Below, piece after piece: positions 1 to 64,000 of a DNA stretch of 64,000 nt. Positions within the stretch are counted from its first letter, which is position 1. Each line of letters begins with the position of its first letter. The DNA is taken from positions 36,419,598 to 36,483,597 of the forward strand of contig NC_030385.2 in NCBI RefSeq assembly GCF_001625215.2, written 5' to 3'. The notes beneath the pieces were generated by a model that was not told the origin of the DNA, searched no databases, and worked only from the letters and a program-made list of their open reading frames with translations. Source of the DNA: Daucus carota subsp. sativus (lineage: Eukaryota > Streptophyta > Magnoliopsida > Apiales > Apiaceae). The position numbers and the translations under genes were made by a program.

Positions 1-641
1 AGTTCAAAATCTTTTTGTTCTATTGCTTTTAAGTATATTTGTCTTATAGGTCCTTTGTAATTGGTTAGATATTTAGTTATTGATTCGTTTATAACTAGAT
101 TTATAAGGTTTGTTGTATATTTAGTTTTATTATTGTGCCCCTGTCGAGGCAGTGACATAGTTGATAGCTTTTTGATCGTATATTGCAATTATGTTTGACG
201 TTAATAAACGACTGTGTTATTTTAGATGACTTTGTTTCGGTGTCTGGCAGGCTGACATAACCTTTCATGCTCGATACTCCATTTTTTTCCCTTTTCTTTT
301 CTCTCTCTTTATTTTTTTCCTTTCTGCGGATTTTTGTCTTTCATCGGGGATTTTTTTTGAGTCATTAAAGTTTTATTGGCTAAATTTTTGAGATCATCTC
401 TCCATGACTTTTGGTTAGTCGGTAGACTTTTTTGAATGAAATTTTTTTTCCCCGTACATTTTACTTTTTTTTTGAATGTTTTTTTTTAGATATCTGAATT
501 TTATCTAATTTTGTGGGATTTTTCAAAATGTTCTTTAATTAAATGAAAAATTTTCATATATGAAAGAAACTTTTTGATTCTTTCGATATTGTATTTTGGT
601 ACAATTTACAGTCTTATGATGAAATAAAACGGTAAACAAAA
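1..641. other. AT-rich intergenic stretch
   Basis: No convincing coding region on either strand. The stretch is rich in T runs and ends in the left copy of the 9-bp target duplication of the Mutator-like element (633-641). Confidence 0.6.
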
Positions 642-1616
642 GGGAAAATGAATTTTTTTATCATTCAACTATCACTTTTTTTAGAAATCTACCACTCATC
701 TTTTAATTGACTCATAATTAACACTGAACTAATTAAAATATTTGATCTTAGTCACTCCGTCAATTTTCTAAACGGACGTTAACTATTTTGTCCGTGTGGA
801 TGCAGTAGTACAAATGGCTTACAAAAAGAAATAAAAAATAATTATAATTCGAGAATACGATCAAAATAAGAATAAATTTAATACACCGCTTGTTTTTAAT
901 ATTAAAAGATTATATTTAATATTTAGTCGGAGTGAAAATCAGTTGTTTTTAATATTAAAATATTATATTTAATATTTAATAATTATTATAGTAGTTATTT
1001 AATAACAAATATATTTATTATATCATAAATTCTATGATTGTTCATATTTAAAATAATATTGTATCTTATTTTAATAATTTATTATATATATTTCGATTGA
1101 GAAAAATTTATAAAAATTAATTGGGTTTCAAAAATTGGATCGGTCAACAACTTTACAATAGATTAATCGGGGATTTATCGGTCAAATTGAGGATTTTTAG
1201 AATACTGACTACGAGGTGCAATGCTTGAAATTAGAGCGGAGAATCATCATGAAGGTGAATTTGAGAAGAAACAAGGTATATATTACTATAAGAGAGGTAT
1301 ACCGATTAGATTTAGGTGCATTTACAGTAGATCGTTTTAGAACACTAATTTTTAAATTCCCCCCATCTCACTCTTTAGCTGTAGTTTTTATGCTTCAACA
1401 TTTTCTTTTTTATTTTAACTCATTTATAAATCAGCAATGTCAGCAAGTCACATCAGCAAAATAAAACTACACTGACATCCCAATTTAACGGAACTTAACA
1501 GAGCGGTAAACTTCTAGTGCCCATATAACATTAGTGACAAAAAATAAAAACATAATAGATGGGTGGTAGATTTCTAAAAGGAGTAATAGTTGAGTGACAA
1601 AAAAATTCATTTTCCC
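642..1616. mobile_element. Non-autonomous Mutator-like element (MULE), 975 bp
   Basis: The first about 62 bp (from 642, beginning GGGAAAATGAATTTTTTT) match the reverse complement of the last about 62 bp (ending 1616) with roughly seven mismatches, forming long terminal inverted repeats. The element is flanked by a perfect 9-bp direct repeat, TAAACAAAA, at 633-641 and 1617-1625. Long TIRs with a 9-bp target duplication are the hallmark of Mutator-type elements. No transposase is seen inside; the 82-codon open frame at 1216-1464 has no recognisable domain, so the element is non-autonomous. Confidence 0.85.
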
Positions 1617-2286
1617 TAAACAAAACAAACACAAACGCTCCAAATAAGTTCTCTAAACGTACAATTCTCCGATCTATTTCATTCGCGGCGTGCTTTTGCT
1701 ATAGAACTGTCAAATAAACAAAACAAAACAAACAAACGGAGTGTACGAAGAAACACTCCAAAAATTGACCTAAATTGAATCAGGTACGCACATACCCAAT
1801 CCTCCTCATTATCACACCATCTCTATTCTTCTAATCCCTAACTTCGTTCCTCTATTCACCCACATTATACAACGGTAAACACATTTATCAATTCACATGT
1901 AAGTATGTTTGTATAACTCTTGAGGTCTGATATGTGTGTGTGTGTATATATAATCATCTGCTTATTAAAACCATCTTTTATCATGATTAGGGTTTTATGA
2001 TTAATATATATAATTTTATCTTTGCTTAATTTTTATGATTTGTTAAGACTAATCGAACTTCGAATCTTCGTGCCAGTATATTAAGTAGTCGGGAGGCTGA
2101 GGGTTTTTATAGTTTTTTTTTTTTTGCTGTTGTATTGTAGGAAGAAATGAGTTGGTTAGCGTGGTATATTGCGCAGTTTTTGATTATTGAATTGCATTAT
2201 GTGCTTCTAGATAAACAGAAGAGAAGTATGTTGTGGATTAACACTCTCAGATGACAGTATGTACTGATTGAAGACTGGTATTAGTG

Positions 2287-5200
2287 ATGACGGACTGTGT
2301 TACTGTTCCGTCACATATGAAGCTGTTCGTTGGCAGGTATTGTGCTAGCGGGAATCGTGCGAGTCTGAAAGATCTGCACCTTGAAATTCCAAGGTAACAT
2401 TCTTTGACTTGGTCTTCAATTTTACTACTCCCTCCGCCCCCCTCAATTGTTTACATTGAAGGGGGACACGGAGACCAAGACAATATATGGAAAATGAGTA
2501 AAGTTAGATGAAAAGTGGGTAAAGTGGTGGGACCTATCAATATTTAATAATAGATTTGAGATAGTGGAGGAAAGTAGTGGGTGTAATAGTAGTTTTTATT
2601 GTTAAATATGAGATAGTGGGGGAAGATAGTGGGTGTAATGATGAGAAAAACTTACTATTTATAGTAACGTAAAGAAATGAGAAGGACATCCCAAAATAGT
2701 AACTGTAAAGAAATGAGAGGGACAGAGGGAGTATCAACGTGGAGGTTTTTAAGCTACGGGTCTTATACATGCCTTCTAGAAGTACATTAGTCCTTACGTT
2801 GTTTAAGGTCTTCTCACCCCTGAAGTTAATTACTTCGTTCCTTTTCAGTTTTACGACTAAAGGTCTACCATTACTTTACTAATAATTTTGCAATGTTTTG
2901 TTGTTTTAGGAAATCGTGTGCTGCTATTTTCAAAGCTAATACTCTCTCTTCAGTAGGCGTCTGCAACCCAAGTGCTTTTCGTATCACGAATCCTAGATTG
3001 TGTAGAAAGGAAAGCCCAAATAAGTTCCATTGTTTTGGTACTTTGATGAACTCTAGTGGTGTGATTACTTCTGATTGGATTCCTATAGTCGACCAAGTCC
3101 TTCTAATAACCAGTGTATTTCTGACGTATATGGCTGGAGTAATACCTGCTGATAAGTCTCTCTTTAATCCTCAACAAAGAACAGCAAATGACCGTGTTGT
3201 ACCAGATGAAGCTTCAGTTTCTGGTAGGTAAGGAAGGTAATGAGATTACGTTTGTTTTGTATTAGATTCGAGTTTACTCTATCTGTGAAGATATAGTTAC
3301 AGTTATATTTTTTCCATATGCAGGGAAGTAAATAATGATGATGAAGCTAACTTAACATTTGCATGGGAGATTGTGAGGAAAAAGCTCTTTGATTCCTTGA
3401 ATATTATTGAAAACAATGGGAATGCAGGGAGTGGGGTAAGTGAAAGTGGAGCACAAAGACCTGCAAGTTTGTTTGCCATTGCTGAGGCTCCCAGATTTAG
3501 GTTGCTGTTGGCTTGTTTTTATCGGCTCAAGGAAGAGGCAGGCATTGTCTTCATCATTTTCTTGCTCTGTATTCACACTATGCACTAATATAAAATTTTA
3601 AATATCTTTCCAAGGATTTATATTTTCACATATATGTATACATTGAAGTAGGAACTAGGATGGCCTTGGCTCTTTTATATACTTAGCAATTAGGGGGGGG
3701 GGGGGGGGGGGGGGATTGAAATTTCTAAATATCATTTATAATTGTGCTTAATTTGTAAACCTATAGGAGTATTGTGTAGTTTGTGAATGTTCAATTCTTC
3801 TATAACATAATAGACCATGTTGTGTGTGGGTTTTCAGGTCACCGATGTATTAGGAAACTCATCTACATTACAAATGGTTGAGCCACAGGTTGAGTTCTCA
3901 CAAATAATTCAGAAATCCTGTGAGCATCTATGCATTGATTGGCTAAAGGAGGAACTTTCCTTGAAATCTAGCAATACTGATGTGGTACTTTCGAAACTAG
4001 CCAATCTATCTTCTCATTGTGCTGCTAATAGATTATTATGTGTTATTACTATAATCGAAGTCATGATAAAGATATCAGATCTGTTGGTGGCAACTAGTCT
4101 AAAAGTTAACTTTTGTTTCCCTCTTTCCATTTCTCAGGGGCGTCTTTCTGTTTTGGGTGACAAGTTAAATGTATACGACTCCATTATACAGAGTATTGAA
4201 ATTTTGGGCAAGAAAGATCTATATGCAGATCTGATTGGCATACTTAGATTCGGTTCTTTAAGGTAAACTTTTTTAACATATAGATTGTAGATGTGGACAT
4301 GTTGCTCTATACCATAGGACTTTCCTGTAGGATCACATTAAGTTACAGAAGACATTGCTATTGCAACCCTTGATTTGCTAAACACTACACTTTACATTGA
4401 CATTAAGTTTTGATTTTAGAGGAAAGAGGTCATGATTGGAATTTTAAGGAGTAGAGGCAATAATAAGGTCTTATTCTTCTTTAAATGTAATACCTGTATA
4501 TATGAATAAGCATCAGAATAAAGACCAGAATATGATTAGCGAAATCGTATATACTTGATCTGTGCTGACCATCATGGATTGAAACTGGGCTGGATTCTGT
4601 AAATGTCGTCATAGCTATCAAAAGGCAAAAGAAAACATTCTAAAAAAATCCTGGATGTTTAAGGGAAGAAGAGGCTGCTTTATGGTTTTTTAATAGAACG
4701 TCAGGTTTTGCATAGCTAGTCATATCTTCAAAGTGATTTGCACGTGTCTTGTAAAAGAAATCTATAAGTAGACTGAGTTTGTTGCCTGCCGGTAATGGCC
4801 GGCGGGACCGAAATTGAAGCATTTTTTCATAATTGTTATCAGCAATTTTTCGTTTAGTTTAGGATCGGTATTTATTCTAGGATGCAGTATACATTTAAAA
4901 GGTTGTTATTAAAGCACAGAAAACCTTTTGTTCTTGAAAATAATTTGTCACAATAAATCTTTTGAACTAAGTGTTGCCCTTGCAGTACAGAGATAATAGA
5001 TTATAGATATGATGGCTCCATCTAAATGTTTAGATGATAATATATGTCCTCATTATAAATTACTTTATTTATTGGTGGATTTTCATACTTTATCTAGCTG
5101 TCTATGACAGGAAGGATAGCTGTTACGACTTTGATTTCTTTTCCTGTCATGGTGTTTCTGTGTTGGAAGATCTAGTGATTTCAATGGCTGATGGTGTTGC

Positions 5201-5365
5201 AAGTATGTATGTGGAGCTTATATCTGTTGATGGCAACATGTCAGATGGTATACATAGCCTTGGTCTGAGTTTGTGTACTTTGTCGACTAGAGCACTTCAA
5301 AGATTACGAAACGAGGTACACCACAATTTACAGAAAAAATAGCCTTGGCCTGATGGTATAAAGGC

Positions 5366-5426
<61 letters not shown>

Positions 5427-7765
5427 GTGTGTGTGTGTGTGTGTCCTATGCAATATACAGGTGATTTATAATATTTATTCTCATTTATTTATGGAGAATA
5501 ATGACCCTGAGGTTGACCTCAGGCTCAGGGACTTGCATGAGGTTAGATGAATTTACAATACAAATTCTGTAATATCTAAAATAGCCATTTTGAGGCTGAA
5601 CTCAGGATTCAGGAACAACAAGCCCTTATCTATATTTTAATATTTAATTTTACTTTAATATTTAACTTTATTCTAGAATATATTTGTGTTAGAATCGTGG
5701 ATTTAAAATTTATTAATAGGTATATGGATTTATTTGGATTAATATGTTTCTACGAGACCCGTTAATATTAGTTTTCAGTAATTAGGTCCGTTAAAAACAT
5801 AATTTAAAAAATAGGCCCAGGAGATGTTTTAAGATTATAGTATCTATAGGGGTTACAACTAAAATAGAGTTGACCCATTACAACAAATTTGAAAATAAAA
5901 AAGCCTGTAAACAGGCCCAAATACTAACCGACCAAAATTTTAAATGTTTCAGCTTTAATAGTATAGTGTAAATGGTAATGGTATGCTTCAGTAGGAATAT
6001 ACGTGTTACTAACTTTAAGGCCGAAGATATTAATGACAAATGCCACTTGTTTACTTTAAACCTTGCCAATAAAGAAAGTAATTCCAGTCTTTTGTCCATA
6101 AGAGGTAGTACTGCCTAGTTTAACAGAGTGTGCATACATTAGCTGGATTCTATGTGGTTTCAGACCCTATATTAGAATGAACTAACAAGAGATGTATTTT
6201 TTCCGATGTTAATATGCTGTTGATATTTACTTGAAACCTATATGGATTATACTGATTACCGCAAACTTAACCACTTGTTATGTACATGAGATATGGAGGA
6301 TAGAAGTATATTTTTGGATTTACTTAAATGGTTATATGGTTTCTTAACAGGTGGTTTTGAGTCAGTGGTTGTACCAGAATATGGACTCAGTTGCATCAAT
6401 GTATGAGGACAGGTTCGATCTTCGAACACTTGAGAGTCGAGTCATTCAGAATTCTAGCAAGGGTGAGGCTAATGAGTCAAGTTGGTGGAAGAAACTTGGC
6501 ATGTTGAAATCTCGACCTGTATCATCTCCATTATGTTTTGTTGTCATAAACTGCATCTCTGTGCCTGTCAAGCGCACCAAAGAGTTAAGGGCATTGACTG
6601 GGTGGTATGTTTCGTATCTTTTCTGTTTACTAGCTTGCATATTTATGCTCTGAGTTGATGGTAGAAACTTGTTACCCAATTCACTTGTGTAGCTGATTCA
6701 GAAAAAGTCCATTAACCAAATCATCATTCTGAAAATGGTCGGGAATGGTTTACAGAAATTAGAGTTGTAATGACTGAGAGAGGGGGGGGGGGGGGGGGGG
6801 TAATGAGAAATTTCATTGTAGTTTTGTGAAATTTTGCTTTTAGTGAAGATGCAAAAGTTCAGTGGGGAATGTTTCAGCACCCCCAAACATTAATTTCCTG
6901 GAATTTGGAATGTTTTATGACTAGATGGATCTCTACTACCAGATAAAGCAACTTCAGTATGATATGTAGTATTTCGATAGTATCTATGGGTTTCTGTACA
7001 GGTTTTCCTCCTGCATATTATCATTTATCAATGCTAAAGAAATAAATGGAAGATTGTCAAAAATGCGTAGAGAAAATATTACAGATACAGTTTCTGTAAT
7101 ATTTTGTTTTTGTTGTTTTGTTTGTCAATAATCAAGATTTTTCAGAGGCAGTTGCTTGTGCTTATTATTCATGTTTAGATTCGTCAAGGTCATGATCAGT
7201 GGTTGGGTAATGTCTTTATTAATGATATCGTTTCTGTCTCTTGAGAAACCAATCATCTAGATTTACTGTCTACCAGTATTTGCCATACACCCCCAACCCT
7301 GTTTCCTCTTTACATTTTTCTGTATAATTGAGATGAACACCTCATTGTTGAGTGAGTGGATTCTAGATTTTCTTCAGTAAATATGTTTGTCCAGTCATTG
7401 TTGAGGACATGCATATATGATCATTCTATTTTCTCATTTAAATCTGCTTCCAGTAATCCAGTTCTGGAAACCTTTTGTAACGAAATTGTTGAAGAATTAA
7501 CATTCTTCTTTCATTTTATTTGGCCTCTTTATATTTTTCACTTGGCTTATTGATGCAACTGCGAATATATTAACTGTATCTGCATTTATGTTGCAGGAGG
7601 TACTACTACAGTCTTTTCCTTGAACTCTTTGATATTTCAATGCCATTAGTTAGAACCGTTGTCGGAAAAGTCAGTGAAGCCATCTCATTTTTTCTAGTTT
7701 GCCTTATTGGGAGGTCGCTGGGGCTCATTTACACCGGTATAAGGCAGTCCTTACGATGGAAGTGA
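2287..7765 (+). CDS. Conserved plant protein of unknown function, probable membrane protein
   Basis: Seven coding exons by my reading: 2287-2393, 2910-3227, 3324-3537, 3838-4262, 5111-5315, 6351-6604, 7597-7765, giving 563 residues. The start ATG at 2287 is preceded in frame by TGA at 2269. Exon 2 encodes a hydrophobic segment (PIVDQVLLITSVFLTYMAGV, about residue 100-120), and the last exon another near the C-terminus (EAISFFLVCLIGRSLGLIY). Exon 4 contains GKKDLYADLIGILRFGSLR, with the look of a conserved block. The 3' end of exon 3 needs either a GC donor at 3538 or a weak GT donor at 3547; both keep phase 0. Part of exon 4 before 4138 may be an in-frame intron. I do not recognise a named domain and assign no function. 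Introns hold a Stowaway MITE, two poly-G runs and a compound microsatellite. Confidence 0.7.
2428..2731. mobile_element. Stowaway (Tc1/mariner) MITE
   Basis: 304 bp beginning CTCCCTCCG and ending AGAGGGAG, flanked by TA at 2426-2427 and 2732-2733. These are the termini and target dinucleotide of plant Stowaway elements. It lies in intron 1 of the unknown-function gene. Confidence 0.85.
3693..3714. repeat. Poly-G run of 22 in an intron
   Basis: Uninterrupted G tract in intron 3 of the unknown-function gene. A second tract of 19 G lies at 6782-6800 in intron 6. Confidence 0.95.
5371..5444. repeat. Compound microsatellite (CT)n(AT)n(GT)n
   Basis: Three adjoining dinucleotide arrays, each around 8-14 units, in intron 5 of the unknown-function gene. 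Likely length-polymorphic. Confidence 0.95.
5690..5975 (-). mobile_element. Degraded Helitron-like remnant
   Basis: The right end (GTTTCAGCTTTAATAGTATAG) is the reverse complement of the 5' terminus shared by the Helitrons at 11788 and 23462, and the adjacent sequence (ACCGACCAAAATTTTAAATG) has the same character. No intact CTAG/hairpin 3' end is found, so the left boundary is approximate. Confidence 0.4.
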
Positions 7766-9414
7766 AATACATATCAAGGACAAGTAATTCATTTTGTTAA
7801 TTAGAATTATTTTGTCATATTGTTTTCGCTGGAAATGATGTACAACATATGATCGGACATATCGTGGCTGTCATTTTTTATTTTTTTTTTAAATGTTTGC
7901 AAGTGTAAAAGATGAACTTTTTGAGATGAATTGATAACTTGTTAAAGTTGGCCACAGGTACATCAGGTAATAAATAATTTCCAACAGATGAAGGTGAAGC
8001 ACAACAAGCACAGAAACTGTTGCACTACCCTTGTTGCAGGACTCTTTTAATGGCAAATACAACATGCTATCAGAACATTCGCCACTTGTATTTTGTATCA
8101 AAATATTTGCTGTATGAACTTGTTAATGAAGTCTGCAGAATAAAGTATTTAGTCAATAATTTAATCAAGCTCTGTAGATTGCTTAAAATTGGATTATGCA
8201 TAAAGAATATATTCAGGACTTTTCTGGTTTGATTACAATTTACTTGGCATCAAATGTCACATCTCCCGGGAAGAAAAGAGATGTAACTGGAACTTGGTTA
8301 GGTATTCGATTGATTGAGAAGCAAAGAAAAAGATGGCTCTTATTTGAAAGGAGCTACATATTCAAAAGACAACCAGAAAAACATAAAATGAAGAACATGA
8401 CACAGAACTCCCTGTTCTGAGGGTATTGACAAAATGGAAATGTGTCGTAACTGACTGTGATCCTTTTCATTGGTCTGCAGTACTCTTCCGTTCCTCTCAT
8501 TTTTTTTATAATTGTTTTAACCATTTGACATGTTTTTTAAATTTTTTAAGAAAATGCATAATTTAGTTTTTAAATTTTCTTGTTTTGTATAAAATCTTAA
8601 ACAACATTATATTTTTTACTCAAAAAAAAAACAAGATTATATTTGTGTTTAGATGAAAAAAATTAAAATAATTTATAAAATTATATTTTATACGTCCACA
8701 ATGTAAAGTATACGAAGGTATGAAGGTATGGAGGGAGTAGCTATTTCCTGCTATTGCTCAACAGTTACATGCCTAATGATATAATGAATCTCGCTCTAAT
8801 AAAAATCAAACTAAAATGAAAACAGGTGATTTATACGTTTTTAATCAGTTATTTTTATATGCAAATATGAAATCACTGATTTTTACTACCGATACGTCTG
8901 TTTCATCTAAAATATTATTGACCCTAATTGGCTGGTGATTGTCTGTAAATCTCAACACAATTTTTATACAGCAGGAAAATATGTATGAGATTTTGTGGAC
9001 CATATATGCCTGTCGGTAATGCCAAATGTTCCTGTTACCAAAACACGGATGCTGTCTAGTGATGTCACAACCGACGCAATATATTATATACCTAGTGCCA
9101 ACTTTAGTTTTTACTACTAAAATAAATTAAATTTCAAATCTCGTTTTTTCACACTCACTTTTTGATCTGAAGCTTCTTCTCCCCCCAAGTCACATCCCTT
9201 TCTATACCCTTCTCTTCTAGCTCCTGCTGAGTCCTGTCATTTCTTCTTATTATTCTGTCTTCTGAAACAAGTTATACTGTTATAGTGGTGAATATAGCTT
9301 GCTGGATATTAATCTCCCCTGCCCTCTTGCTGTCAAATTATTCGATATCATACCATCTTACTCATTTTATTTCTATTAGTCCGTAATTTGGTGATCATTT
9401 TAGCGGTAGATTGC
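7766..9414. other. Intergenic region with CLE promoter
   Basis: Contains the 3' flank of the unknown-function gene, a Stowaway-like MITE (8483-8737) and the 5' flank of the CLE gene. An AT-rich TATA-like stretch (ATATATTATATAC) near 9080 is about 330 bp before the CLE start; its role is not demonstrable. Short open frames here show no domain. Confidence 0.5.
8483..8737. mobile_element. Stowaway-like MITE, degraded
   Basis: Begins CTCTTCCGTTCC and ends GGAGGGAG, flanked by TA at 8481-8482 and 8738-8739; AT-rich interior of about 255 bp. The ends match Stowaway consensus with several substitutions. Confidence 0.65.
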
Positions 9415-9780
9415 ATGGCGACATTGAGGATATGTGCTCCAACAATTTTCCAGGACTCCACAAAATCGAAATATCTCGTGAAATTTCTTGTTCTTTCGAT
9501 CATTTTTCTGAATCACTTTTGCTTAATATCATCTGATGATAATCCGCCTGTTTCGGAAGTTTCAGCAGCTGTGGCGGTCTCGTCGAACATTCGTGCAGAT
9601 ATTAAGAGGCAACTTCACTCATCCGCATCACCAGCTTCGGTGAATAGCTTAAATAGGGAAAAAATTATCAGCGATCGATCTACTGTAGCAGCTTCATCTG
9701 CAAAGCATGGCAGAAAAGTTGAATTTGAAGGAGAGGCTCATGAAGTTCCGAGTGGTCCGAACCCTATTTCCAACAGGTAA
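9415..9780 (+). CDS. CLE41/44: CLE peptide precursor of the TDIF type (CLE41/CLE44)
   Basis: Intronless 121-residue secreted peptide precursor. The C-terminal 12 residues before a final Arg are HEVPSGPNPISN, identical to tracheary element differentiation inhibitory factor (TDIF), the dodecapeptide made from Arabidopsis CLE41 and CLE44. In that family the mature peptide is perceived by the receptor kinase PXY/TDR, keeps vascular (pro)cambium dividing and blocks xylem differentiation. The start is ATG 9415 (MATLRICAP); the frame is open upstream but has no earlier ATG. Residues about 20-41 form a hydrophobic signal segment (YLVKFLVLSIIFLNHFCLIS). The middle is a Ser/Ala-rich variable pro-region, as usual for CLE proteins. 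The single Arg after Asn12 would have to be trimmed. CLE41 versus CLE44 cannot be decided because the mature peptides are the same. Confidence 0.95.
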   Translation: MATLRICAPTIFQDSTKSKYLVKFLVLSIIFLNHFCLISSDDNPPVSEVSAAVAVSSNIRADIKRQLHSSASPASVNSLNREKIISDRSTVAASSAKHGRKVEFEGEAHEVPSGPNPISNR

Positions 9781-11096
9781 AAAAAGATACAAGACTACAT
9801 GTGCAGTAGCTGAACCACGATGAACAAGTGAAAGAATGAGAGCTAGCAATTGGCGCTGTTTTACGATGTACCAATATAAATGTTATCACGAAGAATCAAA
9901 AGAATGAGAGCTAGCTAGCTTGTCTTTGTTAACGAAATTTGTTGTACCTCTGTTTTAAGTCGTTAGCATTGTCTAATTTTCCTTTTTCCACTTTATTTTT
10001 TTCTTCTACATATGTATATAATGAGGTGACGAGACGAGAACATGTACTGGATCGGAAAAAAATAAGGGTAAGGCTGCGAGGCAGCAAGTGCGTTTATAGG
10101 GGATATCTGGTGATTCTATTGTTACCGGAGGTTTGTGGTAATAAGAGAATATGGGAGATGAAAAACGACTAGCTATGCAGCGCCAAATATGAGGCAGATG
10201 CTGATCAGATCTGACATTGCTGGAGTTTAATTTTAGTGAGGAAAAAAAAAAGAAACGGTAGCTTTAATTTGGTTCAGTTTTACTGGTAAAACTCTTTTGC
10301 AGACTTCTTTTGCTTTGAATTTGTCCTCTCAGTCAGCACGATTTTCAACAAAGCTAATAATCAAACTCCAAAGATATGAAATGCATACTGATACTATTCT
10401 AACTACGAGCCACCGATATCAGAATAATTATAGCGAACTCAGGCATCAGGCTATTCCCTTTTATTGGCCAATCATGCATGTTGGCCATTCCTATCTTCAT
10501 GAACTACTTATTCATATAATAATCTGGTAAACCCTCTTCTAATATCTTAAAATCTGAGCTAGTCCCTTAACATGATTTCAAAACTCACACTCAGTTCAAC
10601 TTCTTGCGACCCTTAACATTCTCATATGATTATTTGCAATTCCTAAGATTCTCATATTTAGAGGGTGTTTGGATGGTTGGTGGGAATGAGAATGGGGAAT
10701 GGGAATGAGGGGTATGGGAATGGGTAACCCAAGGGGTGAGGAAGGAGTGAGTTACCCATCAAGAGGGAATGAGGTTCCCATTCCACACAAAAATTTTGCT
10801 AATCCAAACACAATGTATGAGTATGAGGTTCCGATTCCCGTTAACCGGCCTCGTTAACTATGAACCAAACACCCCCTTAATTGTGGACATGAAAGTAAAA
10901 TTATGCTATCAAACTGGACATCCTGATTCACTCTCAACCAAAAATTTGGATTTTTAAGTTCGAAAATGTTAGAATAAACCATTCTTCTTGTACGGTTGTA
11001 CCAAATAATAGTGCTACTCAGCAAGCTTCCTTGTAAGTTGAGTAATGTCCATAATTTTTACTTTAAAAACTACTTATAAATAGTTCCCAAAAACCA
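9781..11096. other. 3' flank of the CLE gene and intergenic DNA
   Basis: No gene recognised. Contains the Harbinger-type MITE at 10661-10876. Confidence 0.5.
10661..10876. mobile_element. PIF/Harbinger (Tourist-like) MITE
   Basis: 216 bp beginning GAGGGTGTTTGG and ending CCAAACACCCCC, with a TTA target duplication at 10658-10660 and 10877-10879. The interior is rich in GGGAATGGG and CCCATTCC motifs. Its terminus resembles that of the larger element beginning at 61481. Confidence 0.8.
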
Positions 11097-11104
11097 TTTA
11101 CAGG

Positions 11105-13474
11105 TAGGGATGGCAAACGGTCGGTCGAAACGGGTTTTGTAAAAACCAAACCCGAACCCGATTTTATATTATAAACCCGAACACGAACCCGAACCCGAAA
11201 AACCCGAACTATGTAAACCCGAACCCGAACCCATCGGGTTTTATTCGGGTTCGGGTTAACCCGAAACCCGAAAATATAATTATTTAAAAAAATAAAAATT
11301 CAAGATTCATTAGTTTAAAATAAAAATATTACAAATTTTGAATATTTCAAAGCAAATCATGATATATAATCACTATAAAATCATATGGCCCAATATTTTG
11401 CAAGGCAGTAACATCACCTATCTGCAGAACCAGCAACAATGTAGTTTACTTCGTAGATGATTGAAGAACAAAGTCACGTTGCTGCCTCTGATCTAGGCTT
11501 TGTATTGTAATATAGGTCTGGAAACTAAAGAGTGTAATGAAGCGAGCTAATCAGATATACACACACACATACACTGGTTTCGGGTCGGATTCGGGTTCGG
11601 TTTAAACGGTTTTCGGGTTTTCGGGTCGGGTTCAAAACGGTATGCCATAAACCCGAACCCGACCCGAAAATAGTTCGGGTTTAAAAATTAAACCCAAACC
11701 CGAACCGAAACCCGAAATATTCGGGTTCGGTAAAACCCAATCGGATCAGTACGGATCGAGTATCCATCGGTTCGGTACAAATTGACATCTATACTATACT
11801 ATTAAAGCCGAAACATTAAAAGTTTGGTCGGTCGGTACACGGGCTTTTATACGGGTTTGCGATTTTTGGGCTTCAAAACAAAACACAAAAAAATCTTTAC
11901 ACAGGTCTGATCCTTATAATCCAAATTTTATTATATATCCGATGTCAACAAAATAAACGAATGGAAGTCCAAACTAGGTGATCACATAGATTAAACTGTA
12001 TTTATAAGATATCTTCAAAACCCACAACATCTCATCTTAGGCAAACTCATAAACAAAAGTAAAAAATAATTTAACTATCAAGTAACCTACAAACATATCT
12101 CACTAAGTGCTAAAAATAATTTTAAATACATACTAACATGATATATGAAAAATATTTCGTAACACCAAATATTATCTTAATATGAAAAAAATAATTGGCT
12201 ACAAAAATCAACTATGATTAAAATACAAATTAGAATCCATATAGAATTCAATTCCAATCATTAAGGTAACCTTAGTAACCAAATATGATTAAAATATAAA
12301 TTAGAATCCATATAAAATTTAATTTCTTTTAAATCACATTCATATTTATATAAAGCGTATATTATGAGATTTAAGTTTAACATGAAATTTTACATCCTCG
12401 GGAAAGGATAACGGGTCACAAGCTACGCTCAATACCGATACAAGCGCTAAATATTTTAAAATTTATTTTAATTTTTTTAAATCGTTGGGTGTGTTCAGAA
12501 ATAATTTTAAAATATAATACATAAACTTTGAGGGGTCACAGAGTTAAAATAGATGTTAGAAACTAATATACACACAATTACCTTTCAAACATTTCAAACA
12601 GTTAAAGTTAACGGCTGTTTTTAACGAATGTGTAGGTCAGGGTTACAAACTGAAAACTATTTGAAACTTAGGGTTACAAACTATCACGTTTCAAAGTATG
12701 AGGTCTGATTTGCTAATGAGCCAAAGTCGGGGTTACAAAGTGCAATAAGCTCTTTTTCTAAACTAAAGAGTATGCTTATAATGTCAATACTTACTTTTAT
12801 TGTTACCTGCAATTATATTCAACTATTATTTTTTAGTAGCCGGAAGTAGAAAAAACAATCTCTAAACATATATTGTCCAAAAACAATATGTTATTGAATG
12901 AATATAAGATATTTGGAATGATGGTGGCTTTGAACATAATTGCTGAAGAAATTTATTCGAAGACATTATTTGGGCCGCTAGAAGGACCACCTATTTGCAT
13001 ATGTCCATATCCAAGTGAAGATAATCACCACCTCTCTGATGGATATCCGATCAAACCGGAACAAATACATGATTATCCATGTCTTAAGTGCAAAGTAACC
13101 CTGCTATTTGGATGCCTTTCAGCTTATCTCACACCATCTATTCATTTCCATCTAGACTTTTATTGAGATCGATTCCTTAATCAACCAATGTCTACATGAA
13201 ATTACTACTCTATCTTGCATGTATTACTTTAAATATTTTGGTTCATATGATCCTTCTATATTATAATTGCAAATAAATTAAAATCGTTACCAACAATATT
13301 TCTTCATCACAAATCATGAATTTATTTCAACTGTTAAATAACATATTTATTTAACTACGTTATTCTATCATAATTTAATTTTTACAATAAAATTATTTAA
13401 ATTTAAAATATATACAATAAAATAACAAATTTGTCAACCGCCCGTGCATTGCACGGGTTATAAGCTAGTCTCTA
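11105..13474. mobile_element. hAT-like non-autonomous element split by a Helitron
   Basis: Left end TAGGGATGGCAAACGG at 11105. The right end is recovered only when the Helitron at 11788-13468 is removed: TTGACA (to 11787) joins TCTCTA (13469-13474), giving a terminus whose complement, TAGAGATGTCAA, pairs with the left end. Flanking 8-mers TTTACAGG (11097-11104) and TTTACACG (13475-13482) match at 7 of 8, as expected for a hAT target duplication. The subterminal DNA on both sides is packed with direct and inverted AACCCGA/TCGGGTT motifs. Confidence 0.8.
11788..13468 (+). mobile_element. Non-autonomous Helitron, 1681 bp
   Basis: The 5' end TCTATACTATACTATTAAAG and the 3' end, a short hairpin (GCCCGTGCATTGCACGGG) followed by TTATAAGCTAG, are canonical Helitron termini (5' TC, 3' hairpin, CTRR). 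Insertion lies between host A (11787) and T (13469). No Rep/helicase is encoded; the 97-residue open frame at 12873-13166 has no recognisable domain. Confidence 0.9.
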
Positions 13475-13482
13475 TTTACACG

Positions 13483-13929
13483 CAATGAGATGAAAGAATC
13501 AGCATAAGACGTGAGGCAGAAAAGTTATTCATAGACAGTACTATTAGACACAGACTAGCTGCCACAAGAATATTGTACAACTCTGTTTTCCGACACTTAA
13601 AAAATTGTTATCATTACAAGTTTTTAAATTTAAATAAATATCAAATAAATCGTGAATAAATCATTACTAATAAAATATTTTTATATATTATTTATTTAGT
13701 TTCTTATAATAGATGTAACGAATTTACGAGGTACGACTTACGAAAATATTAAAAGACACAGAAATACAGAATCACATATATTTTTGTTTTACCAAATTTT
13801 AACTTGTTTTTTACATTTATTTATATTCCCAACAAACAGATGTTCAGATTTTCAAAAAGAGTCTATGAAGTACATATAATCTTTAGGTCATCTGCACAGC
13901 GCATCAGAAACCTCTCATAAACCCCAAAA
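13483..13929. other. Upstream region of the NHL-domain gene
   Basis: AT-rich DNA with no coding potential seen; presumably holds the promoter and 5' UTR of the gene starting at 13930. Confidence 0.5.
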
Positions 13930-16900
13930 ATGGCAGCTCTTCAATTGCGTCGTTTCCGTCAAATCTCTCACTTTCTCCCCTATTATTTCCCAGGTTTAAC
14001 TTCTATTTCCTTATTTTATCATGTTTTTTGCTGATTAATGTTTCTTATTTTTCATTTTAATAGTCAGTTTGCAATATGTACCTGAATCAGTGAATGAACC
14101 TGAGAACATATAAGTGGTTTGTGCTTTGTATAATGCTTATTAGTGATTTGCATTTGATAATTAGGTTATATATATGGATCGTCAAGGCGAAACAACGGCT
14201 TATACGCTCTCCCTGATACATTTCACAGTGTATCATGTCCACACATTGCTGACGTTGCTAAAGAGAATTGTTTCCATTCGCGGAGGTGAAGAGCTTCGTT
14301 TTTTCTAGTCAGGACTTAAAATTTGGTTCCTCTGTGTATATAGATGTTACTTCGATATTTAGTGGTGTTTGCTATTATGGATTGTTAATGAGATAAATCG
14401 TAAATTTAAAATCTCGTTACCATATTTGATTACATTATGATATGCTCTTTCGTACTTGTGATATTGAGAACCAATTTCGAGTATGTTATTAGATCCGGAT
14501 AGTAGTTCTCCCTGTTCCAGATTTTTTGACAAGTGTATGATCAACTACTAAGCTATATATATATATATTTAACCCAATCAGTGATATGTCAGTTCACAAT
14601 GGGTATATTTGAAGAGAACTCTCTTTGATGCGTTGAAATTTGTGGCATGGACTACTTTTCTAGTATGGCAGTGGTAGTTTTAAGTTATTAAAAGTTTTGA
14701 CATACAATTGGCTTCTTTCAGGTTTTCAACTTTATCTCGGAAAAAGCACAAGTCTCTTAATGAAGATGGTTTTTTATCATTCATTGCTTCTAGTTTAGAC
14801 AAGGTTGAAGGTAATTTAAATCTGGCCTTTCATAGATTTTAGTTCCTTCTTTATGCTCCAAGTCTGAATACCTTATATTCGTCTAATGCATCTAAGCAAT
14901 ATCTGTGGTGTGCATAAATGGATGGGAATATTATGACATTATATGGTGATATGATGCTATTATGCAACTGATTAGATACTCATAATTATAGTGTACCTAT
15001 TTGCAAATTATCTGGGAAAAAAGTTGTGCCACAGATCTTCTGTCTGAACACAATGCTTTAGTTTAACATTTGATGTGAAAATAGGCCCTTCCCATCACTG
15101 GTTGAACAAATCTGAAGATAGCAAGGAGATACTTAAAAGAGATGGAGTTTTTTTAGTTCTTGCTGGTGCATTTTTGGAGGAACCAAGCAATGAATCTGTG
15201 ATCATGATTAAAAATGTAAAAGCACTTCACCAGAGGTAGAGGAATATCATTGACAGGTTGCTCTTAGCTGCTTAGATTTTAACCAGTCTTATATTCAATG
15301 TAACACATTAATGAATCTACCTTGAATGCTGTTGCTGTAGGTATCCTACAGTTCATGTTATGGGTTTTCAGTCCTGCAAGTCCATTTTTTCTGATGCTTT
15401 TATTGTGCCACTACTCCAGAGCATGATGAGAGAATTCATTACATTTCCCATTCTACTGTCAACTAATAACTTCCCGGAGGTGCGATACAAATTTTTGTTG
15501 GTCTATAGAAGTTTTAAAGTTATAATTATAAATAGCTTCCCGGTGCATTATGTTTATTAATCATTTCCTTTGTTAGTTTTTCCCGAGATTATGCTAGTAG
15601 TAAGTTCTGGAGCTATCTGTTGTGGATTGGACTGGCTCCCTATCGATTGTGGCCTTCTCCTTGCATCTGCGTGGTCAAATTGTACAATTGGAGCATAGTT
15701 GTGATCAGTATGTGAGTTGTGGTATGATTGACTTGTTTGGAAAATGTGGATACCAATGAGCTACAGGTGTCCAATAACTTAACAGTTAACATGAATAATT
15801 CACTGCCTCCCTCTGGCCACTATGAAGAGAAACTGCAGCTCGTTTTAAACAGATTAGGGAGGTAACGCGTCTCTTGCAGCTTGTAGGTATCCACATTTTC
15901 CATACATATCAATGAGATCATAAACAACATTAGCATCAATACAATGCTCCATTTACAATTAAATGTGCACCCAGTCTACATCATAAATGGAACAGCCTGC
16001 ACTTTTTTGGACTGTTATTTCACTTTATATATATAATATAAAAACTATAAGATGACAATGGCAGATGGAAGTGTGACAAAAAATCTATACATCTTTAGAC
16101 TGTAACAGCGCACACTTTTTCAAGCTGTTTATTAACAATAAATAATAAAATGTGAAACTATAAAGTAACAATGGCAGATGAAAGGGTGACAAAAGTTCTA
16201 TATGTCTTCACTTAAAACCTCAAATCCAGAGGCAACTTTCAACATTACGAACTACGAAATTCCAATATACCAAAAACCAATATATCCCAGCATAAGCTCA
16301 ATGAACTTCAATGCAACCCTTCCTTAAATAAAATAGTAGCCTTAAACAATTACGTTCATGTGATGTACTGATGTATTGTTTCTCATGTTTTCCTACGAGA
16401 ACCCCACTCTTTGCTAATCCACTGCACGCATTTCAAATTTTATCATAGTTTGTGTTTCTAGGTGTTAAAAGGGGCATGCTACATAATATGTGAAGGTTTC
16501 AAACGCCCTCAGATCTTTTATGAGAAGGATGTAGATATTGGATTTATTGATAAAGGTATGCTTACTCTTTATTTAATTTGTTTAGTTCTATTAGGGAATT
16601 CTGCATAATTTATGTTTATTCTATTTCTCAGTTTATTATTAGAACTTTTTAGTACCCAAATTTTGCCATTGCAGTGTTATAGTTGTAGCTCATATTATAT
16701 TTGACAATAGGTATTTGTGTTGTGGCATATCAATCTTCTTACTCGACCATTATCTTGGTAACTATGTTCAACCATCAAAACCGCTGATTTTTATACAATA
16801 TCTTACCATCTTTATCCAAAATGAGGGTTTTATTTGATGTTTTATACGTTTCTTTTGTTGTAACTCTTCTCATTGTTCCAATTAGGGATGTGCATCGGGT

Positions 16901-19900
16901 CACTTCAGTCCCCGGCTTTGAACCCGAAACCGATCTCCAAACCCGCCCCGATCTCTGAATGGAGAGTTTTGTACTCTGAGAATTCTCATCCCGAACGGGG
17001 AACAGGGTTCCCTGTGGGGAATCGGGGAATTCTTTTTGAATAAAATTATATGATATATATTTTCTAATATAGTTTTTGATTATAATTAATTTGATATTTC
17101 GTAGTATATAATAGTTTTTCACTTTTATACCATATTTTTAGCATCAATTTGAATCAATATTTATATTCATAATAAAAGAAAAACTTTAAATTATAATTAA
17201 TAAAATTTAATGATTATATAAAGTTACACACATACACACATACATATATATATAATATACTCCCTCCGTCCCTTTGAATTCTATACACTTTCCTTTTCGA
17301 GATGTCCCATTCAATTCTATACATTTCAAAACTTTCCCAAAATAGTAAAGTTTTATAATATAAAAATCCCACCCACCCACCCACTAACTTCATCTACTTT
17401 TCCAAATCTATCACTTAAATATTAACGGGTCCCACCACTTTACCTACTTTTCTTTCTCTTTCTTATTACTTTACAATACTTTATACACTTTTCTTAGTCT
17501 CCGTGCCCAATACAAATGTATACATCCCAGAGGGACGGAGGGAGTAATATAAAATAAGATTTTTATTAAAGATGGGGGTCGTAGAATTTCGGGGCTGGGA
17601 GACACTAGTTCCTAACCTCGCCTCAATCCCCGATTTTTTTATAGAATGTTCCCCGTTCCCTGCCTCGTACCCGAAAAAATCCCTGATTTTCAGGTTGGAA
17701 AAATATTTCGGGGTCGGGCGGGCGGGGAAAATGCCCATCCCTACTTTCCACGCCTTATTTCCTTAGCTTTATTATTAAAATTCAATTGCTTACTTTTGTG
17801 TTCTTTCCCCTGATGTAATTACTGCAGTCATCAAGGAATTAAATTTGCAACAACACAATGATAAGTCTGTTAATAAATTGCAAAGCAGTTGGGTAAAGCC
17901 AATTCACGTCATCCCAGAACCATATTGTTGCTCTTCTTTGCAGAACTTATTTCTCTACTTCCCAGGTAAATGTTTTGCCCAGCAGTTCAAAATTTTCTAC
18001 ATGACTCTTTTAATTTTTAATTTACATTTTTACTATATTTTTTGGTCTGCATCTGCATGGTACTTTTTCTTACCAAGTCATTGCACTTAAACATTTGGCA
18101 TTACTGTATATGTTTCATTACATTATCGTAATTAACAACAGCAAAAGGCAACATGCAAAGAGTCTTACTTTCTTGCTGGATTTAATCACATGTCTTTATT
18201 TAACACATTTTAGCTCGATAGCTGTACACATCTTTCCACAAAGTTTAGGTATGAGTATGACAGCAAAAAGGGTGATGGAATATTGAGTACGTAGATTTCC
18301 TTACATAATTCCTTTATGTATTCTGTGGTAAAGAAATAATAATTGACAACTTGCTTGAGCAGAGATATTAATTTCAACTGATATTTTGTTAAAGTATGCT
18401 TAATGTTACATGTTACTTAAACTTGGCATTTCCCTATTCGGAATGTTTATTCCAGACCACAATATGGAAATGTACTATTATCAACTGTCTGGAGTGCATA
18501 TGCGAACATTTCAAGTTACTGGAACTGTCAAACTTTATCTATTTTAAGAGGAACTAATCATTCATGATATCTGTAAAGCTTTCTGTGTCATTTGCTGAGT
18601 TTTGGTGGATGATATTGTATCTTACGGTTCTCCGAATATGTGATTTTGCACTAGTGCAGGCTGCATTGCAGTTGATGAAAGCAATGAGCGATTGTTTCTT
18701 TCAGACAGCAATCATCATCGCATCATTGTATCAAATGGAAGTGGAGAAATTTTAGAAAGTGTATGTATGAGGTTTCTTGTAATTAATTCATGCTGCAACA
18801 AATCTTGTTTAATGGTTATCAAGTTCGGGACCTTATCCATTCAGTTAACATATTTAATATCAGATAGGGGCTTCTCCCGGTTTTGAGGATGGCGAGTTTC
18901 AGTCGGCCAAGTTAACAAGGCCAGCAGCTTCGTTCTATCATTCTGCCGAGAATTGCTTATATTTTGTAGACTCAGAGGTATATACTAGAATCTCTCTACA
19001 TTTGCCAACCTGTATGGTCTTCTCAAGTTTCTTCATTTGGATTATGTATGCGGGGTTGCGTTATGGAGATGGCATTGGGCCATTTTAAGTGTACAACTGA
19101 TAACTGTATCGAAATGTCATTCATTATGCTAATTTTTTGGCATTCTGGTTGATCCTCCATGTACTAAAATAACAAAGTTGCAACTTCGACTGTGCCTAAT
19201 GGAGATATGAAGCAATGGAAGAATATAGTTTTTGTATACCTACACATGTATATGTATATGTATATGTATAATTGTATATGCGGAGAAAAATCTGCCCCTC
19301 CTCGCACCTAGATAGAAATTTATACTCTATATTAGAGCTAGTATCACGTGTCAAAGCAGATAAAAGGTTGTAGAAGTCAAAATATAAAATCTGAAATTAG
19401 GTTATGTCTCGTATTTGCTGGGACTTCAAATTATTGTGGATAATGCAAGGCACATACTGGTGATGGGGTTTTATGTTTATATCAAGTGTTCGTGGTTGCA
19501 ATTGCTTTCAATCGGGCAAGCTTTTTAGTAAAAGAGAATATATAGACGTATATGGAAACTTGAGTAATTAGGTGTGAAGGTCTTAACAGTACTTTTCACC
19601 AGAATAGTTTTTTCCAATTGCTAAATATGTACAAATAAAGAAAACATTATACAATCCATGTTCGCCATGTTTACGAGCTACCATCTCTTAAGAACCAGAT
19701 ATGAAACTATGATATAAAACTGGAGACATTGAATTGCTTTATGCTGCCCAAAAGACTAAATAACAAATGGACTTCTTTTTGGGAACAGGAAGTCTCACCT
19801 ATTTACACAATCCACACATATATAATTCAACTTCAACTTCAAGATTTGCGAATACTATACATGATGAATATCCTACCCTGATACCCTCTAAACTACTTCG

Positions 19901-22900
19901 TAGCTGACTCAAACTTTTTTTTCATGTTAAAGCATGGGTTCTCTTGGTATTAATTGGTTTTTACTCATGAATTCTGACTCTAAATTCTCTTGCCTATATC
20001 TTTTGTTGGTTTTTATTATCTGTCACAAAATTAATCACTCCAGTTTTTCTGATCAAACCTATATTATCATGTTACTGGATTTTTTCACCATCAAGAACCA
20101 TGCCATCCGGAGAGCTGACATGGAGAGAAGGGTTGTGGAAACATTGCACCCGACATGCAACATTAACAACAAAGGACACAGTTTATGGAGCTGGTTTGTT
20201 GACAAGTTTTGGCCTAGAAATGATGCTGTCACAAAATCTGATACTTACGATTCAGAAACCTTTTTGTATCCTTGGCACATGATGAAATCTGTTGATAACG
20301 ATCTCTATGTTTTTACTCGCAGGTAATATATGTTTTACATTAATTAGTACAAACAACTTTAAGTTTTTTCCTACTTCAATATATATTTAATTTAATATGG
20401 GCGCTAGTATATAGATTTATGATCCTCCTGCAAAAGAGTTCTCTTAAAATATTATGATTATATCTGTTTGACGAGGGCTTACATGCCTCTATCCCTCTAC
20501 TTGTTAGCAGTGCTGGCAAGTGATTATATTAGCTGGTTTTTCAGTCGTTCGATCAATACTTTGTCATGTTCGTGTGAACATAATATATATGCATGTCTTT
20601 TACAATTTATACTTTTAACAAAGTGACTAGCAGGGATACACATTCCAAACATCATTCAAAAGTCTCTTGGTGTGTTTCAGGCTGCGATTCAAGCAGATGA
20701 ATGAATTGAAAGTGTAATTAATATTTTCACCGTCCAAGAATAAGTAGATATACAGATAATTGTGTGCATATAATAAATTTAATTAATCCAGCAGCCAGAC
20801 TGAGAACTTTGTTTTTTTTTTTTTTTTGCAAAATTTAGAATAGAGAGTTATAGACATCTCAAGACTGGTGCTACAGCAGGACCATGTCGTGGTAGTGTTA
20901 TTTCTAGTTATTAGATGTGGTTTATATTATTTATTATGCTCAGATAGGTGTCAGTAGTTATGCTATTTTATGTTAAAAGCTTGTTTGCAGAAAGTGATTG
21001 GCGACATACAACTGTTTGGCTGAAGTCAGCATAAAGTTAACCTTCTTACTGAAATTTTGAAGCTTCTCTTGGATATTTTTAATATGAATGATGAGTATTT
21101 CAAGACTTAAAGTTGCTCAATATATTAATTTTAAATTGCTGTGCTATTCTCCCTCATTTGTGAGTTCGAGAAAAGCAGGCGAAAAGCCAATCATATTTAC
21201 AATAACATAAATTTAATGGAAATTTGATGGAGGGATTGTTTGGGCTCTTCACATCTGTCATAAATTACAAATATGTATTTTGATATGGAGCAATGAGCGT
21301 GTAGTGTGCTTTTACTGATATTTTGTTTTACAGTAAGAATACTTACAATACTAGATCATTTGCAGCTTGCAAACTCTATGGATTATGGATCTGGCTTCTG
21401 GGGCTATCAAAGATGTTGTCAGAGGTATAAAATTTGTCTCTTTTTATGGCTGGCATCTGCTTATGTAAATGTCAATTTCGGAACTGTGTAACTTTTCACA
21501 TCCCTGAAGGATTTCCAAAAATATGGGAGATATGTGGACCGATGATCCAAGAGAAGTCAGCCCTCTTGAATAAGATGCCATTAGAATGGTTGCAGCAGCA
21601 GGTTGGACCTAACTGTCCACTAGAGGGTGTTCAATATGCGAGTCTAATGTCGTCAGTGGCCACATTTCAGGACCATGTAGTTGTCTGTGATACAGGTTCA
21701 ATTCATATATACATTACTCTGTTCTTTTCTTATCTCATTGCATGTACCTTTGAGTTCTAATAAGAATGTAATTTGAAGTTGGTCAGCGACTGTTAAAACT
21801 TGATAAGACATCTGGATCAGTTTCAAACTTCCAGTTCTCAAATTTTGGAATTCTTGGACGACCTTACTGGTGTTTATATTCTCTGGAGAGAGTTTATGCT
21901 CTGTAAGTAAAGTTTCTATCGACATTGCACTTTTTGTTTTTTTATGGTGGATCATTATTAGTACATATCTGAGATTATCTGCTGATCTTGCAGCGGTGAT
22001 GCACAGTCTTCTTGTCGAATTGATCATATGCAACAGTTCAGCCTCTTGCCTGGTAGTTTTATGATCAAGTTTGATTATATTAATGGGCAATATATGTGAA
22101 AATGGAATTCAATTTTCTGAACCGTCTCTACTAGGCAACTTATAATGCTCAATAATTTTTCTATTTTTTTTCTCTTTAAAAAATGTGCCCTTTCTCTTTC
22201 TTAATAAATATACTCTATGGTTTGTTAGTGCCTTTAGATCAGAGAGAAGAACTCTATTGGTAAAGAGACTTCAAATAAGCATTTAGGAAACCTAATATCG
22301 TGTGCTCAGATTAGCATTTGAAGTGTATTTGTTAAGTTCGGACAGCTGGTAAATATTAGTGAGATTTTGAATTTGTTCCCTGACATTAACACACAAGCAC
22401 ATTGTAATGACAAAGACAAGATGCTATTTTTGACACATCATGCGGCAATCTATAACGTCTTTTACTTTCTGCAGGTAGAATTGACATTCAATTGATTGTC
22501 GATATTCCAGAAGATACTGTTCTTGTAGAGCCCATAAAAGAAGATTATGTATGGTTCCAAGCCAGAGGGACTGCTACTGTAGTACCGGAGGCAAAGAAAA
22601 AGGAAGAATCTTTGGAGAAGGTTTATACAAATACAAGTCTTCAATTAATTGAGATATCAATAGTTTTCTTTACACTTGTTTCTGATGCGTTCACATCAAA
22701 TATAAAGTAAGAATCCTACTATTTGTTCTGACCATGGATTTATGCAGGTTGGTTTGGCTCAACAGTGGTACGATGAATTAGATGATCTTGCTGCACTGAC
22801 ACCTGAGGAAAAATTGAGCACAGAGAAGGAAGACATGATTTCTGATGGTGAAGTTCAAGATGGAAGAATTTGTATTAAAAGTGCCATAAACACAAGCCCA

Positions 22901-24160
22901 GGGACATGTGAGGTATGCTTCTTTTTTTTTCTCCAAGTGCATGCTTGAAGCTGTTGGTGTCAATACAAGCAAGCTAGAATAAGAGATCTATTTAAAATGA
23001 TAAAGAAGTGACTTTAAATTTTTGCAAAGAACTGTCTGTTCTGACAACCGAAGAAAAAGAGGTTACGGGTCTTTTCAAATGCTGATTTTCTTTTTACTGT
23101 TATCTGTAATTTGTAAACTACATTGGTACTAGCTTATATCCCGTGTGTTGCACGAGTTACATATAAATATATAATATTTGTTTATAATGTATATGTAATG
23201 ATTTATAGGTTTTTAAAATAAGTAGGCCTCAAAGCAGTATTTAAATTAGAATAGGTTGTTACTTATTATTTTGTCATTCATATATAAATTTGGTTAATCA
23301 TATAGATTTTTAAATTATTATGCCTTAGATATTTATAGTGTTTTAGAATTAATAGGACAAGAGTTTAAAACTCACGAGACCCGTAAAATGGTCCAGGTAC
23401 CAGAACCCAAGTACTGACCTACCCAAAGTATTAATGTTTCAGCTTTAGTAATATAGTATAGAATATATATATCCTTCAAACTTAAACAACTTGAAAACTG
23501 AGCGAATGAGTTGGTTGTACACATAAATCCTGTATTCACATGGATCCTATTTAAAAAGTTACATGCAGTTAATTTCCTTGTCGTTTCCAGGCATGCCTTT
23601 GGTTATTTAGGGGCACCTATATTAATTGGCATATCATGAATCATTTATAAATTTGACTAATTATTCCAAGCTGTTACAAATTCACCAAGCCCCTTTTGAT
23701 GAGGTTTTACACCTATAAGCACTTGATCGCTGTTAAGAATGCAACATATTTTTGTTTATTAATCTAGAACTATTTGACCTTTTAAAATTAAATTATGTTA
23801 CATGTAAATCTTGTAAATTGAATATTGCTTTAATTATGAATGTGTAATTGATGATTACAGGTTATTATTAGTGCGGCTATTTATCTGAAATTGAAAATTC
23901 TTTCTACTTCAATTGATGATGATCGAGAGAAGTATGCATCCAGAATTGCACATCATCTAAGTAACAAGAGTGGCAGGAGCAGAAAAGATCAATGTCTCCA
24001 GCAGCTATTGACATCAAACGCAGATGCCCGAGATCTAATTTTTATGAAGCCTTTAAACGTGAAACTTCTTTTTGATTGCCTCAACCATCCAAAAGCAAAA
24101 AATTCGAAAGATATCATTTTAACGAACTCCTCTGTAGATGTTAATGTTACCTTAACTTGA
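13930..24160 (+). CDS. EMB1974: NHL-repeat protein, EMB1974-like
   Basis: Seventeen exons by my reading: 13930-13993, 14165-14285, 14722-14810, 15085-15235, 15341-15479, 16462-16555, 17828-17965, 18660-18760, 18864-18977, 20096-20322, 21366-21424, 21510-21695, 21779-21902, 21994-22052, 22475-22620, 22748-22912, 23861-24160, giving 758 residues. NHL/beta-propeller blades are visible in exons 8-11: CIAVDESNERLFLSDSNHHR, then FYHSAENCLYFVDSENHAIR, then a WIMDLASGAIKDVV segment. The N-terminus (MAALQLRRFRQISHF) is Arg-rich and could be an organelle targeting peptide; that is inference. An Arabidopsis NHL protein of this type, EMB1974 (At3g07060), is needed for embryo development; biochemical function is not known to me. 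Intron 6 carries nested hAT-like and Stowaway elements and intron 16 a short Helitron. Confidence 0.85.
16883..17743. mobile_element. hAT-like element containing a Stowaway MITE
   Basis: Ends TAGGGATGTGCATCGGG and, inverted, TAGGGATGGGCATTTTCCCC form terminal inverted repeats like those of the element at 11105. The subterminal parts are full of CCCGAA, CCCCGAT and their complements. A clean 8-bp target duplication is not visible. A Stowaway element (17260-17544) lies in its middle. Located in intron 6 of the NHL gene. Confidence 0.6.
17260..17544. mobile_element. Stowaway MITE
   Basis: 285 bp beginning CTCCCTCCGTCCC and ending GGGACGGAGGGAG, near-perfect TIRs, flanked by TA at 17258-17259 and 17545-17546. 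Confidence 0.92.
23129..23462 (-). mobile_element. Short Helitron in intron 16 of the NHL gene
   Basis: On the minus strand it begins TCTATACTATATTACTAAAG (ends at 23462) and ends with an imperfect hairpin (CGTGCAACACACGGG) followed by ATATAAGCTAG at 23129. The 3' end is followed by T as expected, but the base before the 5' TC is T instead of A. About 334 bp; no coding capacity. Confidence 0.7.
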
Positions 24161-24748
24161 GATTCAAACTTAGAATTTGAGTCAAGTGATTGTTGTAACT
24201 AACCACTGTTGTAAAAAATGGTTATATTTTTGGTCTTACAGATGAGGAATATAGTGTTTGAAGCTACGGATTGTTCTATTTAGTACCTTTTGGTTTCGTA
24301 TTACACGGATATTGTTAATGAAATTATGTGATGATACTGATAAGTGACAATATACTTGGTTTGTATCCTAATGATGTTCCAAGCCTTTGATGGTCTAGTT
24401 TTGCTATATAAACATTGGAATCTTGGATTGTACTTGCGCGGAACTTACTAATTTTGTGTCATAGAGTCATAATTGAATTGCATACAAGATAGACGATAGT
24501 GATATAGGCATGTTGGGCCATATTTTTTAAATAAAAATAAGGATATTTTTATAAAAAAATTCATATTTATATAATATTATTTTGATATCATGAATTTTAT
24601 GAAGATTTAATATTTCTTATTTACACAAAAAAGTTATTTGTTTTTCAAAAATAAAACATATTTTCATACTTTTTACACAAATAAATGATTTCTTGATATA
24701 AGTTTTACCAAACGTGACTCAGTGAACCGATGTCTAAAAGCTTACCAA
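24161..24748. other. Intergenic gap between NHL and PPR genes
   Basis: AT-rich; 3' flank of the NHL gene followed by the short upstream region of the PPR gene. No other gene or element seen. Confidence 0.5.
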
Positions 24749-26824
24749 ATGAATAGGCATGCTCAACTGATCAAACTAGGACTCAGCGCCAACCCAATCT
24801 TTGCCACCCGGCTCATTAACGACTACGCGCGTTCTGCAACTTCAAACTCACTGAGTCATGCACACCAACTGTTTGATGAAGTTCCCAATAAAGACACAGT
24901 CTTATGGACCTCTCTCATTGCAGCATACACTCACTCAAACAACCCCTACAAAGCTCTTCAACTCTTTTCAGTCATGCTCCGGCAGCCGGAGTCTACTGAG
25001 AAGCCCAATCACTTCGTTTTCGCAACCATTGCTCGCGCCATTGCTTCGTGCCCTGAACACATCGTCCTGGGCCAATGCATTCATGCCCACGTGATTAAAT
25101 CCGGGTTTTTACCTGGCAATGTTATTCTTGAGACGTCTTTAGTCGATGTGTATGCGAAATGCCATGTGGTTGAATATGCACGTAAGATGTTTGATGAAAT
25201 GGCTAGCAGAAATTTGGTCACTTGGAATGCAATGGTTTCTGGGTATGTTCAGAATTATATGGAAGTTCATGGGTTGAACTTGTTCTGTACAATGAAGTGT
25301 GTGGAATTTTTGGTTCCAGATGAGTTTAGTGTTGCAACTGCGTTAACAGGGTGTGCATGGATTCAAGATTTAGTGATGGGAATGCAGGTCCATGGATATG
25401 TTATAGTCAGTGGACTTGATTCAAAATGTAAGAATTCAATCGGAAATATGTATTTTTGGTGTGGTGAAGTTTGTAGTGCCGAGAGAGTTTTGAGTGGAAC
25501 AGAGTGTGATATTGTCTCAAAACTTATAAAGATAAGAGGTTATGCCCTAAATAACAGATACTTTGATGTTTTGAACTATATTGCTCTGGAGTGTGATATT
25601 GCTGAAATTTTAAATAAGGATAACAGTGTAGTTGTGCCTATTCTTAATGCTTGTGCAAACCTCTCTCTAACCAAAGTCGGAAAGCAAGTGCATACTCTTA
25701 TTATTACTTCTGGTCATTCTAATTATCATTTGTCGGAGAACAATGCAATTATTGCAAGCACTCTAATTGATATGTACTGCAAATGCCGTTGTATTAATGA
25801 AGCTTCAAAAATATTCAAAAATTGGTATCACACCCGAGAAATCTCACCTTGGAATTCAATTATATCAGGTTACATATATAACGGTTATATTGAAGATGCT
25901 ATAATGCTGATGGAGAGTATTCCTGAGAAAAATGTTATTTCCTGGACTGCCATGATCTCGGGGTATGTACAGATTGGTAGGCCACATGAAGGGTTAGAAT
26001 TACTACACAAAATGTATTCTGTTGAAGAGAAGATAACAGTAGATGGAAACTGTATGACATTTGTGGTTGGGCTTGAAGCTTGTAGCCATTTAACTGATTT
26101 TAGTAGAGGAAAGCAAATTCATGCTAAAATCATTCGCACCCTAAATTATGCTGATACTAGTAATGTAATTGTTGGGACTGCTTTGGTGGACATGTATTCT
26201 AAATCAGGATATATGCAGTACGCTCAAATAGTCTTCGACATGATGTTGGAGAAAAATGTTGTTGCATGGACATCCATCATCACGGGATATGCAGTTAATG
26301 GTTTCGGTCTCCGAGTCCTTGAAACTTTCAAGCAGATGATTTCAATGGGTGTTGAACCAAATGAAGTGACATTTGTGTCTGTATTAACTGCTTGCAGCCA
26401 TTGTGGTTTGGTGGATGAAGGTTTATACTATTTTAAGCTCATGAGGGGGAAGTACAAATTGGTTGCAAGGGAAGATCACTACACATGTTTGATTGATATG
26501 CTAGGACGTGTTGGAAGGCTCGAGGATGCATGGAATTTGCTGAAAGAAATAGATGACAAAGATATTGGTAATTTTTCTGTTGGCACTGTTTGGGCTGCTC
26601 TGTTGGGTGCTTGCCACTTACATGGCAACGTAGAATTGGGAAGCATAGTAGGAAAAAAGTTGTTGGAAAATAGAAAACAAGGGTCAACAACTTATATAAC
26701 ACTTTCTAATGTTTATGCGGCGGCACAGATGTGGAATGAAGTGCAAAACGTTAGAGAAAGCTTGAGAAATGAGGGTAATGCTTCTCCAGAACCAGGTCTT
26801 AGTCGCATTCATGCAAAGCAATAA
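24749..26824 (+). CDS. Pentatricopeptide repeat protein, PLS class, E subgroup
   Basis: Single exon of 691 residues. The frame is open back to 24689 but the first ATG is at 24749 (MNRHAQLIKLGLSANP). Successive PPR-type helical hairpins run through the protein, for example ARKMFDEMASRNLVTWNAMV, LIDMYCKCRCINEASKIFKN, ALVDMYSKSGYMQYAQIVFD and GLRVLETFKQMISMGVEPNE. The C-terminus (VWAALLGACHLHGNVELGSI, then TYITLSNVYAAAQMWNEVQN) is the E/E+ region; there is no DYW deaminase domain. PLS-class PPR proteins bind organellar RNA, usually as specificity factors for C-to-U editing. Where this one acts cannot be told: no clear transit peptide is present from this start, so an upstream start or exon is possible. 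It sits between the NHL and kinase genes, which I recall as adjacent in Arabidopsis. Confidence 0.92.
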   Translation: MNRHAQLIKLGLSANPIFATRLINDYARSATSNSLSHAHQLFDEVPNKDTVLWTSLIAAYTHSNNPYKALQLFSVMLRQPESTEKPNHFVFATIARAIASCPEHIVLGQCIHAHVIKSGFLPGNVILETSLVDVYAKCHVVEYARKMFDEMASRNLVTWNAMVSGYVQNYMEVHGLNLFCTMKCVEFLVPDEFSVATALTGCAWIQDLVMGMQVHGYVIVSGLDSKCKNSIGNMYFWCGEVCSAERVLSGTECDIVSKLIKIRGYALNNRYFDVLNYIALECDIAEILNKDNSVVVPILNACANLSLTKVGKQVHTLIITSGHSNYHLSENNAIIASTLIDMYCKCRCINEASKIFKNWYHTREISPWNSIISGYIYNGYIEDAIMLMESIPEKNVISWTAMISGYVQIGRPHEGLELLHKMYSVEEKITVDGNCMTFVVGLEACSHLTDFSRGKQIHAKIIRTLNYADTSNVIVGTALVDMYSKSGYMQYAQIVFDMMLEKNVVAWTSIITGYAVNGFGLRVLETFKQMISMGVEPNEVTFVSVLTACSHCGLVDEGLYYFKLMRGKYKLVAREDHYTCLIDMLGRVGRLEDAWNLLKEIDDKDIGNFSVGTVWAALLGACHLHGNVELGSIVGKKLLENRKQGSTTYITLSNVYAAAQMWNEVQNVRESLRNEGNASPEPGLSRIHAKQ

Positions 26825-27962
26825 GAATACAGGTCCTTGGTATTGAGTATTGACTTTTGGAATTCTTAATATTTGTATATTACTTTTATCTACATTGAGA
26901 TATGGAATATATACAATTGTACACGACAAAAAGAAAGTCAGGAGAGGTGCTTAAACAAAATAATACCCTTAAGTTGAAACACAGATTAATTTTTTTTGAA
27001 GCTTTTAACAGAATTCCAAGTCATACATTGCCTATAATTATATTGTTGCTGTATATTGGGCAATTTTTTAGAATTTAATCCAAAATAGTAATGTCTTATT
27101 TTATCTATTAATACAAATATAGTATGAAAAAATAGCAAGTGAACTTTTTACCTTGTTCAGCAGAGGAGTCATATGAATGGAGCAATATACCTTGTTCACA
27201 TATAAAAAGTTAATTATGTCGTAATAAATGTGTAAATTTTAACATCTGTGTTTTATGAGAGTAATTTGATATTATTTAAGATGATTATAATTATCCATTT
27301 ATAGTTATTCTTTAAGGCTGGTTTTCTTTTCTTAAAATTGAAAGGGGAAAAAAAATAGATACAAGGTGGTAGGAGATGAGCTCTTTTACCACCTTAGAGT
27401 ATTAGAAACCTTGCAAATTTTATTATCAGGTTTACATATGCTGGATTGCTAACACATCTCTCCAAACTTTCTCCCTATTTATTTTGGGATAAAGGTTTTC
27501 TTGTTTTAGCTGAACCTCGCTGTTACAATTGCCAAATTTAGCGACCTTTTCAACATTAGAAGGTCTATGGCTGTTATTGTCATCTTTATTTGAATTGTAT
27601 TTTCTTTTTTTGGAGTTGATAAACTGTACAGCTATTGCCCTGTTCAGTTTTGATGCCAATAATTTCAAAAACATTGGCCATTAGCTCACAGTACGACCAA
27701 TTTAAAATCCTCAAGACTGGTTCTTGTCTTTCCGTTGTTCTTGACTAGCATATAATTATCATGTTGGGTTTGATCCTATATAGTTTACAATTTCAAGATC
27801 ATATCCGGAGTTGTTATCTTAACCCACACTATCCGTGTTTCTGTTTTATAAACATACTATAAAGCTTGTGTTTTCATATTCATTAGACATAGAAGAATTT
27901 GCTTCTGTGTTCTGGGGCGTCGACTAGAAAAGACCCCGTTTTCTATTTTCACTTATAAAGTT
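26825..27962. other. Intergenic region before the kinase gene
   Basis: Contains the PPR gene 3' flank and the kinase 5' flank. An 80-codon open frame on the minus strand (27432-27674) shows no recognisable domain and is not called. Confidence 0.5.
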
Positions 27963-30900
27963 ATGTTTGGGTTTGGGTTTCTAAAGAATGGAAACGTGAA
28001 CTGCTTTTCATGTTTTCCATCCTTTGAAAAGAAATCATGCAAGAGGATGAGGAGCGAAAGTTCGCGGACTTTGATGTCAGCAGATGCACCTCCTCATAGA
28101 AGAATGTTTTCGCACCCTCAGCATGGTAAGTACATTGTCTTTTAAAGCATAGCCAAAGTTTAGCTTACAGGTAAGAATGACATGACTCTATGCAAGGTAA
28201 TGATACCATTTTGAAGCCAAGTTTAATTCATTGTTCATTTTATCGGTAACACAGCAAGCTAAAATAATGAAAAAGTGACCATTGGTTAAATTTTCTTTGA
28301 CGAATGATTTTTGTATCTGTAGCTCTTATAATGCCATTTTTCAGGAAGAATGTCATATTCTCAAAGCAGTGTTGCAAGGCTGCAAGTTGTTATAACTCAT
28401 CAATTTAAGTTTTTAACATTTTAGTTATGTTGCATCTCTTGCAGGAAAATTGTATCTTGTGTTTTTATAAGTAGTATGTACTATTAGTAGTAATTATTTG
28501 TCCAAAGGTTGCCTCTATTCTATATCCTTAGCAAGGGTCAGTTACAGGTTAGCTATGAAATGTAATTTTACTAAAAGAATGAAACTTGCTAGCGGTAGTA
28601 TAACCTCAGATAATTTTACGAAAAGTCCTTTATAATAAACATCTTATCATATGCAGTAGAGGGCCCAAAAAAACCCCCAACTGAAGTTGAACATAATAAG
28701 CCTGCATCTAGAAATCCTGTTACAAATGATAAGGCTGCCATTGAAGATGTTCGCAACAAAATTTTTGGAGCTCAAACCTTTACTTTCCGTGAGCTAGCAG
28801 CTGCAACAAAGAATTTCCGTCCAGAATGCCTGCTAGGGGAAGGAGGATTTGGACGAGTATACAAGGGAAAACTTGGAAACACTGGACAGGTAACTTTTAC
28901 CATCTAAACATCTATATATTTTGTATTAGAATTGCTATATCTTTTAATTATAATTCTTGTAACGACGAAAGTAATGTTGATTTGTCTTTACCTAGATTGT
29001 AGCTATCAAGAAACTAGACCGTAATGGGTTGCAAGGAAGCAGGGAGTTTCTTGTGGAGGTTTTGATGCTCAGCCTCCTTCACGATCCAAATCTGGTAAAT
29101 CTCATTGGATACTGTGCTGATGGAGATCAGAGACTTCTGGTTTACGAGTACATGCCATTAGGATCACTGGAAGACCATCTACTAGGTACTACTAATTTAC
29201 GCTTCTTTTTTAACTGGTATGGACGTGAAATGGGGGCTATTGGTTTGGCTGGGTTTATAAAAAGTATAGTTTAATGTTTCATATAATTTAGGAATATTAA
29301 GGCACTATTTCTACTATGCGGCGGTTGTTCAACTACTGTTCAGAACTATGGAAGTCTTTTTTTTTTTTAACGGCATAATCTTCATAGGAAGAAGCAGAAG
29401 GAAAAATAGGTCTTCTTGTATTCAATTTTCAGATATTTTCATTGACAGCATAATAAAACAATTCTTTTCAGTCACACAAATGAGGCTTTTCCATAGATAT
29501 GAGAAGCCTATTAAAGTTTAATAGTACAAGTTGGATGTGTAGATTTTGGTTAGTTCTAAGATACGGAAATCAGTTATTACTTGGGATATAAATAACTTTA
29601 ACTCTGGTAGACATATCTGGTTACACGCTAATGTAAAACAACAAACTTAATAATGCAATATAACTCTTTTAAACCTTAATTATTTGCTTTCAACAACAGG
29701 AGAAATCTTTTGAAGTTCTTGAGCGTTTCTTGTCACATTTACCAATACTGCAGGTCTCTGTAACTTTTATAATGAAACTTTCAAATCTTTTACATTGATA
29801 TGCAGATCTTTCAGAAGGTCAACAACCATTAGATTGGTACACACGAATGAAAATCGCCTTACATGCTGCCAAAGGTCTGGAATACTTACACGAGAAGGCC
29901 AAACCACCTGTCATTTATCGAGATTTAAAATCCTCAAACATTTTGCTGGAACATGATTTCAATGCTAAGCTATCAGATTTTGGATTAGCCAAACTTGGAC
30001 CTATGGGGGATAGATCACATGTTTCCTCAAGGGTAATGGGAACATATGGATATTGTGCCCCAGAGTATCAAAGAACAGGTCAGCTCACGGTCAAGTCAGA
30101 CATATATAGCTTTGGTGTTGTGTTGTTAGAGCTTATTACGGGAAGGAGAGCCATTGATGTCAGAAGGAGAAATAGAGAGCAAACTCTTGTTTCCTGGGTA
30201 TTTCTTCCTCTTCCACCTCTTTCTTCAAAGCAGTTAAATAATTAGTTGTGAACAATTGAAAATGGGGCAACATAATTATAACTAAGGGGCCGTTTGGATA
30301 AGCTAAAAAAAAGTGTTTATTGCTTAAAGTAAAAAAGTGGACTAGAAGTGATAAGTGAGAAGTAAGAAGTGAGAAGTAAGTTAAGACTTATAAGTGATTA
30401 AACAATTTGGGAAAGAAGTAGAAGTCCTGAAACAAAAGCTAGCATTCTCAGTTTTTTATAAGTGCTTCTGGGTTTTTACACAAACGGATCAAGAAAATTA
30501 GAAGCCAACTTCTTATCAAAAGAAGCCAGAAGTGGCAATAGCCAAACATGCACTAAATCAATAGCTTCTAATCGCATTATATCTTTTCTATATATGAAAT
30601 AGCTTTAATATACAGAAAAGTGCTAATCAAGTGCATATTTTCAGGTTGATTGGCATAGAAAAATGTTGTTTTGCATGACAAACTTGCACAACCAAAGACC
30701 TTCTATGATATAGCTATGTGAAAATTTCATATATGCTGATCTAAACATGTTTTTCTTTTCATTTTAGGAAATATCAAACCGTGACTTGTGACTAATATTC
30801 ATGTAATCCGAACAGGCAGAACCTATTTTTAAGGAACCACACAGGTTCACAGAACTTGCTGATCCCCTTCTTGAAGGAAAATTTCCCATAAAAGCTTTGA

Positions 30901-31148
30901 ATCAAGCAGTTGCTGTTGCTTCCATGTGTCTACAAGATGATGCAACGATACGTCCATCAATGAGTGATGTGGTAACTGCCCTCACTTTTCTTGGAGAAGG
31001 ATCAGAATCAACAGGATTGGCTTCTCCACCACCCGAAATCATAATGCCTGATGTTGCCAAGAGCGATTCTTGTAAAATTGATCCGAGCCAGCGTGAAACT
31101 GAGATAGCAGAAGCTATGGAATGGGCAACTTCTAGAAACCGACAATGA
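27963..31148 (+). CDS. PBL26: Receptor-like cytoplasmic kinase VII, PBL26-like
   Basis: Five exons: 27963-28125, 28657-28889, 28996-29185, 29806-30197, 30816-31148; 436 residues. Kinase motifs in order: glycine loop [12 protein letters not shown], the lysine in VAIKKL, catalytic loop [22 protein letters not shown], and activation segment [10 protein letters not shown]. The N-terminus has a cysteine pair (NCFSCF) suited to palmitoylation and membrane attachment, but there is no Gly2 for myristoylation. The C-terminal tail is short ([13 protein letters not shown]). Such kinases relay signals from plasma-membrane receptor kinases; the upstream receptor is unknown here. The family start Met seems to have become Val at codon 12 (GTG 27996), so the protein now starts 11 codons earlier. 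Intron 4 carries a MITE (30296-30553). Confidence 0.93.
30296..30553. mobile_element. MITE with TAA target duplication
   Basis: 258 bp beginning GGGGCCGTTTGGATAAGC and ending GCCAAACATGCAC, with TAA at 30293-30295 and 30554-30556. The 3-bp TAA duplication points to PIF/Harbinger; the interior has AAGTGAGAAGTAAGAAGTGA-type repeats. In intron 4 of the kinase gene. Confidence 0.65.
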
Positions 31149-32443
31149 TGATACCAACTTTGCATGTGGTACAAGATGGTTATCAACCGGCAAGTTTCGA
31201 TGATCATTTTTAAGGTTGTGAAATGCACTCGATTGTAGTTGGAAATTGAAAATTGACAATGCTCATTTGTCCTACAGTTTTATCGGGGATGATGTATTTT
31301 ACTTGTATATTTTTAAATATTGAATATCTTATTATACGTTCCAAAATGAGTTTTAGGTCCGTTTGATAGTAAGTTAAAATTGTTGTCCTGTCATAAATTA
31401 TTAATATTGCTGGTAAAAAGAGTGTCATTATGAAAATCAGATAACTGTTTATTAATTTTGTTGATATTCAAGTATTTTGAATTGTAGTATAAAAAATTGT
31501 TGTTCGAAAATATTGTTTTCAAATTTATCAAATGCACCTATTTTTCCGCAAAAAGTTGTAGTTACCGTATGCAAATCCCATTTTAGCCATAATAATTAAG
31601 AATATATTGTAAATTTGAAAATGGTGAATTATCAAATATATGATAATAATTGGAACAAATAAAAGATCAAATATATCAATTTAAAATAATATTTAAATTC
31701 AATATTAGTTAAAAATTGACAAACACAGGACCGAAAATCGGAACGGATATAAGATAAAAATAACCACTACCAAACAATAACCGAAAACGGAGAAAGAAAG
31801 TATAACAAATAATCAATCCGAAAAAAATTAAAGAGTGATTAGTAATGGGCATGGGGCATCGAACAGGCTGACAAAGATAGAGTCAAATGGGCTGTACTAT
31901 GATTCTCCAAAGCCCAAGTAGCAACTAGTTTTAGAGAAGAGGACGAACTAGAATTACAGTTAAACGACAATCTGTACAGAAAATCCGCAAAAAAGCTTCC
32001 TCAATTAACCTATTATTATATAATCTTCATCGGAGATTCTCTTTAACGAACTTTAGATTCTCTGGCAACAAGGTCATCAAATCTTTTTACCCTTTTTATC
32101 TTTCATTAAACGCGTACATACAAATATTTATTCATTTATCTATTTATTGTTTAATGTGCATAGATAGATACACAATTTCAGGGCTTTTGATACATGACAT
32201 TACAATCCTCATCGTAAATCTTGAAGTGGGTTGTATTAAATTTGGTAGCTTTGTGCTTCTTGGGTTGTTTTTTAATAGCTCAATTGTGTGTTTTTAGAGA
32301 CTTATAGGAGATTTGAATTTGGTGATTCTATGTGATTTATTTGGATATTTTTGAAAAAGATGGAATAGATGAGTTCAGTGTGCTCCTTTCGGGTTTTTTG
32401 AGGGCGGTTTAATTGGTGACTAACCCTTTGGATTGTTAAAGAA
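31149..32443. other. Intergenic region before the transporter gene
   Basis: AT-rich. From about 31950 the sequence has the look of a promoter and 5' UTR for the transporter gene. No repeats or other genes recognised. Confidence 0.45.
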
Positions 32444-34525
32444 ATGAGAAGTGAAATATGGAGATGGGGGTTAGGTTTAAGTTACATTGTGGCGGTTGCG
32501 ATTATCTGGATTGCTGCTAGTTTTGTAGTTCAGTCAGTTGTTGATGCTGGTGTATCGCCGTTTCTTATCACTTATATATGTAATTCATTGTTTGTGGTGT
32601 ATATTCCTTTGGTGGAAATCGGGAGGTATTTGGAGGATGCATATGGTGGTTTGCTCTTTTGGCGATTTAGGGAAGGTGGTAGTTTGCATGAATTGCAAGA
32701 GTCGGAGAAGACTATTCTTCTTGGGGGAAGTGATGCTGATCACCAAGTTGGGGCTGATGAGCAATTGGCATCTAGTAGTCATGTAGATGTCATAGTTGCA
32801 AGGGAATTTGAGTCGGGTCAATCAGATTTTGTTAATTATGGTTTGGATGATAAAGGGAGGTGGACGAGGACCAGAGTGGCAAAGGTCAGCCTGTTAATAT
32901 GTCCACTTTGGTTTCTGGCACAGCTTTCATTCAACCTTTCCTTGAAATATACTACGGTCACAGTAAGCAACTCTGGATGTTTTTTTTAATATGTTTGTTT
33001 GGTGTGGTGTATCTCTTCTGCGATGTTAACCATGTTGTTTATTTTGTGCAGTCAAACACCATCTTAAGCAGTTCTTCTAGTCTTTTTACTTTCATTGTTT
33101 CTCTAATGTTCTTGGGAGAGACCTTCACTTGGGTGAAGCTGATTAGTGTTCTTCTTTGCATGGGAGGAACAGTTATTGTAAGCTTGGGGGACTCAGAATC
33201 AGGATCCAGTGCAATTGCCTCAAATCCTTTTCTTGGGGATACACTTTCTCTTTTATCAGCTGCTTTCTATTCTGTGTATATCACTCTGATCCGTAAACAT
33301 TTACCGGATGATGACGATGAAAAGAGTGGACATGTTAGCATGGCTCAAGTCCTTGGCTTTCTTGGGCTATTTAATCTTCTTATTTTTCTACCTGTCGCAC
33401 TTGTGCTTAATTTTACCAAGCTGGAGCCTTTTAATATGCTTACTTGGAAGCAGTTTGGCCTGATTGTCGGTAAAGGTATTTCGTCTAAATTTGTATTACA
33501 TTATAACTTCTTACAATCTTACTCAATTCTCTTGGATGAAAAACCCATGGTTCATACATGGATAAAATACTGACCGCGGATATTATTTTTAGGATGCACA
33601 GTATAGACTTACAGTTTTCCCACTTTTTTTTGACATTACCTGCATATAAAATCTTCGGGTCAACAGAAATTACTTTACATCAAGGACTTATAACGGTTAT
33701 TTGCAGTTAAAAGCTGAAACTATTTAGCAAAAGAAAAAAGAAAGAAAAAGCTGAAACTAGAGTTCAAGTGGCCGCCAAAATTTCCTTGGATAAATAGCTG
33801 ATAATTTAACTGGAAGTCTCACCTCATACATCATATATCCATTGATCATTTAAATGATGGAGAAATCTTCTCAAAGAAACTCCGGAAGGGCATAAATGTT
33901 ATTATCTTCTTTTTTGTATAGTACCAAGTGGAAATGGCACAGTCATTTTCCTTCCCCAATACTATCTTCTCTTTCCATATGGATTTAAAACAAAAATGGG
34001 TCTGTGTTTGTATCTTATCCTTGTGATTACTATATCATCAGGATGTGAGATGACAGCTGAACGATTACTTGTTCAAAAAGTTCAACTCTGGCCCACTTTC
34101 CGGGATTAGATCTGGCACTAGATTATCAGATGTAGCTTTTTATCATGCTTACGTTTGTGTTTATTATTTTGCTTTATCTATATTGGAGGATCTGATTTTT
34201 TAAGTAAGCCGATAATAACATTATCTGCTGCTGTTGATTAGGTTTACTAGACAATGTTCTGAGTGATTACTTGTGGGCCAAGGCGGTTCTTCTCACCACC
34301 GCCACAGTAGCCACAGCAGGACTTACAATTCAAGTCCCATTAGCAGCCCTTGTGGATTCAGTGAGAGGAAATGCACCACACCCTATGGACTATGTAGGAG
34401 CTGCTGCCGTCATGGTTGGTTTCGCGGGCATCAACATCCCGTCAGATGCATTCTCAAGATCGCCAGAATCCAGCCTTGAATTGGAAAATGTTAATCCTTG
34501 TTCAACTGATCAAGAACACCTCTAA
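32444..34525 (+). CDS. EamA/DMT-family transporter, SLC35F-like
   Basis: Three exons: 32444-32962, 33052-33469, 34242-34525; 406 residues. A multipass membrane protein: clear hydrophobic segments include SYIVAVAIIWIAASFVVQSV near the N-terminus, LFTFIVSLMFLGETFTWVKL, ISVLLCMGGTVIVSLG, LSLLSAAFYSVYITLI, FLGLFNLLIFLPVALVLNF and YVGAAAVMVGFAGINIP near the end. An acidic loop separates the first two segments from the rest. The arrangement is that of drug/metabolite transporters related to SLC35F5 and plant EamA-like proteins. The substrate and membrane cannot be told from sequence. It follows the kinase gene in the same orientation, the order I recall for At3g07070-At3g07080. Confidence 0.88.
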
Positions 34526-37500
34526 GCTAGGTAATGCAACAGGCCATTCCTTGTCCTATCATTTCACATATTACAAATTACATGTGATTTTTTTGGAATT
34601 CAATGTACATTGATATACCCTTATAGATACGACATTTTACTAATTTTTCCTGTCGGTGGTCAAGTCAAGACAGATTTTATACGAATATATGCCTTCTTTG
34701 TTTTATACATGAAAAGTCGGTAACTAATTATTACATAACTGTCTTTCATGTCCCTATTTGGCCCTAAGATCATGCTGGAGAGCTAATCTTCGTGGAAATA
34801 GCTTCATTGTTTCTGAGTATATAAACTTGATCTAGCATCAAAAATAATTTTAATTTAAAAAACCTGCTATATATTAAAGTATACTAAAACTATACAGATT
34901 CCTGATTAACTAATAATCAGAAGGGTGTCTTGTCTAGAGAAGATGATAACATTATCTATCATTTATTTACGAAGCAAACAATTCAGTATTAACCATGAAA
35001 ATATTAGCTGTCCAAATATTTCTAAGCAGAAGAATTTGAATAGTACAGCATTACAATTTCTAATGAAAACAATAAATTAAATTGGTAAAGATTTAGATTT
35101 AGTGCTTCCTTATCTTTGTATCTCCGGCCTAGCTCTATGTGCTGCAGCCTCCCCTCCATTATAGCATATTTATTGGCTAATCTTCTTGTACCTTGTTCCC
35201 GACTTGGCATGCTTCTCTAATAAATTTGTTTTTTGCTACCTTCTCGTGTGCTCTTGACTATATGATAATGGTTTATACCACGGCTTGACACATTTGGCAG
35301 TGCTTGATAGAAAGATTGCTGAAAGTATGGGGCGTGGAGGATGTATCAGCTTCCATTATTGCCTCAAGTCTCTAGGGGAGGCACTGGACAGATTATTTAC
35401 ACTGATTTTTGGCAATATTGCCTGCGTTGCATCACCTTCTGATAGTCATACCAATCACTTATATGCATCTTGATCGATCGATCCTTTAATTTAGAGTATC
35501 CTCCTCCAAAAAAGAAAAGAAAGGAATCGGTTTAAGCTTAAGTATGATGCTGAGAAAATCCGACCATCATTGCCTAATCTTGTACAATCCATGTATGACG
35601 AAATCCGACCATCACAAAACTATCATCGTGTATTTTGAAAGTTCAATCCCGCTTATAGTTGAGAAATAACCAATAATCAACATTAAATCATTTATTTTTT
35701 AAGATGTTACACCTAATTTCTTTCTAAGCAATTATATATGTAGATGTACTAATATAAATTCTCATATAAATTATCAAAATAATAAAATTGTTCAATAATA
35801 TACCTCATACTAATTATTCATTTTAAGTATTTTGAAAATTTTATAAATTTACAAGACAAACATACCTTTTCTCAATTTGAAATCGGAGACAACAAAGTGC
35901 TCTTAATTGTTGTTTTTATTTGTTGCTGCCTAGTCATCCATCGACTCTGTTAGCACTAAAAACTGAGAAGCTTTTAAAGTTGGTTCGAAAATCCCGAACC
36001 TGAGAAGCATGCCTACTGAACTCATCACGCCTTTGTGACATACCTGAAATCTGTAGGCTCTGTTTATTCCTTTCTTATTTCCACATTCAGGCAAAATATC
36101 GTTAAAAACGGGTCGCACAGATTCTATACTATTTGATTATTCGTAAAAAATAAGTAATCAAAAAACCAAGGTGACAAACTTGAAATCTATAGGCTTTGTT
36201 TGTTTCTTTCCTGTTTCCACGGTCACGCAAAATGTCGTTAAAAACAGATTGCATAGACTCTAAACTATTTGATTATTCATAAAAAATAAGTAATTAAAAA
36301 CCAAGGGGACAAACCTGAAATCTACAGACTCTGTTTGTTTCTTTCCTGTTTCCACGGTTAGGCAAAATGTCGTTAAAAACGGGTCGCACAGACTTTAAAC
36401 TATTTGATTATTTGTGAAAAATAAGTAATTAAAAAATCAAGATTCATTAATTGTAAGATTGTTGTCGAGTTTAAAAAGATCGTGGAATTAGAAAAAATAT
36501 TTGATCAAAATAAATACTAGAGATTTTTGAATGAAAATCTGGAATTTTATTAAGTTTCCTAACTTTTTTACACATACCAATCTAATCAACATTTAACTTT
36601 TTCCAAATATATTTGTTTAATCATATATATTCTAAATGATATTACCGGACTTTGATGTTTTATATTCGAAATTCAAGTATCCAATATTTTAATAAAGTAT
36701 TTCAAATAATAATTGTATAAGAAAATCAGAATACAATAACGTACAAACTCGATAAAAATACTAATAAATTAAATGACTAAAAGTATCAATACGGGATCTA
36801 TCTTTTCTATATCAAAATTCAAATTAAATTTTATTACGATTCAATACTTTTACACCGATTAATGAATATTGTCACCTATATCGGTCATTATCAGAGTTTC
36901 TGTTAAAATAAAAGTAAAGAACTACATTTAGCAAAAAAAAAAATAAAAAAATAAAGAACTAAACCAAACACAGTATAAATGGGTCCCACCAAACCCAAAC
37001 CCAAACCTCAGGCTCGGGTCCGTTACGCACGTATTTTATTATAAGTACGACGACGTCAGACACCTTGGTGATATTTTTTCTTCATCTTTCTCATTGCTTT
37101 CAAGTACTGCAGCTCTTCAACTTCAATAAAAACACACACACACACACACAATTCTGACAAGTTAGAGCTTTAATTTCGTGCTTCACAAGACTTTTCTCGT
37201 CTCATCTAAGTTCACTCAGTTTGGATCGCGATCAATGTACAATTGCTTAAAATATTTTAGTACAAGTGGTTTATTCTTGTTAATCTTTTGCTAGTACTTT
37301 AATTATAATCAGAATTCTCCGTTATAAATCTGAAGTTAAGTTGACTAGAGATTCAGAAACTGTGTGTATGTATGTGTGTTTTAAGAGGATAAGAGCAGTA
37401 TGAATTGTTGTGTTTTCAGTTCTTGAATTTGATGTATAAATTTGTTTTGATTAGTTGATCTTTGTTAATATTTTGTTTTATGTATGTAATTTGATGAAGA

Positions 37501-37710
37501 GATCTTGAGTTGATTTATAATGTGCTGTTTTTTTTAATCGGAAAGGGTGTTTTGGTTTGATTTGCGATGAATCGTGATATTTAGACGTCCTTTTGATTTG
37601 ATTTTTTTAGGTTAAGCTGTGTTTTGTAACTTGATTGTGTATATATGTGCAGGTTTTAATTGCTATCAGGCCGGCTGAAGACCTTTTTCTTGGTGGAAAT
37701 TGAGCCAACC
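34526..37710. other. Intergenic region and LUH promoter/5' UTR
   Basis: No gene recognised. Holds a three-copy tandem repeat at 36035-36441 and, from about 36960, the LUH promoter and leader: a (CA)n stretch near 37133-37149 and a probable 5' UTR intron whose acceptor is AG 37651-37652. Short open frames at 35022-35473 have no domain. Confidence 0.5.
36035..36441. repeat. Tandem repeat, three copies of about 135 bp
   Basis: Copies begin near 36035, 36171 and 36305. Each runs from GTGACAAACCTGAAATCT through GGCAAAATGTCGTTAAAAAC and GACTCTAAACTATTTGATTA to AAAAACCAAG, with scattered substitutions; copies 2 and 3 are the most alike. Confidence 0.92.
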
Positions 37711-40700
37711 ATGGCGCAGAGTAACTGGGAAGCTGATAAGATGTATGCTGTGTTCATGTTCCTTCCACTTTTACTCGGTTTATTTGGAATTTCATAGGAT
37801 TGTTTTGTTCTTTTAATCGGCTTATATAAAAAGATATTGGAGATATGTTTCTCTATATCTGTTTTTAATGTAAACTAGCTTTCATCTGTGCGAAAATTTG
37901 TTATCTCATTATTTACGTTTTCATATTTATATTTTTGTGATAGATGTGTTAAGAGAATAGCATGTGGTAATTATAATAGGTTATATCCTTAGAAATTTAA
38001 TATAAATGTTTAATTTTAATCTAAATTCTGTGCTATGATGAAGAACCGAAAACTAAAAAGAGCCCGGGACCAAACAACCAAACTATAATCTTTCGGCGTT
38101 AATATGATAGAATAGATTTGCGTTTGGAAAGTGGAAGCTGTGGAGGTCGTGACTGTTAAAATTTAGTTTTCTTTGTTTGTCTTTGTTTAGGCTCGATGTT
38201 TACATTCATGACTATTTACTGAAAAGAAAACTCCATGCATCCGCAAAAGCTTTTATGACTGAAGGGAAGGTTGCGACTGATCCAGTAGGTAATATTTTCA
38301 CTGATCACATTAATGTTTTGCGCCCTTCTAAATACTTCCTTTATTTTGTCTTATTTCAAATCTTTCTTCTACGTTATTTTGAATCAGCAGCTATCGATGC
38401 ACCTGGAGGTTTTCTTTTTGAATGGTGGTCTGTCTTCTGGGACATTTTTATTGCAAGGACCAATGAGAAACATTCCGAGGCTGCTGCTTCTTACATAGAG
38501 GTGCATATGAAATTTCAGATAGTTGCCGATGCTTCTCTTTTTGCGGTTTAATCATTTCATTTAATTTTTCGGAGGGAATTATATGGGAGAGCGGAGGTGA
38601 ATTCATGTGATTCTATCACTATGTTAGCTTTTAATTGGATGAATGGATGAATTACAGACACAACAAAGCAAGGCAAGAGAGCACCAACAACAGCAGCTGC
38701 AAATGCAACAGTTGCAACTCATGCAGCAACGAAATGCACAATTACGTAGGGATCCTAATCATCCTCCCCTTGGTGGCCCAACAAATGCAGTGAACCCTGA
38801 AGGAATGATGGGTCAACCATCAGCCAGTGTTCTGGCTATGAGATTGTACGAAGAACGGATGAAGCATCCTCATTCAGTAGATTCGGAAACGTCGCCGGCT
38901 TTAATGGATGCCAATAGGATGGCCCTTCTTAGATCTGCAACTAATCACCAAGGGTATAGTCAGTAGAACTGTATATTGAGAAACAAAGTTAAAGTTAATT
39001 TTGTTTTTCATTGGCCTTCTTGTTGTTGATTCAGCCAGTTGGTGCAAGGGAATTCTGGGAGCATGCCTGGATCTTTGCAGCAAATGCGTCCTCAAGTGAC
39101 GAATGTGAGTAATTGGCCTATATTCTTTATATAGTTGTAACTTGTAAGATTCTTATATGCTTGCAGCCAATTCACATTTATCTTATATAGTATGTTTATT
39201 ATTTTTGATGTTCATTGTGTTTGTGGCTGATTGAACTTTTAGGACATAAAGATTGAACCTAACTTGGGCAATCAGAAATCTTTGCCTTCTCACCCGTCAT
39301 CAATATATGGACAAGCAATTTTGCAGTCAAAATCTGGCATGGGCACTGCAGGTAACATAAGTTACTATCAGAGTGTTTATATGCATAAATCTTCGTGTGT
39401 AAAAGTACTGATTTTTTTGGGCAGCAACATATTCTCCCCAGTTTATTCTTGATTCATAAAATTCAAAAAAGTTACTCAATCACTCGTTCATTGGTAGTTG
39501 CGCAGTTGCCATGTTCGGCGCAAATCCACGAGGCTCAATAAATGCGCATTTTTTTTGTGTGCCAAAAATAGCAAGCGCAAATATTTGAATACACATACTC
39601 ACACTTATGGAGACAAATTTGTTACTGGTTCAAACGTTAGTGTGCCAAAAATAGAAAGCAAAAATACTTACATACGCATTGTTGCACTTATGGAGACAAA
39701 TTTGTTACTGGTTTGAACATAAGGTCTCGTGTGTAAAAGAACTGAAATTTTTTGGGCAGCAACATATACCCCATTTTGTTGTTGATTCACAAAATTCAAA
39801 GAAGCTCCTCAATCACTCCGTCATTGTTATCTGCACAGTTGTCAATATCAGGCGCAAATCCGCGAGTATCATGAAATGCGCGTTTTTTTAGTGTGCCAAA
39901 TACAGAAGGCGAAAATATTTTAATACACTTACGGAAACAACTTTGTCACTTGTTTAATTTAGTTACCTATTAAATACAAACCCATAATAACAGAATATGA
40001 AATCGACAGATGTTATTTAATTCACTGGACTGCATTTTTTTCCAGGATTTAATCAAGGGGTTACGGGTCTTCCACTAAAAGGTTGGCCTCTAACGGTAGG
40101 TTACATACATATTTTTGTACTGCGATGTGTTCCTTCACAATATATATGGAGGTGTATTAATGTGTTGACCTTTGAATGCATGCAGGGAATTGATCAATTA
40201 AGGCCAAATTTAGGTCTACAACAATTACAACATCCAAATTTGCAGAACCAGAATCAATTTCTCCTGGCTTCACAAAACCAGCAAGCTTTAGCCCAAGCCC
40301 ACGGCCAAGGCAGTCTTGGAAGCTCACCTAACTATGGGTTTGGGGGGCTACCACGAGGTGGTGTGAATGCAAAAGATGGCCAACACTCAAGAAATGACGG
40401 AAATCTCTGTTCCCCAGTTCAGTCGAGTTCACCAAAGGTTTAATAATTCAAGATTAACATAGCTCAGTTAATTTGGATTTAACATTAACTGGTAGATAGT
40501 TATATGCGTGCATAGGATGCTACTCTGTTCTCTTTTTCGTGAAGTTGAATTAAATTGATAACTCCAAAGTATTCATCTTAACCGTTCATTGTTTTTCTTG
40601 TCTATACTACTGCCTTTTGGATGCTGCTTAACTGGTAAATAGTTATGTGTGTGCATAGGATGCTACTCTGTTCTCTTTTTTCGTAAGAGTGAATTAAATT

Positions 40701-43643
40701 GATTACTCCAAAGTATTCATGTTAACTGTTTACTGTTTTTCTTGTGTATACTGCCTTTTGGATGCTGCTTAGAGCCATTGACATAGTCTGTTAATTACTA
40801 ACCTGAATGAGCTGCTTGTATTAGCTCTTGTAACTCTCAAATTTGGTTCAAGAACATGCCAAATTTAAGTAGTACAAGCCTGACTTGGATAGTATCTACA
40901 GTACTTCAGTGATATCTGACTTGGTTTTTATCTCAGCTGAAGATGCCCCAAATGCAACAATCATCCTCTCAACAACAGGATCAGTTACCACAACAAGTGC
41001 AACAGGTTTGTTTGTAGTAGGTATCTTTGGTAGAAACTTGCCTAAAAGAGTTATAAACTGTTAATACTATGCTAGAAAAAGTTTCCTTTTCCTCTACCAA
41101 CACAAGTTGCAAGTTGCAGCGGTGGCACAGTTTCCCTTTTATATTGCACTTTACAATCCAAATGTGGTGTTTTTTGTGGTCTCCTCTGTTTTAGGCTTCC
41201 ATGTTTTAGTTAATGTTTTTTTCTTGTTATCAACATACAGAATAATAACAGAAAGAGAAAACAACACTCGTCTTCTGGACCAGCCAATAGTACTGGTACT
41301 GGAAATACGGTAGGTCCTTCACCAAACTCCCCACCATCAACAACTCATACTGCTGGTGATGGGATAACTACTGCCAGTAGCCTGCAACATGTAAACAGTG
41401 GACATAAAGGGTTAATGATGTATGGTTCAGAAGCAGCAGGCCTTGCATCATCTGCAAATCAGTTGGTAGGCCTTTTTGTATTCTTCATATGCATATACAC
41501 TTCAACCGCTTGTTATTATGTAACTTGGAATATGTTTCTTGTTAAGGCAGTGCTAGTGTTGGGTTAACACCGCCTACTTTCTGTAGTTTAAATAAGCGAG
41601 GAAATGTGCATTATGTTCTTAAAAATTTGTTTGCGCGTATATAGTGTCAAAATTGTGATGTTTAATATGGTGAAGTCCATGAGCAACATGAAGTGAAACA
41701 TTGCCTTGATGCCGAAAGAACGTTTCGTGTTGCAGGACGACATGGATCATTTTGGAGACGTTGAATCTTTTCTGTCTAATGATGGAGAAGATGGACGGAG
41801 TTTATATGGCACGTTAAAACAAAATCTTACTGAACATAAAACTGAGCCTGCTAAAGGTACTGATCTATCTTGTTGACTATGTTTTATACTTTTGCCCAAC
41901 ACTATTAATGCTATATGGTTTTCGTCTCCCATCTTCAGGATTCTCCTTTGGAGAAGTTGGTTGTATACGGACCAGAAACAAGGTCACATGCTGCCATTTT
42001 TCTTCAGACGGGAAGCTGTTGGCTAGTGCTGGGCATGACAAGAAGGTAACAAGCATTATTACAAGTAGTTTCAGAGCTTATTACAATTTATTTTACTGTC
42101 GCAAAGTAGACGTGAGGGGAATATATATGCATGTGAACACATGGTGCTTATCTGACAGGCTGTTCTTTGGAACATGGATACCTTGCGAACGGAGAGCACT
42201 CCTGATGAACACCAGTACTTGATTACAGATGTCCGTTTCAGGCCGAATTCAACTCAGCTGGCGACGGCTTCATATGACAAGTCTGTGCGATTGTGGGATG
42301 CAGCTAATGTAATTTTCTAATCTCAATTGTGTTGTGTATACTTATTATTTATTATTCTGTATACTATTAAGTCTTTAAACCAACACACATGTATTTAAAT
42401 ATTTCACAATCTTTCAGCCAAGCTACTGCTTGCATGCTTATACCGGGCACAATTCTCATGTTATATCCCTCGACTTCCATCCCAAGAAGAACGATGTATT
42501 CTGCTTTTGCGATAGTAACTATGAAATTCGTTACTGGAACATAAGTCCTTTTTCATGCACTCGAGTTTCAAAGGTTAGTTTGTAAACTTAAGTCTTTCTT
42601 CTTCTTGACCACTGTATATTTCTTAAGTAGTAACTTGTTATATTCTGTCTCTATATATTGCTCTTATGCAGCAAGGAGGCAATTCACAAGTACGATTTCA
42701 ACCAGCAAGTGGTCGCCTGCTAGCCGCAGCATCAGATAAAGTCGTGTCCATCTTTGATGTTGAAACTGACATGCAAACACATTCTTTCCAGGTTCGGAAT
42801 TTAATAGTCTTAATGAATCGTGTATAAATTGTTGGCCGCACAGACGTGCATCACTTAATCTGTTACAGGATTGACTTGTCCTTTGACCTATGTTATCAGG
42901 GACACAACAGGGTGGTTAACTATCTATGCTGGGATCTAAATGGTGATTATTTGGCCTCCGTTAGTGAGGAATCTGTAAAAGTTTGGTCGTTGGCCTCTGG
43001 GGAATGCATTCATGAACTCAACTCGAACGGAAACCAGTTCCATTCGTGTGTTTTCCATCCAAGCTATTCAGCTCTCTTGGTTATTGGTGGAATGAGGGTA
43101 ATAATTCTGTTTCCTACAACTTTGTCTACACCTGCACCAAGATATATATTTTATTTAGCATTACGGATTAGTCTATCAGTAAAAGTGGTTACTGAAAAAA
43201 GGATAAAGAGGTCACCGAAATATTTTTGTCTATGTTTTTGTGATCTAAGCAACTAAGCTAAGAACGTAGCGTATAATTATAGTTTCTAAGGTCCAATCTT
43301 TTATTTCTTTCTTCTAATGGTAGGTAATGACATCTTAATGTAGTTATCGGTACTCCAATACAATTAATCGTATTCTAGATTTCTAGTGTGTTCTATGGCG
43401 GACCTTTTCTCAGCATTGTGTTGTGCTGTTTTATTATCCTTTGTACATGAATAATAGTTTCAGTTGCGCAACATTTATGTTTTTGAACACCATATGCAGT
43501 CTTTGGAGTTGTGGAATATGGCAGAGAACAAAAGCATGACAGTACCAGCACATGAAAATATAATTGCTGCTCTGGCACAGTCCCCTCTGACTGGAATGGT
43601 TGCCTCCGCAAGTCATGACAGTTCTGTCAAGTTATGGAAATAG
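37711..43643 (+). CDS. LUH: LEUNIG_HOMOLOG transcriptional co-repressor
   Basis: Seventeen coding exons: 37711-37742, 38191-38288, 38391-38500, 38658-38953, 39035-39104, 39243-39351, 40046-40095, 40186-40437, 40937-41005, 41241-41465, 41736-41856, 41939-42045, 42159-42308, 42418-42573, 42672-42791, 42900-43097, 43500-43643; 768 residues. The N-terminus [20 protein letters not shown] opens the LUFS/LisH domain (to about residue 85, including [15 protein letters not shown]), followed by a Gln-rich middle and a C-terminal WD40 propeller (from about residue 480, ending [13 protein letters not shown]). LUH works with SEUSS-type adaptors as a Groucho/TLE-like nuclear co-repressor in flower, embryo and seed-coat mucilage development. 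The start [10 protein letters not shown] favours LUH over LUG. Introns 6 and 8 contain local duplications. A degenerate copy of exons 13-16 lies at 54 kb. Confidence 0.95.
39394..39955. repeat. Direct duplication in LUH intron 6
   Basis: The segment from 39394 (CGTGTGTAAAAG, TTTTTTGGGCAGCAACATAT) is repeated from 39728 with divergence. The tail of the first copy, ATGGAGACAAATTTGTTACT, is itself repeated once (near 39607 and 39690). Confidence 0.85.
40487..40770. repeat. Tandem duplication of about 142 bp in LUH intron 8
   Basis: Copy one 40487-40629 and copy two 40630-40770 both run from AACTGGTA to CCTTTTGGATGCTGCTT with about 90 percent identity by eye. Confidence 0.92.
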
Positions 43644-44562
43644 TGATTCTGATTAACTGATACTATTTGGAGATGCAGCCCAGCGCTGACCCATAAATTC
43701 TGAGCAATACTGGCATTCGTGGAACCACCAGAGCAGTCTCTCTCAGTCTCAAGTAAATGTAGTATATGTCTTTAGTATCTCTCTTATTCGTCTGGAATGT
43801 TTTTGTTCAGTTGTAGTTTTGTTATATATCTTCCACCTACACTTTCGTTTAGGCTTGAAGCAGCAGATTGGAAGTACACATAGTGAGCTCTTAAAGATTT
43901 AAAAGCCTTATAATCTTTCTTTACTATAGATTTATGCACCTATAATGATAGGAAAATATTAGTGTTATATGTTGGATATTAGTTACTATGTTTTGTTCGT
44001 TCATGTCTTCAGTTTGTTGTTACTTGTAACTAAGCACTTGAATTTTTTGTTGGTGTTTTTGTATCAAGTGCATAATAGTGGAATGTAGGGTTATATGCAG
44101 AGCATTTGAATTTAAAAACTGCCATTTTGACTCTGGAACTTTATTATGTAGTTATCATACATCACTGAGTACATATAATCAATCAAGTATTACCAATCTT
44201 GATGCAATCAGATTTAGGACATTATAATTATGCCACTAGATTATTGTCTATGGCAATAGTTTATTACTCTACTTGAGAACTTATAGCACACGACACACCA
44301 TACTAGTATTCCTTTGTAATCAAGCACAATAAATTTACTTGTTCTTGTACAACTCAACCACACCATATAAATCTGCCCTGGTTATATATTTGGAGCTCGC
44401 AAATCCAGCCTCTTTTCCCAGGATTTGAAATTCTTTGGCAGTCCTCTCTCTTCCCCCATGGGTAAAAGTCATCAGTTGCACATCCAGCTCAAATGCATAC
44501 AAGCTTGAGTAGAGCTGAGCTGGAGTCGGCTCGATGAGAGCCCCAGTAAGTGAGAATTCGAG
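43644..44562. other. LUH 3' flank
   Basis: 3' UTR and downstream DNA of LUH; no element or gene recognised. This interval, with LUH exon 17, is missing from the duplicated copy at 55 kb. Confidence 0.5.
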
Positions 44563-44887
44563 CTATTGCTTTGCACTTACCTGAAGCGGTACAACAACTC
44601 CTCTAGGAACTGATTTAAACATATCTCCACCGATATGGTCAATACTGTACCTGATAACTTTATGTGACACTTTTATCACAATATTCTTCACATGAACAAC
44701 TAAACTACCATATAAGTTTATAATAATCCCGAGACTAAAGTGAATACCTGGCGATGAGGGTGCATTCTCAATAACATGAGGTAGATCAAAGTTAATTCCC
44801 TTGAGATGAGGAGGGTTCATAGAAACAATACAACTCAAAGTTGCACCATGTGCGCCACCTACATCCACTACCTCTTTAACTCCCTCA

Positions 44888-45994
44888 GAGCATCTCCAAT
44901 GGTGCTCTTAAGTCACTCTTCAAAATATAATATAATATTTGGCTCCCAGTGAGTTAAGACGTTGAAAAAGATTTCAACTCCAATGCTCCTCTTTATACTT
45001 GCTCCTTATTCATATTTTATTCATATAAAAGAGAGAGAAAAGTAAAAAGAGAGAATTGTTGGGAGTAAAGTTGGAGGGAAACCAATATTATATTCATGAA
45101 AAAGAAGTTAAGAGCTCTTACATGCTCTTTAAAAGAGAGGAGAGATGTTAAGCTCTTAACTTTTTAAAGAGCTTCTAGGAGCCCATTGGAGCTCTAATTC
45201 TTGCATTGCTCTTTAAATTTGAAGTTAAGAGCTCATTTAGAGAGCCCCTTGGAGATAGGCCTGTCAATGGAGCGAAAATCCGATCCGACCCGATCCGATC
45301 CGAGGTCATTTTAGCGGATATGGATTTGATAAAAAAAAATCCGATCCGAAATTCGATCCGATTAAAAAAATCCGTTAATAAATGGACCGGATATGGATTT
45401 AGGGTGATCCGATCCGTTAATAACCCGATCCGGTCAATAAATAAATAAATAAATATATATATATTAAATATTATATATTATATATTTATAATAATATATC
45501 TTATTCCCAAGATATATTTATATATATTCTTGGTATATATGAATGTATTACTGAAAGTCTGAAAAACTGATATTTTAGGTGTTTAAATACTGATCTCATC
45601 GATCACTAACTAAACAAAAAATAATGTAGTTATTAGCTTGCAAAGCAAAAAAAATATAAACACATGAAAGCACAGGAGATAGACATGAATATATAGTTGC
45701 AGTCAGAGTACTTTCCGCAGCAACAAATAAATTTTAACATTGTTATTTACTTGTTTTATTTGTATTTTAAGTAATGTTAAAGCCATTTAAAAAAATATAT
45801 AAGTAGTGAGTAAATGGATTGGATATCCGATCCGAAATCCGTGATCCTAATGGATATGGATATGGACCGGCTTAAAAAAAATCCGGTCCCGATCCGATCC
45901 GAATCCGAATCCGATAAAATAAATGGATATGGATATGGATTTAGGCCGATCCGATCCAAACCCGATCCATTGACAGGCCTACTTGGAGATGCTC
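44888..45994. mobile_element. MITE with GAGCATCTCCAA termini, carrying a nested hAT
   Basis: Begins GAGCATCTCCAATGG and ends TTGGAGATGCTC; about 373 bp once the nested element and its duplicated 8 bp are removed. The flanking TCA (44885-44887) and TGA (45995-45997) are an imperfect 3-bp duplication. The sister copy at 55770-55790 reads straight through (ACTCCCTCAAATCCTTTCTAC), an empty site. PIF/Harbinger-like termini. Sits inside the OMT remnant. Confidence 0.8.
45256..45981. mobile_element. hAT-type non-autonomous element, 726 bp
   Basis: Perfect 16-bp TIRs: TAGGCCTGTCAATGGA at 45256 and its complement ending 45981. Flanked by a perfect 8-bp duplication CTTGGAGA at 45248-45255 and 45982-45989, diagnostic of hAT. 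Subterminal blocks consist of repeated CCGATCCGAT and GGATATGGAT units. No transposase. Inserted near the right end of the surrounding MITE. Confidence 0.95.
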
Positions 45995-46720
45995 TGATCC
46001 TTTCTACTGTTCAAGTATTGTCATGAAGGTAGGAGCAGACTTTTCCATTGCAATGCTCATAAGTTCAGAGAGGTATTTATCCTTTTCTAATTAGTCAAAT
46101 AATAAAGTTCCCTCATGAATCATGATAAATGGCATCTCTTCCTCCAGAACTACAATTATTACTGATATTTTAAGTTACCGACGATACATATTGGTGAATT
46201 TTGTCGTAGAGTTAGCCGGCTGCTACTCATGTTTGTGCTTTTAGACATGTTTGTACCACTTGGCTGCTGCTATGTTTCGCTGTCATTAGCCAGCCGAAAT
46301 TTGTTGATAATGTACTGCTAATTTGAATCTAATTGACAGCAGCACCTATAATTTCAATATAGATCAGGTATTTCAGAAATTTTATCTTCCAGTTTTTCCT
46401 TTTACTGAATCTCGTTGCATAATACATTCTTTAGAAGTACCCGTTTCCATATTCAAATGATGGTTATCAGCTGCCTCATTTACCTTTGTGGGCATCAGAC
46501 TTAGATGTGAAAGGAATATAATTAGAGCCACTATAGGAATTCACAAATCTAGCAACTGACACTGCAACTTCATCGCCAAGTAAATTTGTTTTAAGAATTC
46601 ATAATACGTGAAAAAATGAAAGTCATAATTATCTTATAATTTATTCTAGTGTACATGAAATACCAGACGACTGTTACCTTGGTATAAACAAGGTATCTAA
46701 TTATCACTGCATAGTACTGG

Positions 46721-46901
46721 CACTAGTTAAAAAACAAGACGCTTATGACTATTATAAACCGACGCTTATGACTATTTTAAGCGTAGCCTAAATAACCGAC
46801 GCAACAGATATATATTTTTAGTGTTTCCTGCCTATACTACGGCACTTGACCGACGTTAAAAATATATTTTGACCGGCGTTATAGGTCCTTTTTTACTAGT
46901 G
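46721..46901. mobile_element. CACTA (En/Spm) miniature element
   Basis: 181 bp beginning CACTAGTTAAAAAA and ending TTTTTTACTAGTG, with a 3-bp TGG duplication at 46718-46720 and 46902-46904. The interior repeats CGACGCTTATGACTATT and CCGACG units, as in CACTA subterminal regions. Confidence 0.93.
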
Positions 46902-47324
46902 TGGTGCTTTAACATGGATAGTCCAGTTCCAAGTAAAGCTTATTTTGATTCTGATACGGAGGAAGTACTATTTATATTCTATTATTTTTGTGTAGATTAC
47001 CAATGTCTAACATGCATCATCTTATCCCAAGCACAACTCAGCGTTTAAGTCTTTAAGATATACATAATGTGAATCTACCAAGTAATCAGATACTACTCAT
47101 CAAAAATTTAGGTTTGCTATAACAACATCTTATACTTTTCAAACATTAGAAAATATATCATCTATACCGGTATGCATGAATAACTTCATCACTCCAACGA
47201 ACAGAAATATCAGGATAGAAACATTAAATTTGATATCCATGAACGAAGGAGCACATGCTGGTTAGGGTTTCTATTGGCGTACCTTGGGTCCAAGAACTCG
47301 GGGAGAAGCAGCTGAAGGCAGTTC

Positions 47325-47700
47325 CATCCCGATATGTACACTCTGAATTTCTATCAACTAAGCAATTCCATGCAGTCGTCACAGTGAGTGGAACAGGAGT
47401 ACTACTTTGCGAAAGTGAAACGACGACAAGATCTTGATCAGTATGTACATATGGCGATGGAACTGTTTTTAGCTGCGTGCAGGTACTTAGTTCCTGGACA
47501 TAAGGTATACTGAATAAAAACCCTAGCTAAAAGCTGCAGGTGCTCCTTCTATTCATGGCTATCAAATTATATGGTTCTAGCTTCTCCGTCTCTTGAAATG
47601 GATACATCTTGGCTACTTGCATGGGTAGCTATATATACGTACACCGGCCAGAAGTAGTTGTTAGTTGGAACTTTATGACATATATGGGCACATACGTAAT
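47325..47700 (+). repeat. Segment present inverted at 50000-50421
   Basis: Runs from TTCCATCCCGATATGTACAC to AGTTGGAACTTTATGACATA. The same sequence, divergent but collinear, occurs on the opposite strand at 50000-50421 and in direct orientation, partly deleted, at 56330-56580. Confidence 0.85.
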
Positions 47701-48429
47701 GAATTAGCTTGCTAGCTAGGGCTCAATAACAATATTTGTACAAATATTGTTAGAGGAATTTGGAATATAAGAATGGAGTATATTTATAGATGATGCACAT
47801 AATTTAGTTTGGGTTTTAGATTTTTAGTTTCAATAGCTCCGTAATATTGTAATTAATTATATAACAAAGTATAAATATATAACCGCTGGATCCCACCAAA
47901 ACTATATGATTACTATTCTTATATTTTCATTTAATTAATTTTGAAATATATATAACAAATTTATATATTCCAAGGTATTTTTGTTAAATTTATAGTTGAG
48001 TATTAAACTTATAACAATTTATAATTGAATATTAAGTTTATAATAATTTAATACTCAACTATCTACCTGTTTAGAAACTTACCGCTGAGTTATAAATATT
48101 TTTGTTCCTATCACGAACATTACCTTTATATTAGAATTTAACTATTTCATTAACTATCACGTTGTCTCTTAGAAAATGATTTTAGATATTCTTGTTAAGT
48201 TGAATAATTAATTATTAAAAATATCATCATAAATTATTTTATGACATAACCTAACTATTATATACTCGATAATGTCCACATATATTTAAATTATTGTGAA
48301 AATAGTACATAACAAAGAGAGTAAAAAGTAGTTTATAATTATATATTCAAAATAATAATTCAAAAATAACTTCTGCTCTCTAATAAAATAGTTGTGATCG
48401 TCCGTGAAATTTTTTGAACACAGGACCTA

Positions 48430-48850
48430 CAGCAACATCCTTAGCTTGTGTACTTGGAAATTCTAAGTTCGAATATAATTGGAATGAGTATAGTTGTAAA
48501 ACGCGAACTAAGAAGTTGGAAAAAACGAGACCTAGCTAATTTAAGAAGAGCTGCATGATGATTGCATGTTCAATACTGCAGGTAATAATTTAAGTAAATT
48601 CGTGCTGGTCAATGTTCCCAGGGACTTCTTATAACCACACAAGTACTCAAGTAAGTTAGCAGCAATTATCTTCATTCTTTTTACTCTGCAAGTGCTTCCC
48701 AAAATACTCCCGACATGTTTTTCAGTTTTCAACATTTTCCACCTACTTACAGAAAAGCAAAAAAAAGGAATCTGCATAAAAAAAATCAATAAAAGCCCGC
48801 AGCCGACTTTAAACTTAAATCTTCTCCACATATATATATTCATCCATCAC
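48430..48850 (+). repeat. MYB-upstream repeat, copy 1 (no MYB follows)
   Basis: Shares CCTTAGCTTGTGTA, GGAAATTCTAAG, CGCGAACTAAGAAGTT and ATGATTGCATGTTCAATACT with copies at 50580-51300 and 57580-58080. Unlike those, it is not followed by a MYB gene; unrelated sequence begins near 48860. Confidence 0.85.
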
Positions 48851-49079
48851 AACTTTTGGTTGTAATTTTTTTTCATAGGTTGTATATCCAACTGTATTAG
48901 CTTCTCGATCCCAAGAAGCTGTAATAATGCCTTTACCTTTAAAATTCATAAATCTGTCATACATATTTCACAGCAGTTATAATTAATCTAGAGAGAGATT
49001 AACTTGGTTCCTCTGTTAAAAATAAGAAGATGTTTTATCTTAATTCTTTTATTTTTTTTCCGCAGCCGGATGATGATAA

Positions 49080-49380
49080 CCATATAGTAATTTACAAAAT
49101 TAACAACTGACACCGCAACTAATTCATCGCTCTATAATTCATAATATTTGAAAAAAGTGAAAGTCATTATTATATATGTTATACAGTACTATTATTTTAG
49201 TATACATGAATACCAAGAGTATTATCTCAGTATGTACGAGATATCATATACTCCCTCCGTCTGGGGGCGGAATTTGACACTTATCTTAAAGCTCTGTTAA
49301 TTATAATTTATATTTTTAGTTTGTTCTTTTAAATAAAAATTTATTTTTTAATTTATACGGGTGGTGCTTAACATGCATAA
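49080..49380 (+). repeat. Left part of the sub-duplicated unit
   Basis: Matches 46540-46710 and 46900-46960 (CAACTGACACTGCAACT..., TGAAAGTCATAATTAT, CATGGATAGTCCAGTTCCAA) with divergence. Where the older copy carries the CACTA element this copy has a sequence starting with the Stowaway terminus CTCCCTCCGTC at 49253, with no matching right end found. Confidence 0.6.
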
Positions 49381-49999
49381 TCCAATTCCAAGTACAACTT
49401 ATTTTGATTTTGATACCGACTATTTACTCTTTGGCTCTCACATCTCTTAACACTTTCACCAACTATTTGATATGTATTTTAAAGTACATATAAAATATAA
49501 GTTTACAACTTAACTTTTTCCAAAAAAATTCTTATTCTGTATAAAAATTTAAACATTAAATTTTTATTTAAAGAAAATATTAAAAATAATTTATCAAATT
49601 ATATTTTATGAGAATCTTAAATCATCTAATCATCCCAAGTATATCTCAGCGTATTACTGTACATGAGGTGTTAACATCTATCAAGTATTCACATCATCAA
49701 AAATTGAGGTATACTTTAAGAACAGCTTAAACATTCAACAATATCATCTAATTGCTTTGATATACATGTATGAAGGAGGACATGCTGTTTAGGGGTTGTA
49801 TTGGCGTATCCAAGAACTCGGGGAGGAGCCCTTCAGCTGCTCCTCCCCTTATTCCATTTCTACATTGATGTTTCCAGCCAAACTTTTTCAAAAAGTTTAA
49901 ATACATTCATATTTTGTCACTATAAACTCATACTTTCTTATTTCTCATTAAAACTTCTACATAATTTTTCATATCATTCTCCCCTCATTCCATCCAAGT

Positions 50000-50442
50000 G
50001 AACACAACCTAAGTATGTGTCCATATGTCATGAAGTTCCAACTAACGACTCTTTCTAGCTAGTGTGTACATAGTACATATATATATAGCAACCTATGCAA
50101 GAAGCCAAGATATTGTATCCATTTCAAAAGATGGAGAAGCTAGAAACATATAATCTGATAGCCATGAATGGAAGGAGCACCTGCAGCTTAATTTTAGGGT
50201 TTTTATTCAGTGTACCTTCTGTCCAAGAACTAATTAATTAAGCACCTGCACACAGCTAAAAGCAGTGACTTTCATCGTCATATGTGTACATACTGATCAG
50301 GATCTTGTAATCGTTTCACTTTCTCAAAGTAGCTAGTACTCCTGTTTCAGTCACTGTGACTGCAATATTGAATTGCTTAATTAGTTGATAGAGATTCAGA
50401 GTGTACATGTCGGGTTGGAACGTTCCAACCCGATATGTACAC
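50000..50442 (-). repeat. Inverted segment ending in a 42-bp near-palindrome
   Basis: 50000-50421 is the reverse complement of 47325-47700 (with divergence). At its right end two 21-bp arms, GTGTACATGTCGGGTTGGAA plus C at 50401-50421 and their complement at 50422-50442, meet without spacer and differ at one base pair. Confidence 0.9.
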
Positions 50443-50579
50443 CCATGAATGTATAATGAACACGAGATTATAAGTAAAGAAATTATATATGTACAGAGCA
50501 AAGAGTAAAAAGTAGTTTATTATATATTCAAAAATAATAATATTCCAAGAATAACTTTTACTCTCTAATAAATTAGTTG

Positions 50580-51300
50580 TGATCCTTAGCTTGTGTAATT
50601 GGAAATTCTAAGGGTTCGAATATCATTAGAATGAGTATAAGTTGTAAAATGCGAACTAAGAAGTTGGAAAAAACGAGACCTAATCGCGGAAGAACCACAT
50701 GATGATTGCATGTACAATACTGAAGATAACAATTTAAGTAAATTCGTACTGATCAATGTTCCTAGGGACTTCTCTTAAACCACACAACTGAAGTAAGTTA
50801 AGAGCAATTGTCTTCATTCTCCTATCACCAAAGTTTCCACGGCTTCTAGAGAGGATTAACTATATAATAAGCATTGAAGGCTCCATTTAATTGTAAGAGA
50901 AACAAATTAAATTATTTCTTGCAGTTCATCTTGATTTCTAGAACGAGTCCTCTCCTTGGCCCCCATGCAATCCCTGAAAGACTATTCCGGCCGTTGCAGA
51001 CTTGCAGTAGCGGAGCACATTCTTTTTTACTCTGCCAGCAAGTGCATGCTTCAGTTTCCAACTACTTACACAAAATACTCCCGACATGTATTTTAGTTTT
51101 CAACATTCCCACCTACTTACACGAAAGACTTCGGACATGGATTACAGATTTCAATTTCGTTCCAAGATAACTGGAAAAAGAATCTGCATAAAAATTCAAT
51201 AAAAGTCTGCAACTTGATATATTAGACACAAGTTTATGCTAGCTTAATAATTAATTAGTTGTTGATTCTAGAAAATATATAGTACAATAATGCCTTCTGG
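50580..51300 (+). repeat. MYB-upstream repeat, copy 2
   Basis: Homologous to 48430-48850 and 57580-58080, running on through the GGAAAGTAATTCGACTGGAC stretch near 51300, and followed by the first MYB gene. Confidence 0.85.
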
Positions 51301-51439
51301 AAAGTAATTCGACTGGACAGTGTTCTAAAATGGGGCGGGAAAGTATAGGGATGAAACACAAGTTTAAACCATATGCTGTACTTTAAGACAGACAAGTATA
51401 TATACATTTTAAAATAATTACATAAAAATAAAAAATAAA

Positions 51440-51610
51440 AAATAGTGCATTTGTGCACATTCTCCACGTAGGCGCGGGGAAAAAAATAATCAAATATTCT
51501 CTCCAGCAAGCCTTTGTATGCACTAATATATATGGGGAACAGCTTGGGGGCAGTGAGGCCAATAAAACGTATAATGTTGAGTATTGCTTATATACATATG
51601 CATGTAGATA
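51440..51610 (+). promoter_or_regulatory. Proximal promoter of MYB gene 1
   Basis: Conserved with 58530-58736 before the second MYB: GTGCATTTG, CAAATATTCTC, GCCT(T/C)TGTAT and AATAAAACGTATAAT occur in the same order. A TATA-like ACTAATATATATGG lies about 90 bp before the ATG; the second copy has TGTATATACCATAAAT instead. Confidence 0.55.
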
Positions 51611-53242
51611 ATGGGAAGGAGACCGTGCTGTGATAACATCGGGCTAAACAAAGGGGCATGGACTGCTGAAGAGGACAAGAAGCTCGTCAACTTCGTTCTT
51701 ACCAATTACAAGTGCTCCTGGAGAGATGTTCCTAAACATGCAGGTATTATAAGTACATATTAGGTTGTATAAGTATACATTGGCTTCTTCTTTAAAACAT
51801 TTATGTCTTCATTTCTTTGATTGTTAAAAGATAACTATGCATGGATGGTTGCATTACAGGACTACTAAGGTGCGGGAAGAGCTGCAGGCTGAGATGGGTA
51901 AATTATCTAAGACCAGATTTGAAGAGGGGCCTTTTAACGCAACACGAAGAGAAGCTTGTTATTGACCTCCATTCTCAATTTGGTAACAAGTATGTTTTTG
52001 GGTATTTACACTATGCATTTTACTTCTCATTGCACTTTAGAAACCAATGACTACTTGTAAAATGATTGCCTGCGGTTCATTCATTATTGTGTGTTTATAT
52101 GAAGATACAAATATGATATTTTGGATCTTTGTGAGTGTTTGTTAGCATAAAACAAAACATACATACATATATAGAATTAATCATCTGTATGAAATTATTT
52201 ATTGATTGCGACAAGTGTTTGTTTGCTAAAGTCTGCCTCGTCAAACAACTTGGGCAGATGGTCAAAGATTGCTTCACATATGCCCGGGAGAACTGATAAT
52301 GAAATCAAGAATTTGTGGAATACCCACATCAAGAAAAAATTAAGCAAGATGGGAATTGATCCTCTTACTCACAAGCCACTAAATGCTTATCCTCCTCCGG
52401 ATAATCATCACAAACACTACCAATCCCAAGAAGCAGAACTACCAAATGGAGAAGAAACACAAGAGCATCATAAAGATCAAGAAGATGAGATTTCGTTAAA
52501 TTTAGAGGAGTCGACCATCACTCACACTGATGATCAACTGGCTAAAGAGCAAGAGTTAATGGACACCAACAATGGTTTTTTACAGCAAGTCCCGATGAAT
52601 AATGAACCTGATGAAAACAATGATAATGCCTTTTCTATATATGAAGTCCCAATTATTGAACCCTACGAACCTGATGAAAACAATGATAATGCCTTTTCTA
52701 TATATGAAATCCCAATTATTGAACCCTATAAAAACACCGAAGATGGCTTTTCTACACATGAAGTCATGTTAAGTGAATCCAATGAAAACACTAATAATGA
52801 CTTTTCTACACATGAAGTCCCATTGATAAAATCCAATGATAACATTGACGAATGTTTTTTTTCAGATGCAGTTCCGTCGATTGAACTCGAGGAACCCGAT
52901 GAAAACACGAACAATAACTTTTTTATACATGAATTCCAGTCTATTGAACCCGAAGAAACTCTCCGGCCTGATTTATCATCATCTTGTTCTTCAACTACTT
53001 GTTCTAATACAAATGCATCAACTACAATTTCTATTCTTGAGGATTTGAAGTCTTTGCAATCTTTTGAAGATTGGCAGAGTGGTGGTCATAAAAAACTTTA
53101 CATTGAAAACTCGGGTGTCACCTGTGAGGATGATTTCAGTGATTGGAATTGGTTGATTAATGATTTTGATATTGACACAATTGATTTTGAACTTATTAGA
53201 TCTCTTCCCGACCCTGTGTCTCTCAAGAATAGTCTTGGATGA
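51611..53242 (+). CDS. R2R3-MYB transcription factor, copy 1
   Basis: Three exons, 51611-51743, 51860-51989 and 52258-53242, at the usual R2R3-MYB intron positions; 415 residues. R2 begins about residue 14 ([16 protein letters not shown]) and contains [21 protein letters not shown]3 runs from [14 protein letters not shown] to [20 protein letters not shown] and NTHIKKKL, followed by [14 protein letters not shown]. That junction motif is typical of the MYB20/40/42/43/85/99 group, several of which control secondary walls and phenylpropanoid supply. The tail holds about six imperfect copies of a roughly 20-residue unit ([17 protein letters not shown] type, nt about 52612-52960), then a Ser/Thr-rich stretch and an acidic end with [19 protein letters not shown], a likely activation region. 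A second, shorter-tailed copy is at 58740. Confidence 0.9.
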
Positions 53243-53984
53243 AGAATGTTGCAAGTGCCAGCTGATCTAATAAATTGTAATAATGATTGAAGAGTTAATT
53301 AGTTATACTCTTTATTCACTTTAATTTAAGTGTAACTTTCAACTGTATTGGAATAAATTAAATATAAATTATCAATTTAATAGTGTACTCTTTTTTCACT
53401 TTAATAATCTAAGTGTAACTTTTAACTGTAGAAATATATGAAAAATCAATTATCAATCTAATAGTGTATATCACTCTTTTCGTGACATTCCCAAATCCAA
53501 GTAATTCGTTGGATTTTGATCATCATGTTTATAGAAAACTTAATTACATGTAAAATCGCACGCAACGGTACTTAGTCTATAGTTATTAGAAACCAAATAC
53601 ATTAGTCATCATACTTAAACCAATGAGGATTTTCAATTAATGTGTATGTATCCTTATTTTACTCTATTTCGACAAATATATATGAAGATTGCCTTCTTTT
53701 TGGCATATATATATATCTGGTTGATCTGAGCTGAATGGATAAGTGTTTATGCAATTATATTTATTATCGATTTTGAGCAAAAGATTTGTTACTGTTTATT
53801 TAAACAGCTTAGTTTTATAATTTCATTGACCACTATCTTAGTTTTTGGATTTTGGCCCCTTTATCATAAGTTAATAATGTCTCAAATATCAGGTCCGGAA
53901 AATTTGATCTCAAATATCACTTTATAACATTACATCATTTAGCACAGAAACGCGGCATCATGTAGTATTTATCATTCTTTTTAA
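53243..53984. other. Downstream region of MYB 1 and duplication junction
   Basis: 53243-53800 is homologous to 60098-60860, the downstream region of MYB 2, minus the foldback insertion there. Between about 53800 and 53985 the sequence is unique and contains the junction of the tandem duplication. Confidence 0.7.
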
Positions 53985-55145
53985 GTCCAATACATAGGTA
54001 TGTGAACAAATGATGCTTATCTGACAGGCTGTTCTTTGGAACATGGATACCTTGCGAACGGAGGACACTCCCGAAGAACACCAGTTCTTGATTACAGATG
54101 TCCGTTTCAGGCCGAATTCAACTCAGTTGGCGACGGCTTCATATGACAAGTCTGCGCGATTGTGGGATGCAGCTAATGTAATTTTCTAATCTCTATTGTG
54201 TTGTGTATGTACTTGTTTATTATTCTGCATACTATGAAGTACTCTTTAAACCAACACACATGTATTTAAATATTTCACAATCTTTCAGCCAAGCTACTAC
54301 TGTTTGCATGCTTATACTGGGCACAACAATCATGTTATATCCCTAGACTTCCATGAAGAAAAATGATATATGTAATCTGATTTTGCGATAGTAACAATGA
54401 AATTCGTTTTTGGAACGTAAGTCCATTTTCATGCACTACTTGAGTTTCAAAGGTTAGTTTGTGAACTTCTTATGCCTTTCTTCTTCTCGACAACTGTACA
54501 TTGCTTAATTAAGTAGTAGTTATAACTTGTTATATTTTGTCTCTCTCTATATTGCTCTTATGTAGCAAGGAGGCAGTTCACAAGTACGATTTCAACCAGC
54601 AAGTGGTCGCCTGCTAACCGCAGATAAATAAATCGTGTCCATCTTTGATGTTAAAACTGACATGCAAACACATTATTTCCAGGTTAGGGATTTAATAGTC
54701 CTGATGAAACGCCTATAAATTGTTGGCCGCACACTAGACACTTACCCTGTACTAGTTACAGGATTGACTTGCACTTTGACCTATGGTATCAGGGACACAT
54801 ACAAAAGGGTGGTTAGCTATCTATGCTGGGATCTAAATGGTGATTATTTGGCCTCTGTTGGTGAGGAATCTGTAAAAGTTTGGTCGTTGGCCTCTGGGGA
54901 AAGCATTCAAGAACTCAACTCGAACGGGAACCAGTTCTATTCGTGTGTGTTTTCCATCCAAGCTATTCAGCTCTATCTTGGTTATTGGTGGAATGAGGGT
55001 AATAATTTTGTTTCCTACAACTTTTTCTACACCTGCACCAAGATATGTATTTTATTTTGCATTACGGATTAGTCTATCAGTAAAAGTGGTTACTAGAAAA
55101 AGGATACAGAGGTCACCAAAATTTTTTGTTTATGTTTTAACTAAA
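53985..55145 (+). pseudogene. Partial LUH duplicate (exons 13-16)
   Basis: Homologous to 42130-43240, introns included, so a DNA-level duplication and not a retrocopy. Exon 13 (54028-54177) is intact; exon 14 is broken after DFH (about 54354) by a small deletion/insertion; exon 15 has lost two codons and gained TAA (near 54630); exon 16 is largely kept ([20 protein letters not shown]) but frameshifted near its end. Exon 17 and everything upstream of exon 13 are absent. It could not make a propeller. Confidence 0.93.
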
Positions 55146-55167
55146 TTAATTAAGAACGTAACCCTAA

Positions 55168-55464
55168 AGACTGTGTTCATTTAGATGGAATGTAATTAGG
55201 GAAGAATGGAATGGAATTTGTACTATAAATTGGGTGTGATTAGAGAAATTGTACTATTTGAACTATAAATCTAGCCCACATGTTTTGGAAGGAATATTCA
55301 TTCCATTTGTTCATTATGTTTCCCGATCATCTTTTTCATGAAAATCAGTTTAACTCACTCATATTTAATTTAGTGTCTCATACTTTCTTATTTCTTCATA
55401 AAACTTCTCTATATATTTTCATTCCATTCTCCTCAAATTCCATTTCATATAAGTGCACGCAGCC
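55168..55464. mobile_element. MITE with TAA target duplication
   Basis: 297 bp beginning AGACTGTGTTCATTTAGATG and, inverted from the right end, GGCTGCGTGCACTTATATG; flanked by TAA at 55165-55167 and 55465-55467. Interior rich in GGAATGGAAT and its complement. The right half of a related copy lies near 49850-50012 (ending CAAGTGAACACAACC). Confidence 0.75.
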
Positions 55465-55599
55465 TAAGCACTTAATCACTTGAGTTTTTATTTAACACCA
55501 CCAAGATATGTATTTTATTTAACATGCGGATTAGTCTTTCAGTAAAAGGGGTTACCAAAAAAGGAAAAAGAGTACGGATTAGATGGACACAGGTGACAG

Positions 55600-55950
55600 T
55601 TCATCATAATATCGAGACTAAAGTGAATACTTGGCAATGAGGGTGCATTAATCTCAATAACATGAGGACTGAGGTAGATGAAAGTTAATTCCCTTGAGAT
55701 TAGGGTTCATAGAAACAATACAACTCAAAGTTGCACCACCTACATCTACCACTTCTTTCACTCCCTCAAATCCTTTCTACTTTTCAAGTATGGTCATGAA
55801 AGTAGGAGCAGACTTTTCCATTGCATTGCTCATAAGTTCAGCGAGGTGTTTATCAGCTTTTTCTAATTAGTCAAATAATGAAGTTCCCTCATGAGCCATA
55901 TGGCATCCCTCCCTCCAGAACTAATTACTGATATTTGAAGTTACCGATGA
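55600..55950 (-). pseudogene. Second O-methyltransferase remnant
   Basis: Homologous to 44720-44884 plus 45995-46160 but without the MITE/hAT insertion. The block around the SAM motif is shortened and frameshifted, and the block corresponding to IDHIGGDMF is gone. Shares decay with the first remnant, suggesting the gene was already damaged before duplication. Confidence 0.75.
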
Positions 55951-56129
55951 TGCATATTGGTGAATTTTGTCGTAGAGTTAGCCGGCTGCTACTCATGTTT
56001 GTGCTTTTAGACATGTTAGTTGGCTTGTCAAATCCAAAAGGTACCAGCTGGCTGCTGCTATGTTTCGCTGTCATTGGTTTGATAATGTACTTCTAGTAAA
56101 TTGAATGATTTTGTTGGCGGATGTTAATC

Positions 56130-57579
56130 CAAGTTCTACGCATTATAGTTATAAAAAAGATTTGTTTTGAATATAGACGGTATTCCTTTTTTTTTCATAG
56201 GGCTAAAAAATTTCTTCAACTAATTATGATGAAACTGAGCAAACTCCTGACAAAATTTATACAGACCAACAAAATTTGAATTTTAGACAGAACTAGTGTA
56301 ATAAATTTCCATTCTAAAACCTGGTTTCGTTGCAGTGACAGGAGTACTTTCAGAAAGTGAAACAACGACAAGATTTTGATCAGGATGGACATATATATGG
56401 CGATAAAATTGTTTTTCGTTGCAGGTGCTCCTTCCATTAATGGTTACAAATTATATGTTTCTACTTTCTAGCTTCATTTTTTGAAATGGTTACATCTTGG
56501 CAGTTGGCTTCTTGCATGGGTAGCTTATAACACACACCTAGAAAGAGTTGTTAGTTAGCCATAATTCATTTATATATTTCAAAATGTCTAACAATATATA
56601 TTTGTACAAATATTGTTATCGACATATAGGCACATACTCTTAATAAATTAGCTAGCTAGCTAGGCTTCAATAACAATATTAGTACAAATATATATTGTGA
56701 GGAATTTGAAATATAAAAATAGAGCATATTTGTGGATGATGTAAAAATCACATAAATTTAATTTTGATTTAACATTTTGATTTCAATGACTCGTTAAAAT
56801 TAAAATTAATTATTTAATAAAATATAATTAATTAATTATATTTTCATTTAACTATGTAATTCCGAGTAACTCTCACATTTTCATTTAATTCCTGGTAACT
56901 CTCATATTTTCATTTAAGTATTTTTGATATAACATATATACAATTTTATATATACATGTTATGGACTAGTGTATTAGTATATATTCTCATTTTTATCCCG
57001 CTAATTAATGTGTTTTTCATATGATGGGGTCATATATGTCCTACTTATATTGTTCTCGACAGGTGACTTATAGGGGGTGTTTGTTTCGGGCTTAAAAGCC
57101 GGGCTTCTGGTTTATAAGTTAGAAGCCCTTATTTGTATTTGTACCGTTTGTTTAAATTGTATTTGTACCGTTTGTTTAAAAAGTCAAGAAGCACTTATTA
57201 AAAGCTTGGAATGCTAGCTTTTGTTTCAGGTTTCTGCTTATTTCCCAAACACTTTAATCACTTATAAATTTTAACTTGCTTCTAACACTTCTACTCCACT
57301 TTTTTATTTTAAGCAAGAAGTACTTATTTTAAATTCACCCAAACGACCCCATAATAATCAACAAATTGTTTACATATATTATATGTCGAATAATATAAAT
57401 AAGTAGGCTTGTATATATAGGATACGAGATTAGCAAAAGAAAGTACAAAGAGAGTAAAAGGTAGTTTATTATACATTCAAACTAATATTTCAAGAATAAT
57501 TTTACTCTCTAGCTAGCTAATAATTCCTTTGTGATCTTCTTTTGAATTATTTTTTTTAACACAGGACCACAGTCTACAG
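56130..57579. other. Duplicated intergenic DNA of unit 2
   Basis: 56330-56780 matches 47360-47840. No gene seen. A GTTTG-type MITE (57073-57350) interrupts the stretch. Confidence 0.6.
57073..57350. mobile_element. MITE with GGGGGTGTTTG termini
   Basis: 278 bp beginning GGGGGTGTTTGTTTCGGGC and ending CACCCAAACGACCCC, flanked by ATA on each side (57070-57072, 57351-57353). The interior (AAGAAGCACTTATT, AGCTTTTGTTTCAGG) resembles the MITE in the kinase intron at 30296. Confidence 0.65.
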
Positions 57580-58080
57580 CAACGTCCTTAGCTTGTGTAA
57601 TTGGAAATTCTAAGGGTTCGAATGTCATTGGAATGAGCATAGTTGTAAAACGCGAACTAAGAAGTTACAAAAAACGGGACCTAATCAAAGAAGAACTACA
57701 GGATATGATTGCATGTTCAATACTGCAGTCTGCGCGTAGATAACAATTTCAGTAAATTCGTACTTGTCAATATGTTCTCAGGGACTTTCTAAAACCACAC
57801 AACTCAAGTAAGTTAGCAGCAATCATCTTCATTCTTTTTTACTCCGCAAGTGCATGCTTACTTCCACAAAATACTCCCGAGTAGTCCCGACATGTTTTTC
57901 TAGTTTTCAACATTTTCCACTAACTTACAGAAAAGGAAAAAAGAAGAATCTGCATAAAAAAATCTATAAAAGACTGCAACTTAAAATATATTATATATGC
58001 TAGCTAATTAATAAGTTGTTGATTCTAGAAAATATGTACAATAATGTCTTGTGGAAAGTAATTAGACTAGACACTATTCT
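57580..58080 (+). repeat. MYB-upstream repeat, copy 3
   Basis: Third copy of the block described at 48430 and 50580; followed by unique AT-rich DNA (58110-58500) and then the second MYB promoter and gene. Confidence 0.85.
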
Positions 58081-58739
58081 GAAATGGGGGTTTCTTATTG
58101 GACAAAATAATTAAATATATAATAATATTTATGGTCCAGACTTTAAAATGAACATAAGTAAAATATTTGGTATTTTACCTATAAGAAAACAGTACTTAAA
58201 TTCAAATAAAAAATTCTTGAATTCACAAATTAGATTAGTTATTTTAAACCAGGTTATAAAGAATTAAATTAACTTTTACTTACACCCTTCTTCTCTTTTC
58301 AATAACCTTGTTTATTTAAATAAAATGCTTAATAATATCTCTTCTTTGTTCGATATAATTTTTGTACTATTTTCAGTGTTTGACTATAAATAACTCCCAC
58401 AACTTTCTAAAATTATTAAAAAATAATTATGAAATATAATAAAACAGATGAAAATTTGGTTATATTAATTAATACAATTTTAGTGATGATAAAGATAAAA
58501 AAAAATCACATTAATTTAAAATTTCTTAATGTAGTGCATTTGCCCACGTTCCCCACATGGGGCGAAGTAAAAATTCAAATATTCTCCCCCGCAACTCCAA
58601 AGCCTCTGTATATACCATAAATAGAAGAGGACTGAGGAGCGCGATTGTGCTACAGTATATATGAGGAACAGTATGGGGGCATTGAGTGGAATAAAACGTA
58701 TAATCTTGTAAATTACATATATATAGATACATCTAGATG

Positions 58740-60097
58740 ATGGGAAGGAGACCGTGCTGTGATAACACCGGGCTGAACAAGGGGGCATGGACTGCTGAAG
58801 AGGACAAGAAGCTCGTCAATTTCGTTATCACCAATAATTACAAGTGCTCCTGGAGAGATGTTCCTAAACATGCAGGTACTATGAGAGTATGAGTACATAA
58901 TACACTGGTTTCTTTTTTAAAACATTTATGTCTTCAATTCTTTGATATATTGATAAAAGAAACTATGCATGGCTGGTTGCATCTATTATAGGACTACTAA
59001 GGTGTGGTAAGAGCTGCAGGCTGAGATGGGTAAACTATTTATCACCGGATTTGAAGAGGGGCCTTTTAACCGAACACGAAGAGAAGCTTGTTATTGACCT
59101 CCATTGTCAATTTGGCAACAAGTATGTTTTTGTGTATTTACACTATGCATTTTACTTCTCATTGCACCTTAGAAATCGATGACTAGCTACTTGTAAAATG
59201 ATTGCCTGTAAAATTATACATAGAATCATCTGTATGAAATTATATATTGCTTGCAACAATTGTTAATTTGCTAAATTCCGCCTGATCAAACACTTGGGCA
59301 GATGGTCAAAGATTGCTTCGCACATGCCGGGGAGAACTGATAATGAAATCAAGAATCTGTGGAATACTCACATCAAAAAAAAATTAAGCAAGATGGGAAT
59401 TGATCCTCTTACTCACAAGCCACTAAATGCTGATCCTCCTCCGGATAATCATCACGATCACTACCAATCCCAAGAAGCAGAACTAGCAAATGGAGAAGAA
59501 ACAAAAGAGCATCATAAAGATCAACAGATTTCGTTAATTTTAGAGGGGTCGACCATCACTCACGCTGATGATCAACCGGCTAAAGAGCAAGAATTGATGG
59601 GCACTAAAGATGGTTTTATACCCAATGAAAATAATGATAATGCCTTTTCTATATATGAAGTCCCACTTATTGAACCCTATAAAAACACCGAAGATGGCTT
59701 TCCTACACATGAAGTTCTCTTGCTTGAACCCAATGAAAACATTATAGATGGCTTTTCTACACCTAAAGTCCAGTTCACTGAATCCGAAGGAACTCTCCCG
59801 GGTCATCATTTACCATCATCTTGTTCTTCAACTGCTTGTTCTAATACAAGTGCATCAACTACAATTTCTACGTCAACAACCAACTCAATTCTTGAGGATT
59901 TGAAGTCTTTGCAATCTTTTGAAGATTGGCAAAGCGATGGTCACAGAAAAATTTGCATGGAAAACGCAGGTGACGCTTATGAGGATGATTTCATCGATTG
60001 GAATTGGTTGATTAATGATTTTGATATTGACACAATTGATTTTGAACTTATTAAGTCTCTTCCTGACCCTATTACTCTCCAGAATAATCTTGGATGA
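58740..60097 (+). CDS. R2R3-MYB transcription factor, copy 2
   Basis: Three exons, 58740-58875, 58992-59121 and 59302-60097; 353 residues. An in-frame ATG directly precedes the start (58737), so the protein could begin MMGRR. The DNA-binding domain is nearly identical to copy 1, with a one-codon insertion ([10 protein letters not shown] versus VLTNYKCSW), Ser for Arg in [10 protein letters not shown], and Glu for Gln in LLTEHEEK. The tail carries about three of the roughly 20-residue units ([17 protein letters not shown] type, nt about 59620-59790), half as many as copy 1, then the same Ser/Thr-rich stretch and the [19 protein letters not shown] end. Both copies look functional. Confidence 0.9.
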
Positions 60098-60174
60098 AGA
60101 ATGTTGCCAAGTACTAGCTCTAGTAAACTATAGTAATAATGATTTAAGTGTTAGTTATACTCTCTGTTTACTAT

Positions 60175-60520
60175 TTTGGTCTGTAACAATCGATTGTTGC
60201 AGAACCCTTGTCCAACACACAGCTTCAGAGCCCTTAGATCTGTATTTTAATGGTGGAGATGAAAGCTTTTTTTTTTTTACCGATCCGCTATAATTTTCCG
60301 TGGATCGGAGCTTTTCCCTTCCGCGGATATTATCCGCGGAAGGGAAAAGCTCCGATCCGCTAATATCCGCGGAAGGGAAAAGCTCCGATCCGCGGAAAAT
60401 TATAGCGGATCGGTAAAAAAAATGCTTCAATCTGGACCCTTCAAATAGAAATCCGACGGCCCTGGTAGTGTGTGTTATATAAACGGTCCCTGACACACGG
60501 TTATCAGGGACCAGGACCCT
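60175..60520. mobile_element. Foldback element with a strong internal hairpin
   Basis: 60279-60414 is an almost complete inverted repeat: ACCGATCCGCTATAATTTTC at the left pairs with its complement at the right, and GGATCGGAGCTTTTCCCTTC pairs with two tandem copies on the right. Weaker inverted similarity continues outwards to about 60175 and 60520. The region after MYB 1 (near 53315) lacks this DNA, so it is an insertion. Termini and target duplication are not clear enough to name a family. Confidence 0.75.
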
Positions 60521-61003
60521 TAACTTAATTGTATCTTTCAACTGTATTGGAATAAATGAAATATCAGTGACAATTTCAATCTAATAATATCTTCATTCTT
60601 TTCGTGACACCCCAAATCAAGCTATGTTAAATTCATATCGACGTCATGTTTATAGAAATACTCAATTAAATATAAAACCACAAGCAATGCACCAGTAATA
60701 CATATATAAGTCACATATAAAATCACGAGGCTGTTAACATGTGTGTACCAGTGTATGTATCTTTGTTTTACTCTATTTGGTCAAATGGGAAGATTGCCAT
60801 TTTTGACATATACCTGGTTTTGATTTCTGAGCTGAATGGGTAAGTGTAATTATTTTCATTGTATACCAATATTAAAAAGTATTACCTAGTTTTTTTTTTT
60901 ACAAACAAATGATTTTATTATGACGAAATTTAAAAGATTTTACAAAATTTAAAATGATTTAAAATGGTGATGCTTATCTTAAGATGCTAATTTAATATTA
61001 TCA

Positions 61004-61477
61004 ATGACCATATGTCGTAGTGAAAATGATACGTGGTATTGGCGTAAGGAGAAGTTGGGTCATTATTCAGTGAAGAGCTCTTACTTATTGATCCAGGATG
61101 GAAAGGAGAACAGCCAAACAAGTGATAACTCAGGGTTTTGGAGGCAAATGTGGAATCTTAAGATACCCGTGAAAGTTAAACATTTTTTATGGCGTGCTGT
61201 TTCCAATTGTTTACCTACTAAAGACCTGCTCAGAAGAAGGAAGGTGGATGTTAATTTAGTGTGTCCTATGTGTCAAAATTCAGCAGAGACTGTTTTACAC
61301 ATTCTGGTGGAATGCTCGTTTGCTTCAGCTTGCAACCAGCTTGTTTTAGACCAAGCCATTCAGGAAGAATTTCACACTTTCGCAGATTGGTTGCATCTGG
61401 TATTTGAGCAATGCAGAAGCGAGAAGATTCGTGTGCTGGTTATGGTTTGTTGGATGATTTGGAAAAGTCGGAATGAT
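61004..61477 (+). pseudogene. Non-LTR retrotransposon fragment (zf-RVT region)
   Basis: Reads through HYSVKSSYLLI, WRQMWNLKIPVKVKHFLWRA, CLPTKDLLRRR and CPMCQNSAETVLHILVEC, the zinc-binding region that follows reverse transcriptase in plant LINE-type proteins. The reverse transcriptase domain itself is absent, and after MIWKSRND the reading frame runs into the end of the Harbinger-like element at 61481. A dead fragment. Confidence 0.85.
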
Positions 61478-61480
61478 CTA

Positions 61481-64000
61481 GGGGGTGTTTGGTTGGAGGT
61501 TTATGGGCTTGGTAAACGGGAATGGGCTTCTCATTCCGTAAACTTATGTTTGGATTAAATTTTTAAGACAAGGGAATGGGAACTCTTGTACCACTAGCCT
61601 GTTAACACAAACCTGGCCAATACCCTGGGTTACCAAAATTGATTCCCGGTCTCGACATACATCTTCTCCCTCATTTCTTCGTCAGTTCTCTTCGCCTGTC
61701 CGTCTATTTCGCCCCTTTCTCTCTCTCTCACACGTCATCTCGCCTCTCTCTCTAACAGTCTCTCTCTCCTCTCCATCTCTCCCTCTCTCCACTCTCAGTC
61801 TCTCCTCTCCATCTTTCCCTCTCTCCACTCTCCATCTCTGCATCATATTGCTCCATAGTGAAGGCTCCTTCCAAGGTAACTCTTTGCACAAAACTCTCGT
61901 CATATCTATACTCTCGTCACAAATTTATGCATATATTTGTGTATATTGGCTCACCATTTATGCAATTTATGAATCTGCTGGTGCTGTGTGTTTATTATCT
62001 GCTTATACATGAAAATTGATATCAAGGTGTTTGATTAAATGTCTAAGTGAGAATATTCTAGCTGAATTGAACAAGTTATGTTCTTCAATATTTTGATTTG
62101 AGTTAAATCATTTCATAATGTGTTTTCATTGTTTAAAATATCACTTTGTTATGTGAGTCATTGTCGAATTGTGTTACTACATTGTATCTTTGTCTAGCTT
62201 GAAGTATGCCAGCTTTGTCCAGGTATCAAAACTGCTAGCTGATTGTTATGCATTATGTATGAATCTTTCTGTTTTTGAACTATTGGTTTGAAACCTTGCA
62301 CCATAATTGTGTTAATGGTAACAAAAATTAGACTGGTCATAAATAGCTATAATACTAAAATGATATTAAAATTTTGGTACTCAGCAAAATAATAATATTT
62401 TTCTGCATCAAAATTAGTGAGTGTTACATGTGACTATTACAATTGATGATTTGCTTTGGGAAGAAGGAAAAACAGAGGGGATTCTCAAGTGGTTGAGGTG
62501 AACAAAAAAGGTCGGGTGTGCATCATTGAATTTACTTAACATTTGTTGCATATTATTCTAGAGGAACATTATTGATTGGTGTAGCTTCAGAATAAAGCTT
62601 TTTAGGACCCCATATCATTATCAGATCAATGCGTGCTTCTGGGTTCTAGTCTCAATGTCATGATCACTAAGTTAGAATATACAGCTCTTTAAGATAATTC
62701 TGCAAGTTTCTGTTATCTGTACAAAATAGAGGAGAACCCATGGTAATTAGAAATTTAACATGCTTCCGGCCTTCCACCGCTTCTGAGTAAGATATGCCAA
62801 CGTAGTTGATTTGTTTTGAGAATGAAACAGGTAGACCTAATAATACACTAATGTTTGCCAGATTTATAAATATATATTACATCTGTTGACAATTAATTCC
62901 TAATACACTAATGTTGTCTTGGTTGAGGTTAATGGATGGAATGAAATAGAGAGAGTGAAAATCAAAAAGAAATAATAGGAAGATGTAATTGTTTCTGCAT
63001 CATATCTATACTCTCGTCACAAATATAAATGGAGAAGGTGATGTGTTTTCTGGAATAAAATACAAATATAAAGAATGCAGTATATAAACTCAAGCATTAT
63101 CAGCATGTTTTAGCAATTTGTTTCTCACGTAAAATGGCACAACATACTACATACTAGCAATGCCAACTGCTAATAACAGAATGATTCATTATACGAATCC
63201 ATCTGCCTTCGATTCTTTCTGTGTTACCTAATTTGACATTTTTGTGGCCACATAGCTCTACTGGAGTTCTCAGACTCATATAGATAAGCATGGTAACTTA
63301 ACTTATGCTTTTATACTCTAGCAGGCCAGACTCTAACATTGTCCAAAACAGGGCCACAAATATGACCCTAGTCGTTAGTTTTAGTGTGATAATATGCACT
63401 GAAAAATGCACTGAAAGTGTGTTTCTGCTTCATATATATTAATGTATTTATGTTTGAAATTTTGTAGTAATGGCTCATTTGGGAGTGACACGGAGAAGCA
63501 GAGTATTGTTAAAGCTTCAAGTTAACATAATGATAATCAAGTTTTTCGTTATTTTTGTTCCTTGGTATTTGATGGGTATAACACTATTGAGTGAATCATA
63601 TTTTCGGAAGAGGACGAGGGAGAGAATGATTCATAGACTAGCTAATTTAAATAGCTTGATCAAAGATAGTGATATTGGATGTATAAATGAACTTCGTATG
63701 AATAGGTCCACATTTAATGTGCTTTGTGAGATGCTTAGAGATATCGGAGATTTAAGAGAAACTAAAAAGATGAGCTTAAACGAGACAGTTGCAATATTTT
63801 TGTACATTTTAGCTCATCACCAGAAGAATAGAACAAGTGGAAATTATTTTGTGAGGAGTGGGGAAACCATAAGTAGACAATTTAATCGTTGCCTTCTAGC
63901 TGTCTTGAAGTTACATGTCCATTTGCTCAAGAAACCTTCACCAATAACCGAAGGATGTGCAGATAGAAGGTGGAAATATTTTAAGGTAATATAATATCAC
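61481..64000 (+). mobile_element. Probable PIF/Harbinger transposon, left part
   Basis: Begins GGGGGTGTTTGGTTGG after CTA (61478-61480), a terminus of the kind seen on the MITE at 10661, and contains the first exon of a Harbinger transposase in the plus direction at 63470. Between them are subterminal GGGAATGGG repeats, a CT-rich stretch (61690-61850) and about 1.5 kb without coding potential. The right end is beyond the window. Confidence 0.65.
63470..63985 (+). CDS. Harbinger transposase-like protein (ALP1/HARBI1 type), first exon
   Basis: 172 codons of a protein cut by the window edge. The part from residue about 70 (INELRMNRSTFNVLCEMLRD, then LNETVAIFLYILAHHQKNRT, GNYFVRSGETISRQFNRCLL, and a WKYFK end) is the N-terminal helical domain of plant PIF/Harbinger transposases and ALP1-like proteins. 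A donor GTAATA follows WKYFK at 63986, so the DDE catalytic exons should lie to the right. The first about 40 residues are hydrophobic and not typical, so the true start may be later. Whether the gene is intact cannot be judged here. Confidence 0.85.

Follow-up and report, generated by a model that had tools for sequence, protein, structure and literature searches.

Two tandem R2R3-MYB genes of carrot, here called MYB1 and MYB2, carry in exon 3 an in-frame repeat of 18-21 residues, whose array is open throughout, present in both paralogues and unequal in length, with six clear units in MYB1 and three in MYB2. The array is a coding minisatellite, and we consider it probable that it serves as a spacer, acidic and tolerant of length changes, that affects activation modestly at most. 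Both genes lie in the window, by which we mean the whole 64,000-nt stretch of DNA that was analysed (Daucus carota subsp. sativus, GCF_001625215.2, NC_030385.2, 36,419,598-36,483,597, forward strand); Table 1 lists their exons, the repeat units and the surrounding duplication, with positions given relative to the window.

Introns in both genes are bounded by GT-AG and the frames are open throughout. Pfam PF00249 (Myb_DNA-binding) matches two stretches in each protein (1.1e-29 in MYB1, 3.1e-29 in MYB2), and both proteins thus have the two adjacent N-terminal MYB repeats that define an R2R3-MYB; the plant MYB WER (6kks) aligns to aa 12-117 of MYB1. That MYB2 might be a pseudogene was also considered, and is ruled out by its open frame and proper splice sites. 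Both proteins may belong to the MYB20/40/42/43/85 group. Within the R3 repeat, the motif EIKNLWNT has Leu in both MYBs (52313-52315 in MYB1 and the equivalent MYB2 codon), at a position occupied by Tyr in the aligned WER and by His in c-MYB. At E values up to 10, Pfam gave no named domain in either tail (a weak match, under the cut-off, overlaps the MYB domain) and the PDB gave no match to the repeat array. A scan of viral contigs using MYB1 aa 1-129 gave no match, as expected of a plant gene. Elsewhere, the window, whose gene content suggests plant DNA, carries a PPR protein (24689-26821), a kinase and an SLC35F-like transporter, all recognised by Pfam.

Read by eye, the MYB1 array (52610-52954) has six clear units besides a degenerate one, and the MYB2 array (59627-59788) has three besides a remnant. 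TRF reported 63 bp x 2.0 at 52604-52728 (98% matches) and 54 bp x 3.2 at 52674-52848 in MYB1, and 54 bp x 2.8 at 59620-59771 in MYB2. The best internal self-alignment of the MYB1 tail scores 240, against a mean of 43 and a maximum of 64 in shuffled sequences, and that of the MYB2 tail scores 78 against a shuffled maximum of 50; in both cases 0/100 shuffles reached the observed score. Low complexity as the source of the signal is rejected by this test. Nor does one near-identical pair of units make the whole repeat; with one of these copies removed, the MYB1 tail still scores 149 against the maximum of 64 (0/100 shuffles). The counts of about six and about three units given in the initial annotation agree with the reading by eye. 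It had also described two adjacent MYB1 units as nearly identical in DNA, and the 63-bp copies at 52604-52666 and 52667-52729 indeed agree in 61/63 bases, a few bases away from where they had been placed.

The units run head to tail, exceed 10 nt, keep the frame and lie within a single exon, as expected of a coding minisatellite; variability in unit number is seen between the two paralogues only (6 vs 3 clear units). Among the plus-strand frames, the coding frame alone is free of stops in the MYB1 array and in the MYB2 array. Single units have a net charge of -2 to -7 and 1-3 aromatic residues each, and the arrays as a whole a net charge of -28 over 115 aa (MYB1) and -10 over 54 aa (MYB2), in agreement with the earlier description of acidic, aromatic-containing units in unequal number in a duplicated R2R3-MYB pair.

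Table 1. Positions in the window of the duplicated segments, the two MYB genes, their repeat units and their C-terminal regions.
Feature	Position	Strand	Remarks
Duplication copy 1 (LEUNIG-like 3' part through MYB1)	42120-53988		11.9 kb; blastn self-comparison
Duplication copy 2 (truncated LEUNIG-like fragment through MYB2)	53989-60157		6.2 kb; blastn self-comparison
MYB1, R2R3-MYB gene	51611-53242	+	exons 51611-51743, 51860-51989, 52258-53242; 415 aa
MYB1 degenerate unit U0	52562-52609	+	aa 190-205; sequence reading, outside unit statistics
MYB1 unit U1	52610-52672	+	aa 206-226
MYB1 unit U2	52673-52729	+	aa 227-245; near-identical to U1
MYB1 unit U3	52730-52783	+	aa 246-263; counterpart MYB2 U2 (84% DNA)
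MYB1 unit U4	52784-52837	+	aa 264-281
MYB1 unit U5	52838-52897	+	aa 282-301; most divergent, 61-65% DNA to other eight units
MYB1 unit U6	52898-52954	+	aa 302-320
MYB1 acidic/aromatic C-terminal region	53126-53215	+	aa 378-407; candidate main activation domain, alike in MYB2
MYB2, R2R3-MYB gene	58737-60097	+	exons 58737-58875, 58992-59121, 59302-60097; 354 aa
MYB2 unit U1	59627-59680	+	aa 199-216; counterpart MYB1 U1/U2 (96%, 94% DNA)
MYB2 unit U2	59681-59734	+	aa 217-234
MYB2 unit U3	59735-59788	+	aa 235-252
MYB2 acidic/aromatic C-terminal region	59981-60070	+	aa 317-346

The reading frame of the array has been kept, while the amino-acid sequence of the units shows no clear constraint. When MYB1 is compared with MYB2, the DNA-binding domain (118 codons) has a dN/dS of 0.07, the linker (71 codons) 0.91, the array (61 codons) 0.84, a value that depends on how the units are paired, and the remainder (95 codons) 0.63. 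Among the nine units, pooled pN/pS is 0.98 (pN 0.286, pS 0.291), although each unit offers about 10 synonymous sites, so few that a moderate degree of constraint could escape detection. The pooled value covers 35 of the 36 pairs, the U1-U2 pair being excluded, and the unit statistics do not include MYB1 U0 or the MYB2 remnant. Invariant nucleotide columns number 16 of 51, with 3, 6 and 7 of them at codon positions 1, 2 and 3, respectively, so that third positions are invariant no less often than the other two. An Asn and a Phe are invariant in 9/9 units, and two such columns arise by column shuffling with P 0.15. On the pooled ratio near 1 and this pattern of invariant columns, we see no visible protection of the unit sequence, although its frame is kept. 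Individual pairings differ; pN is below pS for U2 and MYB2 U1 (0.05 vs 0.10) and for U3 and MYB2 U2 (0.14 vs 0.24), and above it in two other pairings with MYB2 U3. The linker has a low dS of 0.07 (MYB1 aa 119-191 against MYB2), compared with 0.29 in the DNA-binding domain, which may reflect gene conversion or small numbers.

The two genes belong to the two copies of a tandem segmental duplication, whose matches are broken in pieces comprising the LEUNIG-like 3' part, an O-methyltransferase-like fragment, intergenic DNA and the MYB gene. Since one copy is almost twice as long as the other (Table 1), either one has gained DNA or the other has lost it. The LEUNIG-like 3' parts (42120-43238 and 53989-55138) are 88.6% identical over 1,159 aligned bases. 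In the first of these genes Pfam recognises a LisH motif at 38153-38548 and WD40 at 42828-43253, and the gene is presumably LEUNIG-like, as we have named it; the second match starts within the gene and lacks the LisH end, and hence looks like a truncated remnant. The O-methyltransferase-like fragment (44566-44907, minus strand; Methyltransf_2, 2e-12) lies between the LEUNIG-like gene and MYB1, and part of it (44715-44848) reappears at 55598-55738. Just 3' of MYB2 is an inverted repeat (60271-60422, 89% over 155 aligned bases) that resembles a foldback or MITE-type insertion, and a zf-RVT domain near MYB2 (60983-61555; Pfam 9.5e-22) is probably a retroelement remnant.

Some units can be matched across the duplication. 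MYB1 U1 and U2 resemble MYB2 U1, and MYB1 U3 resembles MYB2 U2 (identities in Table 1), and these cross-paralogue pairs exceed the matches to other units, except for that of U1 with U2. Such correspondences suggest an array partly older than the duplication; part of it probably predates the duplication, or was exchanged since. Over 51 nt, MYB1 U1 and U2 are 98% identical and closer to each other than to MYB2 U1, by a margin of one or two bases, and this copying within MYB1 probably came later than the duplication. That it is recent, as the initial annotation had it, has modest support. If sites diverged at 0.12, roughly as in the LEUNIG-like segment, a 63-bp pair with no more than two differences has P 0.019, but at 0.06, the divergence of this unit from its MYB2 counterpart, P rises to 0.27. 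A tree of the nine units, with support values from 0.11 to 0.90, does not fix the order in which units were gained or lost, and the difference across U4-U6 may be a gain in MYB1 or a loss in MYB2. A half-unit comparison for a mosaic origin of MYB2 U3 gave no clear signal.

Acidic activation domains have been described by two composition rules, one strict and one relaxed, applied to tiles of 39 residues (PMC10550315); these are human-derived, and a plant protein that fails them may still be active. In MYB1, 3/377 tiles pass the strict rule, covering aa 285-323 (a single tile, with 36/39 residues within the array) and aa 368-407, while 10/316 pass in MYB2, covering aa 307-354. All but one of these 13 tiles (12/13) fall in the C-terminal DWNWL region, and no tile wholly within an array passes (0/77 in MYB1, 0/16 in MYB2). 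The relaxed rule is passed by 53/377 MYB1 tiles, covering the linker (158-206), the end of U4 to past U6 (272-336) and the tail (356-415), and by 35/316 MYB2 tiles, covering U1-U2 of the array (197-240) and the tail (284-354). Relaxed tiles wholly within the MYB1 array number 11/77, against a mean of 11.4 in 2000 shuffles; in the MYB2 array there are 3/16, against a mean of 1.3, and 15% of 2000 shuffles reach this count. In MYB1 U1-U2, relaxed matches stop at the first residue, and the array appears acidic but poor in W, F and L where its expansion was probably latest. On these strict and relaxed results, the EDDF-DWNWL region near the C-terminus, alike in both MYBs, is a better candidate for an activation domain than the array. 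Charge-hydropathy scores do not discriminate disorder here, being negative for all six segments (-0.270 and -0.146 for the arrays) including the folded MYB domain (-0.079).

It had been proposed that the units tune activation strength by copy number. Were the units, acidic and Phe-containing, to act additively as activation modules, each would bind a coactivator, copy number would set the strength and the paralogues would have diverged accordingly. The charge and aromatic content of the units would suit such a role, as would the invariant Phe and Asn, the relaxed matches in part of each array and the strict tile lying almost wholly in that of MYB1. However, the strict rule passes nothing wholly within either array, relaxed tiles are in no clear excess over shuffles, U1 and U2, probably the newest copies, have no relaxed match past the first residue, and pooled amino-acid constraint is absent among the units. 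As far as a human-derived rule can speak for a plant protein, these results do not support the proposal, and we regard activation modules as unlikely. A broader version, in which a lineage-specific coding minisatellite is an evolvable dial whose unit number sets activation or avidity, so that tandem paralogues diverge in output, seems to us decidedly unlikely.

It is also very unlikely that the array is drifting neutrally in a functionless linker or is spliced from the mature transcript. The frame has survived several length changes in both copies, and when exon 3 was scanned with simple patterns, donor-like matches occurred only downstream of the arrays (53122-53124 and 59968), even though a pooled pN/pS near 1, the twofold difference in unit number between the paralogues and an acceptor-like pyrimidine-AG match at 52855 within the MYB1 array all point the other way. 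Least probable of all is a docking or modification platform with copy-dependent avidity, built on F-x-x-x-E-V-P as a partner motif or on FSxxE as a CK2-type site (the CK2 consensus is S-x-x-E). In its favour, FSxxE occurs in 5/9 units (MYB1 U1-U4 and MYB2 U1); against it, the motif is missing from MYB1 U5 and U6 and MYB2 U2 and U3, and so short a consensus would presumably be common by chance in acidic tails.

We therefore return to the acidic, length-tolerant spacer. The units, 54-63 bp in size and each a multiple of three, constitute a minisatellite in exon 3 of both MYBs and encode an acidic stretch, probably disordered, that joins the DNA-binding domain to the acidic/aromatic C-terminal region retained in both copies. 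At least part of the array would have been in place before the segmental duplication, after which slippage or unequal exchange may have altered the number of units, probably by the U1/U2 copy in MYB1 and by gain or loss, in one gene or the other, in the U4-U6 zone. The spacer would be kept for its frame and general acidic character; its effect on activation would be additive and modest at most, with the C-terminal region doing most of the activating.

Variation of internal tandem repeats between paralogues has been reported from human segmental duplications (De Grassi and Ciccarelli, 2009; PMC2812944). As there, we find recent paralogues that differ in coding repeat number, and minisatellite expansion is one of the headings of that paper; unlike those genes, which are human, primate-specific and members of large groups of paralogues, ours encode a plant transcription factor and form a tandem pair of two. 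The array also resembles the coding minisatellites reviewed by Gemayel et al. (2012; PMC3899988), with a unit of more than 10 nt in an open reading frame and a number that changes via slippage, recombination and conversion. Minisatellites are described there as prevalent in extracellular and cell-surface genes, and microsatellites as enriched in transcription-factor genes, and against this pattern a 54-63 bp unit in the tail of a transcription factor is the less usual case.

Tandem-repeat number is likewise known to matter at R2R3-MYB genes, namely OsKala3 and, in apple, the R6 repeat of MdMYB10 (as cited in PMC8585765). However, those repeats are located in promoters, where they alter expression, whereas that of MYB1 and MYB2 alters the protein. 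R2R3-MYBs of the MYB20/42/43/85 type are regulators of lignin and the cell wall (PMC3756741, PMC7290928), and MYB43 has an R2R3-MYB domain, three exons and two introns (PMC7290928), as do MYB1 and MYB2. The accessible portions of these two descriptions make no mention of a tail repeat, a comparison that presumes the membership of MYB1 and MYB2 in this type. The initial annotation was aware of no such repeat in this MYB group; among the matches listed in a literature search, no title or opening of an abstract described tandem repeats that code for part of an R2R3-MYB tail. Searching with unit and tail peptide strings returned no paper, which is weak evidence of absence, as sequences rarely appear in papers in a form that a text search can find.

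The repeat is genuine and of a kind already known, and tuning by unit number is possible, though not favoured by the tests made here. If copy number did alter activation, a coding rather than a promoter repeat would be tuning a plant MYB, and the relation of minisatellite length to transcription-factor strength would be testable within one tandem gene pair. The pair clearly exemplifies how the tail of a MYB changes by gain and loss of units alongside a DNA-binding domain that stays almost constant.
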